Assembly: GCF_025847205.1 (NCBI RefSeq)
Contig: NZ_JAOYTH010000014.1
Coordinates: 113,841 to 177,840 of the forward strand
DNA length: 64,000 nucleotides
Direction: 5' to 3'
Source of the DNA: Pararhizobium sp. YC-54
GTDB taxonomy: Bacteria; Pseudomonadota; Alphaproteobacteria; Rhizobiales; Rhizobiaceae
Shown here: positions 1 to 64,000 of the stretch, piece by piece
Layout of the letters: each line of letters starts with the position of its first letter
How positions within the stretch are numbered: the stretch's first letter is position 1
Translations under genes and position numbers: made by a program
The notes under the pieces: model-generated
What the model saw: the letters and a program-made list of their open reading frames with translations, nothing else
Database searches by the model: none
Told to the model about the DNA's origin: nothing

Positions 1-2
1 GG

Positions 3-157
3 AACGTCACATGGGAAGAGCCTAAGGACCGTGGCATCGGCATGATCTTCCAATCCTACGCGCTTTATCCCCGCATGTCGGTGCGCAAGAACCTGTCCTT
101 CGGGCTGCGCGTCGCAGGGCTGCCAAAGGCGGAGATCGGGGCGAGGGTCTCGCAGCC
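3..157 (+). pseudogene. Internal fragment of an ABC transporter ATPase (UgpC/MalK type)
   Basis: The reading frame is open from base 3 and encodes the Q-loop region of a carbohydrate-type ABC ATPase, with [12 protein letters not shown] followed by [18 protein letters not shown]. This is the stretch just after Walker A in the UgpC/MalK family. The similarity stops near base 157, where the sequence switches to unrelated DNA, so Walker B and the signature motif are absent here. The upstream part may lie outside the window. It is not a piece of the complete ugpC at 1040-2089, whose matching segment reads differently, so it comes from another transporter. A dead remnant is near certain. Confidence 0.75.
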
Positions 158-416
158 CGACTGTCCTATCGTAGCTCTTTGCACCACAGTAAGCGATGTT
201 CGCCATCGCGACGCATCTCAGGGAAGCCGGCACGAGTGCGATGCCACTACCACTGGCAACAAGGCTGAGCGCCGTGAGAAAGTCGCGCACGACAAGGGTC
301 TTCTGCGGCTGCAATGTCATTTTGGCAATGAAGTCCGCGACATATTCCATGAATCCACTTCGTTCGTCGAAGGCGGGAACGATGAACGTTTCGGTGTTCG
401 GGACTGGGAACTCCAC
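158..416 (-). pseudogene. LysR-family regulator, effector-domain fragment
   Basis: Read on the minus strand this segment has no stop and gives a typical end of a LysR substrate-binding domain, including [29 protein letters not shown] and ALVPASLR. The pattern of a V.SG.GIALVP turn near the C-terminus is the usual LysR signature. There is no helix-turn-helix part and no natural start. Both ends are cut, by the IS21 scrap on one side and the ATPase scrap on the other. Identified from family pattern only; the original target genes are unknown. Confidence 0.6.
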
Positions 417-537
417 GTGTCGCGCAACACTGTTCGCAAGATTCTGCGTTCCGACGAGACCGATTTTGCCTATGAACGCGAGCGACAACCGCTGCCAAGG
501 ATCGGAGCCTGGAAGGCCGAGATCGAGCGGTTCTGGT
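415..537 (+). mobile_element. IS21-family istA transposase remnant
   Basis: The frame encodes [32 protein letters not shown] and KAEIERFW. This is the end of the helix-turn-helix and the following basic stretch of an IstA transposase of IS21-type elements. Neither the DDE catalytic part nor istB is present, and no terminal repeats could be matched. It is a decayed fragment of about 40 codons joined directly to the LysR scrap. Confidence 0.65.
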
Positions 538-544
538 TGCCAAT

Positions 545-742
545 GAAGGGAAGCCATCGCGTGGACTTGCCGTGCGTATTTCTTCGGTTGCCGACAAGCG
601 CAGCGCCCTGATCGGCCTGGCTGAATACGGCGAAAAGGTTCTTGACGCCCTGGCCAGGAGACATTTGGACGCAATGCTTCAGAATAAACCCCTGCTATTT
701 GAATCACTCTCGCGACTTCGGGAGTTGGCTCAGATAAGCTAG
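545..742 (+). pseudogene. MarR-like regulator, C-terminal fragment
   Basis: A 65-residue open stretch with a natural stop reads [19 protein letters not shown], then EKVLDALARRHLDAML and ends in a helical tail. The D-K-R-S motif followed by a short beta turn and G.KVLDAL helix resembles the wing and dimerisation helix of MarR-family regulators. The DNA-recognition helix and start are missing. The family call is tentative because only the end of the protein is left. Confidence 0.4.
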
Positions 743-1039
743 TTAGCCCTTGCTGCGATCAGTTTGGGGGAGCAGCAGTTTGTCGCGCCAACGAGGAAGT
801 TCGGGTGCATTCGCCCTTCTATGCCTGAGAGGCAGCGGCAATTGGTGATACTATCGCACGAGGCCGGGGGACCATGCAGTTCCCGAACTCCCCTCCTCTC
901 GACTTGCGAACCTCAAGGGGATATCAGCGCAAATTTGTCATCACAGCTAGACCATGCTTAGCAAACATTCCCGGTAGTAGCTTGATGCATCTTTTGGCTG
1001 ATAACTGGTCCGGGTTGATGTCGCCCAGCGACCATCGCG
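743..1039. other. Intergenic stretch with no recognised gene
   Basis: Short open frames are present but none resembles a known family or has a convincing ribosome binding site. A GC-rich dyad near 870-900 (ggggga / ttccc with gaactcccc) could form a hairpin, but it lacks a T run on either strand. It lies downstream of ugpC and might help end that transcript. Confidence 0.3.
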
Positions 1040-2089
1040 TTACATGAGCCGCGCGCCTTGATTGTCGAAGAAATGCAGACTTGGTGCCTTGGCGCCGATG
1101 GGCACGACTTCATCGATGGCGATGCGCGACCGACCGGCAACACGAAAGACAATCGGGGCTCCATCCGAAAGGGTGCCGTGGACGTAGCTTTCCGCACCGA
1201 CGAGCTCGACGGCGGCAACCTTTACATCCATCCTGAAGGCATCGTCGACCGCTCCCGTCGCCAGGTGAAGATCTTCTGGGCGAATTCCAAGTGTGGCGAC
1301 GTCCGGCGGAAGGGATATCGTGTGGGATAGAGCCCACTGGCCACCCGCAGCAGCTGACATGGCCAGGAGGTTCATCGAGGGAGACCCTATAAAGGTGGCA
1401 ACGAAGGTTGTCGCAGGCCTTTCATAAAGCTCAATCGGTGTACCGACCTGTTCAATGCGACCGCCGTTTAGCACGACGAGCCGATCGGCCAGCGTCATCG
1501 CCTCCATTTGGTCATGGGTGACATAGACACTGGTCGTGGCCAGAGACCGCTGCAAGCGTTTGATTTCGACCCGCATCTGCACGCGCAGTTTGGCATCAAG
1601 ATTGGAAAGCGGCTCGTCGAACAGATAGGCAGCCGGTTCCCGCACAATGGCGCGGCCCATGGCAACCCGTTGGCGCTGGCCGCCGGACAATTGCCGTGGC
1701 TTACGCTCGAGGAACGGCCCGATTTCCAATGCCTTTGCGGCATCGGCGATCCGCCGATCGATTTCCTCCTTCGGTGTGTTGCGGTTTTTCAAACCGTAGG
1801 CGAGATTTTCGCGTACCGTCATATGCGGATAAAGGGCATAGTTCTGAAAGACCATGGCGATGTCGCGTTCAGAAGGCTCCAGATCGTTGACAACCCGGTT
1901 GCCGATTGAGATCTTACCGCCGGTGATGCTTTCGAGTCCGGCAATCATGCGCAACAGGGTCGATTTTCCGCAGCCCGATGGGCCGACCAGCACGACCAGT
2001 TCCCCGTCAGTGATGTCAAGCGACACGCCCTTGATCGCGTCGACTGTCCCGTATTTCTTCCGGACGTCGTCCAGTACAATCTTGGCCAT
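1040..2089 (-). CDS. ugpC: Glycerol-3-phosphate-type ABC transporter ATPase UgpC
   Basis: A 349-residue cytoplasmic ATPase that would energise uptake by UgpAE with the binding protein UgpB. Visible motifs are Walker [10 protein letters not shown] at residues 36-44, the Q loop [10 protein letters not shown] near 81, signature LSGGQRQR at 134-141, Walker B AAYLFDEP at 153-160 and the H-loop histidine near 192. A C-terminal regulatory TOBE-like region of about 110 residues follows, as in MalK/UgpC. The start at 2089 (MAKIVL) is chosen because it overlaps the ugpE stop by one base (TAATG); an upstream in-frame ATG at 2125 would run deep into ugpE. It is the last gene of the operon ugpB-ugpA-ugpE-ugpC. 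Related sugar ABC ATPases are interchangeable, so specificity rests on the operon partners. Confidence 0.88.
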
Positions 2090-2937
2090 TACTTCTCCGT
2101 CTCCACAAGACCTTTGACAAACCATCGCTGCATCAGAACGACGACGACAATCGGGGGGATGATGGCGACGATCGCCGTCACCATGACGTAGTTCCAGGGG
2201 GTGGATGCATCCGTGAAATCCACCATGCGACGGAGTCCGATAATGATCGTGTTCATTTTCGCGTCATTGGTAACGAGAAGCGGCCACAGATATTGCGTCC
2301 AGCCATAGATGAACAGGATTACGAACAGCGCCGCGATATTGGTGCTCGACAAGGGCAGCAGGATGTCGCGCATAAAGCGGAATGGCCCGGCATTGTCGAT
2401 GCGCGCCGCTTCAACCAACTCGCCGGGTATGGTGAGGAAAAACTGTCGGAACAGGAAAGTTGCTGTCGCAGATGCCATCAGCGGCAGTGTCAGCCCGGCA
2501 TAGGTATCGATCAGCCCGAGATCGACGATCACCTTGTAGGTCGGTAGAATCCGCACTTCGACGGGCAGCATCAGGGTAACGAAGATCATCCAGAAAAAGA
2601 CCATCCGGAACGGAAAGCGGAAGAAGACGATGGCGAAGGCGGACAGGAAGGAAATGAAGATCTTTCCGACCGCGATGGCGATGGCCACTACAAATGAGTT
2701 GAACAACAGCCGTTCGAGGCTCACGCCGACTACCCGCTCGACGCCGCCCGCCATGGCGTCGCTGTAGTTTTCGATCATGTGCCCCCCCGGCAGCAGTGAC
2801 ATCGGCGGCCGGATGATGGCTTCCGAGGTCATCGTCGAGGCGATGAAGGTGTAGTAGATCGGGAAGGCAACGATAATGATCCCAACGATCAGGATGAAGT
2901 GGCCAACCAGATTGGCGACGGGGCGTTTCTCGATCAT
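2089..2937 (-). CDS. ugpE: Glycerol-3-phosphate-type ABC transporter permease UgpE
   Basis: An inner-membrane permease of 282 residues, usual length for the family. The first hydrophobic segment (residues about 9-32) is followed by a periplasmic part with [18 protein letters not shown], and five more membrane spans. The cytoplasmic EAA-type loop is visible as [20 protein letters not shown] near residue 190, which contacts the ATPase. It forms the channel with UgpA. The gene follows ugpA after 9 bases and overlaps the ugpC start by one base, so the genes are translationally linked. Confidence 0.87.
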
Positions 2938-2946
2938 GTTCTGTCA

Positions 2947-3834
2947 TCAACCGTAATGCACGCGCTTCTCGACGAAGCGGAATTGAAACGCCGTCAGCGC
3001 GATGACAATGATCATGAGGATGACGGATTGAGCGGCGGAGGAGCCGAGGTTCAGATTGACGAAGCCGTCGTTGTAAACCTTGTAGACCAAAGTCTCGGTT
3101 GCTTTGGCAGGGCCGCCGCCGGTCACCGCGTGGATGATGCCGAAGGTGTCGAAGAAGGCATAGACGGTGTTGACCACCAGCAGGAAGAAGGTGGTCGGCG
3201 CCAGGAGCGGAAAGACGATGGTCCAAAAGCGGCGCGCGCCGCGAGCACCGTCAATGGAAGCCGCTTCGATCAGGGACTTCGGGATCGCCTGCAGACCGGC
3301 GACAAAAAACAGGAAGTTGTAGCTGATCTGTTTCCAAGCGGCCGCGACCACGATGAGCGCCATAGCTTGGTCGCCATTCAACAGCGGATCCCAGGCAAAG
3401 CCGTTGCGCCGGAGGAGATAGGCCAGCGTCCCCATGGCCGGATTGAACATGAAGAGCCACAGCATGCCTGCAACGGCGGGCGCGACCGCATAGGGCCAGA
3501 TCAAAAGCGTGCGATACGACGTCTGGCCGCGCACCACTTTGTCGGCGGCAGTCGCTAGCAGCATGGCAAAGCCCATCGACACCAGCGCGGTCAAAAGACT
3601 AAAAACCACAGTGACCTGCAGGGCGTGGATGTAATTGGGGTCGGCAAGCACGGCCGAGAAATTTGCAAAGCCCACGAAGCCGCTCTTCAGGCCGAAAGGA
3701 TCCTCGCGAAGGGTCGACTGATAGATCGCCTGGCTGGCCGGCCAGAAGAAGAAGACCACGGTCAGGACGATCTGGGGTGCAACCAGAAGATAAGGCAGGA
3801 TCTTGTTGGGGAATGCGACAGTGTGCAAAGGCAT
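2947..3834 (-). CDS. ugpA: Glycerol-3-phosphate-type ABC transporter permease UgpA
   Basis: The partner permease of UgpE, 295 residues with six predicted membrane spans. The opening segment [16 protein letters not shown], the periplasmic stretch [18 protein letters not shown] and the loop [18 protein letters not shown] (the EAA motif) are characteristic of UgpA. It lies 82 bases downstream of ugpB, the usual gene order for this uptake system. The sequence matches UgpA more than general maltose-type permeases, which supports a glycerol-3-phosphate or glycerophosphodiester substrate; that step is family inference. Confidence 0.87.
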
Positions 3835-3916
3835 GCTCCTCGGGCGGCACGTTCAGGAGGTGTCATTTCGTGCCGCTCGCATCATGAGAACGCGAGCGGC
3901 GGAACATGTCCTGCGC

Positions 3917-5224
3917 CTAGTTGCCGACAGCCTCAGCGATCGCCGCGTTGCCACGTTCGACTGCCTTGTCGAGCGCCGTCTTCGCATCCTGCGAACCGGC
4001 TAGCATCGCTTCAAACTCTTCATTCATAATGTCGCGCACCTGTGGCAGGTTGACGAGGCGTACGCCCTTGGAGTTTTCGGTCGGTGCCTTGCCCATCATC
4101 TGCAGGATCGGCGTCTCGCGGGCCGGGTTCTTTTCATAGAATCCCGATTTCTTGGTTGCGTCGTAAGCCGCGTTGGTAACCGGCAGATAGCCGGAGACCT
4201 GATGCAGGCGCGCCTGGATTTCCGTCTGTGATAGGAAATTGAAGAACTGCGCGACGCCCTTGTATTCCGCATCACTCTTGCCGCCGAAGACCCAAAGGCT
4301 GGCGCCGCCGGGAATGGTGTTCTGCGGACCGTGACCTTCATAGTACGGCAACTGGCCGATGCCATAATTGATACCCGACTTGACGATGTCGCCGAGACCT
4401 CCGGAGGATTCGGTCAGGATGGCGCATTCGCCCGACATGAAGAGCTGCTTGGCCTCCGAAGTTCGACCGCCGTATCGGAACGTGCCATCCTTGGCGAGGT
4501 CGGCGATCGCTTGGAAATGCTCCACGAATAGCGGTGAATTGAATTCAAGTTTCACATCGGGGTCGGCAAGGCCGTTCTCATTCGTACCGTAGGCGACATT
4601 ATTCCACGCGGCAAAATTCTCAGTCTGGATCCAGGTCAGCCAAGTGGAGGTGATGCCGCATGTCGATGCGCCACTGGTCTTGATCTTCTTGGCAGCCTCG
4701 AACACCTGCGGCCAGGTCTTGGGGGGATTTTCGGCATCAAGCCCCGCCTTCACAAATGCATCCTTGTTGTAATACATGATCGGAGAGGACGAATTGTAGG
4801 GGAACGACAGCATGGTGCCGTCGGGTTTGGAATAATAGGCGACGATCCCGGCCAGATACTGCGACTTGTCAAACGTGTAGCCGCCCTTCTGCAACACTTC
4901 GGCGGCGGGAACAATGGCACCTTCGGCCCCCATCATCACGCCGCTACCCGCGTCGAAGACCTGGATGATGGCCGGAGGCTGCTTCGAGCGGTAGGCCGCG
5001 ATACCGGCGTTCAGCGTTTCGGGATAAGTTCCCTTGAAGACCGGTGTGATCTTGTACTCGCTCTGGCTTTCGTTGAATTCCTTCGCCAGTTGGTCGACAA
5101 CTTCGTTGTTGGCGCCGGTCATGGCATGCCACCATTGTAGTTCGGTGGCCGCAATTGCACTCGATCCGAACAGCAGTGAAAAAGCAACGGTCGCTGTAGA
5201 GGCAGCGATGTGATGTGTGGACAT
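3917..5224 (-). CDS. ugpB: Periplasmic glycerol-3-phosphate-binding protein UgpB
   Basis: A 435-residue family-1 solute-binding protein. Residues 1-26 are a Sec signal peptide ending in SSAIA. The mature protein begins ATELQWWHAMTGANNEVVDQ and has the UgpB stretches FKGTYPETLNAGIAAYRS and VFDAGSGVMM. Tryptophan and glutamate residues in WWHAMTG sit where UgpB binds its ligand. It is the first gene of the operon. No PHO box was found upstream, but three AAACGAA direct repeats lie about 115-145 bases before the start, which suggests DeoR/GlpR-type rather than PhoB control. Confidence 0.88.
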   Translation of the reverse strand: MSTHHIAASTATVAFSLLFGSSAIAATELQWWHAMTGANNEVVDQLAKEFNESQSEYKITPVFKGTYPETLNAGIAAYRSKQPPAIIQVFDAGSGVMMGAEGAIVPAAEVLQKGGYTFDKSQYLAGIVAYYSKPDGTMLSFPYNSSSPIMYYNKDAFVKAGLDAENPPKTWPQVFEAAKKIKTSGASTCGITSTWLTWIQTENFAAWNNVAYGTNENGLADPDVKLEFNSPLFVEHFQAIADLAKDGTFRYGGRTSEAKQLFMSGECAILTESSGGLGDIVKSGINYGIGQLPYYEGHGPQNTIPGGASLWVFGGKSDAEYKGVAQFFNFLSQTEIQARLHQVSGYLPVTNAAYDATKKSGFYEKNPARETPILQMMGKAPTENSKGVRLVNLPQVRDIMNEEFEAMLAGSQDAKTALDKAVERGNAAIAEAVGN

Positions 5225-5338
5225 GGTTCCTCCCTATTGTTCCAGTCGGTGCAGACTTACCCTTGGAACAGCTTGTTCCGATGAGAGATCCTCCTCGATC
5301 CCACTTCGGCTTGCTTCGCGACGAAGCGACCCCCATTC

Positions 5339-5369
5339 AAAACGAAAACAAACGAACTCGCAAACGAAA
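5339..5369 (-). promoter_or_regulatory. DeoR/GlpR-like direct-repeat operator upstream of ugpB
   Basis: Three copies of AAACGAA occur at 5340-5346, 5350-5356 and 5362-5368, spaced 10 and 12 bases apart. In the direction of ugpB they read TTCGTTT. Repeats of TTTCGTTT type are typical operators of DeoR-family repressors such as GlpR in alphaproteobacteria. The position suits control of the ugp operon. No glpR-like gene is in the window. Binding is inferred. Confidence 0.45.
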
Positions 5370-5564
5370 TTATGAAAGGTGCGTGAACTTGTCTAAAATC
5401 CCGTCAACCGACCAAAGATCCACGGGACGTGGCCATGCGCGACGGCAGGCCACACGGGTCGGATGATGATTACGACTGTGGTGGCCATGTTGGAATGTCC
5501 GCCGTTTCTCACCGCATCAAAAAGATTATAGCATTAAAATTGCACTCAATGGCAGTCGACCTCG

Positions 5565-5798
5565 GTCGAGGCGACTGCCGTGGCGCCATTGTCGCCGCGC
5601 GCTCGTTCCGGCGCTACGGTGTTGATGCCTCTCACCTGGACCCAGGGGAAGACGGATCTCGATCCCAAGCGGTTTACCATCCGCACCGTGCCGGCGCTCC
5701 TTCAGAAGACGAGCGCCCGGCAGGACTATTGCGACGGGCAGCGATCGCTCGAGCAGGCGATCAAGCGGCTTGCCAAGTCGATGAAGCAGGCCGCCTGA
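5565..5798 (+). pseudogene. LigD polymerase-domain C-terminal remnant
   Basis: The frame encodes [35 protein letters not shown] and [18 protein letters not shown] before a natural stop. This is the end of the primase/polymerase (PolDom) part of LigD-type enzymes used in bacterial non-homologous end joining. The domain normally spans about 290 residues, so only the last quarter is left and there is no credible start signal. No ku gene is nearby. A second ligD scrap lies on the opposite strand at 7110-7239. Confidence 0.7.
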
Positions 5799-5810
5799 AC
5801 GCGCAATCCG

Positions 5811-6089
5811 TCAGATACCATAGCGCCGATCGAGTTCTGTGAGGGCAGACTGCACTTCATCGATCGAGACTGGCTCCGGTGTTCCGGGCAATTGACGGAG
5901 GGCCGGCTTCGAATCAACAGCGTAAAAGTCCGACGCCCAGGCCGCGAGGATCGCCCGCTTGTCGTCAACTGAAAGAGCAGGCGCTCTGGCCACATCGATC
6001 GGCCGCTGAAGCTGCATGCCCTGAACCAGAACCGTTGGTCCCATCGCCATCGCATTGTTGGCCGCCTGCTGCAGCATGTCGTGCATCAT
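5811..6089 (-). CDS. Small conserved-looking hypothetical protein
   Basis: A 92-residue protein of unknown function. The N-terminal part is Met- and Ala-rich (MMHDMLQQAANNAMAMG), followed by a charged helical segment with DDKRAILAAWASDFYAV and a C-terminal helix SIDEVQSALTELDRRYGI. No signal peptide or membrane span is seen. The start at 6089 lies four bases after AGGAG; the next ATG at 6086 is equally possible. It begins 9 bases after the DUF982 gene and probably shares its transcript in the stress-related gene group with the small heat-shock protein. Confidence 0.6.
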   Translation of the reverse strand: MMHDMLQQAANNAMAMGPTVLVQGMQLQRPIDVARAPALSVDDKRAILAAWASDFYAVDSKPALRQLPGTPEPVSIDEVQSALTELDRRYGI

Positions 6090-6097
6090 CGGTCTCC

Positions 6098-6397
6098 TCA
6101 TCGCACATGCGGGGCCCGCTCGCGCTGCAGGCGTAACGCGGCGATCACGTTTGTTTCGGGCGCCAGAAGATCGTGTTTCTCGGCAAAGGCGGCAAACAGG
6201 CCCCGCGCGGTCTCTGGTTCGATCTCACCGTGCAACGCCGCACTGCATGCCTTGAGCGCGACCGAGTGCGCGGCGTCTCTCAGCGAGGCCGGCCATTCGA
6301 CGAGATGCCGGTAGGCGTCCATCACGCTGCGAACCTCTGCCGGAAAGCCGAGGCCGATCAGAATGGAAACAGGCTGTCTGAACATATCGGGTTTCAT
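6098..6397 (-). CDS. DUF982 domain protein
   Basis: A 99-residue soluble protein with the DUF982 pattern common in Rhizobiales plasmids: PVSILIGLG at the start, SVMDAYRHLVEWPASL in the middle, then ALKACSAALHGEIEPETARG and a final helix. Function is unknown for the family. It is preceded by GGAGAG at a suitable distance and followed closely by the hypothetical gene at 5811. It lies 68 bases downstream of the small heat-shock gene, an arrangement that suggests co-expression under stress. Confidence 0.8.
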   Translation of the reverse strand: MKPDMFRQPVSILIGLGFPAEVRSVMDAYRHLVEWPASLRDAAHSVALKACSAALHGEIEPETARGLFAAFAEKHDLLAPETNVIAALRLQRERAPHVR

Positions 6398-6465
6398 CGC
6401 TCTCTCCTTCCCAACCCGGAATGTTGATGGGCGCCGTCGCCACGGCGCCCCTGTTCAACCGAGGG

Positions 6466-6939
6466 TCAAGCCGCCTTCTGCGCTTCGATCTGCGCCGGAG
6501 CAACCGACGTCAAAGCGGGCTCGCTCTGGATCGAGATTTTGCGCGGCTTCAGGGCCTCCGGGATCTCGCGAACGAGGTCGATCGACAGGAGACCGTTGCT
6601 CAGATCCGCTCCGTTCACCCTGACATGGTCGGCAAGCTCGAACCGGTGTTCGAACGGACGGCCGGCAATGCCGCGATGCAGGTAGCCATCGGCGGATGCC
6701 TCCTGCTTCTTGCCGGTGACAGTCAGAAGGTTGGACTGGAACGTGATGTCGAGGTCGTCCTGGGCAAAGCCGGCCACCGCGACGGAGATCCGGTAGGTGT
6801 CGTCACCGGTCTTGACGATGTCATAGGGCGGCCAGTCGCTGATGGAACGGGCACGTTGAGCGTTTTCAAGCAGATTGAACACCCGATCGAAGCCGACGCT
6901 CGAGCGGAAGAGAGGTGCGTAGTCATAAGATGTTGCCAT
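6466..6939 (-). CDS. Small heat-shock protein, Hsp20/IbpA family
   Basis: An alpha-crystallin chaperone of 157 residues that would hold unfolding proteins during heat stress in the cytoplasm. It has the N-terminal region typical of IbpA-like rhizobial proteins (DYAPLFRSSVGFDRVFNLL), the start of the crystallin domain DWPPYDIVKTGDDTYRI, the core VAVAGFAQDDLDI and GIAGRPFEHRFELADHV, and the C-terminal strand with IEAQKAA. The ATG at 6939 is preferred over 6945 because it sits eight bases from AGGAGG. The 5' leader has ROSE thermometer features, so translation is probably heat induced. Confidence 0.88.
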   Translation of the reverse strand: MATSYDYAPLFRSSVGFDRVFNLLENAQRARSISDWPPYDIVKTGDDTYRISVAVAGFAQDDLDITFQSNLLTVTGKKQEASADGYLHRGIAGRPFEHRFELADHVRVNGADLSNGLLSIDLVREIPEALKPRKISIQSEPALTSVAPAQIEAQKAA

Positions 6940-7045
6940 AGCCATATCCTCCTTGAAGCAACATGGGTTACGGAAGCGCCGAAAGCGACGCCCCAGCAAG
7001 GCCAGCCCTGTCATCAGCGGCTGGCGGCAATCGATTTGGTTTTTG
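6940..7045 (-). promoter_or_regulatory. ROSE-like RNA thermometer and leader of the hsp20 gene
   Basis: The leader ends with TTGCTTCAAGGAGGAT just before the start codons. The TTGCT segment can pair with AGGAG across a four-base loop, leaving the bulged-G pairing that is the hallmark of ROSE elements. Upstream stems are visible, such as GCCAGCC with ggctggc near 7010-7024 and the GC-rich GGGGCGTCGC segment. ROSE leaders are known from rhizobial small heat-shock genes. Folding and temperature response are not tested here. Confidence 0.6.
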
Positions 7046-7062
7046 ACAATTTCGGATTCAAG
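7030..7062 (-). promoter_or_regulatory. Possible RpoH-type promoter for hsp20
   Basis: CTTGAA, the sigma-32 -35 hexamer, lies at 7057-7062 on the minus strand, about 100 bases upstream of the hsp20 leader end. A weak CAAATC -10 candidate lies 18 bases downstream. The -35 match is exact but the -10 is poor, so the call is tentative. Confidence 0.35.
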
Positions 7063-7109
7063 AGCGTCGCCAGAAAAATTCTTGCCTTTTTTGCCTCTGC
7101 TGGCGCCAC

Positions 7110-7239
7110 TCAATCCAGCGCGTAAACCGCAGCATTGTCCTGACCATCGCGCAAGCCTTTGTACGAAGTATGGCGAAGATTGCCGTCGTCGGTCCAGCCG
7201 CGGAATTCGATCTCGGCAATCAATGTCGGTGACACGCCG
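7110..7239 (-). pseudogene. LigD ligase-domain C-terminal remnant
   Basis: The minus-strand frame gives VSPTLIAEIEFRGWTDDG, then NLRHTSYKGLRDGQD and a stop. This is the end of the OB-fold of ATP-dependent LigD/LigC-type DNA ligases (the ...AEIEF.GWT.DG..R..S.KGLR... signature). The upstream part through about 7620 is open in pieces but does not read as ligase, so the gene is frameshifted or replaced. It is on the opposite strand from the polymerase-domain remnant at 5565. Confidence 0.68.
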
Positions 7240-7721
7240 ACAGAAGCGGCCGACGATGAGCTGAACGAAGACGTCGCCGGACGCCGGGCTTTCGCATGGC
7301 GGCGTCTCGGCTGGCCCGTGCTGACATCGCCGGGCCATCCGGATCGTAGTTCGGTCTCGCCGATACCATGCAAAGCTTTTTCCTGTCGCCCTCCAAGCCG
7401 ACCGAGAGCGGGATCATCTGGGCGCGGGAGCCGTGGCAGATTATAAAGAAGCTTTTGTCGGAATCGATGTAGCCAAGCTGAACATCCGTCAGCCGCTTTG
7501 TGGCCGGTAAATGACCGACGCCCGCAGTAAGATAGGAACGGCCCCGGACGCACAATCGGGAATGCGGTAGCCAACCGGCGCATCAGAGGTTGATCACCGA
7601 CGTCCTTGAGTTCCGCCTCCACCCGTACGCGATCATCATCATGAACAGTCGTTCGTTAGAACGGCCGGTTGCACGTGCCACGAGCATTGGCAACGGACAT
7701 CAGAGCGGTGTCGCGCTCACA

Positions 7722-7823
7722 CCTTGGCAGGATAAGCCCAGGGAAGCATCTCATCGATCCGGCACCACGCTCAAGCAGCATTTCCTCGACCTCACGCAGG
7801 CTTAGGTCGAACCGGTGGTTCTT
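7722..7823 (-). mobile_element. Fused scraps of IS6-type and IS66-type transposases
   Basis: Minus-strand bases around 7771-7817 encode HRFDLSLREVEEMLLERG, the N-terminal motif of IS6/IS240-type transposases. The next segment, in another frame at about 7722-7768, encodes RIDEMLPWAYPAKV and a stop, which resembles the end of IS66 TnpC. Both are very short. The rest of 7240-7976 contains no gene that I recognise. Confidence 0.5.
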
Positions 7824-7976
7824 CTACTTGGCGGCAGGCTCGCTCATTCACCCCGCCCCGCCAATTCATTAAGCCGAAATCAGCACCCTTAAAACCGATG
7901 GCGCGCACCATACAAGCGCTTCTTCATTCAGGGTGGCACTTACCCAGGCGGCGCCAATCATGACGAGTGCATAGGA

Positions 7977-8603
7977 TTACTGTGCAGCATCAATCATGGC
8001 AATCCAAGCGACGGCGCGGCGGGCTGCGTCGGCGAGTACAGGTTTGGGCGCCTTATACCATTCGTTTTCCGGCAGCTCGCGCTTGACGCGAACAAACCCT
8101 ATTGCGTTGTCAACTGTTGGGAATTCCTGCGGCAGTGTCACGTGGAGAAAGAGCGAAACAACGGCAACGGAGCGGGAGCGGCCGCCGCGGCAGTTGATCA
8201 GCACACTGCCGCGTTCGCGCCTCGGATACGAGGGTTTTTCCGGCAGGACCTGCTCAAGTGCAGCGCGCAGGATATAATGGGCGGCAACCATTTGGGTCTC
8301 GGGATTGCCCTCGCCGTCGATCAGGCCAATTTTGAAGTACCGGATTTCGCCCGGTCCGTAGACGCTGCCCTCATGGTCCGAGACGACCCGCGGCTGCTCA
8401 ACGAAATTGAAGTCCAGATTGACTGCACAATTGACAACCGTGGTGATACCTTTGCTGCGCAAAAGATTGAGATCGCTGGCTCCTTCTTTGCCTGAAATGA
8501 ACAGATCAACGCCGTAAAGCGGATGCTGCTCGTAGATGAGACTGAGCTTTGGCAACTCGCGCGATTCCGGTTGATGAGGGATGTCCCGTTCCAATTGCTG
8601 CAT
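7977..8603 (-). CDS. Dual-specificity-type cysteine phosphatase (copy 1)
   Basis: A 208-residue cytoplasmic phosphatase of the PTP/DSP fold. The active-site loop is NCRGGRSRS, with nucleophile Cys138 and Arg144 in the CX5R spacing, and a probable general acid Asp96 in GLIDGEG. KGITTVVNCAVNLDFNF upstream is the usual core strand. The usual histidine before the cysteine is replaced by asparagine. The start at 8603 has GGAG seven bases upstream and is better than an in-frame ATG further out. It is the last gene of the seven-gene transporter operon and closely resembles the phosphatase at 21074. A small phosphorylated metabolite is a likelier substrate than protein, judged from the neighbours. 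Confidence 0.78.
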   Translation of the reverse strand: MQQLERDIPHQPESRELPKLSLIYEQHPLYGVDLFISGKEGASDLNLLRSKGITTVVNCAVNLDFNFVEQPRVVSDHEGSVYGPGEIRYFKIGLIDGEGNPETQMVAAHYILRAALEQVLPEKPSYPRRERGSVLINCRGGRSRSVAVVSLFLHVTLPQEFPTVDNAIGFVRVKRELPENEWYKAPKPVLADAARRAVAWIAMIDAAQ

Positions 8604-8680
8604 CTTGTTTCTCCGTAGTCGGCGATCTGGGGCGGCTGCCATTCCATGGTTTTGAGTTATCGATCGTCGTTGATTATAGC

Positions 8681-9598
8681 TCAGGCGCTCGCCACGATCC
8701 CGCTCTGCCGTGCTTCGGCCTTTTCGATGCGGCTGTCCGAAATGGTGTGCGCGACCCGCGCAAGCGTCGGATAGTTCGCCCCCGCCCCTGTTCCGATATA
8801 GCCGGGGCAGAGGAAGTCGGCAGAGCCCTCCGCCACCTTGCCGAGCGTCAGCGGCTCGTAGCTCCCGCCGGCATTCTTGAGGATGAGCGTGGCTGCGGCG
8901 ACATCCCAGGCATTAACACCGAAACCGGCAGCGGCATCAGCCCAACCGGCGGCGACATGGGCGACGCTGAGGGCCGCACTTCCCGGACGCCGCAAGGTCG
9001 AGAATGTTTCAACCAGCTCACCTAGATGGGCAAGCGCGACGTCGCGGCCATCGAGCCGGAAATCGCGGGAGACCGGATAGCCGGTGATCAACGTGGCCCG
9101 CGTCTCCTCCTGGACGGAGCGGGAACGCAGCGGCATGCCGTTCAGATATGAGGCGTTGAGGTCTGCTGAGAACATCAGATCAGCGACGGGATCGTAAATC
9201 GCGCCGGCGACCACCTCGCCATCGATGACGGCGCCAATCGAAATGCACCAGAAGGCCAGGCCACGGGCAAAATTCGCGGTGCCGTCGATCGGATCGACAT
9301 ACCACTGGATTTCGCCATTGCCGATTTGCCCTCCCTCCTCGCCCATGATCGCAGAATTGGGCGCATGTTCAAGGATGAAAGCCCGGATGCTCGCTTCCGC
9401 GCGTTGGTCATGGATGGTTACGATGTCGTGCAGATCGACCTTGTAATCGACAGCCATGTCCGAGCGGAAAGCCTCAAGCAACGGATTGCGCACGGCAAGT
9501 GCTGCCGATTTCGCAATTTCCATCAGCCTTGCCGAGCGGGCAAGCGCCTCCTCGTTTGCGGATTTCGCTTCGGGCGAGGAAGAGCTTTGCATCGGCAT
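8681..9598 (-). CDS. Inositol-monophosphatase-family phosphatase (copy 1)
   Basis: A 305-residue enzyme of the Mg-dependent IMPase/FBPase/CysQ superfamily. Metal-site motifs are GEEGG at 86-90, DPIDGT at 102-107, and NAWDVAAA near 230. ANFARGLAFWCISIG follows the second motif as in inositol monophosphatases. No signal peptide, so it acts in the cytoplasm. It follows the first binding-protein gene by 57 bases and precedes the cysteine phosphatase by 77. Substrate could be an inositol phosphate, a sugar phosphate or another phosphomonoester. A diverged copy is at 21735, in the same order relative to a cysteine phosphatase. Confidence 0.83.
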   Translation of the reverse strand: MPMQSSSSPEAKSANEEALARSARLMEIAKSAALAVRNPLLEAFRSDMAVDYKVDLHDIVTIHDQRAEASIRAFILEHAPNSAIMGEEGGQIGNGEIQWYVDPIDGTANFARGLAFWCISIGAVIDGEVVAGAIYDPVADLMFSADLNASYLNGMPLRSRSVQEETRATLITGYPVSRDFRLDGRDVALAHLGELVETFSTLRRPGSAALSVAHVAAGWADAAAGFGVNAWDVAAATLILKNAGGSYEPLTLGKVAEGSADFLCPGYIGTGAGANYPTLARVAHTISDSRIEKAEARQSGIVASA

Positions 9599-9655
9599 GT
9601 CCAGTCTGTCGTTTCGGGATGGAATACCGGCGCGGTGGAGGCCGCGCCGGAGGGG

Positions 9656-10780
9656 TTATTTCGTGTAATTCACTCGCCAGAAATCCTGCCATTCTTCACG
9701 GCGGTCGAAATCGTCGAGACCAGTGGCGGAATTATAGTTGAACAGCTCGCCGGCGACCTTCATGAGGCCCGACGGTTCATCATCCGGCATCTTGATATCG
9801 GTATTGGTCGGCAGCTTGCCGTCCTTCATTTGCGGCGAGATGCCTTCTTCCGTGAGGATATAATGGATGAAGAGCTTGGCGGTGTTCGGGCTCTTCGTCT
9901 TGGAGGCGATCAGGCCGAGCTTGATATAGCTCCAGCCAACCCAGGGATCGAGACCAGCGCAGATACCGAGCTTATACCCTTTGTCCGCATTGTCGCGAAA
10001 CTTCGCGGAGCTGAGGAGCCCGATGAACGGCTCCTTCTGTCCCGGCGCGCCCACAGCTTCGGCCACCGGATCGTCACCATCCGTCGCCAGCGGTGCATTC
10101 TGCGCCAGTGCCTTGATCCATGCAGCCGCAGCACTCTTTTCGCTGGTTTCAAGTGCCTTGCCGAAATGCGCCTTGTAAGCTTCAGCCACCTTGCCGGTAC
10201 CATGCGTTTCCAGCTGGTTGAACCAGTCGGTATAGTTGCCCTTGGTCAGGGGATCGACCATCGCGACCTTGCCCTTCCAATTCGGCTCGGTCAGTTCCCA
10301 AATATTGGCAACCGGGCATTTGTCGTAAGCTTCGGTATTGTAGGCCCAGACATTGGCATTGGTAGAAATCGCCAGCGGGTTCTGAAACTGCGCCGGGATC
10401 TTTGATGTCATGTCGCCCGGCAGATGGTTTTCCACGAAGTTTTCCGGCAGCAGCTGGGCAAGAGCTGCCGGTGCGTCGGTGATCAGCACGACGTCGCCCT
10501 GCACGTTGCTCGCCTGGCTTTCGCGGATAATCATTTCCAGCTGGCTGTTGGCCGAGACCTTCATGCCCGTCGCCTTCAGCCCGTATTTGGCGCTGAAATT
10601 TTCAGCCATTTCGACGATCTTGCCGGTGCTGTCGTAAATGTTGATCGGCTTTTCCTGCTTTGCCGCAGCCACCAGCGCGTCGAGATCGGAAGTATCGTCT
10701 GCGCTTGCTGAACCGGCAGATATGCCAGCAGCAAGGCCAGCGGCGATCACGGCCAATGTCAGATGCTTGTTTCGTTTCAT
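9656..10780 (-). CDS. Periplasmic binding protein of AfuA/Fbp type (paralogue 1 of 3)
   Basis: A 374-residue family-1 binding protein with a signal peptide ending near residue 27 (SAGSASA). The mature part contains INIYDSTGKIVEMAENF, LEMIIRESQASNVQGDVV and a C-terminal KTKSPNTAKLFIHYILTE, the pattern seen in iron-type and hexose-phosphate-type (AfuA) binding proteins. It is the third of three tandem paralogues and is closest to the one at 12008. Iron seems unlikely because the operon carries phosphatases and no siderophore or Fur features. A phosphorylated organic ligand is inferred. Confidence 0.8.
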   Translation of the reverse strand: MKRNKHLTLAVIAAGLAAGISAGSASADDTSDLDALVAAAKQEKPINIYDSTGKIVEMAENFSAKYGLKATGMKVSANSQLEMIIRESQASNVQGDVVLITDAPAALAQLLPENFVENHLPGDMTSKIPAQFQNPLAISTNANVWAYNTEAYDKCPVANIWELTEPNWKGKVAMVDPLTKGNYTDWFNQLETHGTGKVAEAYKAHFGKALETSEKSAAAAWIKALAQNAPLATDGDDPVAEAVGAPGQKEPFIGLLSSAKFRDNADKGYKLGICAGLDPWVGWSYIKLGLIASKTKSPNTAKLFIHYILTEEGISPQMKDGKLPTNTDIKMPDDEPSGLMKVAGELFNYNSATGLDDFDRREEWQDFWRVNYTK

Positions 10781-10843
10781 GGTTTCCCCTCCAAAGAAAA
10801 ATGAAGGCAGGCCAGAGACTGATGCCCCTTGCCTGCCCTTTGG

Positions 10844-11983
10844 TTATTTCTTGTAGTTCATACGCCAGAAATCCTGCCAGCTCTCGCGCTTGTCGAGATC
10901 GTCGGCAGCGGTTGCTGCATCAAACGCCATCAGTTCATCGATATGCTTGGCAACGCCGGACGGTTCGTCCGCCGGAAGGCCGATCTTGGTATTTCCGGAG
11001 ATCTTGCCATCGGCGGTCTGCGGCGTGATCCCCTCTTCCGTCATCAGATAACGCACGAAGAGCTTTGCCGCATTGGGGCTCTTCGTCTGCCCGGCGATGA
11101 GGCCGAAACCGGGATAAAGGAAACCGGAGAAGGGCTGGACGCCGCTGCAAAGGCCGAGCTTCAACCCCTTAGCCTCGTTGTCACGGTATTTCGCCGTCGA
11201 GGTTATGACGAAGAAGGGTTCCGCCTGTCCCGGCGCACCGGCGGCTTCCGCCACAGTGGTCGAGTCCGAGAGCAACGGTTCGTTTTCGGCAAAGGCTTTC
11301 ACCCAGGCTGCGGTCGCGCTCTTTTCGCGGGTCTCCAGCCTCTTGCCATAGAGGTCTTCATAGGCCTTGGCGACATCCGCATTGTGGTGCATTTCGATCT
11401 GGTTGAACCAGTCGGCGTAGAGCGGCTTGTCGAAGAGGTCGAGCATGGCGAGCTTGCCCTTCCACTGGGGTTCGGTCAGTTGCCAGATATTGGTAATCGG
11501 GCACTTGTCGTATTTGTCCGTGTTGTAGGTCCACACATGCGGATCGGAGACGACGACGAGCGGGTTGCGCAGTTTTTCCGGAATGTCGCTTGCAAGGTCG
11601 GGAGGCGTCCAGCTGGTCGCGATGCCCTCCAGCAGAAGCTGACCCATCGCGGAGGCGACGTCGGTTCCGACGCTCACATCACCGACGATACTGCCGGCCT
11701 GATGCTCGCGGATCATCAGTTCGACCTGGGTTGCCTCGTTGACTTTCTTGCCGCTGGCTTGAACACCGTATTTGGCGGTGAAGGCCTCGGCCGTATCGAC
11801 GATCTTTCCGGTGACCGCATAAACGGTGATCGGCGGTTCCTTCTTCGCCGCCTCGATAAGGGCGTCGAGATTGAAAGCATCTTCGGCATGAACCGCGCCG
11901 CCGATCACTGTTGCAAGGATAAGGGCCAGTGCGGAGGCGGCGGCCTGCCGCCTCCCCTTCTTTGCCTGTCTGGTTTGGGTCAT
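10844..11983 (-). CDS. Periplasmic binding protein of AfuA/Fbp type (paralogue 2 of 3)
   Basis: A 379-residue paralogue of the flanking binding proteins. A basic start RQAKKGRRQ is followed by a hydrophobic signal sequence and a cleavage region VIGGAVHA. The common core is visible as PITVYAVTGKIVDTAEAF, VELMIREHQAGSIVGDVS and TKSPNAAKLFVRYLMTEE. It is the most divergent of the three, with AVTGK in place of DSTGK and GTDVASAMGQLL in place of SDAPAAMAQLI, so it may bind a different ligand. It is 24 bases from paralogue 3 and 63 from paralogue 1. Confidence 0.8.
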   Translation of the reverse strand: MTQTRQAKKGRRQAAASALALILATVIGGAVHAEDAFNLDALIEAAKKEPPITVYAVTGKIVDTAEAFTAKYGVQASGKKVNEATQVELMIREHQAGSIVGDVSVGTDVASAMGQLLLEGIATSWTPPDLASDIPEKLRNPLVVVSDPHVWTYNTDKYDKCPITNIWQLTEPQWKGKLAMLDLFDKPLYADWFNQIEMHHNADVAKAYEDLYGKRLETREKSATAAWVKAFAENEPLLSDSTTVAEAAGAPGQAEPFFVITSTAKYRDNEAKGLKLGLCSGVQPFSGFLYPGFGLIAGQTKSPNAAKLFVRYLMTEEGITPQTADGKISGNTKIGLPADEPSGVAKHIDELMAFDAATAADDLDKRESWQDFWRMNYKK

Positions 11984-12007
11984 GATATCTGCTCCCTGAT
12001 CCGCCGC

Positions 12008-13135
12008 TTATTTCTGATAATTCACCCGCCAGAAGTCCTGCCAGGTCTCCCGCGCATCCCAGTCATCGAGACTGGTCGCCATGCTATAGGGCAAGACCTG
12101 ATCGAGTGCGGCGCCAATGCCCGACGGCTCGTCGGCGGGCGGTTTAACCTCGGTATTGGTCGACATCTTGCCGTCAATCGCCTGCGGCGCGATGCCTTCT
12201 TCGGTCATGACATAGTGGATGAAGAGCTTGGCGGCGTTCGGGCTGTCGGTACCTTTGGTGATCAGCCCGACACCGGGATAGAGCCAGCCGAGCCAAGGCT
12301 TCAGGTCCTTGCAGAGGCCGAGCTTCATGCCTTTGTCGGCATTGTCGCGGAACTTCGCCGAGCTGATCAGGCCCATGAAGGCCTCTTTCTGGCCGGGAAC
12401 GCCGACGGCTTCGGCCGCGGCAGCATCGGCATCCGTGAGCAGCGGTGCGTTGGCCGCAAGTGCCTTGACCCAGGCGGCGGTTGCGCTTGTCTCCCCTGCC
12501 TGGAGATCCTTGCCGTAGAGTTCCTTGTAGGCAGCAGCGACTTTGTCGTCGCCGTGCTTGGCCATCTGGTTGAACCAGTCGACATAGGATGCCTTGCCGA
12601 GCGGATCCTGCATGGCGACCTTGCCCTTCCACTTCGGCTCGGTCAGTTCCCAGATGTTGGAAACGGGACACTTGTCAAACAGTTCGGTGTTGTAGGCCCA
12701 GACGTTGGCGCTGGTGACTATCGTCAGCGGGTCCTGGTACTCGGCCGGGATGCTCTCGGCGAGATCCGGCGGCAGCCAGCTTTCGGCAAAACCCTGCGGG
12801 ATCAACTGGGCCATGGCGGCGGGCGCATCGCTGATGATCGAGACGTCGCCCTGAACATTGTTGGCGCGTGCCTCCCGAATGATCATTTCGAGCTGGGCCG
12901 ACGCCTTGACCTTCGATCCTTCGGCGGCGACTCCGTATTTCTTGGCGAAGTTCTCCGCCATTTCGACGATCTTGCCGGTGCTGTCATAGACCGTAATCGG
13001 CTTTTCCTGCTTGGCAGCTTCGATCAGCGCATTGAGGTCGAAAGGCTCCTCTGCCTTCGCCGCACTACCAAACAGGACCAGAACGGCCGTTGCGCATAGC
13101 AGGTATTTCCTGCCGTCTGTCATTTTCCGCTTCAT
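12008..13135 (-). CDS. Periplasmic binding protein of AfuA/Fbp type (paralogue 3 of 3)
   Basis: A 375-residue family-1 binding protein and the first of the three tandem copies in transcription order. The signal peptide runs through FGSAAKA near residue 28. The core has PITVYDSTGKIVEMAENF, LEMIIREARANNVQGDVS and TDSPNAAKLFIHYVMTEE. It is nearly the same as paralogue 1 in these regions, which points to a recent duplication. The gene follows the ATPase gene by 43 bases. Confidence 0.8.
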   Translation of the reverse strand: MKRKMTDGRKYLLCATAVLVLFGSAAKAEEPFDLNALIEAAKQEKPITVYDSTGKIVEMAENFAKKYGVAAEGSKVKASAQLEMIIREARANNVQGDVSIISDAPAAMAQLIPQGFAESWLPPDLAESIPAEYQDPLTIVTSANVWAYNTELFDKCPVSNIWELTEPKWKGKVAMQDPLGKASYVDWFNQMAKHGDDKVAAAYKELYGKDLQAGETSATAAWVKALAANAPLLTDADAAAAEAVGVPGQKEAFMGLISSAKFRDNADKGMKLGLCKDLKPWLGWLYPGVGLITKGTDSPNAAKLFIHYVMTEEGIAPQAIDGKMSTNTEVKPPADEPSGIGAALDQVLPYSMATSLDDWDARETWQDFWRVNYQK

Positions 13136-13178
13136 TCTGCTCCTCCTTCAGCAAGCATAAGTTCGTTCCCAGATCGTC

Positions 13179-14312
13179 TCAGTTGTAAGTGCTGTTCCTC
13201 AGCAGAGCGTCGGCTTCGGTTATCCGCTGGCCGTCTGCATCGAACGCATGCAGCGCTTCTGGCGGTGCGTAGAAGAACACGCGCTCGCCACTGTCGACGC
13301 GCGGTAAGGCATGCGTGGTCAGGAACAGCGTGTGGTTCTCGCTCCTCAATTCGAGAATCCAGCTGCCCCCGGTCGGCAGCACGCCGGTCACCGTCATCTC
13401 GCCGGAGAAGCTGCCCTGCGGCACGTCCTCCAGCTTGGCCGTGTAACCCATGGCTTCCGGCCGCATACCGATCGAACCGATGCCGCGCAGCCGCGGATAG
13501 CCGGCTGCAAGGTAGGCTTTCGCCTTGTCGGCAACATCAGAGACCCCCGGCTTTCCGAAGGTCAGGATATTGATCGGCGGGCTGCCGACGAATTCCGCAA
13601 CGAAACGGTTAGCCGGGCGATCGTAGATATCGTTGGGCGTGCCCATTTGCTGCAACGTGCCCTCGTTCATGACGGCAATCGTCGTCGCCAACGTCATGGC
13701 TTCCCACTGATCGTGGGTGACGAAGACGATCGTCGTCTTGAATTCCTTGTGCAGCCGCTTCAACTCGGCGCGCATTTCGAGCCGCAGCCGGGCATCCAGA
13801 TTGGACAGCGGCTCGTCGAGCAAAAGCACGCCGGGATTGACGGCAAGCATGCGGGCCAGCGCCACGCGCTGCTGCTGTCCGCCGGAAAGCTGCGACGGAT
13901 AGCGGTCGCGGTATTTGGCGATATCAAGCGCCTGCATGACGCGCTCGACGCGGGCCTCACGCTCCGCCTTCGGCAGCTTGCGAAGACGCAAACCGAAATC
14001 GGTGTTGCGCTCGATCGTCAGGTGCGGCCAGAGCGCATAGCTCTGGAAGACAAGACCCATCTCCCGCTTTTCCGGCGGGACGAAGATGCCGTCCACGACA
14101 GAGTCGATGATCCTGTCCCCGACCCGGATTTCGCCGCCGGAGAGGTTTTCCAGGCCGGCGATCATGCGCAGCGTCGTGGTCTTGCCACAGCCGGAAGGAC
14201 CAAGCAGGCACATGAACTCGCCGTTGCGGATTTCGAGGTCGAGGTCGGAAACCGCGTTGGCGGAATTTACACCGTAGTTTTTCTGCGCTCCACGCAGGTT
14301 GATGGTAGGCAT
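13179..14312 (-). CDS. ABC transporter ATPase (AfuC/FbpC/PotA type)
   Basis: A 377-residue ATPase for the two-domain permease encoded just upstream. It shows Walker A GPSGCGKTT near residue 38, FQSYALWPHLTIERN for the Q loop, signature LSGGQQQRVALARML, Walker [16 protein letters not shown] and the H-loop in VTHDQWEAM. The C-terminal 130 residues form the TOBE-like part usual for this group. Its start overlaps the permease stop by one base (TGATG). FbpC-type ATPases serve iron, sulfate, polyamine and sugar-phosphate transporters, so specificity comes from the binding proteins. Confidence 0.86.
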   Translation of the reverse strand: MPTINLRGAQKNYGVNSANAVSDLDLEIRNGEFMCLLGPSGCGKTTTLRMIAGLENLSGGEIRVGDRIIDSVVDGIFVPPEKREMGLVFQSYALWPHLTIERNTDFGLRLRKLPKAEREARVERVMQALDIAKYRDRYPSQLSGGQQQRVALARMLAVNPGVLLLDEPLSNLDARLRLEMRAELKRLHKEFKTTIVFVTHDQWEAMTLATTIAVMNEGTLQQMGTPNDIYDRPANRFVAEFVGSPPINILTFGKPGVSDVADKAKAYLAAGYPRLRGIGSIGMRPEAMGYTAKLEDVPQGSFSGEMTVTGVLPTGGSWILELRSENHTLFLTTHALPRVDSGERVFFYAPPEALHAFDADGQRITEADALLRNSTYN

Positions 14313-16165
14313 CAGCTTCCAAGTCCTTCTGCAAGATTTGTGCGGGTCATCTTTTGGGCCAACAGCGTGCCGAAATAGGCGATGGCGGCGATGATCAGCA
14401 CCACGGCATTTGCGGCCTGCGTGTAGTGGTAATCGACCAATCGCAGGGAATAGGTGGTCAGCACGTCCGTGCTGGGCACAGCCAAGATCACAAAGAGGCT
14501 GAGCCCCTTGATGCCCGAGATGAACGGCAGGAGTACGCCCGTCACCAGCGATCCCTTCTGGATCGGGATGACGATCGAGATCATGCGGCGAAACCAGCCA
14601 GCACCGGCGATCTGCGCCGCTTCTTCAGGGTCCTTGCCGAGCTGGGTCATGGCCGATATGCCGGCACGCGAGGCGTAAGGCATTTGATCGGCAATAAGAG
14701 CGAGGACAAGAATGGTCACGGTGCCATAGAGGGCCGGCATCGGACCGCGCGGCACCGCAAACAGCGACAGATAAGCGGCTGCAAAGGCAATACCCGGCAC
14801 GAGGTAAGGCAGGAACGTGACCTGACGGAGATAGACCGACAGGGAACGGACCGGTGTGCGGATAACGACATAGCCGACGAGCAGACCGAGGATGCCGGAC
14901 ACCAGCGACGCAAGCCCGACGATCATCATCGTGTTCTTGGCCGCAGCCCAAAGCTCGGGACTGAGCAGGATACCCGTCTGCAACGCCACCGTATGAAGGT
15001 CGGTGCCGATCCAGTAATCGAGGGTGAAATTATCGAGCGTAAATTTGGCCGGCATCTTCATGACCGTCGAGAGGGCAAGCGTCAGCAACGGCATTCCGAC
15101 TGAAAGGATGAAGATCGTCGCCGCAAAGCCGGTGGCTGGAAGGCGCATCTTGCCAAGGCGGCTCTGCCTATTCATCGATCCCTTTGAGCCAATGGTCACG
15201 AAGCGGCGTGCTTCCCGCACCAGCCGTGCGTCGATCATCAGCGTAATGATGCCGATGAGCATGATCGATGCAGCCACGACCCCGGCAACACCGGTCTGGC
15301 GGGACGCAATGCTGCGGAACAGCGAGGTCGAGAGAACCTCGAATTTGACCGGAAGGCCGAGCACGTAGGGAACACCGAATTCGCCCAGGCACTTTGCGAA
15401 AATCAGTACCATCGCGGACATGAGGGCCGGGCGCATCAGCGGCAGTATGACTTGAACCGCGACCTGGTAGCGGTGGGCACCGAGGATTCGGGCCGAATCC
15501 TCCAACTGCGAATCGAAGCGGCGAAGCGCCGAGCCGAAAAGCAGGATGACGAAGGGCGTGTAGTGAAGCGCCAGAATGATCGTGATGGGAAAGCGGCCAT
15601 AGGCAACCCAATCCGGCGGCGTCAGGCCCATGGCCTCAAACCAGCCGGGTTGGCCGCCAATCGTGCGGTTCTTGAACAACGTCGTCCAGGCAAGCGCAAA
15701 CGTCCAGGCGGGCAGCATGTAGGGCACGATCAGAGCCGTCGCAAACCAGCGGCGGCCGAACATGTCCGTACGGCTGATCAGCCAGGCAAGCACAGTGCCG
15801 ATCACCAGCGACAACGAGATGGCGCCCAGTGCGACGGTGAGGGTGTTGAGCAGCGGACGCCAGAACAAGTCGGTCGCGACCGGTGAGAAAAATGCCCGAT
15901 CGAGATAGTAGAGCGTGAGATCGCCGACATCTTTGCCGAGGCGCCGCTCATGTCCGAACTGCACGCGCACCGCGTCGAGAACGATCGAGATAATCGGAAC
16001 GACGATCAGATAGGTAAAGATCAGAGCAGTCAGAACGCCAATGAGCGTCGTCGGCTCACGAAGCGCGACCTTTAGGCGGTATCGCCAGGCCTGCCATGCC
16101 GAAGGCGCGGTAACAGGCTTTCGAACTAGAGCCTCGCCCTTCGCCCGTTCACTTAGAAGTGCCAT
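14312..16165 (-). CDS. Fused two-domain ABC permease (AfuB/FbpB type)
   Basis: A 617-residue inner-membrane protein containing two permease domains in one chain, as in FbpB/AfuB. About twelve membrane spans are predicted. The two EAA loops are visible as SQLEDSARILGAHRYQVA near residue 225 and KDPEEAAQIAGAGWFRR near 520. The start at 16165 (MALLSER) has GGGGAG about six bases upstream; an in-frame start at 16189 is possible but poorly placed. It is the first gene of the operon running to 7977 and is divergent from the LacI-type gene at 16696. Confidence 0.85.
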   Translation of the reverse strand: MALLSERAKGEALVRKPVTAPSAWQAWRYRLKVALREPTTLIGVLTALIFTYLIVVPIISIVLDAVRVQFGHERRLGKDVGDLTLYYLDRAFFSPVATDLFWRPLLNTLTVALGAISLSLVIGTVLAWLISRTDMFGRRWFATALIVPYMLPAWTFALAWTTLFKNRTIGGQPGWFEAMGLTPPDWVAYGRFPITIILALHYTPFVILLFGSALRRFDSQLEDSARILGAHRYQVAVQVILPLMRPALMSAMVLIFAKCLGEFGVPYVLGLPVKFEVLSTSLFRSIASRQTGVAGVVAASIMLIGIITLMIDARLVREARRFVTIGSKGSMNRQSRLGKMRLPATGFAATIFILSVGMPLLTLALSTVMKMPAKFTLDNFTLDYWIGTDLHTVALQTGILLSPELWAAAKNTMMIVGLASLVSGILGLLVGYVVIRTPVRSLSVYLRQVTFLPYLVPGIAFAAAYLSLFAVPRGPMPALYGTVTILVLALIADQMPYASRAGISAMTQLGKDPEEAAQIAGAGWFRRMISIVIPIQKGSLVTGVLLPFISGIKGLSLFVILAVPSTDVLTTYSLRLVDYHYTQAANAVVLIIAAIAYFGTLLAQKMTRTNLAEGLGS

Positions 16166-16695
16166 TATATCTCCCCGTAACCACAGCATTGCCCCTGCAC
16201 TCCTACAGATGCCTTCGAACGCGTTGCGTCATCCCATTGCGGGTTGGCATGATGCGCTCCGGCGCGGCAATGGTTTCAATCCTCCAGCATCAGGCCTCCC
16301 GGCCTGCTTAACGGCGATCATACAGCCCCTCCCAGAGGCATCGTCATCTTCGAAAAAATGGAATAAAAATTCCGTTTTATCCATCACCGTGGAATACATG
16401 ATCTATCGACGAAGCCGTTTTGTCAACGAAAAAATGCACACGCGGTCATTAACTTATCCAATTGATTTTATATGCTTATTTTTGCACGCGTCGCGAAATA
16501 TTCGACGCACTCTGCGAACGTGTGCCTCATCTTCCAAATCCCATCGAAAATCATGTGCGGGAACGCATCCGTTCAAAACCGGGCGGCGTGCGTATTCTCG
16601 TCGCTCGCATTCGGCATAGGCATAAATTTTTAGTTTGGAAAAATCGGTGCAATGTGGCCTGTAATATCAGCACTTGAATTGCATCGGGGACGTGA
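16166..16695. promoter_or_regulatory. Divergent promoter region between the transporter operon and lacI-type gene
   Basis: This 530-base non-coding stretch should hold promoters for both directions. The decamer TGCACACGCG at 16435-16444 also forms part of the palindrome in front of the second phosphatase operon (22590-22626). Related half-sites are TGCACGCG at 16483-16490 and GAACGTGTGC at 16516-16525. An inverted repeat GCGTCG/CGACGC lies at 16488-16493 and 16503-16508. The AT-rich part 16360-16500 is the likely promoter core. These are candidate binding sites for the adjacent LacI-type protein. Confidence 0.45.
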
Positions 16696-17682
16696 ATGGG
16701 AAGAGGCTTCGTAACTGCCGAGGAGGTGGCCAAGAAGGCGGGTGTTTCGCGCTCGGCCGTTTCGCGCACATTCACCCCCGGCGGTAGCGTGTCGAAGGCG
16801 GTTCGACGCAAGGTTATGAAAGCTGCTCAGGAGCTTGGCTACCGTGTCAATCGGCTGGCGCAGGGTCTTAACAATGATCGTTCGAACCTGATTGGCGTTG
16901 TTGGCGCAAATCTCGGATCTCCTTTCATTTCCAAGCAGCTTGATCTCCTGAGCATCGGCCTGCTGCGCCGCGGGCTGCAATGTCTTTTGCTGAATGCAGC
17001 CGACGCCCGCAAGGATATAGCACCGCTCATCGAGCTTCTGTTCGAGTTCCGTGCACAGGCGATCGTTGTTCTTTCCGGTGAGCCACCCGCATCAATTATC
17101 GATGAGTGCATGGCCAATGGCGTCAGGCTCATCCTGATCAATCAGAAGCTTGATCGCACTGACACAAACATGGTGCTGAGCGACGATTCCCATGGTGCTG
17201 ATCTCGCCGCGATGCGGCTGATCGAGGCCAAGTGCCAAAAAGTTGCAGTGATATCAAGCGGCAGCAAAACACCGGCACAGATGCGTCGTGCTAGCGCCTT
17301 CAGCCAGCGCATGGCCATCGAGGGTGTCGACGTCGTTTCCTGGTCCGATGGCCCGACAAGCTATGAAAGTGGCTACCAAGCAGGGCTCGACCTGTTGGGC
17401 GACAAAACAATTGATGGCGCATTCTGCGTCACTGATCTGCTTGCGCTGGGGTTTATGGACTCTGCCCGGCTGGAGATGGGCCGCCGCGTGCCGGAAGACC
17501 TGTCGATCGTCGGCTTTGACGATATCCCCCAAGCCGGCTGGAAAAGCTATCAGCTGACAACCGTCGGACAGTCTTTCGACGCCTTGACCGAGAAAGTGCT
17601 GACGGCGCTGGCAAGCGACGATCCGGAAACCCGGCTTCAAATCGTGCCCGTTGCCGTGGTCGAGCGCATCACTGCCCGTTAG
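16696..17682 (+). CDS. LacI-family transcriptional regulator
   Basis: A 328-residue repressor-type regulator. The N-terminal helix-turn-helix reads VTAEEVAKKAGVSRSAVSR at residues 6-24, followed by the hinge RVNRLAQGL. The rest is a periplasmic-binding-protein-like effector domain with GVVGANLGSPF, ILINQKLDRTDTN and IVGFDDIPQAGWKSY. It sits between the two phosphatase/transporter operons, diverging from one and ending tail-to-tail with the Na/Pi gene (stop codons overlap). That placement makes it the probable local regulator of both. The effector is unknown; a phosphorylated sugar or polyol, or its dephosphorylated product, would fit. Confidence 0.85.
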   Translation: MGRGFVTAEEVAKKAGVSRSAVSRTFTPGGSVSKAVRRKVMKAAQELGYRVNRLAQGLNNDRSNLIGVVGANLGSPFISKQLDLLSIGLLRRGLQCLLLNAADARKDIAPLIELLFEFRAQAIVVLSGEPPASIIDECMANGVRLILINQKLDRTDTNMVLSDDSHGADLAAMRLIEAKCQKVAVISSGSKTPAQMRRASAFSQRMAIEGVDVVSWSDGPTSYESGYQAGLDLLGDKTIDGAFCVTDLLALGFMDSARLEMGRRVPEDLSIVGFDDIPQAGWKSYQLTTVGQSFDALTEKVLTALASDDPETRLQIVPVAVVERITAR

Positions 17683-19322
17683 AGCGCCTGCTTGATCCGG
17701 CTTTCGCTCAGAAGGCCGCTCTGGTCGAGGATCGGATGGGCGACCGAGGCGATGTGGGCGTTGATCCGCTTCAGGTCGCGCAGCATGTCGAGATGCACGG
17801 AACTCGTCTGAATACTGTCGGCCCGGCCGTCGCGAAGACGCTGCAGGTGCCGCTCGGCCGACTGCTTTTCCAGCCGGCGCACATCTTCCTTCACTTCGAC
17901 CAACCGGCGGGCAAGGTCGGCATTCTGGGTCGCGAAAACCGTTTGTGCCAGGCGGATATTGTCGAGCGTGATGGTGAAAAGGTGTTCAAGCTCCGTTTTT
18001 CCGTCGACGGAAAATTGCAGGCCGAGATTGATCTTCTTGGCGATTTCCGGTCGAATGCCTTTTTCGATGATATCGCCGATATGCTCGAGATTGATGGCAT
18101 ATTCGACGATATCCATGGCGCGGCGGTGATCCTTGCCGCTCAACCCATCTTGGCCGACTTTCGAGACATAGACCTTGATCCCGTGCTGGATGCGGTCAAC
18201 CCGTCCCTCCAGCGCGCTGATGTCGGCGAGCTTGGACAGGTCGTTATGGCGCATGGCCTCGCCGGCCTGCACCAGCATGCGCTCGATCAGGTCGCCGACC
18301 AACATGGCCTCGCGGCTTGCTCCCGCAAGCGCTGCGACCGGCCGGTTGAGGTCGTGGCTGTCGAGATAGCTGCGGTCGGCTTCGCTTTCCTGCTTCTCTG
18401 GAAGAACTGCTGTGGTTGCGCGCAGGAGCAGCGGCGATAGCGGCCAGGCTATGATGGCAACGGCGAGATTGAAAAGCAGATGCGCATCGACCGCGAAATT
18501 GGGGTGCGAGAAAGGCGACATCTCCAGCAATTCGGCCCCGTAACCGGCAAGCGGAAGGGCTGCAGTGCAGCCGATGGCCCGCACGATCAGGTTGCCGAGG
18601 GTGACGCGACGGGCAGCGGCTGGCGCTTTCAACGTTGCCAGCACAGGCGGGATGGCGCCTCCAAGATTGGCGCCAAGAACCAGCACGATGACCAGGCTCG
18701 TAGCGATGCTGCCGTTTGCCGCGAGCGACAGGATGAGAACGACGATGGCAAGGCTTGAGGACGCCAGTACGGCCAGCACCGCCGAGAAAATCAGCGCGAC
18801 TGGCCAGGCATTGCCAAGCATGGTGATGAAGAGGCCAAGCGCCGGGGACTGGCGTATAGGATCAGTCGCAGCAGAGAGCAGGTGTAGCGACAGCAGCATC
18901 AGGCCGACCCCAACAAGAGCAGCGCCCGCGCCCTGCCGCGGTGCAGAATTGGTGCGTGAGAGAATGACGCCGGCAAGGATCAGCATCGGCGAAAGCCAGC
19001 CGAGGCCAAGGGCAACGATCCATGCCGTTGTTGCAGTGCCTACATTGGCCCCAAGTAACACGATCTGCGCCATGGCCGGCACGATCAGATCTTTCTCCAC
19101 AAAGGAAGCCACCATCAGGGCCGTTGCCGTAGAACTCTGCAATGCAACCGTGGCGATGAAACCGGCGATGAAGGAGCGGAGCCCACCACGGGTGCCGGCG
19201 GCAAGGCCGACGCGCAGCCTGGCGCCAAAGGCGCGTGTCATACCGTCCTTGACCTGGCCAAGCCCAAAGAGCAGCAACGCGACGGCGCCGAAGAGATTGA
19301 TGCTGATAATTACCGATTCCAT
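17679..19322 (-). CDS. Na/Pi cotransporter-family protein with PhoU-like tail
   Basis: A 547-residue membrane protein. The first 300 residues hold the two Na/Pi-cotransporter repeats, with VALQSSTATALMVASF in the first and a second set of membrane spans that includes ANLGGAIPPVLATL. Residues about 340-547 form helical PhoU-like repeats (SREAMLVGDLIERML, AINLEHIGDIIEKGI). The start at 19322 has AGGTGA just upstream. E. coli YjbB, of this architecture, exports phosphate. Last gene of the operon with three phosphatases, so venting of released Pi is a sensible role; uptake cannot be excluded. Confidence 0.82.
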   Translation of the reverse strand: MESVIISINLFGAVALLLFGLGQVKDGMTRAFGARLRVGLAAGTRGGLRSFIAGFIATVALQSSTATALMVASFVEKDLIVPAMAQIVLLGANVGTATTAWIVALGLGWLSPMLILAGVILSRTNSAPRQGAGAALVGVGLMLLSLHLLSAATDPIRQSPALGLFITMLGNAWPVALIFSAVLAVLASSSLAIVVLILSLAANGSIATSLVIVLVLGANLGGAIPPVLATLKAPAAARRVTLGNLIVRAIGCTAALPLAGYGAELLEMSPFSHPNFAVDAHLLFNLAVAIIAWPLSPLLLRATTAVLPEKQESEADRSYLDSHDLNRPVAALAGASREAMLVGDLIERMLVQAGEAMRHNDLSKLADISALEGRVDRIQHGIKVYVSKVGQDGLSGKDHRRAMDIVEYAINLEHIGDIIEKGIRPEIAKKINLGLQFSVDGKTELEHLFTITLDNIRLAQTVFATQNADLARRLVEVKEDVRRLEKQSAERHLQRLRDGRADSIQTSSVHLDMLRDLKRINAHIASVAHPILDQSGLLSESRIKQAL

Positions 19323-19397
19323 CAGATCACCTCGCTTTTCGGCGTGAGCTACAAGCCTGCCCATCGACGATCTTGCCAACCGGAAGAGCGGCCCCGA

Positions 19398-21080
19398 TCA
19401 TACCGCTAGAAGCTCCTGCCGCGGTGCAATCTGGACCGTTACCGTCCGCGAACCGCGTTCGGCACGCTCGAGAAAAAGCCCGAGGGCGCCGAAGAAAATG
19501 CCGAGGAAGCTCTCCAGGGAGCCGTCGTGGTCCTTCGGTTCGCGTCCGAAACGCTCCGCCAGCGCTCGATACAGGACGAGCCTTTCGGGCTCGATATGCG
19601 GCAGTGCCAGAGCTGCGCCCTGGCGCAAACAGTACCAGTCGACGATCAGGTCCAGCATCGGCAGGGAGGCGGACAAGGAACCACCGAAAGGCTCCCCTGC
19701 TTTTCCGCTGAACGAGTCAAGGACATTCGCTACACGTTGTTTTTGGATTGCCGCCACGATACCGGCTGGCCATTCTTTGGCGAAATAACGATGGCGCACC
19801 AGCGCGCGCTTGTGGTCGCGCAGGAAGACGCCGTAATTTTCCGCCGTGAAGGCCGGATCCCGCCCCTCCCCGGCAAGTGCGGCTTCCTGCGCATAGCCCG
19901 TGCAAATGCGGTTGTTGACCGGCAACGCGGACATTTCCACGGTTTCGATGGCAATCGACTCGTTTGAGGGATGAACAACCTTGAACGCGGGCGGAAAAGC
20001 GACGAGCGACGGCACGGCAATATTGGTAATCGATCGATCCTCACCCCCGCGCCGGGTGACGCCTTCGACATGCAAATGCCCGCTGAAATGAACGGAAAGC
20101 CCAGCCTGTAATAGCGCATCCTCGACCGCTTTGCGCGGCGTGCGGCGCACGACATTGGTTTCGCCGAACAGCGCGCTTTCGGCACCTGTCGTGCCATCAA
20201 AGGGGTCGAGCGCCGGATAGTGAGAGAAGGCGAGCAGTATTTTACCAAGCGCCTGCGCCCTGCGGTTTACATCGCCAATCCAGCCTATGATGAAGGGCTT
20301 GCTTCGCAAAAGCGCATTCCAGCCGCCCGAGGTACTGTCGGTGAAGGCCACCTCTTCCCCTGCCTCGAAGAGGCCATCAAGCGGCTCGAAGATGTTGGCG
20401 TCAATCATCATCAGCCAGAGCCCAGGCTCGGGTTCGACGAGATAGGAAGCATCCATCAGCTGGTAGACGTTACTCTCGTCAGGAGAGCGGACTTCGTAGA
20501 GACGATCTTCCGGCGCATCGGAGCCGCTGAACGGCGTTTCCCAGTGGAGATAGTCCGGGCGGCGAAAATAGCCGAAGGCCGCCATCGGGTCGAGGCCGGC
20601 GGGATAGCCTTTGCAATACATGCCGTCATTGAAGACGACATGCTCGCCGGCCAGGCGGGCGTCGCTGGAGACCGAAAGACCCCTGCCGTTTTCCGTCAGG
20701 AACTCCTTGGTGTGGTGACGGCCACGCGGTCCGAAGATATCGTGGTTGCCCGGCAGCGCGTAGAAGGCCGTTCCATAGGCGTCGCTGTGGCGTTGCAGGA
20801 TGCCCCTCAGCGTTTCGGTGGTGGTGCGTTGCCCGTCGTCGGTATAGTCGCCAAGCAGCACCACATGACGGATATTGCGGCGCTGTACTTCGTCGAGCGC
20901 CGCATGGAGCGCATCGGCGCTTTCATTAAAGACGCGGGTGGATTGGCGCGTATCCGACCAGCTCCGTATGGTCATGCTCTGACCATCGATTTCGATGCCG
21001 GGAAAGCCGAAATCGGCCCCCGTGTCATGGAAATGGGCGTCGGCGATGATGGCGACGGACGGAAGGCAGCGTGTCAGCAT
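19398..21080 (-). CDS. Calcineurin-like metallophosphoesterase
   Basis: A 560-residue enzyme with a complete two-metal phosphoesterase site: DAH at 14-16, GDYTDDG near 75, GNHD near 112, and GHLHVEG near 338. The C-terminal 200 residues are an unassigned domain. There is no signal peptide, so it probably acts in the cytoplasm on a small phosphoester or phosphodiester. Its start overlaps the end of the cysteine phosphatase gene by seven bases, which implies coupled translation. It fits as a further dephosphorylation step in the proposed phosphorylated-compound pathway. Confidence 0.8.
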   Translation of the reverse strand: MLTRCLPSVAIIADAHFHDTGADFGFPGIEIDGQSMTIRSWSDTRQSTRVFNESADALHAALDEVQRRNIRHVVLLGDYTDDGQRTTTETLRGILQRHSDAYGTAFYALPGNHDIFGPRGRHHTKEFLTENGRGLSVSSDARLAGEHVVFNDGMYCKGYPAGLDPMAAFGYFRRPDYLHWETPFSGSDAPEDRLYEVRSPDESNVYQLMDASYLVEPEPGLWLMMIDANIFEPLDGLFEAGEEVAFTDSTSGGWNALLRSKPFIIGWIGDVNRRAQALGKILLAFSHYPALDPFDGTTGAESALFGETNVVRRTPRKAVEDALLQAGLSVHFSGHLHVEGVTRRGGEDRSITNIAVPSLVAFPPAFKVVHPSNESIAIETVEMSALPVNNRICTGYAQEAALAGEGRDPAFTAENYGVFLRDHKRALVRHRYFAKEWPAGIVAAIQKQRVANVLDSFSGKAGEPFGGSLSASLPMLDLIVDWYCLRQGAALALPHIEPERLVLYRALAERFGREPKDHDGSLESFLGIFFGALGLFLERAERGSRTVTVQIAPRQELLAV

Positions 21081-21682
21081 GATTGCGGCTGCTTTCTGCC
21101 TTCGATGACATCAATCCATTCAGAAGCACGGCGGGCAGCGGCGTAGAGCATCGGTTTCGGAGTCTCGAACCATTCATCCGGCCGCAGTTCTCGTTTCTCG
21201 CGGATCGCAGCGACTGCATCATCCAGAGTGGGGTAAAGGTGCGGCTGCTGCTTGTGAAGGAAAAGGGCTACGAGCGAGACGGAGCGGCTGCGGCCGCTAC
21301 GGCAATTCACGAGCACATTACCACCGTCCGGGAAGGGGTAGGTTTCCCGCTTTGGCATCGTCTGCCGTAGCGCGCCATCGAGAATATAGTAAGCGCCGAG
21401 CATCATCGTGTCGGGGCTGCCTTCACCGTCGATCAGGCCGAGCTTGTAGTACCGGACATCACCATAACCAGTCGCGCGCAGATCGCTCTCTTCTGACGCC
21501 GCCGGTACAAAATTGATATCGAGGTTGACTGCACAGTTGACGACCGTGGTGATGCCATGCCGGCGCAAGAGCCAGAGATCGCGCGCGCCATCGCTGCCGC
21601 CGATATAAATAGCCGCGCCATGCGGGCCGAGGCCTTCGGCAATCAGGCTGATTGCAGGCCGGGCATAAACAGGTCCATCCAT
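21074..21682 (-). CDS. Dual-specificity-type cysteine phosphatase (copy 2)
   Basis: A 202-residue homologue of the protein at 7977. The CX5R loop is NCRSGRSRS, preceded by RHGITTVVNCAVNLDINF and YKLGLIDGEGSPDTMM, which carries the probable general acid. The start at 21682 is preferred because GGAGGA lies seven bases upstream; the ATG at 21688 is too close to it. It lies 46 bases downstream of the IMPase-family gene and overlaps the phosphoesterase gene. The shared order IMPase then cysteine phosphatase in both operons indicates duplication of a gene pair. Confidence 0.78.
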   Translation of the reverse strand: MDGPVYARPAISLIAEGLGPHGAAIYIGGSDGARDLWLLRRHGITTVVNCAVNLDINFVPAASEESDLRATGYGDVRYYKLGLIDGEGSPDTMMLGAYYILDGALRQTMPKRETYPFPDGGNVLVNCRSGRSRSVSLVALFLHKQQPHLYPTLDDAVAAIREKRELRPDEWFETPKPMLYAAARRASEWIDVIEGRKQPQSC

Positions 21683-21734
21683 TTCCATTCCTCCGAACGC
21701 ATGATGCGCGCTCTTCGCAGGCTGACCTTCAGGA

Positions 21735-22568
21735 TCAAGCCGTCGTTGCCAGTTGCCGGTCCTGTACTGTGGTCAGCGGGATGTTCGAGGCCTTGCTGAC
21801 ACCCTGCGCGAGACCTGCGGCGGCCGCGAGCACCGGCCCGCCCCCCTCCAAACTGCCGATATCGAGGAACGGGCAAACGTCGCCACCGGCTTCACTGACG
21901 AGCAGCAGGCCCGCAAGGCAATCCCAGGAATTCATGTGCAATTCTATGTAACCATCCGAGCGTCCATCGGCGACATAGGCAAGCGCCAAAGCCCCCGACC
22001 CCGCGCGGCGGACATTGGTGCCCATATCGAGCAGATTTTTGACGACATCGAGATAGGTGGTATTCGGCACGCGGGTCGACCATCCCATCTCGATGGATGC
22101 CGCATCGAAGCGCTCCGTCTGTGCGACCTTGATCGGCAATCCGTTCCGCGTTGCTCCCTCGCCACGACGGGCGAAATAAAGCTCGTTAAGAGCGGGATTA
22201 TAAATCGCGCCGATTTCGGTGCGCCCATTTTCGACATAGGCGATGGAGATGCAAAAATGAGGAATACCGCGGGCAAAATTGGCTGTTCCATCCACTGGGT
22301 CGACGACCCAGACACGCTGGGCAATGTCGCCACCGCCCTCTTCCCCGAAAAAACTATCATCTGGAAAATGCGTGGAAAGCAAATCTCGAATATGCGCTTC
22401 TGAGGCGGAATCCGTCTCAGTCAGAAAATCTTGAGGGCCTTTCATCGAATAGCTGCGCGTTGTCTCGCCGTAAAACCCCTTCAAGACAAGCTCTCCGGCA
22501 GAGCGAATAACATCACGGCATAGTTCGGCGCGTGCTACCAAAGTGTCTATGAAGGGTAATGTTTCCAT
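21735..22568 (-). CDS. Inositol-monophosphatase-family phosphatase (copy 2)
   Basis: A 277-residue Mg-dependent phosphatase. Motifs are GEEGG at 75-79, DPVDGT at 90-95 and NSWDCLAG near 230, with ANFARGIPHFCISIA after the second motif. It is closer in length to classical inositol monophosphatase than copy 1. The start METLPF at 22568 follows GGAG by five bases; longer starts would cross the palindrome at 22590-22626. It is the first gene of the operon IMPase, cysteine phosphatase, phosphoesterase, Na/Pi transporter. Confidence 0.85.
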   Translation of the reverse strand: METLPFIDTLVARAELCRDVIRSAGELVLKGFYGETTRSYSMKGPQDFLTETDSASEAHIRDLLSTHFPDDSFFGEEGGGDIAQRVWVVDPVDGTANFARGIPHFCISIAYVENGRTEIGAIYNPALNELYFARRGEGATRNGLPIKVAQTERFDAASIEMGWSTRVPNTTYLDVVKNLLDMGTNVRRAGSGALALAYVADGRSDGYIELHMNSWDCLAGLLLVSEAGGDVCPFLDIGSLEGGGPVLAAAAGLAQGVSKASNIPLTTVQDRQLATTA

Positions 22569-22589
22569 GAACTCCGACCATTTATTGCA

Positions 22590-22626
22590 AATTGAACGCG
22601 TGTGCATATTGCACACGCGTTCAATT
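22590..22626 (-). promoter_or_regulatory. Perfect 16-bp inverted repeat, probable operator
   Basis: AATTGAACGCGTGTGC at 22590-22605 is followed by five bases (ATATT) and its exact reverse complement at 22611-22626. It lies 21 bases in front of the IMPase-family start and so would block or control transcription of that operon. No T run follows, so it is not a terminator. The core decamer TGCACACGCG recurs in the control region of the transporter operon at 16435-16444, which suggests the LacI-type protein as binder. Confidence 0.55.
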
Positions 22627-22661
22627 ATTTCAAGCCTGATTAGCTGTAGAGCGGCAATCCG

Positions 22662-22890
22662 ATGACCGCCGACGATGTGATGTTTCGTTCAACCGCATGG
22701 TCGCTCTCGGACATCCGATCCGGCGGCGCAGTGACCGGTGCCCATAAAGGCCATGCGTTCTTCGCCTACGCCACCAACTATCTGATCGATACCGATCACG
22801 GCGTCATTCTTGATGTGGAGGCAACCCGTGTCATCGGCCAGGCTGAGGTCTTTTGTCAGCGTACCGGAATCGCGGAATCCGGCCTTCCCA
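22662..22890 (+). mobile_element. IS1182-type transposase fragment
   Basis: The frame contains AFFAYATNYLIDTDHGVI followed by LDVEATRVIGQAEVF, a conserved block in the catalytic region of IS1182-type transposases. The sequence loses homology after about 22890 and no terminal repeats are seen. The open frame continues to 23126 but the remainder looks like random coding. It is a decayed remnant. Confidence 0.6.
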
Positions 22891-22982
22891 CATCGAAGAC
22901 CTTACGCTTTATTGACCTGGCTGCCTCCCTCTCTGGGCAGCAGCTTCCCCGCATCCGCATTGCCATGTCTGGATGCTACTTG

Positions 22983-23008
22983 CCCCGCCCTCACCCGGCG
23001 GGGTTTTT
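22983..23008 (+). terminator. Rho-independent-type terminator
   Basis: CCCCGCC at 22983-22989 pairs with GGCGGGG at 22997-23003, with a seven-base loop, followed by TTTTT at 23004-23008. The T run is on the plus strand, so it would stop transcription leaving the transposase remnant. It lies just beyond the end of the PhyH-like gene on the other strand. Confidence 0.6.
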
Positions 23009-23115
23009 CGCAATTGCGTTAGCATCTGCGTCCGCCACTGACCCTTCGATATGTACAGCCACAGATAGAGCCCAGCCGGCTAATTTGCGATTTGCGCAGC
23101 CTGGCGTGTTTCGAT

Positions 23116-24075
23116 TCACCGGATGATCGGTTCGCCGTGATAGCGGCGCCTCGACGGCTTCGACACGCCAAACCCGACTTCCATCATCAGGCGCGGTGAG
23201 TGTTTTGCCAATGTCCCCATATGGAAGCCAAACGGGTCCTCGACAAAACCCGTACCAGCCTTCCCGGTCAAAATGATAGCACTGTCTTCACCGTAGAAGT
23301 CCATCACCTCATCCGCCGGGTGTCCTACGAGCAGCGTCAATTGATGTTTCATGCGTCGGCGGTTGTGACTGCCTCGGACATAGACATGCGGGCCAGCATC
23401 CGCATCGACGTCGGATAGATAGAAGAAGAACTTCAGCATCCGCCAATCATCGAGGTCGAAATGAAACTTGAATGACGCTCGGCTAAGATCAGCCTCGGAG
23501 GCCGACTTTGTCGGGAAGCTCCACCATGTCCGCGTCGTGATCATTTTGGCTTCACCGCCGAGATAATGCTTTGCCACATTGAGAAGCAAGGGATCTTGCT
23601 GTACCGCCAACGCGGCATCACATTGCAGGACCTTTTCAAAATGATGGCCGCTCAGTATCGTGCGGCCAAAACGCCGCTCGGCTACCGCATGCTGACCGGC
23701 GAGAAACTCGACTTTGCGATCGAAGTTGCCAAAGCATGGCGTCTCGTGGCCGAAGCGGGCTATTTCCTCCTGGATCGGTGTAGGCAGCGTTAGGCCGGTA
23801 GCGATACCAGTGCTTCTAAGCTCAGCCGCGATCGCCTCCGGTTGTAGGTCACCGAATAACGATGGCGTCGCAACCTGGCTCGAATGAACGGGTCTGGCTG
23901 TCAGCCAATGCGCCCTGCGGAACGGCATTGTTCGCGCTAGCAGGAACATTGGCAGCCAGGCAGGATTCTCCCGCACATCCGTAAGATACGTCGGTATGCG
24001 TGCAGCCATGCGGCGGAGGGCGCCGCTGCTGCGGGCGATGGTTTCGAGATCATTCGGTTTGGATTTGGGGAGCAT
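23116..24075 (-). CDS. PhyH-like Fe(II)/2-oxoglutarate dioxygenase family protein
   Basis: A 319-residue protein resembling the phytanoyl-CoA dioxygenase family. The likely iron ligands are His and Asp in KFHFDLDDWRMLKFF near residue 215 and a later His, perhaps in MGTLAKHSPR near 290, with the following Arg for 2-oxoglutarate. RGSHNRRRM and KHYLGGEAKMITT are also typical. The first 60 residues are basic and of unclear role. AAGGAC six bases before the ATG supports the start. It is isolated between mobile-element scraps, and its substrate is unknown. Confidence 0.6.
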   Translation of the reverse strand: MLPKSKPNDLETIARSSGALRRMAARIPTYLTDVRENPAWLPMFLLARTMPFRRAHWLTARPVHSSQVATPSLFGDLQPEAIAAELRSTGIATGLTLPTPIQEEIARFGHETPCFGNFDRKVEFLAGQHAVAERRFGRTILSGHHFEKVLQCDAALAVQQDPLLLNVAKHYLGGEAKMITTRTWWSFPTKSASEADLSRASFKFHFDLDDWRMLKFFFYLSDVDADAGPHVYVRGSHNRRRMKHQLTLLVGHPADEVMDFYGEDSAIILTGKAGTGFVEDPFGFHMGTLAKHSPRLMMEVGFGVSKPSRRRYHGEPIIR

Positions 24076-24287
24076 CTGATGTCCTTACAAACGTCAAGGT
24101 CATTAGTGACAAACCTTGGTCTTGATCTCACCCCCGTCCATACGATAACGCGCAATCGTTTATGTTGCAATGCAGCAAAACTGGCAATTCGCCCTTACTC
24201 CTCCTCTACCTTTAGGAGCGAATGTTTTGTCAAGCGCGGCATGTTCCTCTTATGCTCACTTTACTCCATTACCCTCACTCGCTTGCG

Positions 24288-24420
24288 GTGACCCCCAACG
24301 GCAGGCTCGGCGAACCCGAAGATATCGCTGAACTCGTTGCCTTTCTTCTGTCGCAGGCATCGCGCCACATTACCGGCCAGACCATGCACGTGGATGGGGG
24401 GCTTGCTGTTGCCGTGACCT
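24288..24420 (+). pseudogene. Short-chain dehydrogenase C-terminal fragment
   Basis: The frame reads TPNGRLGEPEDIAELVAF, then LLSQASRHITGQTMHVDGG, the almost invariant end of SDR-family oxidoreductases. The Rossmann nucleotide motif and the YxxxK catalytic site are missing. The flanking 24076-24287 has no recognisable gene. The fragment ends at the margin of an IS6-type remnant. Confidence 0.75.
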
Positions 24421-24509
24421 ACAACACAACCATCCTGATTTTCGTGATATCGAGGGTGTTGTGCTGGGTTCTGTCCGCTATTTATTTGTCCCAGTCGAGG
24501 GGTGCATTC

Positions 24510-24760
24510 CAGTTCTGTCGCAAACTTTTGACATAAACGGCTTGGCTGGACACGATTATGCCGCGAGCGCGGCAAACTGCTGAAATGCCGATTGACCACT
24601 GTTTGAAAATTGGCGCTTGCTGATCATGTGGGCTACTTCGATGCTGTCCAGTGTTGCTGACGCAGACTGGAAGGATTTGAAGACTTTCATGGAACGGGTC
24701 AGCTTTTTGATGAAACGATGATCTTGCTCAATCATTTGTTGACCATTGAGGAAGACGGTC
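24510..24760 (-). mobile_element. IS6-family element remnant with transposase C-terminus
   Basis: The minus strand from about 24760 to the stop at 24557 encodes QQMIEQDHRFIKKLTRSM, KVFKSFQSASATLDSIEV and GQSAFQQFAALAA. This is the end of an IS6/IS240-type transposase, including the final catalytic Glu block. A probable terminal repeat, TTCTGTCGCAAACTTT, lies at 24511-24526. The upstream half of the transposase is missing. Its arrival may have cut the gene at 24851-25015. Confidence 0.62.
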
Positions 24761-24850
24761 GTGCCCCTCGCACTGCCAGCAATATGCTGACCGTGATTTC
24801 TATGCTGCTCGGAAGAGTTCAGGCCCTGATCGAACCAGACCGGTCGTCAA

Positions 24851-25015
24851 TCAGCAGGATTGTAAATAGAAGGCTCCTCTGCCACGGCGGAATTGGCCTT
24901 GGCGGGAAGCAGTCACGTATTTCGTTTGGGGTACAGGCGTATGAGCAAATGCCATCGATGGCATGCATGCGAAAACAGCAAGCACTGGGAGGCATGTTTG
25001 AAAGCGGAATGTCAT
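24851..25015 (-). pseudogene. 5' fragment of an exported protein downstream of the ferredoxin gene
   Basis: From the ATG at 25015 the frame gives a clear signal peptide, FQTCLPVLAVFACMPSMA followed by FAHTPV, then PQTKYVTASRQGQF and a nonsense tail ending at 24851. It begins 53 bases after the ferredoxin stop, so it was probably the next gene of the organosulfur operon, perhaps a periplasmic binding or redox protein. Too little is left to name the family. Confidence 0.45.
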
Positions 25016-25068
25016 CGTCTGTCCTCTGTGCGCAATCGTGCGCTCTGGTCGTTTTAAAGCTTTGTCGG

Positions 25069-25428
25069 TTACTGCCCGGCCTTGACCAGATCGCGCGCCC
25101 GCAGGAACACGTTTTCCATCTGCCAGTGTTCGTTGGTGTAGTGTGGGTCGTTTGCCCACTCGTCCCAGCCATGATTGCGGCGGAACTCACCGAGCAGGCC
25201 GGAGACGAGGATCGCCCCCTTGTCGACCGGCTGCGGTTTTTCGCAATCCGGCCCGACATAGATGGCGTCATGCGGGCAATAGAGTTCGCACATGAAACAG
25301 GTCTCGCACTCCTCCTGCCGGGCAATCCGTGGAATCCGGTCCGGCGCGATCGCAAGGACGTTGGTCGGACAGATTTCGACACATTTGTTGCAAGCGGCGC
25401 AGCGCTCTTCGAGGATAAGTTCGATCAT
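25069..25428 (-). CDS. Two-cluster 4Fe-4S ferredoxin (AprB-like layout)
   Basis: A 119-residue ferredoxin. Two 4Fe-4S motifs are visible: Cys10, 13, 16 and 20 (CAACNKCVEICP), and Cys41, 44, 47 and 51 (CETCFMCELYCP). The C-terminal 55 residues (GEFRRNHGWDEWANDPHY) form a tail like those that clasp a partner flavoprotein. Its start overlaps the end of the flavoprotein gene by four bases (ATGA), so the two are likely one enzyme. The pair has the same make-up as adenylylsulfate reductase subunits AprA and AprB, though identity with them is not shown. Confidence 0.82.
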   Translation of the reverse strand: MIELILEERCAACNKCVEICPTNVLAIAPDRIPRIARQEECETCFMCELYCPHDAIYVGPDCEKPQPVDKGAILVSGLLGEFRRNHGWDEWANDPHYTNEHWQMENVFLRARDLVKAGQ

Positions 25429-27014
25429 GATGCAAGCTCCAGCGGACGGCTGCGATCGCCGGAAGTCCAGACCTTGTCCAGTCCACCGACGAGGATGCGA
25501 TGCTCCAGACGCGCATCCGTCTGAGGCCGGTCGTCTCGCTGGTGCATCCCACGGCTTTCGTCGCGGGCAAGGGCAGAGGCCGCCGACCACCGGGCGGTAG
25601 CCAGCATCGCTGCGGTCTCGCGCGTGCGTAACACGTCGGCGCCGTTGCCGAGCGCATGGGCCCGGAAGATTTTCCAGATATCGTCCAGCACCTCACCAGA
25701 CCGTTTCAGCTTTTCGCCGGCACGGAAGATGTTTTTGTCGTATGAGAGCATTTCATTCTGGACAACCGATAGCGTTGCCCGCAGGTCCACCGCATGCTGC
25801 GAGACCGGACGCAGGCCGGCCTGCCCAATTGGACGTCCTGAATCCCGACCGCGCTGGCGGACGGCAAAACGCGTGGCGCCCTCTCCCGCCCATTGTCCCG
25901 ATGAGACAGCCCAGGCAGAATTGACGTTGCCGCCGCCGGAGATCGCGCCGGCGACGAGTTCGCGGGTTGCAGCGTCGCCGGCCGCATAGAGACCGGGAAC
26001 TGAGGTGCCGCAATCTTCCGACACGATACGCAAGCCACCGATGCCACGCACCGTGCCTTCGCCATGCATGGTTACCTCGAACTTGTCGCGATAGGGATCG
26101 ATGTCCCAGCGGCGGAAGGGCAGCATGAAATTGGGCGAGATGATCGGAACCTTGGCGCGGATATCCTCCGGCGTGCGGCTGAGATCGCAGAACACCTTGC
26201 CCTTGAGCATGGCGGCGGCCAACGGCCGGATGATGTCAGGCCCCGGCGGGATCGGCAGCCTGTTGCCATCCTCGTCATAATAGGTGGCGAAGGCATAGGA
26301 CATCGAGCGCGTCATGTTGGTGCCGGCAAGGGCCACCGTGTAGTAGTTGGTAAACTCCATGCCGGAAAGCTCGGCACCCGCTTCCGCCGCCATCAGGTAA
26401 CCGTCGCCGGTATTGGTGTGGGAGCCGAGCAGGCGCGAGAGAAACGAGGTGCCGCCGGTGGCCAGCACGACCGCGCCGGCATTGACCTGCCACGCGCCGC
26501 CCTTCTGGCGCCGGATGCCGCGCGCGCCACTGACCGAACCATCCGGACGCTGGAGGAGTTCGAGCGCCGGACAGTGATCGAGCACGGTGACGCCAAGGCT
26601 GTCGACGATCTTGCGCAGCGCCCGCATATATTCCGGTCCGCGCAGTTCGCGGTAGCGGGTGGCGCCCGTCTCGTCCTTGGAGAAATCGTAGAACCCATGC
26701 AGTGTCGGCAGGCTTTCCCAGGTCTTCGCCAGAACGCGCGCCATCCATTCCGGATCATTGATACCAAACCCGCTCTTCTGACGATTGCGGATGGCATTTT
26801 CCCGCAGTTCCGGCGGATCGGGCGGGACCCACCAATGGCCGGGTCCGGCAGTTGCCGTGACGCCGCTCGTGCCGCAATAGCCCTTGTCGGCGAGAATGAC
26901 GGACGCACCGGCCTGGCGCGCCGCGGCTGCCGCCCACGTTCCGGCGAGACCTCCGCCGATGATCAGGACATCGGCCTCAAGGTGAAGGGTGTCTCCGCTG
27001 CTTGAAATGCTCAT
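25425..27014 (-). CDS. FAD-dependent oxidoreductase of fumarate reductase/AprA class
   Basis: A 529-residue flavoprotein. The dinucleotide-binding GGGLAGTWAAAAARQAG motif lies near residue 19, TAGPGHWW near 51, and a second FAD contact GLYAAGDAATRELVAGAISG lies near residue 345. It belongs to the succinate dehydrogenase/fumarate reductase flavoprotein superfamily, with the C-terminal helical part carrying TRETAAMLATARWSA. The start at 27014 follows the SsuB-type stop by one base. It is paired with the ferredoxin gene and transported-sulfur genes, so it may act on a sulfur compound. A general dehydrogenase role remains possible. Confidence 0.78.
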   Translation of the reverse strand: MSISSSGDTLHLEADVLIIGGGLAGTWAAAAARQAGASVILADKGYCGTSGVTATAGPGHWWVPPDPPELRENAIRNRQKSGFGINDPEWMARVLAKTWESLPTLHGFYDFSKDETGATRYRELRGPEYMRALRKIVDSLGVTVLDHCPALELLQRPDGSVSGARGIRRQKGGAWQVNAGAVVLATGGTSFLSRLLGSHTNTGDGYLMAAEAGAELSGMEFTNYYTVALAGTNMTRSMSYAFATYYDEDGNRLPIPPGPDIIRPLAAAMLKGKVFCDLSRTPEDIRAKVPIISPNFMLPFRRWDIDPYRDKFEVTMHGEGTVRGIGGLRIVSEDCGTSVPGLYAAGDAATRELVAGAISGGGNVNSAWAVSSGQWAGEGATRFAVRQRGRDSGRPIGQAGLRPVSQHAVDLRATLSVVQNEMLSYDKNIFRAGEKLKRSGEVLDDIWKIFRAHALGNGADVLRTRETAAMLATARWSAASALARDESRGMHQRDDRPQTDARLEHRILVGGLDKVWTSGDRSRPLELAS

Positions 27015-27015
27015 C

Positions 27016-27831
27016 TCAAGAATTCCCGTGCGTTCCGTGGCGAACACCGAGACAATCCAGCAGGTTGCCGCGGATTTTCGCAAACACGGGATCGGCGACA
27101 TCGCGCTGGCGTGGCAAATCGATGACTTCCTGGTGGGCGATAATGCCATCCTTCATCACCAGGACTCGGTCAGACAGGAGCACCGCCTCCTCGACATCGT
27201 GTGTGACGAGCAGCACGGCGCATCCGTGGCGTTGCCAGAGTTCGCCGACGAGTTCCTGCGCCTTGATCCGGGTTAGGGCATCGAGTGCGGCGAATGGCTC
27301 GTCGAGCAGCAACAGATCGGGCTCGCGAACCAGCGCTCGCGCCAGCGAAGCCCGCTGCGCTTCACCGCCGGAGAGAACCTTCGGCCATTGGTCGGCGCGA
27401 TGGCCGATGCCGACTTCTTCCAGCGCCTCCAGTGCGCGCTTGCGGTCGGCGCCGCCCGGAAGCCCGAGCACGACATTGCGCCAAACGGTTTTCCACGGCA
27501 GCAGGCGCGGCGCCTGGAAGGCGACGGCGCGGCGGTGCGGCACTTCGACATCGCCGCTGAATTCGCGATCAAGATCGGCGAGGATGCGCAGGAGCGTGCT
27601 CTTGCCACAGCCGCTCGCGCCGAGCAGGGCGACGAACTCTCCGGCGGCGATATCGACATTCAGGTTCTGCAGAACATCTCTGGAGCCGAAGCGACGTGAC
27701 AGACCACGCACCCGGACAGCGTTTGCAGTTTCCGCCACGGCTGACGGCACGATCTGCGGCCCGGGCTTCAGCATCGCCGAAGATGCTTGCGGGCGTGAAT
27801 CGGTCAAGTTCCGTTGAACGCTGGTCGCCAT
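27016..27831 (-). CDS. Ssu/Tau-type ABC transporter ATPase (set 1)
   Basis: A 271-residue ATPase of the nitrate/sulfonate/taurine group. Motifs are Walker A GASGCGKST, the Q loop FQAPRLLPWKTVWRN, signature LSGGEAQRASLARAL, Walker B DLLLLDEPFAALDAL and H-loop VTHDVEEAV. An N-terminal extension of about 40 residues precedes the core. The start at 27831 overlaps the permease gene by 28 bases. It energises the permease at 27804 with the binding protein at 28713. Confidence 0.85.
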   Translation of the reverse strand: MATSVQRNLTDSRPQASSAMLKPGPQIVPSAVAETANAVRVRGLSRRFGSRDVLQNLNVDIAAGEFVALLGASGCGKSTLLRILADLDREFSGDVEVPHRRAVAFQAPRLLPWKTVWRNVVLGLPGGADRKRALEALEEVGIGHRADQWPKVLSGGEAQRASLARALVREPDLLLLDEPFAALDALTRIKAQELVGELWQRHGCAVLLVTHDVEEAVLLSDRVLVMKDGIIAHQEVIDLPRQRDVADPVFAKIRGNLLDCLGVRHGTHGNS

Positions 27832-28694
27832 GACAGGAACACCTTTTCGAGAGTGCGGACGGTGAAATCGACGGCGAGGCCCAGAAGCGCATAGACCACC
27901 AGGCAGACGACGATGACATCGGTCTGAAAGAATTCGCGGGCGTTGGCCATGAGATAGCCAATACCTGCAGTGGCGTTGATCTGCTCGCCGAAGACCAGCG
28001 CCAGCCAGGCGATGCCGAGCGAATAGCGCAGGCCGACCAGCGCGCTCGGCAAGGCGCCGGGAAGAACGACGTTGACGATCATCGCCAGACGTGAAAGCCC
28101 AAGCGTTCGCCCGACCTCGATCAGCGACTGGTCGACATTGCGGATGCCGGCATAGACGTTGAGATAAAGCGGAAAGGCGGTGGCGAGCGCGATCAAGGCG
28201 ATCTTCGGCGCCTCGCCAATGCCGAACCAGATGATCAGCAGCGGGATGAGCGCCACGTTCGGCACGGTGCGCATCATCTGCATGATGGCATCCACCATAT
28301 CTTCGCCGAGACGAAACAGCCCGGAGATCACCGCCAGCGTCACGCCGATCGTGCCGCCGATCGCAAGACCTGTCAGCGCCCGGCTGAGGGAAACCCACAT
28401 GGCCTCCTGCAACTCGCCGGTCTCGATCAGCGCCGCCGCGCTGGAAAGCACGGTCGAAGGACCGGCGAGGACTTCGCCCGGCAGCGCGCCCGTCACCGAA
28501 AGGACATGCCAGAGGAGAACCAGCGCGACGGGACCGGACGCCCGCCGCAGCCAGCGAGGCAAGCCCTGCCCCTTGGCGGAAACAGGGTCGATCCGCTGGA
28601 GATGCAGTCCGTCTGCCCTTGGACGTTCAGGTGGGAGGCGTTTCCGCCCTCTTTCCCTGTCCGTCGCAACCGGACCTATTTCCGCAATGGTCAT
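27804..28694 (-). CDS. Ssu/Tau-type ABC transporter permease (set 1)
   Basis: A 296-residue permease with a hydrophilic N-terminal tail of about 50 residues and six membrane spans. The EAA loop is visible as QSLIEVGRTLGLSRLAM near residue 197, and SLGIAWLALVFGEQINAT is typical of SsuC/TauC. The binding-protein gene ends 18 bases upstream. Sulfonates or sulfate esters are the likely substrates from the neighbouring monooxygenase. Confidence 0.84.
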   Translation of the reverse strand: MTIAEIGPVATDRERGRKRLPPERPRADGLHLQRIDPVSAKGQGLPRWLRRASGPVALVLLWHVLSVTGALPGEVLAGPSTVLSSAAALIETGELQEAMWVSLSRALTGLAIGGTIGVTLAVISGLFRLGEDMVDAIMQMMRTVPNVALIPLLIIWFGIGEAPKIALIALATAFPLYLNVYAGIRNVDQSLIEVGRTLGLSRLAMIVNVVLPGALPSALVGLRYSLGIAWLALVFGEQINATAGIGYLMANAREFFQTDVIVVCLVVYALLGLAVDFTVRTLEKVFLSWRPAFNGT

Positions 28695-28712
28695 GGTGAA
28701 ACCCGTTCGAAA

Positions 28713-29690
28713 TCAGTTGGTCGGAATGTCGCGATAAACATAGTCGCCGAGTTTGAGCGAGCCCTTCAGCACGCCCGCCTCTTTCCAGGTCTCGAAGACA
28801 TTCTGGAGCGATGCGACGAAGGTATCGTCGATCGGTTGGCGCTTGTAGGCGGCCTCGTCCTGATAGATCTTTTCGATCGTCGCCTTGTCCTGCTTGGCAA
28901 AGCCCGCGTAGAAGGTGACATAGGCGTCCTTGTTGTTCAGGGACCAGTCGTAGCCCTTTTCGAGGCGGTTGACGTAATCGGTGATCGCCGCGATCTTTCC
29001 TGGATCTGACAAGGCGGCGTCCGTCGCGCTCAACACGTAGTTGCCGGTGCTGATACCCGGTCCGTCGAGAAGAACGGTCGCCTTCAACGTGCCGATCGTG
29101 CGCGCCTTGTAGACGCCCCAGGTACCCCAGGCGTCGATGCTGCCGGCCTGAAAGGCGGCGCTGGCATCGGCCGGCGTTAGGAAGGCAAGCTTGACGTCAT
29201 CGGCCGTCAGCCCGGCCTTTTTCAGCGCGCCGAGCGTCAGATAGTGGGCAACGCTGCCGCGCGTGGTCGGCGAGATGATCTTGCCCTTCAGGTCGGCAAG
29301 CGTCTTGATCGGGCTATTCGCCGGCACCAGGATCGTGCTGCCGAGGCCGCCGTTCGAAAAATTGGCGACGACCTTGATCTTCGAACCTCCGGCAATGGCG
29401 CTGACCGTCGGGGAATCGGCCGCCTGGCCGATATCGACGGCATCCGCCTTCAAGGCTTCATGCAGGTTCACCGCGGCCGGAAAGACCGACCATTCGATCT
29501 GATAGGGCACATCTTTCAACAGGCCGGCCGCTTCCAGTTTCGCGCGGGTTGCGCCGGTTTGATCGCCGACGCGCAGAACGACCTTGCTGAGATCCTCCGC
29601 AGCCAAAGCCGGAAAAAACGCGCCGAAGGATAGGGCGGCCGCCAGACCGCCGAGAACGGTACTGAAGAAACGTCGGGAAAGATGGGTCAT
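28713..29690 (-). CDS. Aliphatic-sulfonate-type binding protein (set 1)
   Basis: A 325-residue SsuA-like periplasmic protein. The start has twin arginines (LSRRFF) and a hydrophobic segment ending FFPALAA near residue 30, so export could be Tat or Sec. The core has VVLRVGDQTGATRAKLEA, DIGQAADSPTVSAIAGG and AAFQAGSIDAWGTWGVY, which match the SsuA family ligand cleft. It follows the flavin monooxygenase gene by 54 bases and heads the transporter set. Confidence 0.82.
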   Translation of the reverse strand: MTHLSRRFFSTVLGGLAAALSFGAFFPALAAEDLSKVVLRVGDQTGATRAKLEAAGLLKDVPYQIEWSVFPAAVNLHEALKADAVDIGQAADSPTVSAIAGGSKIKVVANFSNGGLGSTILVPANSPIKTLADLKGKIISPTTRGSVAHYLTLGALKKAGLTADDVKLAFLTPADASAAFQAGSIDAWGTWGVYKARTIGTLKATVLLDGPGISTGNYVLSATDAALSDPGKIAAITDYVNRLEKGYDWSLNNKDAYVTFYAGFAKQDKATIEKIYQDEAAYKRQPIDDTFVASLQNVFETWKEAGVLKGSLKLGDYVYRDIPTN

Positions 29691-29744
29691 GGAGTTTCAA
29701 CTTTCCAAGGGTTCGGGTTTTGTGAGGAAGCCTGCCAGCCGAAT

Positions 29745-31082
29745 TCACTCGGCAGCATCGGCGATCTGCGGATCGGAATAACGATTGACGGGAACGGGAA
29801 TGCCGAGATTGCCACGGAAGATCTCGGACTCATATTCGGTGCGATAGATGCCGCGCTCCTGAAGGATCGGCACCACGGTCTCGACGAAGACTTCGAGTTC
29901 GCGCGGCAGCGAGACATTGACGACGAAACCGTCCGAGCCACGCGTCTCCAGCCAGCGCTGGAAGGCATCGGCCACCTGCACCGGCGTGCCGACGAATTCG
30001 GTTCTAGGCGTCGCGAACCGCAGGGCCGTCTGCCGAAGGGTGAGATTTTCCGCTTGGGCGACGGCAATGATCTTGCCGGATGTGCTCTGGTTGCTGTTGG
30101 CACCATGGGCGCCGATATCCGGGAAAGGCGCATCGAGATCGTGCTGCAGGAAGTCATAATCGTTGAACGGACGGCCCAGCATCGACAGGGCATTCTCGAT
30201 CGACGTCAGGCTGGCGAATTCCTGATATTTGCGCTCGGCCTCTTCTTCCGTCGATCCGATGACCGGCCGGATGCCCGGCAGGATGAACACCTCGTCAGGA
30301 TCGCGCCCGAAGGCGGCTGCCCGTGTCTTAATGTCCTGATAGTAGGCCCTGCCGTCTTTAATATTCTCATGATGCACGAAGATCGCATCGGAGCACCGCG
30401 CGGCAAAATTCTTGCCGTCTTCGGAAGCCCCCGCCTGGAAGATGACCGGCTGGCCCTGCGTGGAACGCGCGATGTTGAGCGGGCCTTTGACCTGGAAGAA
30501 TTCACCCTTGTGGTTGAGCGTATGCAGCTTGGCGGGATCGAAGAAGACGCCGCTCTGCTTGTCATGAACAAGCGCATCGTCCTCCCAGGAATCCCAGAGG
30601 CCCTGAACGACATCGAGATATTCGGCAGCGAGCCGGTAGCGCGTGTCGTGCGCCAGATGTTTCGACTTGCTGTAATTCTCGGCGCTGCCTTCAAGCCAGG
30701 ACGTCACCACGTTCCAGCCGGCCCGGCCGCCGCTGATGTGATCCAGCGAGGCGAACTGGCGGGCGACGTTGAAGGGTTCGCTGTAGCTGGCGGTCAATGT
30801 CGCGACCAGACCGATATGCGAGGTTGCACCGGCCAGCGCCGAAAGGATCGTCAGCGGCTCGAAGCGGTTGAGATAGTGCGGGCTCGATTTTTCCGTGATA
30901 AAGACGCTGTCGGCAACGAAGAGAAAATCGAACTTCGCTGCCTCGGCGAGCTGCGCCTGTTTCTTGTAATAGGCGAAATTCGTGCTGGCGGTCGGATCGG
31001 CATCCGGATGCCGCCAGTCGCCCCATCCCATGCCCACGCCATGCAGCATGAACCCCAACTTCAACTGACGTTTTGCCGACAT
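29745..31082 (-). CDS. FMN-dependent luciferase-like monooxygenase (NtaA/SnaA/DszA class)
   Basis: A 445-residue flavin monooxygenase that uses reduced FMN from a separate reductase. The family motifs are [17 protein letters not shown] at the start, [17 protein letters not shown], and [17 protein letters not shown] near residue 140. This subgroup includes nitrilotriacetate, dibenzothiophene sulfone and similar oxygenases. With an Ssu-type transporter next to it, C-S bond cleavage of an organosulfur compound is likely. First gene of the operon ending at 24851. No flavin reductase gene is in the window. Confidence 0.82.
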
Positions 31083-31220
31083 CTGATCTCTCCTGTACGA
31101 TGGGTGAAAGCATCGCTTGAGACATCAAGTTAAAGACTATAAAAACTATACAATAGGTATTCTATTGCCATTTGCAGCCTGTTGGGAGAAAGGAATTCTG
31201 TACCGGAGCACAGTCGCCGG

Positions 31221-32831
31221 TCATCGCGTTGCCTTCGCAACGTCGAACACATCGGTAAGGGTTACAGACCGGAATTCCGAAACGAGTACCGTCACGCGAA
31301 CGACCCAGAAGCCATCGAGCGGCAGCACGAACCCATCGGCGCTATATCGCTGTGCAGACGTTTTCTGTGCAGGACGGGTGAACGGGCCGATGCCATAGGA
31401 CGGCTTATCGAGATCGATGCTGACGGAGAGCGGCTCCAGCGGTTTGCCATCGAGAATGAGATCGCGGACCTCGACGGTAACCGGCCCGGTGAAAGGCGGA
31501 TGAATGGACAGGACTGCGCTCAGACCGTCCTTGCGCGCTGTGATTGCCTGCAACGCAGCCGGAGCCGCCGCCAAGGTGCGCGGCGGCGGAGTGAAACGCC
31601 ACAGGCCGAGCACGGCGATAATCAAACTGCCCAAGACCACTTCCGCCAGGATGCTGCGCTGCAATTGCCGCGCAGCGGTCTTGCTGCCGGCAAGAACCGG
31701 TTTTGTCAGGCGGTAACGATTAAATGCGGCGAGCAGCAGGAGCGCACTGACAAGTGCCAGCTTTGCCAGCAGCACAAGCCCGTAATCGGTCGTCCACAGT
31801 GCTGTTACCGTGCGCAACTGCACGACCGCCAGAGCCAGTCCGGAGAGGATCAGGACGCCGACGATCAAGGGGATTACCGCCGAGAAGCGCTTCAGCGCCA
31901 GCACCGCGCCGAAAGATGGCTGTTTGAACAGGATCGCCAAGGGAAGCAGCGCACCGATCCAGAGTGTGGCGGTTACGGCATGAAGAAAAAGGGCCGGCTG
32001 GGTCAGCAGGGTCGGCGACGCGGTCGCGGCATGACCGGCGCTGGCGACCGCAAGGCCGACTGTGAGAAGGGCAAGTGAGGCAAGTACGACGCCGGTGCGG
32101 AGGCCGGTCTGGCGGGCCGCGTAGGCAAGGATAAGCGCGGTTGCCCCTAAGACAGCGGCGCGGCCAAAGCTGGTGGCGAAAAGCCCTGCACTCCATGTAT
32201 CCCATCCCAGCAAAGCCGGTACGGGCTCGTCCAGTGCATCCAGTCCCTGGAAGCCGATCAGCAATGGTGTCGCCAACAGGCCGGTGAGCAGCAGGCCGCC
32301 CACCGGCCATTCTTCGCGCGCGATGGTCTGGCCAGCCACGAGGATCGAGAAGGCGGTACCGCCGACACCGAAGACCAGGACAAGCATCAGAACCAGCCGC
32401 GCGGTCCACAATCCCGATCTCACGACCAGATCGGTCTGCGCTTCGACCGGCGGCGCGATCGCGCTCGGAGCACCGATCGAAAAGACCAGTCCACCGCCGA
32501 TCGGATGGCCGTCGGACGAGGTGACGCGCCAGGACAGAATATGGGTGCCGTTTTCGAGCGTGTCCGGCAGGGTGAGCACGATGGTATCGCCCTTCTCATC
32601 GATGTCCTTCAGAACTTCGGTATGGCCGCCCGGATGGATAAGCCGCGCCACCAGCGGCCGGACCGGTTCCGAAAACCGCAGGGTGATCGACTTCGGTGCT
32701 GCGTCAGACACGGCCCCATCCGCCGGATCGGATTCGATCAGGCTGGCATGGGCAAAGGCGGCTCCCGTGTTGAGAACCGACAAAAAGACGGCGATGCAGA
32801 TCATCGCCGCCCATTTTGCGAGATGGTTCAC
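31221..32831 (-). CDS. CopC-CopD fusion, copper-handling membrane protein (YcnJ type)
   Basis: A 536-residue protein. A signal peptide ending AAFA is followed at once by HASLIESDPADGAV, the copper-binding N-terminus of a CopC domain, which also has WRVTSSDGHPIGGGLVFS. The rest is a CopD membrane domain with at least eight spans and a soluble C-terminal part. The GTG at 32831 (VNHLAKW) is chosen because it abuts the DUF1775 stop; the ATG at 32804 would remove nine residues. Proteins of this type bring copper into the cytoplasm. It lies in an operon with an organosulfur transporter, which is unusual. Confidence 0.8.
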   Translation of the reverse strand: MNHLAKWAAMICIAVFLSVLNTGAAFAHASLIESDPADGAVSDAAPKSITLRFSEPVRPLVARLIHPGGHTEVLKDIDEKGDTIVLTLPDTLENGTHILSWRVTSSDGHPIGGGLVFSIGAPSAIAPPVEAQTDLVVRSGLWTARLVLMLVLVFGVGGTAFSILVAGQTIAREEWPVGGLLLTGLLATPLLIGFQGLDALDEPVPALLGWDTWSAGLFATSFGRAAVLGATALILAYAARQTGLRTGVVLASLALLTVGLAVASAGHAATASPTLLTQPALFLHAVTATLWIGALLPLAILFKQPSFGAVLALKRFSAVIPLIVGVLILSGLALAVVQLRTVTALWTTDYGLVLLAKLALVSALLLLAAFNRYRLTKPVLAGSKTAARQLQRSILAEVVLGSLIIAVLGLWRFTPPPRTLAAAPAALQAITARKDGLSAVLSIHPPFTGPVTVEVRDLILDGKPLEPLSVSIDLDKPSYGIGPFTRPAQKTSAQRYSADGFVLPLDGFWVVRVTVLVSEFRSVTLTDVFDVAKATR

Positions 32832-32833
32832 GG

Positions 32834-33361
32834 TCAGGGCTGAACCCGAACGGACGGGGCCGGATATTTCAGGTCGTCGGACACGCCGCCGGCTGCCGGG
32901 ATTTCGATCCAGCGATCGACGCTGCCGCCTTTGCATTCCTGCACGATGGGCACGAAGATCGCGTTTGCCGCTGTTTTGCTGACTGTCGCGCGAAAGACGA
33001 ACTCATCATAATAGGCATCTTCAAGCGTGCCGCCCGTCCAGGATATTTCCTTGATCGTCGCGCCATTTCCGTGGGCGTGCGTCGTTTCCGCGGAGGCCTT
33101 GCGCACATCATCGGTCACGATCGCCAGCGTCCAGCCCGGCTTTGGCTGCGGCTTGGCCGATGTCAGCTCGGCCGGAATGGCGATGCGCACGCCTGTCGTT
33201 GCCTTGCCCGAGCAGCCATGCGGCAGCCGCAGCACGAACTTGACGGTCGCGCCGGGCGCCACTTCCTTGTTCTCGAAGGTGATATGGGCGCTGGCTGGCG
33301 TGGCAGGGCCCATCGCCATTGTTGCCAGCAGTGCGCCAGCCAGTGTTTTCAGGGTTTTCAT
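32834..33361 (-). CDS. DUF1775 (YcnI-like) copper-binding protein
   Basis: A 175-residue exported protein. The signal peptide runs MKTLKTLAGALLATMAMG to TPASA, and the mature end begins HITFENKEVAPGATV, where YcnI-type proteins bind copper with the N-terminal His. VKFVLRLPHGCSG and KEISWTGGTLEDAYYDEF are further DUF1775 hallmarks. The ATG at 33361 gives the clean signal peptide; a GTG at 33385 is possible. It starts 17 bases after the Ssu-type ATPase gene and precedes the CopC-CopD gene with almost no gap. Confidence 0.83.
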   Translation of the reverse strand: MKTLKTLAGALLATMAMGPATPASAHITFENKEVAPGATVKFVLRLPHGCSGKATTGVRIAIPAELTSAKPQPKPGWTLAIVTDDVRKASAETTHAHGNGATIKEISWTGGTLEDAYYDEFVFRATVSKTAANAIFVPIVQECKGGSVDRWIEIPAAGGVSDDLKYPAPSVRVQP

Positions 33362-33378
33362 TGTTGATACCAACTTTC

Positions 33379-34173
33379 TTACCACGTGGCCGCTAGGCCG
33401 AGATGTCCGAGCGCTTCGCGGCGCAGTTCGGCCAGACGCGGATCGCCGCGGTGACGGGGATAGGGAAGATCGACGCTGATGTCAGCGACGATGCGCGCCG
33501 GGCGCGGCCCGAAGATCAGCACGCGCTGAGACAGGAACAGCGCTTCCTCGACGTCGTGTGTAACAAGCACCGCCGTCAGACCGGCGCGCTGCCAGAGGCT
33601 GACGAGTTCCGTCTGCATGGTCAGTCGGGTCAGCGAATCGAGCTTGCCGAGCGGCTCGTCGAGCAGGAGCAGGCGCGGCTCGTTAACCAGCGCCCGGGCA
33701 AGCGCCACACGTTGCGACATGCCGCCGGAGAGTTGATGCGGATAGGCTTTGTCGAAGCCCTTCAGCCCCACCAGTTCGATGGCATTGTCGACCCGGTGCC
33801 GGGAGCGTTTGAGAACGCCCTGTGCCTCCAGCCCGAGCGCGACATTGTCCCAGACCGTGCGCCAGGGAAACAGCGTCGGATCCTGGAACACCAGAATACG
33901 CGATGGATCCGGCTCGCCGACGATCTCGCCATCGACGCTGAGTTCGCCGTTTGTCGGCTGATCGAGGCCGGCCAGAAGCCTGAGCAGCGTCGATTTCCCG
34001 CATCCGGACGGCCCCAGCAATGCCACGAAGGACCCCGGTTCTACCGAGAAATCGACATTGTCGAGGACTGGTAGCGGTTCGCCTTCCAGCTCGAACTGGT
34101 GCGAGACGTTGCGGATGTCGATCTGCTGGCCGGCCGCCGGCAGCTCCGCCTCTTTCGTTGCAAGGACTACCAT
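33379..34173 (-). CDS. Ssu/Tau-type ABC transporter ATPase (set 2)
   Basis: A 264-residue ATPase with Walker [11 protein letters not shown] loop FQDPTLFPWRTVWDN, signature LSGGMSQRVALARAL, Walker B RLLLLDEPLGKLDSL and H-loop VTHDVEEAL. The start at 34173 overlaps the permease end by seven bases. The tail QDP and FPWRT stretch is usual for nitrate/sulfonate/taurine transport ATPases. It belongs with the permease at 34167 and the binding protein at 35191. Confidence 0.85.
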   Translation of the reverse strand: MVVLATKEAELPAAGQQIDIRNVSHQFELEGEPLPVLDNVDFSVEPGSFVALLGPSGCGKSTLLRLLAGLDQPTNGELSVDGEIVGEPDPSRILVFQDPTLFPWRTVWDNVALGLEAQGVLKRSRHRVDNAIELVGLKGFDKAYPHQLSGGMSQRVALARALVNEPRLLLLDEPLGKLDSLTRLTMQTELVSLWQRAGLTAVLVTHDVEEALFLSQRVLIFGPRPARIVADISVDLPYPRHRGDPRLAELRREALGHLGLAATW

Positions 34174-35177
34174 CGGACAAGGCCTTTCTGCCAGGACAGG
34201 GACCAGTCCCGAACACGGAAGAGAATGGTGATAAGCGTCGAGCACATCAGTGCCATGACGAGCAGCGCCGCATACATGTTGGCATAGGCGGCCCACCCTT
34301 GCGCCCATTGCAGGTACCAGCCGAGACCGGCCTTGACGCCCAGCATTTCGGCGACGACCAGCACGGCAAACGATGTGCCGAGCCCCATGAACAGGCCGAC
34401 GAAGACATGCGGCAGGGCCGCCGGGATCGCTACCTTGAAGATCAGGAAGAGCGGCTTGGCGCCGAGCGTGCGGGCGATGTCATAATAGTCGCGATTGACG
34501 CTGGCGATGCCCGACCAGGTGAGAATGGTGACCGGAAAGGCTGTCGCGAGCGCGATGAGAAAGACGCTGGCCGAACCGCTGGTCGGGAAGATGAAGAAGG
34601 CGAGCGGTAGCCAGGCGGTCGCCGGCAGGGGGCCGATCAGCCGCAGCACCGGATGCACCCAGTAGCTCGCCGCCCGCGACCAGCCGATGGTGACGCCGGT
34701 CAGGAATCCGGCAAGCGCGCCGAAGAAATATCCCTTGGCCAGAAGCAGGACGGAATAGAACACGCTGATCCCAAGCCGTTCCCAGTCGTCGAAAAAGACT
34801 TCAAGGATACTCTGCGGTGAGGAGAAAAACGGCACCGGCAGCAGCCCGGTTTTCGCCGTGACGATCTCCCAACCGGAGACGACCAGAGCCGAGGCAAGGA
34901 ACCACGGCCCGTAATAGCGGATGGTGACGGCGGCCTTGCCGCCGAGCTTGCCGGTCGCCGCAACGACGGCCAGCAGCAGCGCGATCACCAGCGCCCCTGC
35001 CGCCAGCTCACGCCCATAGGGCTGCGGAATGATTTCCGGCCACAGCTCGATGAGCGCAGCCGTCCCGACCCAGGCAGCCGCGGCGACAAGGCCGGTCGAC
35101 CAGAGGGAGGCGGCGGGACGAACAGATGCCGCCTCCTGGACGGCACTTTCGGAGAGAGGGGGATCGATCGAAGCCAT
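34167..35177 (-). CDS. Ssu/Tau-type ABC transporter permease (set 2)
   Basis: A 336-residue permease with an extra N-terminal hydrophobic pair (residues about 25-80) before the six core spans. The EAA loop is RDYYDIARTLGAKPLFLI. ATAFPVTILTWSGIASV and FAVLVVAEMLGVKAG are typical of the SsuC family. The start at 35177 follows GAGGGAGGACAGGGC and lies 13 bases after the binding-protein stop. Confidence 0.83.
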   Translation of the reverse strand: MASIDPPLSESAVQEAASVRPAASLWSTGLVAAAAWVGTAALIELWPEIIPQPYGRELAAGALVIALLLAVVAATGKLGGKAAVTIRYYGPWFLASALVVSGWEIVTAKTGLLPVPFFSSPQSILEVFFDDWERLGISVFYSVLLLAKGYFFGALAGFLTGVTIGWSRAASYWVHPVLRLIGPLPATAWLPLAFFIFPTSGSASVFLIALATAFPVTILTWSGIASVNRDYYDIARTLGAKPLFLIFKVAIPAALPHVFVGLFMGLGTSFAVLVVAEMLGVKAGLGWYLQWAQGWAAYANMYAALLVMALMCSTLITILFRVRDWSLSWQKGLVRW

Positions 35178-35190
35178 GCCCTGTCCTCCC

Positions 35191-36243
35191 TCAGGCCGAA
35201 AGCACGTCGGCATAGACCCGATCGGCGAATTCGGTCGGATCGGTCGAGTTCTTGAACACCTGGACGTCGCGCAGTTCCTGCGCATAGAGCGCGATTTCCT
35301 GGCGAAGATCGGCACCGGTCGGATTGTGATTGTGCGTCTGGGCGAGAAGCACGCCGACCAATTCGTCGATCGACTTGTCCTTCGGTGCGTTTGGCAGGAA
35401 GGCTTTGGCTGCATCTTCTGGCTTGGCAACCGTCCAGTCCTGCGCCTCGAGCAAAGCGCGGGTCAGCGCAGTCGCCGTCGGCAGGTCGTCGCGGATCAGG
35501 CTGCCACGCAGGCCGACGATGCAGCAGACGCGGTTTTCAAAACCGTGGTCGAGGTTGGAGGCCACCTGAATGTATTTCGGATCCTGCAGCCAGAAATAGG
35601 CCTTCGGATCGCCGTCTGCGATGGCATGGATTTCGCCTTTCTCGGCAGCCAGCTGCAGCAGTTCGCCGGGATACTGGCGCCATTCGACGTCAGCAACCGG
35701 ATCGATGCCTTCCTTGTGCAGCAGGATCGAGAAGAAATTCTTGCCGGGGCTGGCAAGGTCGGAAATGCCGATCGTCTTGCCCTTGAGCTGCGACAGGGTG
35801 GTGATCCCTTGCGACTTCAGCGCGACGAGCCGTGAGCAGCCGCCATGCGTGCCGGCGGTGATCTTGACGTCGAAGCCCTGTTCCAGCGCCTTCAGCCAGC
35901 GCAGGGCCATGCCGACGCCGCCATCGGCCTTGCCGGTCGCGATGGCTTCCAGCAGCGCCTCGGTCGAGGCACCGAAATTGACGAGTTCGACATCGAGCCC
36001 GTATTTCTTGAAGATGCCGTGCTCCTGCGCCACGAAGACCGGGGCAAGGCAGATCGCCGAGGCGTTGGTGGCGAACTTGATCTTCTTCAGCTCGCCGGCA
36101 GGCGCCGCCGATTGGGCAAAAAGGCTGCTGGCCGAAAAGCCGGCGAGCGGTGCTGCCAAGCCCAAGGCGACGGCCGTTTTCAAGAATGAGCGGCGATCAA
36201 CGCCGTTTTTGCCGGATATGGACGTCTCCAGATTCAAGGTCAT
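35191..36243 (-). CDS. NMT1/SsuA-type substrate-binding protein (set 2)
   Basis: A 350-residue periplasmic protein with a twin-arginine leader (DRRSFLKTAVALGLAAPL), so export through Tat is likely. The mature part includes FATNASAICLAPVFVAQE, YGLDVELVNFGASTEALL and ATGKADGGVGMALRWLKA, which match the nitrate/sulfonate/taurine binding family. Cys residues in GGCSRLV and VCCIVGLRG are notable. The ATG at 36243 follows GGAGAG. It follows the SsuD-like gene by 49 bases. Confidence 0.82.
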   Translation of the reverse strand: MTLNLETSISGKNGVDRRSFLKTAVALGLAAPLAGFSASSLFAQSAAPAGELKKIKFATNASAICLAPVFVAQEHGIFKKYGLDVELVNFGASTEALLEAIATGKADGGVGMALRWLKALEQGFDVKITAGTHGGCSRLVALKSQGITTLSQLKGKTIGISDLASPGKNFFSILLHKEGIDPVADVEWRQYPGELLQLAAEKGEIHAIADGDPKAYFWLQDPKYIQVASNLDHGFENRVCCIVGLRGSLIRDDLPTATALTRALLEAQDWTVAKPEDAAKAFLPNAPKDKSIDELVGVLLAQTHNHNPTGADLRQEIALYAQELRDVQVFKNSTDPTEFADRVYADVLSA

Positions 36244-36292
36244 GATTGTCTCTCCTGCCCCTCGGGCACCCGTTGAAGTGAAAGTCGATTGG

Positions 36293-37417
36293 TTATTCAG
36301 CAGCCTCGGCGCGGTCGAGCTCGCCGTCGCGCTCGGCGACCAGCTTGCGCAGGCGCGGAATGAGATCGCGGCCGTAATGGAAAGCATCCTCGAGCGGATC
36401 GAAGCCGCGGATCAGGAATGTGGCGACACCGAGATTGTAATAATCGAGCAGCGCGTCAGCGACCTGATCCGGCGTTCCGACCAGGGAGGTTGAATTGCCG
36501 CTGGCGCCGGTCAGCGCTGCCATCTCGGTCCACAACCGCTTATCGAGACGCGCGCCTTGCGCGGCGGCGGCAAGAAGGCGGCGGGATCCCTCGTTCGGCG
36601 GTTGATGGCCTGTGGCCTTGGCGTTCACATTGATCAGCCGTTCACCGGAGGCGCTCGCCCTCAGCGCCTTTGCCTTATCCAGAAGCCGCGCGGCCTTCGC
36701 CCAGGCCGCCTCTTCCGTTTCGGCCAGGATGGGTCGCAGCGACAGGCTGAAGCGCGGACTGCGGCCATGGGGTGCTGCCACCTCGCGGACTCGTTTGATC
36801 GTCTCGGCAACTTGCGCATGGGTTTCTCCCCAGAGCGCGTAGATATCGGCATGCTTGCCGGCAACCGTAAAGGCCGCATCGGACGAGCCGCCGAAATAGA
36901 TCGGAATGCCGTCGGGACCTTGCGGCCGAACATTCGAGTGGCCGCGATCGACCGTGTAATATCTGCCGGCATAGTCGAACGGCGTTTCGCTTGTCCATTC
37001 GCTGCGGACGATATCGAGATATTCGCTGGTGCGGGCGTAGCGCTCATCCTTCGTCAGATGATCGCCATCCTGCGCCAGCTCTTGATCGTTGCCGCCGGTG
37101 ATGATATGGACGGACACCCGGCCATTGCTCAGATGATCGAGCGTCGCAAGTTGCCGTGCCGCCAATGTCGGCGCGGTGAAACCCGGCCGGTGCGCGATCA
37201 TCAGCTTCAGCTTGGTAGTTATGGCGGCCACATGCTGGGCAATCAGGATGCTTTCCGGCGAGGTCGAGTGGAAGGCGAAGAGGACACGGTCGAAGCCACC
37301 GTTCTCGTGGATCGTTGCGGCCGCCGCGATATGTTCCAGATTGATGACCGGGCCGGAGGCCGGGATCGTCTCGGAGGCATTGTGATTTCCGATATATCCG
37401 ATGATTTCGACAGGCAT
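36293..37417 (-). CDS. FMN-dependent alkanesulfonate-monooxygenase-like enzyme (SsuD class)
   Basis: A 374-residue luciferase-fold monooxygenase. It shows HENGGFDRVLFAFHSTSP, LMIAHRPGFTAPTLAARQ and ATLDHLSNGRVSVHIITG, the SsuD signature regions, and the reading YFGGSSDAAFTVAGKHAD. SsuD releases sulfite from alkanesulfonates using reduced FMN. It sits between an acyl-CoA-dehydrogenase-like monooxygenase gene and a sulfonate-type transporter. The exact substrate is not determined. Confidence 0.82.
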   Translation of the reverse strand: MPVEIIGYIGNHNASETIPASGPVINLEHIAAAATIHENGGFDRVLFAFHSTSPESILIAQHVAAITTKLKLMIAHRPGFTAPTLAARQLATLDHLSNGRVSVHIITGGNDQELAQDGDHLTKDERYARTSEYLDIVRSEWTSETPFDYAGRYYTVDRGHSNVRPQGPDGIPIYFGGSSDAAFTVAGKHADIYALWGETHAQVAETIKRVREVAAPHGRSPRFSLSLRPILAETEEAAWAKAARLLDKAKALRASASGERLINVNAKATGHQPPNEGSRRLLAAAAQGARLDKRLWTEMAALTGASGNSTSLVGTPDQVADALLDYYNLGVATFLIRGFDPLEDAFHYGRDLIPRLRKLVAERDGELDRAEAAE

Positions 37418-37437
37418 AGATGTCGTCCTTTCGTGGA

Positions 37438-38607
37438 TCAGAGACCGAGCGCGAGCTTGCCCGCGCCGGTGCGAACAGTGTCTTCCTGGGGACTGTGAAT
37501 GCGGCCGCACAGCACGTCACGATGGTGACGCTCCAGCGGGTTGCTACGGGAGACGCCGTGATTGCCGGTGAGCTTCAGGGCCTTCTCGACGGCGAGAATG
37601 GCGTTCTCAGTGGTGACGACCTTGATGAGACCGGCTTCAGACTGCGATACGCCCCGGCCTTCGTCGATATCGCGAGCGGCGGAGGCAATCAGGCGGCGGT
37701 TGACGGCGAGGAGCTCCTCGATCTCGCCAACCGCCTGCTGGATGCGCGGGACGGTCGAGAGCGGCTGGCCAAGATTGGTTGGGACACGGTTTTGCAGGAA
37801 CTGCACCAGCCAGTCGCGAGCGGCCTCCGCAACACCGGTATAGAGCGCACCGGGCAGGATGCCGAACCATCCCGCCTGCCCCTCGCCGCGTACGTCCCAT
37901 TCAGATGGCAGGCGGATATCGACGGCGTGATCGAGCGGAATGTGGACATCTTCCAGCACCGCATCATGGCTGCCGGTGGCGCGCATGCCGAGCGGGTTCC
38001 AGGTTCTCTCGACACGAAAACCGTGGCTGTCGACCGGAACGAGAAAACCACCGACGCGCGGGGCTTCTTCGTCGGTCCTTGCCCAGACGATCGCCCATGT
38101 CAGACCTTCGATGCCGGTGGAGTAAATTTTTCGCCCGCTGATCGACCAGCCGTCCGCCGTGCGCTTGGCCGTGGTCGCCGGCAATCCGCCGCGGATCGGC
38201 GTGCCGAGTTCCGGCTCGACCCGCAGGGCGTTGATCAGAGCGCCCTTCTCCACCGCGTCTTTGATAACGCGGGAAACCAGATGGGCCGGCCAGCGGCTGG
38301 CAGGGAGCGTCGCTAGATTGATATATTGCATGATCATGATCAGCGCGGTCGAAGGCTCGCCGCGCGCGATCGACCGGATGACCTCTGCCGCCTCGGCAAG
38401 CCCGGCACCACGGCCGCCCGGTTCGACCGGTGCCGTCAGGGCCGTCAGTCCCGCCTGTTGCAGCAGTCGAATATTCTCCTGCGGAAATTCGGTGCTGGCA
38501 TCATAAAGATGCGCCGTTCCGGCAAAGACGATCGAGAGGTCTGCGGCGGCAGCGATCGCGGTCTGCGTCACGGGCGGCGAGTTGCTGCGAAGCGGTGTGA
38601 CGTTCAT
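37438..38607 (-). CDS. Acyl-CoA-dehydrogenase-like flavin monooxygenase (SfnB/DszC type)
   Basis: A 389-residue flavoprotein of the acyl-CoA dehydrogenase fold. It has the N-terminal helical part, a central strand region with SISGRKIYSTGIEGLTWA and PLGMRATGSHDAVLEDVH, and a C-terminal helical part NHGVSRSNPLERHHRDVL. The usual catalytic Glu segment is absent, as in the SfnB/DszC desulfurisation group that oxidises sulfur compounds. The start at 38607 has GGAGG upstream. First gene of the second organosulfur operon, divergent from the peroxiredoxin gene. Confidence 0.78.
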   Translation of the reverse strand: MNVTPLRSNSPPVTQTAIAAAADLSIVFAGTAHLYDASTEFPQENIRLLQQAGLTALTAPVEPGGRGAGLAEAAEVIRSIARGEPSTALIMIMQYINLATLPASRWPAHLVSRVIKDAVEKGALINALRVEPELGTPIRGGLPATTAKRTADGWSISGRKIYSTGIEGLTWAIVWARTDEEAPRVGGFLVPVDSHGFRVERTWNPLGMRATGSHDAVLEDVHIPLDHAVDIRLPSEWDVRGEGQAGWFGILPGALYTGVAEAARDWLVQFLQNRVPTNLGQPLSTVPRIQQAVGEIEELLAVNRRLIASAARDIDEGRGVSQSEAGLIKVVTTENAILAVEKALKLTGNHGVSRSNPLERHHRDVLCGRIHSPQEDTVRTGAGKLALGL

Positions 38608-38855
38608 CTCGAAAGCCTCCGAAGTCTTGAGAAAGCGGTCGCTGGTGATGGCCATCAGCGAAGTCAATAATATCTACCAATTTAGTATATTAAAGGAATT
38701 GATGTTGCCGATCGCGGGCGAATTTAAAAAAACTGCGCGGTTGCGGGCGTAGGTTTCGCAAACCTGTCCCTCGCGACGAAGGCGCCTCCCGCCCTAAGAT
38801 GCAGGTCAGGTCAATACCGGCCCGGAGGGGCCTGCCGGATATTAAGGAGAAGACC

Positions 38856-39527
38856 ATGACCACATCGCTCAATCAGACGCTTGCCGATTTTCAGGCAGAC
38901 CGGGCGCTCACGATGCCCGCCGACAAACTCAAGATCAGCGTCGATCAGCGACGCCTGCTGGTCGATACCGCCGATCGCTCGGCCTTCGTCAAGTACGGTG
39001 ACGCCGTTGGGACATTCGAGCTCACCGAAGTCGATGAGGGACCGGTGACGCTTCAGGGACTTCTTCAGTTGGGGCCGCTCGTCCTGGTCTTCTTCCGTTT
39101 TGCCGGATGCCCGGCCTGCAACATCGCCCTCCCCTATTACAATGAGCATTTGGCCCCGGAACTGGCCGCGCTCGGCGCCACCTTGGTCGGCGTCAGTCCG
39201 CAGGTCCCCGAGAAGCTCCGCGCTGTCAAAGATCGCCATGCACTCAGCTTCCGGATCGCCACGGACGAAGGCAATGCGCTCGCCCGCCGTTTCGGCGTCA
39301 CCTACGAATTCGACGAGCCGTCCCGCCGCCTTTCGCTGGAGACCGGCATTCCGATCGGTGACGTAACCGGCACGGGAACATGGGAACTGCCCATGCCGGC
39401 GGTCGTGGTGATCGATCAGAAGGGCATCGTCCAGTTTGCCGATGTCAGCCCGGACTGGCTTGTGCGTACCGAACCCGGCGCTATCATCGATGCCGTGCGC
39501 GATATCAACCTGCGCGCCGCCGCCTGA
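38856..39527 (+). CDS. Peroxiredoxin-like AhpC/TSA family protein
   Basis: A 223-residue thioredoxin-fold peroxidase. The active site is in VFFRFAGCPACNIALPYY near residue 88, where a CPAC pair replaces the usual T-x-x-C. It then has TLVGVSPQVPEKLRAV and PAVVVIDQKGIVQFADV, the usual core. The ATG at 38856 follows AAGGAG by seven bases. It is divergent from the organosulfur operon and followed by the cupin gene after 29 bases, and may protect against peroxide from the flavin monooxygenases. Confidence 0.82.
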   Translation: MTTSLNQTLADFQADRALTMPADKLKISVDQRRLLVDTADRSAFVKYGDAVGTFELTEVDEGPVTLQGLLQLGPLVLVFFRFAGCPACNIALPYYNEHLAPELAALGATLVGVSPQVPEKLRAVKDRHALSFRIATDEGNALARRFGVTYEFDEPSRRLSLETGIPIGDVTGTGTWELPMPAVVVIDQKGIVQFADVSPDWLVRTEPGAIIDAVRDINLRAAA

Positions 39528-39556
39528 CCTTCAACGCCAGAATCGGAATCCATGCC

Positions 39557-40081
39557 TTGACCGACCATCATCACCACGACGATCACGCCCACGACCATTC
39601 GCACCCGCACGAGGAACGCTGGAAGCATGACGGCATCCGCGTCATCAAGGGCGACCAGCTCGATTCCAACACGGCCCAGACACCCGGCATGTTCCGGCAG
39701 GCGGCGATCAATCACGCCCGCGTCGGTGCGCAGAAGATCTGGGCGGGAACGGTGGCGATCGAACCAAACGCCAAGACCGGCGTCCATCATCATGGTGCGC
39801 TTGAGAGCGTGATCTTCGTCATCCGTGGCAAGGCGCGGATGCGCTGGGGCGAGCGGCTGGAATTCGTCGCCGAAGCGGGTCCAGGCGATTTCATCTTTGT
39901 GCCGCCCTATGTGCCGCATCAGGAAATCAACGCCGACCCCGACAATATTCTCGAATGTGTCCTGGTCCGCTCCGACAATGAGGCGGTCGTCGTCAACATC
40001 ACGGATGTCGATCCGGTCGAGGATCCACAGGAGGTCTATTGGGTCGATCCCATACATGACCACCCCGACGGTAGGAAATAG
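39557..40081 (+). CDS. Cupin-domain protein with a histidine-rich N-terminus
   Basis: A 174-residue metal-binding cupin. Residues 1-20 are packed with His and Asp (TDHHHHDDHAHDHSHPHE), which looks like a metal-chelating tail. The first cupin motif is TGVHHHGALESVIFVIRG and the second FVPPYVPHQEINAD. No ATG is in frame before the His tract, so the TTG at 39557 is taken as the start; the true start is uncertain. It follows the peroxiredoxin gene on the same strand. Reaction unknown. Confidence 0.7.
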   Translation: MTDHHHHDDHAHDHSHPHEERWKHDGIRVIKGDQLDSNTAQTPGMFRQAAINHARVGAQKIWAGTVAIEPNAKTGVHHHGALESVIFVIRGKARMRWGERLEFVAEAGPGDFIFVPPYVPHQEINADPDNILECVLVRSDNEAVVVNITDVDPVEDPQEVYWVDPIHDHPDGRK

Positions 40082-40554
40082 GCATTTCTTCCTCAGCTTT
40101 GGAAACGGCGTTTTGGCGCGAGTGTTCTACGCGTCATCGACCCGCTTTAAGCGGTTGAACGCCTTGATGGGATTGGAACCCAAATTCCGGTTGTGAAGAA
40201 GCTCCGCTCGATCTGAGGAACGACTACTTCAAAAAATCTCGCAGCCAGCTCTTTACCGACTGTTTACCGCTGGTGAGCGCTTATCTCCAAGCTTCCAATT
40301 CGACCTCGACAGCTTGACCGAAAGGCGAAACGGCCCGGAACAGCGTCTCAGTTCCAGGCCGTTTTTGAATACCTGTTTTGACCGGCTCCCATCCCGACAA
40401 GAGCCATAAGAACGCTCAAGAATGCACACATTGTAACCTCGTCACGGCATCGCCGACCTTCTCGCAAGTCGCCAAATAGTTTCCGTGTTTTTCGGGATGG
40501 TCGAGTACGACCAATTCAATTGTGGGCGGCTACCAACGTGGAAGTTGGTCAGTC
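40082..40554. other. Intergenic stretch with one terminator, no gene recognised
   Basis: This 473-base gap after the cupin gene contains no open frame that resembles a gene. It holds the hairpin at 40329-40366, listed separately. I looked for a tRNA because of the segment around 40140-40190 but found no cloverleaf or T-arm consensus. Confidence 0.45.
40329..40366 (+). terminator. Rho-independent-type terminator
   Basis: AACGGCCCGGAAC at 40329-40341 pairs with GTTCCAGGCCGTT at 40351-40363, with one mismatch and a nine-base loop, and a T run follows at 40362-40366. It would end plus-strand transcripts from the peroxiredoxin-cupin pair. Confidence 0.6.
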
Positions 40555-41001
40555 TCAGTCCATGGGTACTCGGTCCATGTGGATCTGCCGCAACATGTTC
40601 CGTCCGGCGATCAGCAACTCAAACAAGAATGCAACGAGCGATCCAATGAGCGAGACGATGGCACCACCAAAGAACCAGAAGAGATTTTCTTGGCGCAGTC
40701 CCATGGCAAGAGCGCCAGCCAGTAGATTCAAGATTGCGCCGCCGGTGCAAATGCCGGCCATCACTCCAAGTACTACCGCAACCTCAAGCGCAAGTGCCCG
40801 TCGCCGCAGATACGCGAGCTGCATGCGAGATACCTTGCTCCGCTTACCCCTATCCGCAACCTCGTTCAGCCGATCCGATACTCTCCCGAGGCGCATGGTG
40901 TAGATGCTGACAAAGCCTGCGGTACCAGCCAACAAAAAGACCGGCGCAAGGGATGTTTGTATGACAGAGGCAAGGTCGCTGACGATAGGCGGTGTATGCA
41001 T
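40555..41001 (-). CDS. DUF2721 family membrane protein
   Basis: A 148-residue integral membrane protein with three predicted spans: one near residues 12-35, one near 70-95 and one near 105-130. IQTSLAPVFLLAGTAGFV and TMRLGRVSDRLNEVADRG are characteristic of DUF2721 proteins. Their function is unknown. It sits alone, downstream of IS3 remnants on the same strand. Confidence 0.75.
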   Translation of the reverse strand: MHTPPIVSDLASVIQTSLAPVFLLAGTAGFVSIYTMRLGRVSDRLNEVADRGKRSKVSRMQLAYLRRRALALEVAVVLGVMAGICTGGAILNLLAGALAMGLRQENLFWFFGGAIVSLIGSLVAFLFELLIAGRNMLRQIHMDRVPMD

Positions 41002-41099
41002 GAGTACCTCCTAGAAGCAAATTGAACTGCGATGCGATAAGTTTTGACATCAGTAGATGTAGTCCACGACGTAGCGCCCATCATGAGGCTGGCAGTAGA

Positions 41100-41588
41100 C
41101 CCGCCGGAACCTTCAGCCCGCCCCACCCGCTTGACGTTCACAATCCAGCTCGCCTGATGCAGCATCGTCGCGATGCGGCGATGGCCTATCGGCCATAATT
41201 GGGGCGAGCGCTGTGATGTCGGCGGTCATTGCCGCCTCATCATCCGGTGTCTTAACGACTTTGCGCTGTGTGGAGCGATGCTGACCAAGACCAGTGCATG
41301 CCCGTCGTTCTGACACACCAAGTTCCTCAATAACATGATTCACACAAGCGCGGCGGCGAGCGGGGCTAAGAAGCCCCTGGCAACCTCCGAAAGTATCATC
41401 TTGTCCAATGTCAGATCGGAAACCGCACGCCGGAGCCGAGCCTTCTCGGTCTCCACTCTTTCAGGCGCTTCCCTAGTCGCCCTTCTGTGCATTTTCAGCA
41501 CGTCGACCTGACGAAGCTTCGTGACGATCTCTTCCGCCTTGTATTTTTTCGCTGCCATTTCATCGCTCTTCTGTGGCTCACAGGCCAT
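41100..41588 (-). mobile_element. IS3-family element remnant (orfA and orfB pieces)
   Basis: The orfA part at 41340-41588 encodes KKYKAEEIVTKLRQVDVL and ARLRRAVSDLTLDKMIL, with the middle helix-turn-helix region deleted. The orfB part at about 41105-41343 encodes NHVIEELGVSERRACTGLG, QHRSTQRKVVKTPDDEAA and WIVNVKRVGR, the pattern found in ISRm/IS1222-like IS3 members. The catalytic DDE domain is gone. The fragment ends next to the truncated-looking C-terminus of the protein at 41592. Confidence 0.72.
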
Positions 41589-41591
41589 ACT

Positions 41592-42038
41592 TCAAGAAGG
41601 GCCATTTTTCACGGAGCAGATCAACACGGTCCAGCGACTCGGCCGGCCCTTGGCACTGACGAAGTACAGGATGCCATACGCGACGACCGTGGAATCGATA
41701 AGGAAGGCAGCAAAATACCCTGCTATCCAAGGCTCCCCGAGATTACTTAAATACAGATAGACCATGAATGCCTTCTCGAGGGTGCTGAATACCAAGGTCT
41801 CAAATCGTAACCACGGACGGAACCCCGCGACCACCATCAGCGCGCCAATTCCGAAGATCATGGTTCCCCAGTGTCGCAGAGCCGGTACGCTGGAAGAGGT
41901 GAAATCGACAAGTCCACCGAGCATCGGTGTGATGAGTTTGATGTCGAGCGCAAACGGCAATGTCCCACAGGTCGCCAAACCGAAAACAATGAGAAACCAT
42001 TTGATGGTTTTGGCAATGAAGTTGTTCAAAGTACACAT
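41592..42038 (-). CDS. Small membrane protein of unknown family, possibly truncated
   Basis: A 148-residue protein with four predicted membrane spans (residues about 10-30, 50-72, 85-105 and 110-130). WGTMIFGIGALMVVAGFR and LVFSTLEKAFMVYLYL are notable. I do not recognise the family with confidence. Its C-terminal residues RWTVLICSVKNGPS run into the IS3 remnant four bases away, so the natural end may have been replaced. Confidence 0.5.
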   Translation of the reverse strand: MCTLNNFIAKTIKWFLIVFGLATCGTLPFALDIKLITPMLGGLVDFTSSSVPALRHWGTMIFGIGALMVVAGFRPWLRFETLVFSTLEKAFMVYLYLSNLGEPWIAGYFAAFLIDSTVVAYGILYFVSAKGRPSRWTVLICSVKNGPS

Positions 42039-42254
42039 CGTTATCTGCCGGACGATTGGAAGAAAGCTCAGGCGGATGCCAATTGGCGGCCCGCCACAAT
42101 TTTCGCCTAGGCCCTACTCGCCGTCACAAGAGCGGCCGACGACAGCCTAATCCACAGCTTCCTAGCTATTCTCATCGCATATTTCCTCGTCTTTCGAATG
42201 TTCCATCGTGGATGCGCCAGCCTCCGCCCCGGCGAAAGTCGCACCGGGCAGATG

Positions 42255-42812
42255 TCATTTCATCAGGGCCGCCACCCGATCGAAGGCAGCGGAAAAGCCT
42301 TTCAAGGAAGCCGACAAAGAGATCGGTTCGTTGGTATTAGCAGCCTTGGCCATCATCTTGAGCGCCACGCCTGTACGCAACTCGACGAGGGTTGCGCCGT
42401 CGAAGCTAAGCGGCACAACGCATCCGACCGGGAGGCAGGTGCTGAAACGGACGGGTGCTTCGGCAGACTTCTCATCGATCTGAAGCAAGACGCCGGCATC
42501 GAGCGCGAGCCCGAAGGGCAGAACAAGCGTACCGGTCGCAGTCTTCCCATCGCCACCGGCTGCGATCTCGATGGCCAGAAGCCGCTGTCCGTTCGGCTGG
42601 GTCTGCTGTTGCATGAGGAGACAATGCCTGTCCTTCCTCTGGACGCAGCTGACGATCCAGCCCCCGTAGGATTCTTGCAGAGAGGACGCTCCGCCCGGGA
42701 GCGTAGTCTGCTCCTGCGCGAATGCGTGCCCAATTGCCAGGACCAACAGGCAAGAGGTAGCGAAGACTATCCGACACGACCGGAACCACGGTGATAAGCA
42801 CTGTCTCAACAA
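42255..42812 (-). CDS. Invasion-associated locus B (IalB)-family protein
   Basis: A 185-residue secreted protein. A basic start and hydrophobic segment ending GHAFA (residue 31) form a signal peptide. The mature part has QESYGGWIVSCVQRKDRH and LVLPFGLALDAGVLLQID and RFSTCLPVGCVVPLSFDG, the hallmarks of the IalB family. It starts at a TTG preceded by GGGGAG, only 14 bases after the autotransporter stop, so it is probably co-transcribed. In other alphaproteobacteria such proteins lie in the envelope; a role with the autotransporter is inferred. Confidence 0.82.
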   Translation of the reverse strand: MLRQCLSPWFRSCRIVFATSCLLVLAIGHAFAQEQTTLPGGASSLQESYGGWIVSCVQRKDRHCLLMQQQTQPNGQRLLAIEIAAGGDGKTATGTLVLPFGLALDAGVLLQIDEKSAEAPVRFSTCLPVGCVVPLSFDGATLVELRTGVALKMMAKAANTNEPISLSASLKGFSAAFDRVAALMK

Positions 42813-42826
42813 GGTCCTGTCTCCCC

Positions 42827-45800
42827 TCAGAACTTATAGCCCAGGCGCAGCGTGCCGCCGTGACTCGTGTAGGTGTCGGAAAACGAGCCCTGGTAACTCA
42901 TGCGCAAACTAAAGCCGTTATCGCTCGTCAGATCGATGCCCGCAGTCAGCCGCCCAACCACATTGGCCAGCGGCACTGCGCTGTCGAAGGCGCCGATCCC
43001 GGCCGGCGCACTGGCCAGCCGCGCAGGCGTATCCCAGCTATCGACGCTGCTGAAACTCACCCCTGCGGCCGCGAACGCCCGCATGACCGTCGTCTCGCTG
43101 ACCTCCACCCGCGTGCCGACCTCAATTGCCGGAGTGGCGTGGAAGCTCCATTGACCAGCACCGTCGACCAGCAGATCAAGCGCGCCGGCTCCTGACTCGC
43201 GATAACCGTCAGCATGAGAATAGATCAGGTCGAGGTCCACCAACGGCCGCACATAGTACGAGCCCTGCGCAAAGGTGTAGGCCGCGCGCACCCGGGCGCT
43301 GACATTGTAGATATCCGGATCGCCCTCGGCCTGGCCGGCAAAGCCGGGGATGCGGACCGTGCGGGTGTTGTCGTACCAGCCGTAGCTGCCGGCGACGGCG
43401 CCCGACAGGAGCCAGGGGCCAACCTGATGCTTGAGCGAGGCGCCGGCATAGACAATATCACCGTCGGCGTTGACCCGGCCGTCGTCGCCGCGGATGGCGC
43501 TGCGGTCGTAGCCGCCGGCAATGCCTGCGAACCAGCCGGGCGATACCTCGACCTGGACCCCGGCTTGCATCGCATAGGTCTTGGTATTGAAGCCCGACAC
43601 GCCATCCGTTGCCTTCTGATCGAGTGTCTGGGCGCCCGCCTGGCTCCACGCGCAGCTCGTCTCGGTCAGGAACTGGGTGCCGGGGGCAAACATCGGGCAG
43701 CTCAGCAGCAGGTCGAGGCGCTGCTGCGTCATGGCGATGCTGCCTGCGGCGGCAGCACCCGAAATACCAGGCGATATGTCGGAAAGGGCCGATCCGTAGT
43801 TAGCGGACGTGTCGTCGGCGAGGGAGCCGAGCGTACCGAACAGCGTGCCGAAGGAGCCTCCCCCCACATCCCAGATTTCCTGCAGATGATTGGCGATGTT
43901 GCTCTGGTCGTCGTTCAGCGTAAAGCCGGGTTCGGCGAAGTGTGCCGACTCCGCCGAAACCGACAGCTCGTTTCCTGCCCGGGTGATGGCGTAGTCGAAG
44001 AGTGCCGACTGGGCGCTCAACGAATGGTCCAGGGTGCCTGCGACGGTGAGGAACGGCAGACTGATGTCGGGCAGGACGCTGATGGCGTTCACCGCAAATT
44101 TACCGGCGAGGTTGGCGTCACCCTCGACAGTCAGGCGATCCATGCGCGAGCCGGCGAAGTCGGCGGTGAGCGCCAGTATGCCACCCGTATCCTGCGTGAG
44201 GTCGCCGGTGATTCTGGTAGAATCGATGCCGCCGGAATGGCCGACCATCAGCTGGCCATGATTGACCACATCGGCCTCGTAAATTTCCGCATCGGACAGC
44301 ACGCCACCGGTCTCATTGATGACGGAGACGGCTATGTCGCGGCCGAAGCGGGCCGCCATCGGAACGGTGTCGTCGGTGGATATCTTACCGGTCGGCGCGT
44401 TGCCATCGACGCTCGCACCGAAGACGCTGCCGCTGATCGTGCCGGAGTTATGCACGATCAGTGTGCTGCCGGCGGGCTGCGTTCTGCCGGTGGTATATTG
44501 GACGGCACGGCCCGAGGCGGCCGAGACAGCGCCTCCGGCATTGACGGTCATCACATTGTTCTTCCCGCCCGAAACCCACACACCGGTGCCATTGTCGCCC
44601 GAACCGCCGGTGACGGAACCACTGACATTGACGTTGATTGCGCCGTTGTTGTTCGTCCCCGCATCGCTCTGCGCGAATATGCCGATCGCGTCCTTGCCGG
44701 TCGCCAGAATAGCCCTACCGGCATCGAGGGCGACCGTCACGTTGCCGCTCTTGCCGGACGACGAGAGATTTCCGTTGGAGCCGATGAAGGCGCCGCTGGC
44801 ATTGCCGCCGAAACCGCCGCCGCCGCCGATCGACTGGGCCAGGATGCCGTAGGCATAGTCGCCCGACGTGCCGATGTTGCCGTCGACCGTGACGGTGACA
44901 TCGTGGCCGTCACCGGTGCTGCTCGGGCTCCTTCCGGTGAGGGAGAGCGGTGCGCCCGAGGCGGTGCCGCCAATGCCGCCGCCGCCGCCAATCGACTGGG
45001 CGACAAGGCCATGGGCAGCAATACCCCGCGTTTGGATCGAGCTCTGGTTCGTCAGGTCGACCGTGACGACGCCGCCGTTTGTTGTTCCGCTGCCGCCAGA
45101 ACCCCCAACCACGATCGAGCCGATGCTGTCGGCCTCGCCGGCGCCGCCGATGCCACCGCCGCCGCCGATCGATTGGGCGACAATGCCATGGGCCCTGTCG
45201 CCATAAGTGTTCAGGCTGCCGCCGTAGTTCAGGTCGACTTCGCCGCCGCTGCCGCCGACACCACCGCTGCCGCCGACAACAAGATCGATCGAGTGGCTGT
45301 CATCGTCGTCGGCCGCCTTGCTGCTGCCGGCGCCGCCGACACCGCCGCCGCCGCCGATCGATTGGGCCAGGACGCCGATCGAATCGTCGCCGTTGGTCTG
45401 CAGGGCGAGCCAGCTTCCCACACCGGTCGTAACTTTGCCGCCATTGCCGCCAACGCCGCCGCTGCCCCCGATGCCGCCGCCGACGGTGATCCCGCCGGCT
45501 GCCTGGTCGGAACCATCGCCACCCTGGCCACCGCCGCCGCCGATCGACTGCAGCAGCACACCATAAGCGCCATAACCAGTGGTAGTGATAACGGGGGTGC
45601 CGTGGTCACCGTCGAAGGTGATAGCGACCGCGCCGCCATTGCCACCGCCGCCGCCGTGGCCGCCGACGCCCACGTCAATGCTCGCGGTCGCCTTGCTGCC
45701 GGACATGCTGGATGTGCCAGCTGTACCGCCACCGCCGCCGATCGATTGCGCGACGATGCCGTCGGCCCAGTCGCCCGTGGTGGCTATATGGCCGGAATGA

Positions 45801-48800
45801 GTCAGTGTGACCGTGTTGCCACTGGCGGCCGCGCCGCCGGCGCCGCCGACACCAACCGAGAAGTTGTATTTGCTGTCTTCGTCATTCAACTCATCCGAAT
45901 CGCCGGGCGTGGCCGACGCCACCGAGCCGCCGAGCCCGCCGCCGCCGCCAATGGACTGAGCCAGCACCCCATCGGCATCGCCACCGGAAGTAGAGATGCT
46001 GCCCGCCGTCGTGACGGTGATGATGCCCCCGCTGCCACCGCCGCCGCCGGTCCGACCGACGGAAACCGTGACCCCGGCGGAAATCTCGCCGTCGGGCGCT
46101 TCCGGATCGACCCCCTCGTCCTCGCCGCCGCCACCGGGCAGGCTGGCGCTGGCCGACAGGCCGACGCTGACGCCTTGCGATGTTCCACCGCCGCCGCCGA
46201 TAGACTGGACAAGCAGGCCGCGCGCACCGGAACCGTTGGTCTTCAGCATGGTGCCGTTGTCGAGTTGGACTTTCGCAGTCCCGCCGCCGCCGCCGCCGCC
46301 GCCGGAGCCGCCGACTCCGACGGTCGCCGTCATGTTGTAGCCGCTGCCGATCTGGCGGCTGTCGACGCTGCCGACACCGCCATTGCCGCCGCCGCCGCCG
46401 ATCGATTGCACCACGATCGCATTGGCATAATCGTCGGCCGTCGCCACCCAGGCGGTGTCGTTGAGCGCGACCGTCACGGCGCCGCCGTCGCCGCCGCCGG
46501 TGCCCGAGCCGCCGACCGAGACACCGATATCGGCGCTGATCGTGTCCACCGTGCCGGCGGTCGCGGCCATCGACGACGCACTTCCGCCATTACCGCCGCC
46601 ACCGCCAATCGACTGCGCCACGAGGCCATGCGACGAAACGCCTTTCGTGGAGACCCCGGTGCTGCCGTCCAGGGTCAGCGACACGGCGCCGCCGGTATAG
46701 GTCGATCCGCCGCTGCCGCCGACGGCCGTGGCCACGCTCATCGCCAGGGAAACGTCTTCGCCGGTCGGCACCGCCACGGTCATCGCGTCGGCGACCGAAG
46801 AACCGCCATTGCCGCCACCGCCGCTGATCGACTGGGCCAACACGCCGATGGCGTCGGTGACGTCGCCACCGTCCTGGCCGGTCTTGATGGCGCTGTCGGT
46901 CAGGCTCACCGTAACCTCTTGACTGTAGCCGCCGGACCCGCCGGTGCCGCCAACCGCCACCGACGCCGTGAAGCCGATACCGGCGGAATGGGAGCTGGCC
47001 GAACCGCCATTGCCGCCGCCGCCGCCAACCGACTGCGCCACGATGCCCGCGGCGTGCGAGCCCTGGGTCGTCAGGGTCAGGCCCTGGAAGGCGACGTCCA
47101 CGGTATTTGCGTAGCCGCCGCCGCCGCCGCCGCCGCCGATCTGGAAGCTGCCGAGCCCGGCGTCGCCGCCGGTGGCATTGCCGCCATTGCCGCCGCCGCC
47201 GCCGATCGACTGAGCTATTATGCCGACCGCACCGGAGCCCGCCGTCGCGATGGTGACGGCCTGCGGCGCTCCAGAGCCTGCGGAACAATCGCTGCTGGAA
47301 TTTTCATTGGTGACGCAGACCCACCCGCCGCTGCCGCCGCCCGACGAGCTGCCGCCGACGCCCACCGCCGGAACACCGACCGACAGGTCGATCACATTGC
47401 CGCCATTGCCGCCGCCGCCGCCGATCGATTGCGCCATGATCGCATGCGACATCTCGCCCTGCGTGGTGACCAACCCGCCGGTCAGCAATACGTTGGCATG
47501 CATGCCGTAGCCGCCACCGCCGCCCGAGCCTCCGACGGTCGCGATACCCTCGGCTCCGCCGCCCGAGCCGCCGCCGCCGCCGATCGATTGCGCCATGATG
47601 CCGATCGCCGCGTCGCCGGCGGTGCTGATGACGCCCGAGTTCTGGACCTCGGCAGTGCCGGCATAGTTTGCGTCGCCGCCGGTACCGCCGATCGACAGCA
47701 CGCCGCCCGCCATGCCGGCAGCGCCGCCGCCGCCGCTGATCGACTGCGCCAGGATGCCATGCGCCGAATAGCCTGAGGTGGTGATCGCGCCTGTATTCTG
47801 GACGCTGGCCGTCTGCGCCGATCCGCCGTCGCCGCCATCGCCGCCCAGTTCGAGCGTCAACCCGGCGGCGATGCCGCCGGTGCCGCCGCCGCCGCCGATC
47901 GACTGCACCAGGACGCCATAGGAATGATCGCCAGAGGTGGCGATCATCCCGCCGGCATTGTTGACGGTAGCCACGTTGCCATTGCCGCCCTGGCCGCCAT
48001 TGCCAGCGCCGCCGCCAAGCACGTTGGTGAAGTCGCCGCCCGTGCCGCCACCACCGCCGACCGAATGCAGGGTGACCGCGGCAGAAAAATCCCCGACTGT
48101 CGTGATCTTGGAGCTAGCAGTCACATACGCGCCAACTCCGTTGGCATCGCCGCCGTAGCCGCCACCGCCGCTGGTGCCGACGACGGCGGTATCGTCGCCG
48201 CCATTGCCGCCCTGGCCGCCGATACTCTCGCCCAACACGCCGTAGGCGTGGTGGCCGTCCGTCTCGACGGCGCCGTGCATGTTCAACTGGATCGCACCGC
48301 CGTCACCGCCGCGGCCGCCGGAGCTGTCCTTCTCGCCGTCCGCGCCATCGCCGCCGCGTCCACCCGCGCCCAGCGCCACTACGCCGGCGATATAGTCGCC
48401 TTGGGTCGAAACGGTGGCGCCTTGTTCTACGCCCACAACCATAACACCGCCAAAACCGGTGCCGCCGTTGCCCCCGGTCGTCGACTTCGCGCCGTCACCA
48501 CCATTGCCACCCTGGGTGATCGCGACGATGCCGCCCGACACATCACCATCGTCGCCGGTGGCGACAACGGTGATGTCGGCGGCTGTGTCGACACTCATCA
48601 GGCCGACGCCCGCGCCGCCGCCGCCATTGTCCGACGAATCCTGGGAAGCCGTGCCATCGGAACCTTGGCTCAGCCCATAGATGCCGCGCACGCTGTCGCC
48701 GTCGGCGTAAACGCCGATCGCGCCGACGCCGTTTGGACCGTTCCGGATGGTGATGTTGCCGCCCGCGCCGCCCGCGCCGTTGTCTGGGCCGCCCTTGCCG

Positions 48801-49636
48801 CCGATGGACTTGGCGCCGATGCCCCAGGCATGATCCAGCCCGCTCAGTGGATTTGTCGCGCTGCCGAGAGTCACCTGCCCGGAGTTGGTGACGGTGATGG
48901 TTCCGCCGGCGCCGCCGGCGCCGCCCTTCTGGTTACCCGCACCGCTGTTCTGTGCACCACCTGTGCCGCCGACGCTCATGGCATTGATGGCGGACATGCT
49001 TCTGCCTGAATTTGACTTCATCGATTCTACGGTCAGCGTCCCGGAGTTGGTGATGGTCACCGTACCTCCCGACCCGCCGGCGCCGCCGTTAGAACCGTTA
49101 TTATCGTTAGCCGAATCCCCGTCTCCACCGAAGCTCAATCCCGAAATCAAGCCGCCGATCGAGCCTGGATCTCCCGCGCTGTTCAGGGTCACACCGCCAT
49201 TATTGGTGATAGTCACGACGCCACCGGAACCCGCCGCGCCCTCGTCGACGCCATTGCCACCATGAGAGCGTGCGATCATGACACCGTCCTGGTCGTTCAA
49301 TTGCGAGGTATAAGGAAGGCTGCTGCCGGCACTGAACGTCCAGGATTCATTATTAAGCGTCATGGCAGGTCCGGTATCGCCGTCTTTCTCATTCTTCTCG
49401 TCGACACCATCGTTGGCCTGGCAAATGTTCCATACGTATCCACTGTTGCTGGCGCTGCTGCAGTATGGCTGCGTATAGCCGGTCCCGGTCATGGCCAAGC
49501 TGCACACGCCCAGGGTCGATAGCATCAGCAAGCGCGATGTGTTCGGGTCAAACAGGACTGCGGCCTGGTCGCCGCTCCGAGATGAAGGGAGCGATGATCT
49601 TTGCCGGATCTTCCTGCTGCGTCCGACATATCTCAT
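42827..49636 (-). CDS. Giant glycine-rich type V autotransporter
   Basis: A 2269-residue surface protein. An extended N-terminus (basic RYVGRSRKIRQR, hydrophobic core LLMLSTLGVCSLAMTG) acts as the signal region. The passenger to about residue 1850 is built of some seventeen spaced copies of a motif such as AQSIGGGGGNGG. The last 280 residues form a beta-barrel ending in LRLGYKF with a final Phe, the usual outer-membrane signal. The start at 49636 is preferred over the ATG at 49717. It is divergent from the two-component genes at 50026-52166. An adhesin or biofilm role is likely, ligand unknown. Confidence 0.84.
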   Translation of the reverse strand: MRYVGRSRKIRQRSSLPSSRSGDQAAVLFDPNTSRLLMLSTLGVCSLAMTGTGYTQPYCSSASNSGYVWNICQANDGVDEKNEKDGDTGPAMTLNNESWTFSAGSSLPYTSQLNDQDGVMIARSHGGNGVDEGAAGSGGVVTITNNGGVTLNSAGDPGSIGGLISGLSFGGDGDSANDNNGSNGGAGGSGGTVTITNSGTLTVESMKSNSGRSMSAINAMSVGGTGGAQNSGAGNQKGGAGGAGGTITVTNSGQVTLGSATNPLSGLDHAWGIGAKSIGGKGGPDNGAGGAGGNITIRNGPNGVGAIGVYADGDSVRGIYGLSQGSDGTASQDSSDNGGGGAGVGLMSVDTAADITVVATGDDGDVSGGIVAITQGGNGGDGAKSTTGGNGGTGFGGVMVVGVEQGATVSTQGDYIAGVVALGAGGRGGDGADGEKDSSGGRGGDGGAIQLNMHGAVETDGHHAYGVLGESIGGQGGNGGDDTAVVGTSGGGGYGGDANGVGAYVTASSKITTVGDFSAAVTLHSVGGGGGTGGDFTNVLGGGAGNGGQGGNGNVATVNNAGGMIATSGDHSYGVLVQSIGGGGGTGGIAAGLTLELGGDGGDGGSAQTASVQNTGAITTSGYSAHGILAQSISGGGGAAGMAGGVLSIGGTGGDANYAGTAEVQNSGVISTAGDAAIGIMAQSIGGGGGSGGGAEGIATVGGSGGGGGYGMHANVLLTGGLVTTQGEMSHAIMAQSIGGGGGNGGNVIDLSVGVPAVGVGGSSSGGGSGGWVCVTNENSSSDCSAGSGAPQAVTIATAGSGAVGIIAQSIGGGGGNGGNATGGDAGLGSFQIGGGGGGGGYANTVDVAFQGLTLTTQGSHAAGIVAQSVGGGGGNGGSASSHSAGIGFTASVAVGGTGGSGGYSQEVTVSLTDSAIKTGQDGGDVTDAIGVLAQSISGGGGNGGSSVADAMTVAVPTGEDVSLAMSVATAVGGSGGSTYTGGAVSLTLDGSTGVSTKGVSSHGLVAQSIGGGGGNGGSASSMAATAGTVDTISADIGVSVGGSGTGGGDGGAVTVALNDTAWVATADDYANAIVVQSIGGGGGNGGVGSVDSRQIGSGYNMTATVGVGGSGGGGGGGGTAKVQLDNGTMLKTNGSGARGLLVQSIGGGGGTSQGVSVGLSASASLPGGGGEDEGVDPEAPDGEISAGVTVSVGRTGGGGGSGGIITVTTAGSISTSGGDADGVLAQSIGGGGGLGGSVASATPGDSDELNDEDSKYNFSVGVGGAGGAAASGNTVTLTHSGHIATTGDWADGIVAQSIGGGGGTAGTSSMSGSKATASIDVGVGGHGGGGGNGGAVAITFDGDHGTPVITTTGYGAYGVLLQSIGGGGGQGGDGSDQAAGGITVGGGIGGSGGVGGNGGKVTTGVGSWLALQTNGDDSIGVLAQSIGGGGGVGGAGSSKAADDDDSHSIDLVVGGSGGVGGSGGEVDLNYGGSLNTYGDRAHGIVAQSIGGGGGIGGAGEADSIGSIVVGGSGGSGTTNGGVVTVDLTNQSSIQTRGIAAHGLVAQSIGGGGGIGGTASGAPLSLTGRSPSSTGDGHDVTVTVDGNIGTSGDYAYGILAQSIGGGGGFGGNASGAFIGSNGNLSSSGKSGNVTVALDAGRAILATGKDAIGIFAQSDAGTNNNGAINVNVSGSVTGGSGDNGTGVWVSGGKNNVMTVNAGGAVSAASGRAVQYTTGRTQPAGSTLIVHNSGTISGSVFGASVDGNAPTGKISTDDTVPMAARFGRDIAVSVINETGGVLSDAEIYEADVVNHGQLMVGHSGGIDSTRITGDLTQDTGGILALTADFAGSRMDRLTVEGDANLAGKFAVNAISVLPDISLPFLTVAGTLDHSLSAQSALFDYAITRAGNELSVSAESAHFAEPGFTLNDDQSNIANHLQEIWDVGGGSFGTLFGTLGSLADDTSANYGSALSDISPGISGAAAAGSIAMTQQRLDLLLSCPMFAPGTQFLTETSCAWSQAGAQTLDQKATDGVSGFNTKTYAMQAGVQVEVSPGWFAGIAGGYDRSAIRGDDGRVNADGDIVYAGASLKHQVGPWLLSGAVAGSYGWYDNTRTVRIPGFAGQAEGDPDIYNVSARVRAAYTFAQGSYYVRPLVDLDLIYSHADGYRESGAGALDLLVDGAGQWSFHATPAIEVGTRVEVSETTVMRAFAAAGVSFSSVDSWDTPARLASAPAGIGAFDSAVPLANVVGRLTAGIDLTSDNGFSLRMSYQGSFSDTYTSHGGTLRLGYKF

Positions 49637-49892
49637 GCGCTGAGTCCCCCAAAAGTGAAGCAAATGAGACTTGCCAACCTTGAGATAAGCTTCGCCATAT
49701 GCGCAGTCTGCGCACAAACCTCGACTCGGCTTCTGTCAACCAGAATTGCAAGCCCACAACCACGCTGACGGTAAAGCAACAAGCTCCGGAGATTCAACAG
49801 AACAAAACGATTCAATTCTGACCAAATCCTGCGTGGCGACGCTCGATACAGAGCGCTCTTTGTCGATCTGGGACAAACAAAACATCAATCGA

Positions 49893-49922
49893 TGAATTCA
49901 GCTGAATTCTTGTAAATTCTTA
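49893..49922. promoter_or_regulatory. Three direct repeats, probable response-regulator site
   Basis: TGAATTCAGC, TGAATTCTTG and TAAATTCTTA follow each other at exact 10-base spacing from 49893. The pattern of direct repeats on one face of the helix is typical of OmpR/PhoB-type regulators. The site lies between the autotransporter (257 bases from its start) and the sensor kinase gene (104 bases from its start), so it could serve either. The first two repeats also form the palindrome GAATTCAGCTGAATTC at 49894-49909. Confidence 0.5.
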
Positions 49923-50025
49923 CATCACTGGATTGTTCTTGCGCCTGCGCTCGACTCCTGCCAGCTATATGGTGCATGACCATGTGACTTGCAGCAGCAG
50001 GGGGCCACTGTAAAAATGCTCAAGA

Positions 50026-51474
50026 ATGCTTGACCTCAAGACAGTCCTGGTCGTCAATTTGGCGACCGCCAGCCTGCAGGCGGTTGTCTGGATTTTTGTC
50101 TGGCTGGCTTGGCGTCATCTCTACGAGCTCAAGCTTCTTGCCGCGGGGTTTACCGCAATTGCCATAGGCCTTCTTTTGATGATCTTGAGAGGCGAACAGC
50201 CTGCAGCATGGTCCATCGTGCTGCACAACACGGTTATAAAGCTCGGTCTGGTCCTGCTCGCTGAAGGGCTGGCGCGCTTTCTGGGCCAACCCCGCTACAC
50301 TTCGATCGGTATTTCACTGCTGATTTTTCAGGTTGTGGCCTGGAGCATCGGCCTCGCCGTCGATCCGGGCAACCTTGCCATCCGCATCCACACATCGACC
50401 CTCTTCACGATCATCATGATGTCCGTGATGTGCTTGGCGCTCCTGCGTGACCGGACACAGCCTTGGCTTTTGCGATGGATTACGATTGCGGTATTAGGCG
50501 AATATATCGCAGCCAGCATAATTCACAGCGCGATCGAGTACTGGAACCCGGCCGCCGCCCAAGAAATCACGGTCCTCGACAATCGCAACGCGTGGTACCT
50601 GTTGCAGGGCGTTCTGTTTCTAATTGCGCTGTTTGCCTGCTTACTCTTCATGGTCAGCTCTCGACTTTCAGCGGCCCTGCGCGAGAAGAACGACGCTTTG
50701 TTACGGGAAGTGGTAGAGCGCAGGAGCCTTGAAAACCAATTGAATACCAGCCTTGAAACCGAACGTGCCCTTCGCGAGGAACAGGTCGACTTCATGCGCA
50801 TTGTCAGTCACGAGTTTCGTACCCCTCTGGCGGTCATCCGTAATGCGACTGACATGATTGGTCTTGTCGGCGACAGATCGCGTGAAGCAACAAAGGAACG
50901 GCTTTCCGGAATCGGCGAGGCGCTGGATCGGCTGTTCTCCCTGATTGATCGCTTCATGACGAACGACCGAGACAATGGCTTTCGACCCCAATCGATGCAG
51001 ATCGGATCTCTGATGGCCGACGTGCAGTTGCATTTCGAAATGACCGGGCGAGGTGAACGATTGCATTTCAGGACGGGCGGGGAAGCAACTTCGATTTTCG
51101 TCGATCCCGATATGCTGGCAACCGTCGTCATCAATCTCATCGACAACGCCTTCAAATATTCGCCCGAGAACCAGCCCATTCACATTGATACCCTGTCAGC
51201 AAGTGGCTTCGTCGTTATCCAGGTGCGTGATCGCGGTATCGGCATACCGGAAGCTGAGCTACACAAGATTGGTCGCCGCTTCTTCCGAGCCTCCAACGCC
51301 AAAGCCGGAAGCGGGACCGGGCTTGGTCTTTACTCTTCCCGTAAGCTTCTGGCCTATCATGGCGGCACATTGGAGCTGCTCTCCCGTGAAGGAGGGGGAA
51401 CGGCGGCTGTGGCGCGTGTGCCTATGTTGGGCGGAGCGACAGAGCCCGCCCTGCAAGAGGAGTTGATGACTTGA
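50026..51474 (+). CDS. Membrane sensor histidine kinase
   Basis: A 482-residue kinase. Seven hydrophobic segments cover residues about 5-212, so it senses within or near the membrane. A coiled-coil linker leads to the H-box SHEFRTPL with His262. The ATPase part has the N-box VVINLIDNAFKYSP, the G1 box DRGIGIP and the G2 box GSGTGLGL. It overlaps the response-regulator start by four bases. Signal unknown; the 7-TM sensing part resembles 7TMR-type modules only loosely. Confidence 0.85.
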   Translation: MLDLKTVLVVNLATASLQAVVWIFVWLAWRHLYELKLLAAGFTAIAIGLLLMILRGEQPAAWSIVLHNTVIKLGLVLLAEGLARFLGQPRYTSIGISLLIFQVVAWSIGLAVDPGNLAIRIHTSTLFTIIMMSVMCLALLRDRTQPWLLRWITIAVLGEYIAASIIHSAIEYWNPAAAQEITVLDNRNAWYLLQGVLFLIALFACLLFMVSSRLSAALREKNDALLREVVERRSLENQLNTSLETERALREEQVDFMRIVSHEFRTPLAVIRNATDMIGLVGDRSREATKERLSGIGEALDRLFSLIDRFMTNDRDNGFRPQSMQIGSLMADVQLHFEMTGRGERLHFRTGGEATSIFVDPDMLATVVINLIDNAFKYSPENQPIHIDTLSASGFVVIQVRDRGIGIPEAELHKIGRRFFRASNAKAGSGTGLGLYSSRKLLAYHGGTLELLSREGGGTAAVARVPMLGGATEPALQEELMT

Positions 51475-52166
51475 CCCGCATTTTGATCGTCGAGGACGAA
51501 CAGCGGCTGCGCAAGGATCTGGTTGATTTCCTGGGATTGTGCGGTTTCACGGCCGAAGGCGTTGCGACAGCGGAGGGCCTGCGTCAGGCGCTGGCAAATG
51601 ATGAGCCACCCGATGTCATCATCCTCGATGTCGGTTTGCCCGATGGCAACGGTTTCGATCTGGCCAGAGAAATTCGCGAGGCCTATCGCTGCGGCATCAT
51701 CATGCTCACAGCTCTTGGCGACGGCGATGACCGTATTCGAGGCTTTGAAAGTGGAGCTGACATTTATCTCGTCAAGCACAGTACGTTGCGGGAGATCGAA
51801 GCAGCGATCCGTAGCCTGCTGCGGCGAACAGGTGATCAAGCTGATTTGGCGGACGGCGCCGCAGGCAAATGGGCTTTGGACAGTAGAAACTGGACTCTCA
51901 CTGCGCCGAACCAACGCTCACTCAAGTTAACAGCAACCGAGTTCGCGCTCGTCAGGACGCTCTGTAAACATGACGGTGGCATTTGCGGGCGCGAGGAACT
52001 GGCGAAGACCATTGCCCGCCCCAGAACCCATTTCGACAGCCGGCATCTGGATGCTGTCGTCAGTCGCCTTCGCCGCAAGATAGGCGAGCAGACCAACCTG
52101 CACGTGCCGATTAAGGTGGTTTATGGGATTGGCTATACATTCACAGCACCGACAGTCGTGCAATGA
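51471..52166 (+). CDS. OmpR-family response regulator
   Basis: A 231-residue regulator beginning at TTG (51471), nine bases after AGAGGAG; no ATG is in frame nearby. The receiver has VEDE at 7-10, phospho-acceptor Asp53 in ILDVGLPDGNG, Thr80 and Lys102. The C-terminal winged helix is seen in LKLTATEFALVRTLCKHD and RHLDAVVSRLRRKIGE and ends VVYGIGYTF. It pairs with the kinase gene. The autotransporter operon across the 389-base gap is a natural target. Confidence 0.86.
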   Translation: MTRILIVEDEQRLRKDLVDFLGLCGFTAEGVATAEGLRQALANDEPPDVIILDVGLPDGNGFDLAREIREAYRCGIIMLTALGDGDDRIRGFESGADIYLVKHSTLREIEAAIRSLLRRTGDQADLADGAAGKWALDSRNWTLTAPNQRSLKLTATEFALVRTLCKHDGGICGREELAKTIARPRTHFDSRHLDAVVSRLRRKIGEQTNLHVPIKVVYGIGYTFTAPTVVQ

Positions 52167-52204
52167 AAGTCCTAAGCGAGATCGAACGCATGTGCGGCCC
52201 GTTT

Positions 52205-52313
52205 GTTCGCGGGGGCGCCGTTCAGGCGGGAGCCCCCCCGCGAGAACGTCGGCTCATTGAGGAGATCCATGACGTGTTGATTTCCACCGAAAATTCCTAA
52301 CGGAAATCAACAC
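52205..52313 (+). repeat. Two hairpins downstream of the response regulator
   Basis: The first, at about 52205-52243, has a GC-rich stem (GTTCGCGGGGGC with GCCCCCCCGCGAGAAC) and no T run. The second is a perfect 12-bp inverted repeat, GTGTTGATTTCC at 52274-52285 and GGAAATCAACAC at 52302-52313 with a 16-base loop. The first may stop the transcript; the second is unexplained. No gene is recognised in 52167-52407. Confidence 0.5.
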
Positions 52314-52407
52314 CTAAAAGCCGTTCCGGGTGGTATGATTTTTTTCACTTGTTAGGCCGCTGACTGCGTCGGGGGCAAGGCGCTCCGAAGACGGTGAGCG
52401 CCAGCAT

Positions 52408-53226
52408 GGTACTGTAAACTTAACGCTGCGAAGACAAGGTCTGGGATTGTCGTTTTGATTTAGGCGGCGCGAAGGCATGCGATTTGGCGCCAGCTGTCCA
52501 AGACTTCGGCCCGCAGTTGACGATGGTAAGCGGAGGGAATGTCGTGGCGGGGAATGTAAAAGAGGTTGGCGATCGGGTCGTGGATGGAAACGAAGCGTTG
52601 AAGGTGCCTCGCTGACTTGAAGCGTTTCATGATCTTCTCCCGCTGTCGGATAGGTTGATGCGAATTCTCGGCCCGATTGTTCAGGCCCTTGTGCGAGCGA
52701 TGCTCGACGCCGGGCATGATTTCCCGCTTCGCCGCATCGTAGGATCGAAGCTTGTCGGTGATCATGACACGTGGCGAACGGCCTTGTCTCTTCAGGAGTT
52801 TTCGCATTAGTCGCTTTGCAGCCCTGGCATTGCGGCGGCTCTGAACCAGAACGTCAGGCACGAAACCATCCTGATCGACGGCACGCCAGAGCCAACGCTT
52901 CTTGCCGGCGATGGTGATGACAACTTCATCGAGGTGCCATTTGTCACCGGAGCCTGCCGGATGATCGCCTTCGGATATTATTGGCGAAATGCCGACCGAA
53001 CTTCTCCGCCCACAGCCTCACGGTTTGGTGAGAGACGATGACGCCACGGGCAGCCAGCATATCCCCGACCATTCGCAGACTGAGCGGAAACCGGAAATAG
53101 AGCCAAACGGCATGGGCAATTACGTCCGCTGGAAATCGGTGGCGACGATATAGAGGAGCACGGGCAAGTCGGGTCAGACCGCCAGATCCCACATTCTCAT
53201 CGATGCTCGGTTAACGTTACGGTGCC
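52408..53226 (-). mobile_element. IS6-family insertion sequence with a frameshifted transposase
   Basis: The element is about 819 bases. Its ends carry 17-base terminal repeats, GGTACTGTAAACTTAAC at 52408 and the inverse of GGCACCGTAACGTTAAC at 53210-53226, matching at 13 of 17 positions. The transposase is split: the N-terminal frame at 52944-53192 has RHRFPADVIAHAVWLYFR and SLRMVGDMLAARGVIVS, and the C-terminal frame at 52460-52861 has SPRVMITDKLRSYDAAK, RAENSHQPIRQREKIMKR. The reading frame breaks near 52900-52945, so it is inactive. No 8-bp target duplication was seen. Confidence 0.78.
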
Positions 53227-53644
53227 GTTCCGCACCCGCCATTTCAGTTCCGTCGATGTTCTAGAGGAAAGCTTGCGCGCTGATCCGAGCACGAGTGACG
53301 CCAAAACCACAAGATCTTGGGTCGCCATTCCTTTCCTTGGGCCGGACAGCCAGGTGGTGCTCGTTCTTTACGCCACTTGTGGAACGCTCAACTTCTTTGC
53401 CGACGAAGCCCGGATCGAGCAGATGGTTGCAATGGCAAACGGTTTTTGCCGGCTTCATGACTTCCTGCAGGATTCGCCGTTTGCCAACTTGCGCAACTTC
53501 CCGCTTCAGAAGGGCGAGCCAAACAGAAGCGGTGGCGGACTGTACGACGTCCAGGAACCGGTCGAAATTGAGTTGCCAAAGTTCCAGAGCCTGACTTCGT
53601 TCAATTACGAAGCAGCTGCGGCAACACTATCATCGCCGCATTGA
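53227..53644 (+). pseudogene. Fragment of a GAF-like domain protein cut by the IS6 element
   Basis: The frame is open directly from the IS end and reads SWVAIPFLGPDSQVVLVLY, ATCGTLNFFADEARIEQM and VAMANGFCRLHDFLQD. This looks like the last half of a GAF domain followed by a helix. There is no natural start, and the ATG just inside the IS end is accidental. The downstream tail through 53644 has no recognised match. The original protein was likely a regulator or transferase. Confidence 0.4.
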
Positions 53645-53646
53645 GG

Positions 53647-54096
53647 AGCATCGACATCGACGGGCGTGAAAAGCTGGACTTCCTTGAATTCCAGGATCTG
53701 GTGCCGGAATTCTACGGCAATGCCTTGATGATGAGCCCGGAATTCATCGCGAAGCATCCCGATGCCGTGAAGAGGTTGGTCGCGGCTGTCAACCGCGGCA
53801 TTGTCGAGACGCTGAAGGACCCGGAGACGGCCCTGGATGCCGTCGCGAAGATGGCGCCGAAGTTCCGGCGAGAGGTCGACGCGCCACGCCTGATGGGCAC
53901 CCTGCAGGTTGAGATGGCGCATCCGGAAGGTGCTATTCACGGCATTGGCGATGTTGATGACAAACGGATTGAGCGATCGATCAGCCTTATGGTCGAAGCA
54001 TGTCGCCTGCCGCGCACGCCGAAGGCCGAGGAAATCTTCACCCGCGCCTTCCTGCCGCCTCTCGAAGAGCGCGCGAAACCGGTTGCCAAGCTGTAG
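53647..54096 (+). pseudogene. NMT1/SsuA-type binding-protein C-terminal fragment
   Basis: The frame reads LDFLEFQDLVPEFYGNAL, then MMSPEFIAKHPDAVKRLV and AAVNRGIVETLKDPETAL, a pattern of the C-terminal lobe of NMT1/THI5-like or nitrate/sulfonate-type binding proteins. The signal peptide and N-terminal lobe are missing and the joined start is artificial. It directly follows the GAF scrap. It is not a copy of either binding protein at 28713 or 35191. Confidence 0.65.
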
Positions 54097-54292
54097 CGGC
54101 ATAGGAGAAGGTCAGGGTTTGCGGAGCGCCGATGCACGGCGCTCTCGCCCCGATCGCGGCGCTTACAGACGACGGGACGATGCCAGTGATCGTTCGCGAG
54201 CGTTCAAGTCCATCATCCAGTGGGATCGCTTAATAGCGGCGTCAACATTAGGAGCCCTTATAAGACCGTGGCGCATTGAGGGAGTTCGGGGT

Positions 54293-54539
54293 TCAATGCC
54301 CAACCCGGGCAGTAGCAAGGGCAGATTCGTTCACCACTGCCGCAGAATCGGCGACGATCTGAACGAGAGCATTCAATGGCTTGGAGGCGTCGATAGCTAT
54401 GTCGGATGACTGAGGTAGAGCATCAATCTCCACCAGGGGAAGGAATTGGAGCGTACCCTCGGCAAGCTCGGTGGCTGCATCCAATTCTGACGTGAAGGCG
54501 ACATAGTTGCCGCTGCGAGCGAGGTTCTTTGACCTGAGA
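54293..54539 (-). pseudogene. LysR-type C-terminal fragment
   Basis: The minus strand is open to a stop at 54293 and reads ARSGNYVAFTSELDAATE, then LAEGTLQFLPLVEIDA and a final helix. The pattern G.YVAF..EL....LA.GTLQ.LPL resembles the end of LysR substrate-binding domains. The N-terminal part is missing, replaced by the IS3 scrap. The neighbouring 54097-54292 has no gene I recognise. Confidence 0.5.
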
Positions 54540-54588
54540 CCCTTGTTCCCTCCATTTTTCGGGAGAGTCTTGGGTTTTCAATCTGGCC

Positions 54589-54745
54589 CTATGCGGCCTG
54601 TCTTTCCAGAGCGATTTTCATCGCGAACTCATTGGGCGTGATGTTTCCCAACGACGAGTGAGGTCGATTTCGATTGTAGTCCTCCTTCCATTCGGTGATG
54701 TCTCTCCGCGCTTGTGCCAGCGATGAGAACGTTTTGATGCCGGCG
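54589..54745 (-). mobile_element. IS3-family orfB C-terminal remnant
   Basis: The minus strand reads ARRDITEWKEDYNRNRPH, SSLGNITPNEFAMKIALE, then a stop. This is the well-known end of IS3-family transposases, carrying the final catalytic Glu region (YN..RPH.SLG...P). The upstream catalytic domain is gone. It is of a different lineage from the IS3 scrap at 41100. Confidence 0.78.
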
Positions 54746-54777
54746 AAAGTCATATTTTAAGCGAACATTTGAGCAGT

Positions 54778-55716
54778 TTAGGTCAGTTTGACCGGACCCG
54801 AGCTTGGTGCCGAGATCAAATCCTGTTGTTTCGCAACACCAACGAGCCATTTGTGGAACCTTTGGCCGAACGGCTTTTCGAGGGCGGTCCTGTCCCATGC
54901 CAGATAGTAGCTTTCGGGTAGCTTCATGCGGATATCGAAGGGAACCACCAGACTGCCGGCCGCAACCTCGTCCTGAACCATGGAAACTTGAGCAAGGACG
55001 AACCCCCTGCCATTGGCGGCAGCGTCGATGGCGCTGCTCGACAAAGTGAATGAAAGGCCGGAAAACGTCTGCCTGCCATCGGCATTGACCAAGCTGGCCC
55101 AGTCCTTCCATTGTGGAGAAGCCTTGTAATCTGCTTCCCACTCCACATTGAGCAGCGGGAATTTAAGGATGTCCTGCGGACAGTCGAGGACACGATTTGC
55201 GATGAGCGCGGGCGAACAGACCGGCACGATCCAGTCAGTGAACAGATTTGCGACGTGTTCATGCGCATAGGAGCGTCGCCCGTAGGTGATGCGGAAATCC
55301 ACCTGCTCTATGCCGATGCGGGGCTCTTCCTCTTGCCCAACGATCCGCACGTTCGATTCCGGACAGAGGGACTGCCAGTCGAAAATCTTGCGGCTGACCC
55401 ATCTGCTGGCGACCGACGTCAAGGCGCTGAGGACGATCCCGGTCTCGTTCCTGGCTCGCGTGAGAACGTTGGCAGCATGGGAAAGCTGTTGAAAACCCTT
55501 CGCGAGCTCTCGGTAATACAACTGTCCCCATGACGACAATTCGACCCGCCGTCCTCGCCGCTCCAGCAGCGTCAGACCGAGACATTGCTCCAGGTTGCGT
55601 ACCAATTGGCTGATGGCTCCCGGCGACACGCCGAGGTCTTTCGCAGCGGCGCTGACAGAGCCGCATCGTCCAATTGCCTCAAAGGCTTGCAAGCCGCGCA
55701 AGGAAGGGGTCGGCAT
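54778..55716 (-). CDS. LysR-family (GcvA-type) transcriptional regulator
   Basis: A 312-residue regulator. The helix-turn-helix is in LQAFEAIGRCGSVSAAAK and LGVSPGAISQLVRNLEQ, and the effector domain has RKIFDWQSLCPESNVRIV and RITYGRRSYAHEHVANLF, as in the GcvA group. It is transcribed away from the Rieske oxygenase gene with 125 bases between them. That region holds a 15-base palindrome suitable for LysR binding. It likely activates the downstream demethylase operon in response to its substrate. Confidence 0.85.
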   Translation of the reverse strand: MPTPSLRGLQAFEAIGRCGSVSAAAKDLGVSPGAISQLVRNLEQCLGLTLLERRGRRVELSSWGQLYYRELAKGFQQLSHAANVLTRARNETGIVLSALTSVASRWVSRKIFDWQSLCPESNVRIVGQEEEPRIGIEQVDFRITYGRRSYAHEHVANLFTDWIVPVCSPALIANRVLDCPQDILKFPLLNVEWEADYKASPQWKDWASLVNADGRQTFSGLSFTLSSSAIDAAANGRGFVLAQVSMVQDEVAAGSLVVPFDIRMKLPESYYLAWDRTALEKPFGQRFHKWLVGVAKQQDLISAPSSGPVKLT

Positions 55717-55747
55717 CGTGAGGTACTCCTCGGACAGGTTATTTCAA

Positions 55748-55762
55748 TTTAGAATTTCTAAA
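55748..55762. promoter_or_regulatory. Palindrome in the LysR/oxygenase divergent promoter
   Basis: TTTAGAATTTCTAAA is a perfect 7-1-7 dyad and contains the T-N11-A spacing that LysR-type proteins use. It lies 32 bases upstream of the lysR start and 80 bases before the oxygenase start. Binding is inferred from layout. Confidence 0.5.
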
Positions 55763-55841
55763 AAAGAACGCAGGCGCTGGCAACTTGTTAGCACGAAAAA
55801 AAACAAGGAGCATTCGCTTAGCAAAACGCAAGGAGAGCGAA

Positions 55842-56888
55842 ATGTTTCTCAAGAATGCCTGGTACGTCGCCGCATGGGACCACGAGGTCAGCCGCGAGCT
55901 GAAACCCGTTACGATCCTCGGCGAAAACATCGTCCTTTACCGCAGACAGGACGGCCAGGCCGCCGCACTGGAGGATGCCTGTCCCCATCGAAAGCTGCCG
56001 CTCTCCATGGGCCGCATCAAGGGGGACGATGTTGAATGCGGCTATCACGGGCTGACCTTCGACTGTTCGGGCACCTGCACGCGAGTTCCGGGTGCCGAGC
56101 GCATTCCGCATGTTGCCAAGGTGCGCTCCTACCCCGTCCACGAACGCTACGGCCTGCTCTGGATCTGGATGGGCGATGCTGACAAGGCGGACCCGAAGGA
56201 TATCTTCGAGGTCGAGTATTTCGGTGATCCCACGTGGGGCGTCAATCGCGGCGAGTCCATGACGCTCAACTGCAATTATCTCTACATGACGGACAACTTG
56301 CTCGACCCGTCCCATGTCGCCTGGGTCCATCAGTCGTCCTTTGCCAGCTCGGCCTGCGAGGAAACGCCGCTTGAGACGACCGTGCAGGATGATGGCGTCA
56401 CCGTCTGGCGCTGGATGATCGATTCCGAACCGGCCCCGTTCTACGCGCCCTTCCTGCAATTCGAGGGTAACACCGACCGCAAGCAGCACTACGAGGTGCG
56501 CTACCCGAGCAATGCGATCATCAAGGCGATCTTCGCGCCCGCCCACACCGGCGGCGAAGGCCGCGCGCTGCCGGAGAACACCTTCCTCATGGACAGCTAC
56601 AACTTCATGACGCCGGTCGATGAAAACCGCACCAAATATTACTGGTTCCAGATGCGTAATTTTGCGCCTGATGACGCCAAGGTTTCCGAGAGTTTCGCCA
56701 AATCCGTGCGTGGCGCCTTTGAGGAGGACCGCGTCGTTCTGGAAGCGGTCCATCACGGAATGGCCAATTTGCAAACACCGAACCTCGACCTGAAGATCGA
56801 CGTCGGCCCGATGCGCTTCCGGCGCAAGCTGGCTCAGCTGATTGCCGCAGAGGTAAAAGCCGAAACGGCGAGAGCAGCTGCTGAATAA
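55842..56888 (+). CDS. Rieske 2Fe-2S oxygenase (VanA/demethylase type)
   Basis: A 348-residue oxygenase alpha subunit. Rieske ligands are Cys47 and His49 in DACPHRKLP and Cys66 and His69 in ECGYHG. The mononuclear iron region follows with YMTDNLLDPSHVAWVHQS near residue 155. The start MFLKNAWYVAAWDHEVS is typical of vanillate O-demethylase VanA and of related O- and N-demethylases that release formaldehyde. AGGAGAG precedes the ATG at 55842. It is followed by its reductase gene after 12 bases. The substrate need not be vanillate; the amino-acid transporter downstream suggests a methylated amino-acid-like compound. Confidence 0.85.
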   Translation: MFLKNAWYVAAWDHEVSRELKPVTILGENIVLYRRQDGQAAALEDACPHRKLPLSMGRIKGDDVECGYHGLTFDCSGTCTRVPGAERIPHVAKVRSYPVHERYGLLWIWMGDADKADPKDIFEVEYFGDPTWGVNRGESMTLNCNYLYMTDNLLDPSHVAWVHQSSFASSACEETPLETTVQDDGVTVWRWMIDSEPAPFYAPFLQFEGNTDRKQHYEVRYPSNAIIKAIFAPAHTGGEGRALPENTFLMDSYNFMTPVDENRTKYYWFQMRNFAPDDAKVSESFAKSVRGAFEEDRVVLEAVHHGMANLQTPNLDLKIDVGPMRFRRKLAQLIAAEVKAETARAAAE

Positions 56889-56900
56889 GGATCGATCCGG

Positions 56901-58001
56901 ATGTTGAATGCCGCGGCCTCGCGCTTCCGCCCCTTCGAAGTTGTCTCGAAGGTGCGCGAAAGCACTACCATTACGTCTTTCCGTCTCGTCCCTGTTGAAC
57001 CTCAGCATTGGCGGCCGTTCGAGGCGGGACAGTTCCTGACGATGCGCGTTCCCGATCGCAAGGGCGGACATGTCCTGCGCAACTACACCGTCTCCTCCTC
57101 TCCGCGCGAGGAGGGCACGTACCGGATCACCGTGAAACGTGAGGCGGCAACCACGCAGGATGTGCCGGAGGGACTAAGCTCTTGCTGGCTCCATGACGAG
57201 ATCGAGCCCGGCGCCGTCATCGAGATCGACCCGCCGCGCGGCGCATTCAAGCTCGACAACGCGAGTTCCAGGCCGGTCGTGCTTCTTTCCGGCGGCGTCG
57301 GGATGACGCCGACGGTCTCGATGCTGAATGTGCTGGCACGCGAAAGCGACCGTCCCGTCTGGTTCATTCATGCCTGCGACAGCGCGGCCGTCCATGCACT
57401 GCGGGAGGAGGTCGAGTATCTCGCCACGCTACGGCCCGGCATCGCCGTGCATTTCTGCTACCGGTTCGCCGGCAGCGGAGATCTCGATGCAGCCCGATGC
57501 CACTCAAAGGGCTTCCTGACGCGTGCCACGCTCCAAAACCTCCTGCCGCTCGATGACTATGACATCTACATGTGCGGCCCCCCGCCCTTCATGCAGGCCC
57601 TTTACTCCATTCTCGCCGGCCTTGGGGTGCGGAAGGACCGCATCGCCTACGAATTTTTCGGGCCGGCGAGCCTGTTGTCGGAGGCCGGGCAGATGGCGAA
57701 GCCCCCCTCCATGCCAAGTCCCGCCGAGCCGGCTATCGAGAGGAACGGCCCCCACGTCGTTCTCCAGAAGTCGGGGCGCAAACTAGTCTGGGACGGAACG
57801 AGCGAATCCATCCTCGCCTTCCTGGAAGCGCAGGGCATTGAGCCCGAATTCTCTTGCCGTGCGGGGGTTTGCGGGACCTGCGAACAGGGTCTCGTCTCGG
57901 GAGAGGTCGACTACTTCGAGGAGCCCCTCGAGGCGATACCGGACGACCGGGTGCTGCTGTGCTGCACCAGGCCGAAATCCTCGATCGTGCTCGATCTTTG
58001 A
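56901..58001 (+). CDS. VanB-like oxygenase reductase
   Basis: A 366-residue electron-transfer protein, longer than typical VanB by about 45 residues. The FAD/FMN-binding motif RNYTVSSSP lies near residue 59, the NAD-binding GGVGMTPTVSML near 133, and the C-terminal plant-type 2Fe-2S cluster uses SCRAGVCGTC near 317 with a final Cys in LLCCTRPKS. It delivers electrons from NAD(P)H to the Rieske oxygenase encoded just upstream. Confidence 0.85.
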   Translation: MLNAAASRFRPFEVVSKVRESTTITSFRLVPVEPQHWRPFEAGQFLTMRVPDRKGGHVLRNYTVSSSPREEGTYRITVKREAATTQDVPEGLSSCWLHDEIEPGAVIEIDPPRGAFKLDNASSRPVVLLSGGVGMTPTVSMLNVLARESDRPVWFIHACDSAAVHALREEVEYLATLRPGIAVHFCYRFAGSGDLDAARCHSKGFLTRATLQNLLPLDDYDIYMCGPPPFMQALYSILAGLGVRKDRIAYEFFGPASLLSEAGQMAKPPSMPSPAEPAIERNGPHVVLQKSGRKLVWDGTSESILAFLEAQGIEPEFSCRAGVCGTCEQGLVSGEVDYFEEPLEAIPDDRVLLCCTRPKSSIVLDL

Positions 58002-58059
58002 CCGCTCGAAACAAAAGGCTACGGCCTGAACCAGGATACCCAATCCCGAAGGAGGATTC

Positions 58060-59169
58060 GTGACGAAGCCGCTTCATACCGAAATCCCGCTCAATCCGCA
58101 TGTCGCCGGCCTGCCGCCCTACAATGCTGGCATGAACATCGTCGCTGCGCAAAATCACAGCGGCCGGCAGGACATCGCGGCCCTCGCCAGCAACGAGAAT
58201 CCGGATGGCTGCTCCCCTCATGTCACCGCGGCGCTCGCCAGCCTTAATCCCTCACGCTATTCCGACCCGGCCTGCACGGCGTTGCGCGCTGCGCTCAGCC
58301 ACAAGCTCGGCGTTCCCGCCGAAAGCATCGTGGCCGGCAACGGCTCGGAAGAGATGATTGCCGCGGTGTGCCGCGCGGTCCTCAGTCCCGGCGCCCTCGT
58401 GGCCACGGTCTGTCCCGGCTTCGGACTGCACGAGATCGAGGCGCTCGCCAACGGTGCCCGGGTCGAAAAGGTCGCCATGCGGGCGGACCTCGAGTTCGAT
58501 GTACCGGCTATCATCACCATGCTTGAGCGAGCGCCGGCGATCTTCTTCCTCTCCTCCCCTTCAAATCCGGTTGGCCTGGCGCTCGACCGCAAGAGCCTCG
58601 ATCGCGTTCTGGCGGCGGTCGCACCGCAGACACTTCTCGTGCTGGACGAGGCCTATTTCGAATTTACCGACGAAGACATGCCCGATGGTCTTGCCACACT
58701 CTCCACCACAGGCCTCTCCTGGGTGGTGTTGCGAACCTTTTCCAAGGCCTACGGCCTTGCGGGCCTGCGCGTCGGCTACGCCGTGATGTCCGATGTGCGG
58801 CTCGCGCGCGCCGTGACCGCCGCCAAGACGCCGTTCAACGTCAACGCAGCCGCACAGGTCGCCGCCGTCGCTGCGCTGGAGGACGAGGCGTGGATGCGGT
58901 CTTCGGTTGCGGCATTGAAACACGAGCGGGCACGCGTGGCCGATGCCGTCGCCGCGATGGGGCTTTCGGCGGCTAGATCGCAGACGAATTTCCTATTCAT
59001 CGACGTCGGCTGGGAAAGCCGTACAGCGCTGGATCACTTCCTGTCGAATGGGATCATCGTCAAGCCGTGGAAGGAGGGAGGCTACGACACGTTCATCCGC
59101 GTGACGATCGGCACTCCTTTGGAAAACGACCGCTTTCTCGACGCGCTTCGCGCCATCGCCGCGGGGTGA
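58060..59169 (+). CDS. HisC-like PLP-dependent aminotransferase
   Basis: A 369-residue fold-type I aminotransferase. It has ALASNENPDGCSPHVT near residue 44, FFLSSPSNPVGLAL near 170, DEAYFEFTDED near 203 and the PLP lysine in VVLRTFSKAYGLAGLRVGY near 233. The best-known relatives are histidinol-phosphate and aromatic aminotransferases. The start is GTG at 58060 after GGAGG. In this operon it could remove the amino group of the demethylated amino acid, not make histidine, since no his genes are near. Confidence 0.8.
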   Translation: MTKPLHTEIPLNPHVAGLPPYNAGMNIVAAQNHSGRQDIAALASNENPDGCSPHVTAALASLNPSRYSDPACTALRAALSHKLGVPAESIVAGNGSEEMIAAVCRAVLSPGALVATVCPGFGLHEIEALANGARVEKVAMRADLEFDVPAIITMLERAPAIFFLSSPSNPVGLALDRKSLDRVLAAVAPQTLLVLDEAYFEFTDEDMPDGLATLSTTGLSWVVLRTFSKAYGLAGLRVGYAVMSDVRLARAVTAAKTPFNVNAAAQVAAVAALEDEAWMRSSVAALKHERARVADAVAAMGLSAARSQTNFLFIDVGWESRTALDHFLSNGIIVKPWKEGGYDTFIRVTIGTPLENDRFLDALRAIAAG

Positions 59170-59233
59170 CGCCTGCAGCGTGTCTCAAGCCAACACAGAA
59201 CAAAGGTCGGACCACGACCCAAGGGAACGAACA

Positions 59234-61246
59234 ATGAGCGGAAATGCAAGTCTGTACAAAGCAAACCGGGAGCCCCTTCGCATGTCCCCTTCAACGCCAT
59301 CCGGTCTTTTTGCCGGTGACTTTTCCGCCCTGCGCGCCCGATTTCTCACCGCCGCGCGCACCGCTGGGGCCAGCCTGGTCGAATACCTGCATCCCTTGCA
59401 CGGCCCGAAGGGGGAGCGTCTGGCGACGGACGTCGCCTATCTCGGACGCAACGATGCCGAAAAACTTATGGTGCTGATTTCCGGCACGCACGGCGTCGAG
59501 GGCCCTTTCGGCTCGGCCTGCCAGACCGACTGGCTTTCGCAGAATTCCCCCTGGAAGCTTCCCGACGATACCGCCGTTCTGGCGATCCACCTCATCAACC
59601 CCTGGGGCACAGCATGGAGGCGCCGGGTGAACGAAGACAACGTCGACCTCAACCGCAATTTCATCGACTGGCAGAAGGGGCCACCGAAGAATGAAGGGTA
59701 TGCAGCGTTGCACCGCGCCCTCGTCTGTCGCGCCTGGGACGGCCCGGAGCGCGACGCGGCTGTGGAGGCCTACGAAGCCGCCAAACGGCGGCTCGGCGGC
59801 TATGCCGGCATCGCCCCCGTCGTGGAAGCCGGCCAGTACGACTTTCCAGACGGCCTGTTCTACGGCGGTGATGGTCCCGTCTGGTCCAACCGGACCCTCA
59901 TAGAGATTCTGTCGACCTTTGCGCAAAAGGCCGCCGAGGTCGTCGTCTTCGACCTGCACACGGGCGCAGGCCCCTACGGTTACCCTGCACTCCTCTCCAT
60001 CGCCGAGAGCGAGCACGCCGGTTTGGAATGGGGGCGGCGCATCTTCGGCCCCGCACTCTCGGTCGTCGTCACCGGCGAGAATGCGACGACAGATACCGGC
60101 ATTGCCGCAACGGCCACCGGCTATGTCTCGGCCGCGGTGCGAGACGCGCTACCGAAGGCGCGTGTCCTGCCATTGGTCGTCGAATGCGGAACCCTTGACG
60201 GGGCCGCGGTCTCGGATGCGGTCCAGGCGGACAATTGGCTTCATCTGTTCGGCAAGAACGATACGCCGCTCGGAGGCAGGATCAAGGAGACCTTGTGCGC
60301 CGCCTTCATTCCCGACGACGCGGACTGGCAGCGCACCTGTCTGGCGGCCTCGCTGCGTCACTTCGACCGCGCCTTTGCCGACCTCAAGGCGATCGGCGGC
60401 GCGGGTGTCGAAAAATCCGTTCCCGCCGCCGCGGCCGTTGCCATCATCGCCCATCCGGAAGCTGGCGGTCCAAGACTTGACGAAAGGCCGGCGATCGAGG
60501 TGCACGACATCCACAAGCGCTTCGGCCCCCTCCCCGTGCTCAACGGCGTCAGCGTCTCTGCGCAGCCCGGCGAGGTTGTATCGATGATCGGCTCCTCCGG
60601 TTCGGGAAAGAGCACCTTCCTGCGCTGCATCAATCTGCTTGAGCAGCCGAACGACGGGCGCATCGTCATCGATGGTGAAGAAATCCGTATGAAGAAAACG
60701 CCGGACGGCAACGTAGCGCCTGCCGACAGGCGGCAGGTCGAGCGCATCCGCTCGCGCGTCGGGATGGTGTTCCAGAACTTCAACCTGTGGCCACATATGA
60801 CGGTCCTCGAAAACATCATTGAAGCGCCGCTACACGTCCTGAAGGAGGAGCGGCAGGCAGCGGTCGACCACGCCCACGCGCTCCTGAAGAAAGTCGGCCT
60901 CTCCGACAAGCATGCCCAATATCCCGGTCAGTTGTCCGGTGGCCAGCAACAACGTGCCGCCATCGCCCGCACGCTCGCCATGCGTCCGAAGCTCATCCTC
61001 CTGGACGAGCCAACCTCGGCGCTTGATCCCGAGCTGGTCGGCGAGGTCCTGCGCGTCATCCGGCAACTGGCCGAAGAAGGAAATACGATGATCCTCGTGA
61101 CGCACGAAATGCAGTTCGCGCGCGAGGTCTCGCACAAGGTCCTCTTTCTTCACCAGGGAAAGGTGGAGGAGGAGGGTATCCCGGCGGATGTCTTTACCAA
61201 CCCGCGCTCCGAACGCATGCGCCAGTTCCTGGCCCGTACGCTCTGA
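59234..61246 (+). CDS. Fusion of a DUF2817 (M14-like) domain with an amino-acid ABC ATPase
   Basis: A 670-residue protein. Residues about 25-395 are a DUF2817 domain with possible zinc ligands in SGTHGVEGPFGS and VFDLHTGAGPYG, plus NRNFIDW and ECGTLDGAAVSD. Residues about 425-670 are a polar-amino-acid ABC ATPase: Walker A GSSGSGKST, FQNFNLWPHMTVLEN, signature LSGGQQQRAAIARTL, Walker B LILLDEPTSALDPE and H-loop VTHEMQFAR. No start codon lies before the ATPase core, so both halves are made as one chain. The start MSGNAS at 59234 is preferred over a GTG at 59180. It serves with the permeases at 62196 and 62928. Confidence 0.83.
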   Translation: MSGNASLYKANREPLRMSPSTPSGLFAGDFSALRARFLTAARTAGASLVEYLHPLHGPKGERLATDVAYLGRNDAEKLMVLISGTHGVEGPFGSACQTDWLSQNSPWKLPDDTAVLAIHLINPWGTAWRRRVNEDNVDLNRNFIDWQKGPPKNEGYAALHRALVCRAWDGPERDAAVEAYEAAKRRLGGYAGIAPVVEAGQYDFPDGLFYGGDGPVWSNRTLIEILSTFAQKAAEVVVFDLHTGAGPYGYPALLSIAESEHAGLEWGRRIFGPALSVVVTGENATTDTGIAATATGYVSAAVRDALPKARVLPLVVECGTLDGAAVSDAVQADNWLHLFGKNDTPLGGRIKETLCAAFIPDDADWQRTCLAASLRHFDRAFADLKAIGGAGVEKSVPAAAAVAIIAHPEAGGPRLDERPAIEVHDIHKRFGPLPVLNGVSVSAQPGEVVSMIGSSGSGKSTFLRCINLLEQPNDGRIVIDGEEIRMKKTPDGNVAPADRRQVERIRSRVGMVFQNFNLWPHMTVLENIIEAPLHVLKEERQAAVDHAHALLKKVGLSDKHAQYPGQLSGGQQQRAAIARTLAMRPKLILLDEPTSALDPELVGEVLRVIRQLAEEGNTMILVTHEMQFAREVSHKVLFLHQGKVEEEGIPADVFTNPRSERMRQFLARTL

Positions 61247-61323
61247 CGCCCCGCCGCCATCACCTGTCCGGGGATCTCTCCGGACGAGAGCCAACAAGAA
61301 TGCTCAACATGGGGAACCAAAAC

Positions 61324-62121
61324 ATGAAGCTGAAAAGTCTGTTACTCGCCACGTTCTTCGCCGCCGGCCTCTCCGCGGCCCAGGCAGCCGAGGGCGAATT
61401 GTCGATCGGAACGGAGGGCGAGTATCCGCCATGGAGCATGGCCGACTCCGCCGGTAACGTAACCGGTTTCGACGCGGATGTCGGAAATCTGCTCTGCGCC
61501 AAGCTGGAAATGAAATGCAACTTCGTCGTGCAGGCCTTCGACGGCCTCATTCCGGCGCTGAAAGCCAAGCGTTTCGACATCATCATTTCCGGGATGTCGA
61601 TCACCGCCGAGCGCAAGAAGCAGATCAATTTCTCGGCCGGCTATGCGGAACTCGCAAACATGTTCGTGGTCAAGAAGGATTCCGATCTGGCCGGCATCAA
61701 GGACATCGAGACGCTGCTGAAATCGCTCGACGGCCGCACGGTCGGCGTCCAGGCTGGCACGACCCATGCTCACTTCATGGAAAAGCGGGCCTCATCCGCG
61801 GTCCTGAAGACCTATGACACGCTCGACCAGATGCAGATAGACCTAGCAAGCGGCCGCGTCGAGGCTGCCTTCGCGGATGCATCCGCCCTTCAGGACTTCC
61901 TGGCGCGCCCGGATGGTAAGGAATTCCAGTTCGTTGACGTCAAGGTGCTGAGCACCGTCGACCCGACGCTCGGCGAAGGCATCGGCGTCGGTATCGCGCA
62001 GGAGAATACCGAACTGAAGGCCCGTATCGACAAGGCGCTCTGCGCGTTGGTCGCCGACGGCTCGATCGGCAAGGCGAGCCAGACCTGGTTCAAGACGGAC
62101 ATCTCCCGTCCCTGCCAGTAA
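61324..62121 (+). CDS. Polar-amino-acid-type ABC binding protein
   Basis: A 265-residue family-3 binding protein. The signal peptide is KLKSLLLATFFAAGLSAA with QAAEG after it. The mature part has TEGEYPPWSMADSAGNV, GFDADVGNLLCAKLEMK and FDIIISGMSITAERKKQI, the typical HisJ/ArtI/OccT pattern. The ATG at 61324 follows a GGGGAA sequence; an in-frame ATG at 61300 lacks a clear site. It feeds the two permeases and the ATPase of the fusion protein. Opines, histidine-like and basic amino acids are ligands of relatives. Confidence 0.84.
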   Translation: MKLKSLLLATFFAAGLSAAQAAEGELSIGTEGEYPPWSMADSAGNVTGFDADVGNLLCAKLEMKCNFVVQAFDGLIPALKAKRFDIIISGMSITAERKKQINFSAGYAELANMFVVKKDSDLAGIKDIETLLKSLDGRTVGVQAGTTHAHFMEKRASSAVLKTYDTLDQMQIDLASGRVEAAFADASALQDFLARPDGKEFQFVDVKVLSTVDPTLGEGIGVGIAQENTELKARIDKALCALVADGSIGKASQTWFKTDISRPCQ

Positions 62122-62195
62122 CAGCAACGGCGCTCCCCGGGGAAGAAGAAAGGCCGTCAGGTCGATCCTTTCTCGGGGCTTCATCCGACAGGACA

Positions 62196-62924
62196 ATGCG
62201 AAGGTTGGGCGGTTCGATGGAACTTGGATTTTGGCAGGTATGGGAAGGCGGCTGGATCTCCGCAATCCTGCGGGGGGCGGCGATCACCATCGCCCTCGGT
62301 ACAGCAAGTATGGCCTTCGGCATCGTCATCGGCGTCGCCTGCGGCCTGATCAAGTGGGCACGGCTTTTCCCGTTGACGCTGGTGGTGGATTTCTACACGT
62401 CGATCGTGCGCGGCGTGCCGGAACTTCTGATCATCTACCTTCTCTTCTTTTCCTCTGTGGAGGTCGTGGCCCAAATCGCCGCCGCGTTCGGCTACGAAGG
62501 GCTGGCCGGGAACGGCTATGCCTTCGCCATTGCCGTCGTCGCGATCGCTGCCATATCGGGCGCGTACTCCACCGAAGTCATCCGCGGCGCGCTCGCCGCC
62601 ATCCCCGGAGGCCATATCGAGGCAGCGCGGGCGCTTGGCATTCCGGGAAGACGCATCTTCCGCCGCATCATCGCACCGCAAATGCTGCGGATCGCCGTGC
62701 CGGGAATGAACAATGTCTGGCAAACGACGATCAAGGACACCGCCCTCGTCTCGGTGGTCGGCTTGCAGGAGTTAATGCGCGCCGCCTTCGTCGGGGCGGG
62801 TTCGACCCGGCATCCCTTCATCTTCTATTTCATCGCCGCCGTCGTCTACCTCGCGATCACGCTGGTCAGCCAGGGTGGTTTCGACTGGATCGAACGCCTT
62901 CTGCGCCTCCGTACGAGGAAATAG
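62196..62924 (+). CDS. Polar-amino-acid ABC permease, HisQ/OccQ-like
   Basis: A 242-residue inner-membrane permease with about five spans. GAAITIALGTASMAFGIV and FYTSIVRGVPELLIIYLL near the start and YSTEVIRGALAAIPGGHIE, EAARALGIPGRRIFRRI (the EAA loop) are typical of the HisQM group. The ATG at 62217 (MELGFWQVW) may be the true start, since relatives begin there; both have weak ribosome sites. The next permease starts four bases after its stop. Confidence 0.84.
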   Translation: MRRLGGSMELGFWQVWEGGWISAILRGAAITIALGTASMAFGIVIGVACGLIKWARLFPLTLVVDFYTSIVRGVPELLIIYLLFFSSVEVVAQIAAAFGYEGLAGNGYAFAIAVVAIAAISGAYSTEVIRGALAAIPGGHIEAARALGIPGRRIFRRIIAPQMLRIAVPGMNNVWQTTIKDTALVSVVGLQELMRAAFVGAGSTRHPFIFYFIAAVVYLAITLVSQGGFDWIERLLRLRTRK

Positions 62925-62927
62925 GCC

Positions 62928-63614
62928 ATGAATTTCGAACTCGTTCTCCTCGCCGTTCCGACCCTTGCCAAAGGGTTTTGGTTGACCGCCGTCCTGACAT
63001 TGATCTCGGTCGCCATCGGCTTCAATCTCGGGCTGGCGCTCGCGGTCATGCGCCTTTCGAAAAACAAGGCTTTCAGCAGTTTTGCCAAAGGCTACAGCAC
63101 CGTCTTCCGGGGCACCCCGCTGCTCGTCCAGCTCTTCCTCTTCTACTACGGCCTCGGCCAGCTTTCCTTCGTGCGCGACAATCCCGTGCTCTGGTGGATC
63201 GTCGGTGACGGCGTCCATTGCGCTGTCATGGCGTTGGCACTCAACACGGCGGCCTATACATCGGAAATCCTGCGCGGCGGCCTGATGTCCATTCCCGGAG
63301 GACTCGTCGAAGCTGCCCAAGCCTGCGGCATGTCGCGGCTCCTGTGCTTTCGCCGGATCACGTTTCCGCTCGCCATCCGGCAGGCGTTGCCGGCCTATGG
63401 CAACGAACTCGTCCTTGTCGTCAAGGGAACGAGCCTCGCCTCCACCATCACCGTCCTGGAAATTACCGGCCACGCGAAACGCCTGATGAGCCAGACCTAT
63501 GCAATCCTCGAAGTATTCGCCATCGCCGGGGTGCTCTATCTCCTGATCAATCTGGTGCTGATCACCCTCGTCCGGCTCCTGGAAGCCCATCTTACACGCT
63601 ACCTGCCCCGATAG
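62928..63614 (+). CDS. Polar-amino-acid ABC permease, HisM/OccM-like
   Basis: A 228-residue partner permease. The family features are YSTVFRGTPLLVQLFLFYY, ALNTAAYTSEILRGGLMS and GLVEAAQACGMSRLLCF, which contains the EAA loop. It completes the transporter with the HisQ-like permease, the binding protein and the fused ATPase. The next gene, for formaldehyde oxidation, starts 49 bases later and may share the transcript. Confidence 0.84.
   Translation: MNFELVLLAVPTLAKGFWLTAVLTLISVAIGFNLGLALAVMRLSKNKAFSSFAKGYSTVFRGTPLLVQLFLFYYGLGQLSFVRDNPVLWWIVGDGVHCAVMALALNTAAYTSEILRGGLMSIPGGLVEAAQACGMSRLLCFRRITFPLAIRQALPAYGNELVLVVKGTSLASTITVLEITGHAKRLMSQTYAILEVFAIAGVLYLLINLVLITLVRLLEAHLTRYLPR

Positions 63615-64000
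<386 letters not shown>

Follow-up and report, generated by a model that had tools for sequence, protein, structure and literature searches.

What does a soil bacterium gain from a gene cluster that sets an ABC importer beside five phosphatases? Among the forms of organic phosphorus in soil, inositol phosphates are a major one; their use by bacteria is usually described as extracellular phytase action followed by uptake of phosphate (Pi) and inositol. The window analyzed here, a stretch of 64,000 nucleotides from Pararhizobium sp. YC-54, a soil-dwelling Rhizobium relative, holds twelve genes at 7977-22568 that form two operons and include a LacI-family regulator (Table 1). The transporter operon reads permease, ATPase, SBP3, SBP2, SBP1, IMP1 and DSP1; the second operon reads IMP2, DSP2, MPP and the Na/Pi-PhoU gene. 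IMP2 could start at the ATG at 22566-22568, which agrees with the end position given in the preliminary description, and a longer GTG open reading frame overlaps the operator described below. The genes and families listed in the preliminary description were all recovered from this interval by Pfam and NCBIfam profile matches.

Table 1. Genes and regulatory sites of the cluster, in window coordinates
Feature	Position	Strand	Evidence
DSP1, dual-specificity/PTP-type phosphatase, NCRGGRSRS loop	7977..8642	-	Pfam DSPc 2.8e-6, below cut-off
IMP1, inositol-monophosphatase family	8681..9598	-	Pfam Inositol_P 158 bits; PDB matches IMPase/SuhB
SBP1, periplasmic binding protein, hydrophobic leader	9656..10780	-	Pfam SBP_bac_11; hydropathy
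SBP2, periplasmic binding protein, hydrophobic leader	10844..11983	-	Pfam SBP_bac_11; hydropathy
SBP3, periplasmic binding protein	12008..13135	-	Pfam SBP_bac_11; FbpA/AfuA/MctA-class fold
ABC ATPase	13179..14312	-	ABC_tran 116 bits; under UgpC and PhnT2 cut-offs
ABC permease, two halves fused	14312..16189	-	two BPD_transp_1 stretches
TTGACA, candidate -35 box directly downstream of operator	16421..16426	-	kept in relatives aligned
Operator AATGACCGCGTGTGCATT, permease promoter	16433..16450	-	PWM 27.9 bits; exact pattern match
Weaker operator-like half site, upstream	16513..16526	-	
LacI-family regulator	16696..17682	+	Pfam LacI + Peripla_BP_3
Na/Pi transporter, C-terminal PhoU domain	17679..19379	-	Na_Pi_cotrans 122 bits, PhoU 70 bits
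MPP, calcineurin-type phosphoesterase (metallophosphoesterase)	19398..21080	-	
DSP2, dual-specificity/PTP-type phosphatase, NCRSGRSRS loop	21074..21688	-	Pfam DSPc 2.8e-7, below cut-off
IMP2, inositol-monophosphatase family	21735..22568	-	Inositol_P 201 bits
Operator copy 1, IMP2 promoter	22591..22608	+	PWM 21.3 bits; outside matrix training set
Operator copy 2, IMP2 promoter	22608..22625	-	PWM 21.8 bits; outside matrix training set

Do these genes belong together? A search by DSP homology found 299 loci, of which 80 were kept. A LacI gene was present in 77 of them, an IMPase in 74, a permease of either of two types in 73, a phosphoesterase in 70 and a Na/Pi gene in 55; the Na/Pi gene was not found in the other 25, some loci being incomplete stretches. 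With this set of genes recurring in the majority of the 80 loci, the cluster is more than a chance assembly. The DSP itself is patchy, with 3/289 genomes class-wide, 7/397 order-wide and 31/394 family-wide (own genome included). Within a family-level sample of 247 genomes, the permease was found in 14 genomes (E <= 1e-120) and the DSP in 14 genomes within the handle range of that sample (E <= 1e-30), the two occurring together in 12 (Fisher p ~1e-16, phylogeny ignored and on the assumption that the 394-genome DSP sample contains the same 247 genomes). The pattern that the preliminary description had set against its own reading, transporter homologues always found without phosphatases, failed to materialize among close homologues; the cluster's phosphatases were absent from the stretches fetched around two more distant homologues (L105 and L102, 61-64% identity). 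We conclude that the transporter and phosphatase genes are one unit. Fifteen families of gap genes occurred in at least five loci; F1, F7, F8, F13 and F14 were matched by no model, and F3, F4 and F6 were assigned by eye only as sugar-type.

The two operons also share an operator. A palindromic site ahead of the permease was found in 30/30 scorable relatives, and a position weight matrix (PWM) trained on the permease-promoter block of relatives recovered two copies ahead of IMP2. Exact matches in the 6.2-Mb genome number three: one at the transporter promoter and two at the phosphatase-operon promoter. An operator-like site ahead of the second cassette (L129) has one mismatch and <13 bits in the matrix scan; it may be a chance match, as there were four one-mismatch sites against six control matches.

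Current sources annotate the transporter genes as an "iron(III) transport system." Could the cluster simply be a ferric-iron or metal-citrate importer beside unrelated phosphatases? The binding proteins do have the class II/cluster D (FbpA-like) fold, and a fold search placed SBP3 in the FbpA/AfuA/MctA class, which chooses no ligand. FbpA binds iron through an adjacent tyrosine pair, however, and no such YY occurs anywhere in 31/31 aligned binding proteins. With the phosphatase linkage and the single operator over both operons also against it, we consider iron import very improbable. The binding proteins had no NCBIfam hit at 1e-3, and the curated UgpC and UgpB models were not reached (ATPase, 356 against the UgpC cut-off of 432). 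Import of thiamine, polyamines or 2-aminoethylphosphonate was rejected, all of the listed curated models scoring under their cut-offs.

A more specific pointer to the substrate came from the neighbors. The myo-inositol catabolism genes iolG, iolC, iolD, iolE and iolB flank the cluster in 8/80 loci, from seven genera, with a gap of <=110 bp in four of the eight. Known iol operons take up free inositol, not inositol phosphates; the use of iol adjacency as evidence on this cluster is new here. The preliminary description had allowed sugar, polyol or inositol phosphates, and the adjacency leaves glycerophosphoinositol or inositol phosphates as the narrower choice; among its candidates, the inositol esters have gained specific support. 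We favor, as the probable though far from certain explanation, a LacI-controlled regulon for the use of phosphorylated inositol compounds. Three binding proteins would catch related ligands and hand them to one ABC importer. These ligands would be inositol monophosphates, lower inositol phosphates and/or diesters, for example cyclic inositol phosphate or glycerophosphoinositol. Within the cell, MPP would open phosphodiesters, the IMPases and DSPs would take off phosphomonoesters, and the myo-inositol formed would enter the iol pathway.

Perhaps the importer instead carries other phosphorylated sugars (hexose, heptose or pentose phosphates) in the manner of AfuABC, with the phosphate stripped before catabolism? 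Adjacency to iol would then mean merely that both are sugar-type catabolic units. The best PDB sequence match of SBP3 is indeed AfuA (1.3e-5), the regulator is of the LacI family, iol genes are missing from most loci, and families F3, F4 and F6 recur near some Agrobacterium-/Ensifer-type loci. In the AfuA study, Glu229 is a ligand of the sugar ring whose mutation abolishes binding, and Ser37 and Thr150 contact the phosphate (PMC4546632). Using a numbering offset of 2, which we infer since all three positions then land on the right residue type, we found L, M, T, S or N at the Glu229 column (aligned position 285) in 31/31 binding-protein rows; both alignments agree on this column, in a stretch that scores just 2.7 and 5.4 bits. 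One alignment gives Ser/Thr in 25/31 rows at Thr150 and Ala in 22/31 at Ser37, while the second places both elsewhere; His205 and Asp206 of AfuA fall outside the stretches that these sequence alignments span. The binding proteins appear to lack the Glu229 that is essential in AfuA. Moreover, among 62 proteins taken from this same genome as controls, only ABC/Ugp parts and the paralogous cassette (LacI, IMPase) were found in at least four loci; no other enzyme recurred at that level. We judge import of other sugar phosphates unlikely.

What, then, would the phosphatases of an inositol ester regulon do? Hydropathy reveals hydrophobic leaders on the binding proteins and none on the phosphatases. 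Together with the linkage, the common operator and the iol neighbors, this fits the earlier suggestion of import followed by internal dephosphorylation. Both window IMPases carry the GEE and DPxDGTxN[FY] metal motifs, which were each found in 27/27 of the IMP1 class and in 68/78 and 63/78, respectively, of the IMP2 class. The two classes differ at one column, which we take to be the equivalent of human IMPase Glu213: Glu in 64/64 scored IMP2 and Gly in 25/25 scored IMP1 proteins (10 IMP2 and 2 IMP1 unscored; 4 paralogues <50% excluded). The IMPases are predicted to act on phosphomonoesters, inositol monophosphates included. With scores of 27.6 and 30.9 bits, the two DSPs fall short of the Pfam cut-off of 33.5, but the CX5R loop is intact in both. 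Their P-loop, CR[GSA]GRSR, is present in 82/83 DSP proteins, the remaining one being interrupted by a contig end, and has basic residues at +1 and +4 as in PTEN (CKAGKGR/CKGGKGR). Overall the DSPs are nearer VHR than PTEN, so we claim no PTEN membership.

In fold, MPP resembles Lmo2642 and, to a lesser degree, GpdQ; it may be a diesterase. The five phosphatases counted in the preliminary description are present, but its argument from them to a multiply phosphorylated substrate is weakened, since with a diesterase phosphodiesters such as glycerophosphoinositol fit equally well. Might general glycerophosphodiesters (glycerophosphocholine, -ethanolamine or -glycerol) be the substrates, with inositol one head group among them? 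Besides the MPP fold, several neighbors speak for this. The window has a complete ugpBAEC operon at 1040-5224; four loci (L037, L040, L044 and L045) carry a UgpB-family gene at 7-8 kb from IMP2; and in another (L056) a DSP of the family comes after a GDPD gene and a UgpB-type transporter. Recounting the ugp genes raised this reading slightly and lowered the inositol reading slightly. Nevertheless, the two IMPases and the iol genes indicate inositol, and the resident ugp operon would presumably make a second general importer redundant. We regard general glycerophosphodiesters as a quite improbable answer.

The Na/Pi protein scores 324.7 bits against TIGR01013 (curated cut-off, 306.15) and carries QSST/ASSS repeats. 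In an inositol ester regulon it would balance, and probably export, surplus Pi; such venting is plausible. Its PhoU domain, like the VHR-like DSPs, would also suit a phosphate-homeostasis or signaling module that adjusts phosphate levels within the cell or the phosphorylation of proteins, the importer being a mere passenger. However, it is the Na/Pi gene that goes unfound in 25/80 loci, against 73 with the importer and 74 with IMPases. Both operons have one operator in common, and a scan of the window with a Pho box consensus gave six matches (3.4 expected), none of them in the cluster. Such a module has very little probability in our view.

If phosphorylated inositol compounds are imported in that form and stripped inside, the view of how rhizobia gain carbon and release Pi to plants would change, and the "iron(III) transport" gene names would need correction. 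A bolder version, which we hold tentatively and with more doubt than belief, makes this the first dedicated bacterial ABC importer of intact inositol phosphates, ring-polyphosphorylated ones included: PTEN-like phosphatases would strip the ring inside, inositol would pass to iol, and rhizobia and marine alphaproteobacteria would gain carbon and release phosphate. Among titles and abstract openings, from few subscription journals, we found no bacterial importer of inositol phosphates or glycerophosphoinositol, which is not proof of absence. The cluster also occurs in Sinorhizobium meliloti 1021, a model strain, so it can be tested directly. Of the S. meliloti tags SMb20153 and SMb20155-59, with SMb20155 presumably the permease, one study names SMb20155-8 as strongly up in its ecpR1 experiments, in passages that mention no substrate.

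How does the cluster compare with known systems? UgpBAEC with UgpQ is an importer of glycerol-3-phosphate and glycerophosphodiesters with a diesterase. It shares the principle of importing an organic phosphate whole and hydrolyzing it inside, but its binding protein is of another family and the cluster has no GDPD gene; the strain's own ugp operon is separate, 2.7 kb away. AfuABC of Actinobacillus and Citrobacter imports hexose and heptose phosphates, and the sections consulted mention no phosphatases alongside it (PMC4546632). The cluster resembles it in binding-protein fold and in being an ABC importer proposed for an intact phosphate ester; it differs in sequence (~20% identity), in Glu229 by the alignments made, and in having three binding proteins, co-regulated phosphatases and a Na/Pi protein. 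P5PAB, a pyridoxal-5'-phosphate importer, is distant from the cluster, and the word "phosphatase" is absent from the main text of its report (PMC8427247). Finally, the literature describes YjbB as exporting Pi (PMC11389368); the cluster's protein has the Na/Pi domain of such proteins and is predicted to export Pi as well.

Family models run on the window genes bore out every item in the gene list of the preliminary description. Two minus-strand operons flank a LacI regulator on the plus strand (table), and the ends of the LacI and Na/Pi transporter genes share 4 bases. Both dual-specificity-type phosphatases (DSP1 and DSP2) keep the CX5R loop intact, though they score under the Pfam cut-off for DSPc. 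The surrounding genome comprises 6.24 Mb in 54 contigs, and its named closest matches are Rhizobium species. An annotated record, Sinorhizobium sp. B11 plasmid p2, carries the same twelve genes in identical order, labeled iron ABC transporter, inositol monophosphatase, dual specificity phosphatase, etc. Upstream of the cluster, a 319-aa ORF with no Pfam match at 1e-3 looks by eye like a phytanoyl-CoA-dioxygenase-type protein. Elsewhere in the window we saw a ROSE RNA thermometer (61 bits) in the interval separating the ugp operon from the cluster, a GC-rich stretch (69% GC at 44-48 kb) and an ORF fusing two domains.

Coordinates of the features, and placement of myo-inositol catabolism (iol) genes in relatives' loci
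Sequence	Positions	Strand	Feature
Window	1040-5224	minus	Complete ugpBAEC operon
Window	6933-7024	minus	ROSE element, in 5' part of HSP20 ORF
Window	6466-7338		HSP20 ORF
Window		minus	First operon, in order: permease, ATPase, three binding proteins, IMP1 (inositol-monophosphatase family), DSP1
Window	14312-16189	minus	Permease, fused two-half
Window	16433-16450		Operator
Window	16696-17682	plus	LacI regulator
Window		minus	Second operon, in order: IMP2 (inositol-monophosphatase family), DSP2, MPP (calcineurin-type phosphoesterase), Na/Pi transporter with PhoU tail
Window	22568		Possible IMP2 start
Window	22591-22608		Operator, second-operon promoter
Window	22608-22625		Operator, second-operon promoter
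Window	23116-24075	minus	319-aa ORF
Window	42827-49717		GC-rich stretch: 1520-aa ORF (no Pfam match at 1e-3) and 2296-aa ORF, opposite strands
Window	59180-61246	plus	DUF2817 domain fused to ABC ATPase domain
L129, own genome, contig 12	7436-12937		Second cassette
L080	7306-8118		HAD-family hydrolase
L056	3154-10600		Gene run closed by DSP
S. meliloti 1021 pSymB	about 165.7-179.2 kb		Cluster set
L051 Neorhizobium			iolG 106 bp from IMP2; also iolC, D, E, B
L053 Aureimonas			iolG 107 bp from Na/Pi; also iolC, D, E
L060 Alloyangia			iolG 378 bp from IMP2; also iolC, D
L067 Devosia			iolG 100 bp from Na/Pi; also iolB, D
L072 Devosia			Partial iolC at locus edge, 2.3 kb from permease
L073 Parasedimentitalea		one strand	iolD, E, B, 265 bp gap, permease
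L081 Pelagibacterium			iolG at 5.1 kb distance; partial iolC
L087 Cucumibacter			iolB 106 bp from Na/Pi, then iolE, D, C

We aligned 21 DSP relatives and scanned a collection of 84,980 species genomes with that alignment. A relative was encoded at 299 places, and the best 80 were kept. Near the DSP in these 80 loci, tblastn with the window proteins detected LacI in 77, the ATPase in 75, an IMPase in 74, a binding protein and the permease in 73 each, MPP in 70 and Na/Pi in 55; these counts are lower bounds, as 6 of the 80 loci span less than 15 kb and others stop at the flank. The permease came in two types, one at 60% identity or more (59 loci) and one at 34-60% (14 loci). Neither type was found in seven loci: L024 and L043 retained IMP2, DSP2, MPP and LacI; L025 retained DSP2, MPP and LacI; L028, L065 and L075 were short contigs; and L056 had another transporter instead. 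The preliminary description had proposed co-occurrence of these gene families as a check, and they do co-occur: in a sample of 247 genomes of the family, 12 of the 14 with the permease (E <= 1e-120) had a DSP, and 12 of the 14 with a DSP had the permease (Fisher p 1e-16, phylogeny ignored). As evidence against such linkage, two more distant transporter relatives, at 61-64% identity (L105, L102), had none of these phosphatases within the fetched stretches; two others, at 42-49% (L104, L103), did have a gene of the IMPase family, with identities of 30% and 41%. Judged by their first residues, the neighbors of the L102 and L105 transporters resemble a sensor kinase and a binding protein that is exported. 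By these genome comparisons, the twelve-gene cluster is one conserved unit.

Aligning the permease-LacI gap of relatives brought out a block of the form ATGATCACGTGTGCATT, then TTGACA, in all 30 loci scored (those whose permease exceeds 75% identity and whose LacI is in its usual place). A weight matrix built from those loci was run over the 64-kb window. It scored 27.9 bits at the first operator, as expected from its construction, but also 21.8 bits (22608-22625) and 21.3 bits (22591-22608) at the second-operon promoter, which lay outside the matrix-building set; the next-best score was 11.4, besides 12.5 bits on the opposite strand of one such palindrome. Exact matches to WTGNNCRCGTGTGCAW in the whole genome numbered three, all within the cluster promoters, while one-mismatch matches numbered four, versus six in a backward control. 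The operator also precedes IMP2 in L026, L030, L042, L050, L051, L053 and L080, which include clusters with the second transporter type. Of 20 stretches scanned, five had no site above 13 bits (L056, L058, L071, L081 and L098, an unrelated stretch of the same genome), and L067, L077, L084 and L089 had weak sites below 15 bits. The common operator at both promoters, in relatives too, argues that in Rhizobiaceae-type clusters the two operons most likely answer to one LacI, which could previously only be supposed.

What does the cluster import? iol genes occur in 8 of the best 80 of 299 DSP loci (table), and none was found within the stretch in the other 72. L109 carries iolC, D, E and B too; L110, whose contig is as long as that of L081, was left out of the count. 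Curated cut-offs were exceeded by IolG in L051, L053, L067 and L081, IolB and IolE in L073 and L087, IolD and IolC in L087, and IolB in L109. The IolD piece in L073, truncated where the locus ends, reaches 302 of 715; the L060 IolG call comes from tblastn alone. Background density (39 IolG over cut-off in 268 Mb, from 61 family genomes) would give 0.23 across the 1.57 Mb that the loci span, versus five observed, four of them cut-off-checked (Poisson, 4e-6 for five and 9e-5 for four, ignoring locus relatedness and using one family's density for loci of which several belong outside it). As a control, we searched the loci with 62 proteins taken from five stretches elsewhere in the same genome. 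Sixteen had any match (48% identity, half coverage): 13 matched at least four loci, namely ABC ATPases, ugp genes and, from the paralogous cassette on contig 12 (L129), LacI, binding protein, permease, ATPase and IMPase, and the remaining three matched one locus apiece. Each iol query matched 4 or 5.

Several observations count against an iol link: the 72 stretches without an iol gene, the position of the operator between iolG and IMP2 in L051, and, in the genome of the window, the location of iolG and iolD on contigs other than the cluster's. Other carbon-use genes also recur near some of the loci, which weighs against an iol-specific reading: a sugar-type ABC transporter (families F3 and F4, identified by eye; nine loci each, including L017), a short-chain-dehydrogenase-like gene (F6, by eye; six closely related Agrobacterium-type loci) and, in five loci, ugp genes (F10-F12). 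We nevertheless think it fairly probable that the cluster imports inositol phosphates or glycerophosphoinositol and strips them internally, feeding the iol pathway. Import followed by internal stripping, as first proposed, remains most likely; the original range of phosphorylated sugars, polyols or inositol phosphates is narrowed to these substrates by the iol neighbors.

Organic-phosphate themes also appear beyond the twelve genes. The contig 12 cassette encodes a LacI (41%), a PhnS2-like binding protein (215 bits versus a cut-off of 393), a permease (25%), an ATPase (45%) and an IMPase (41%), and is possibly a second organic-phosphate importer; the one-mismatch operator-pattern match before it may be chance. 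Its binding-protein family has a member near the main cluster in 12 loci. In six loci from Aminobacter, Microvirga, Bosea and Mesorhizobium (L080, L082, L083, L089, L090, L091), a HAD-family hydrolase, model-checked in L080, lies between the binding proteins and IMP1 and is likely an additional phosphatase. The L056 run, too, is such a theme: besides the DSP it contains GDPD, a transporter of the UgpB type, a HAD hydrolase and a gene resembling a regulator. In the window, the sn-glycerol-3-phosphate importer operon lies 2.7 kb from the cluster (bits versus cut-off: UgpB 499 versus 411, UgpA 369 versus 335, UgpE 398 versus 297, UgpC 538 versus 432).

The Na/Pi protein scores above the TIGR01013 curated cut-off and has the paired QSST/ASSS repeats. 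YjbB is termed a Pi exporter in a passage of PMC11389368, and Pi export would fit the use of organic phosphate as carbon. No Pho box was seen in the cluster, and no Na/Pi gene was found in 25 of the 80 loci. Pi export by this protein is plausible, and we give it roughly an even chance.

The third binding protein has a predicted fold (pLDDT 91.5) of the FbpA/AfuA/MctA class (HitA 27.1, MctA 27.0, AfuA 24.7, P5PA 23.8), an assignment that selects no ligand. AfuA Glu229, required for G6P binding according to an excerpt of PMC4546632, aligns with L/M/T/S/N in all 31 binding-protein rows, in an alignment stretch that scores weakly, and the adjacent tyrosine pair is absent from all 31. The binding proteins therefore probably belong neither to AfuA proper nor to the classical ferric binders. 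Lys55, Lys75, Arg87, Lys181, Lys261 and Arg263 are invariant among them, and Lys181 sits in the loop aligned with the AfuA phosphate site.

Sinorhizobium meliloti 1021 carries the cluster set on pSymB, with two binding proteins versus three in the window. We assigned tags by counting back from its FIST and histidine-kinase genes, taken as SMb20163 and SMb20164; part of PMC12542648 names SMb20164 a histidine kinase. By this count, the permease, ATPase and two binding proteins would be SMb20155-8, termed an ABC transporter operon in a portion of PMC4414408.
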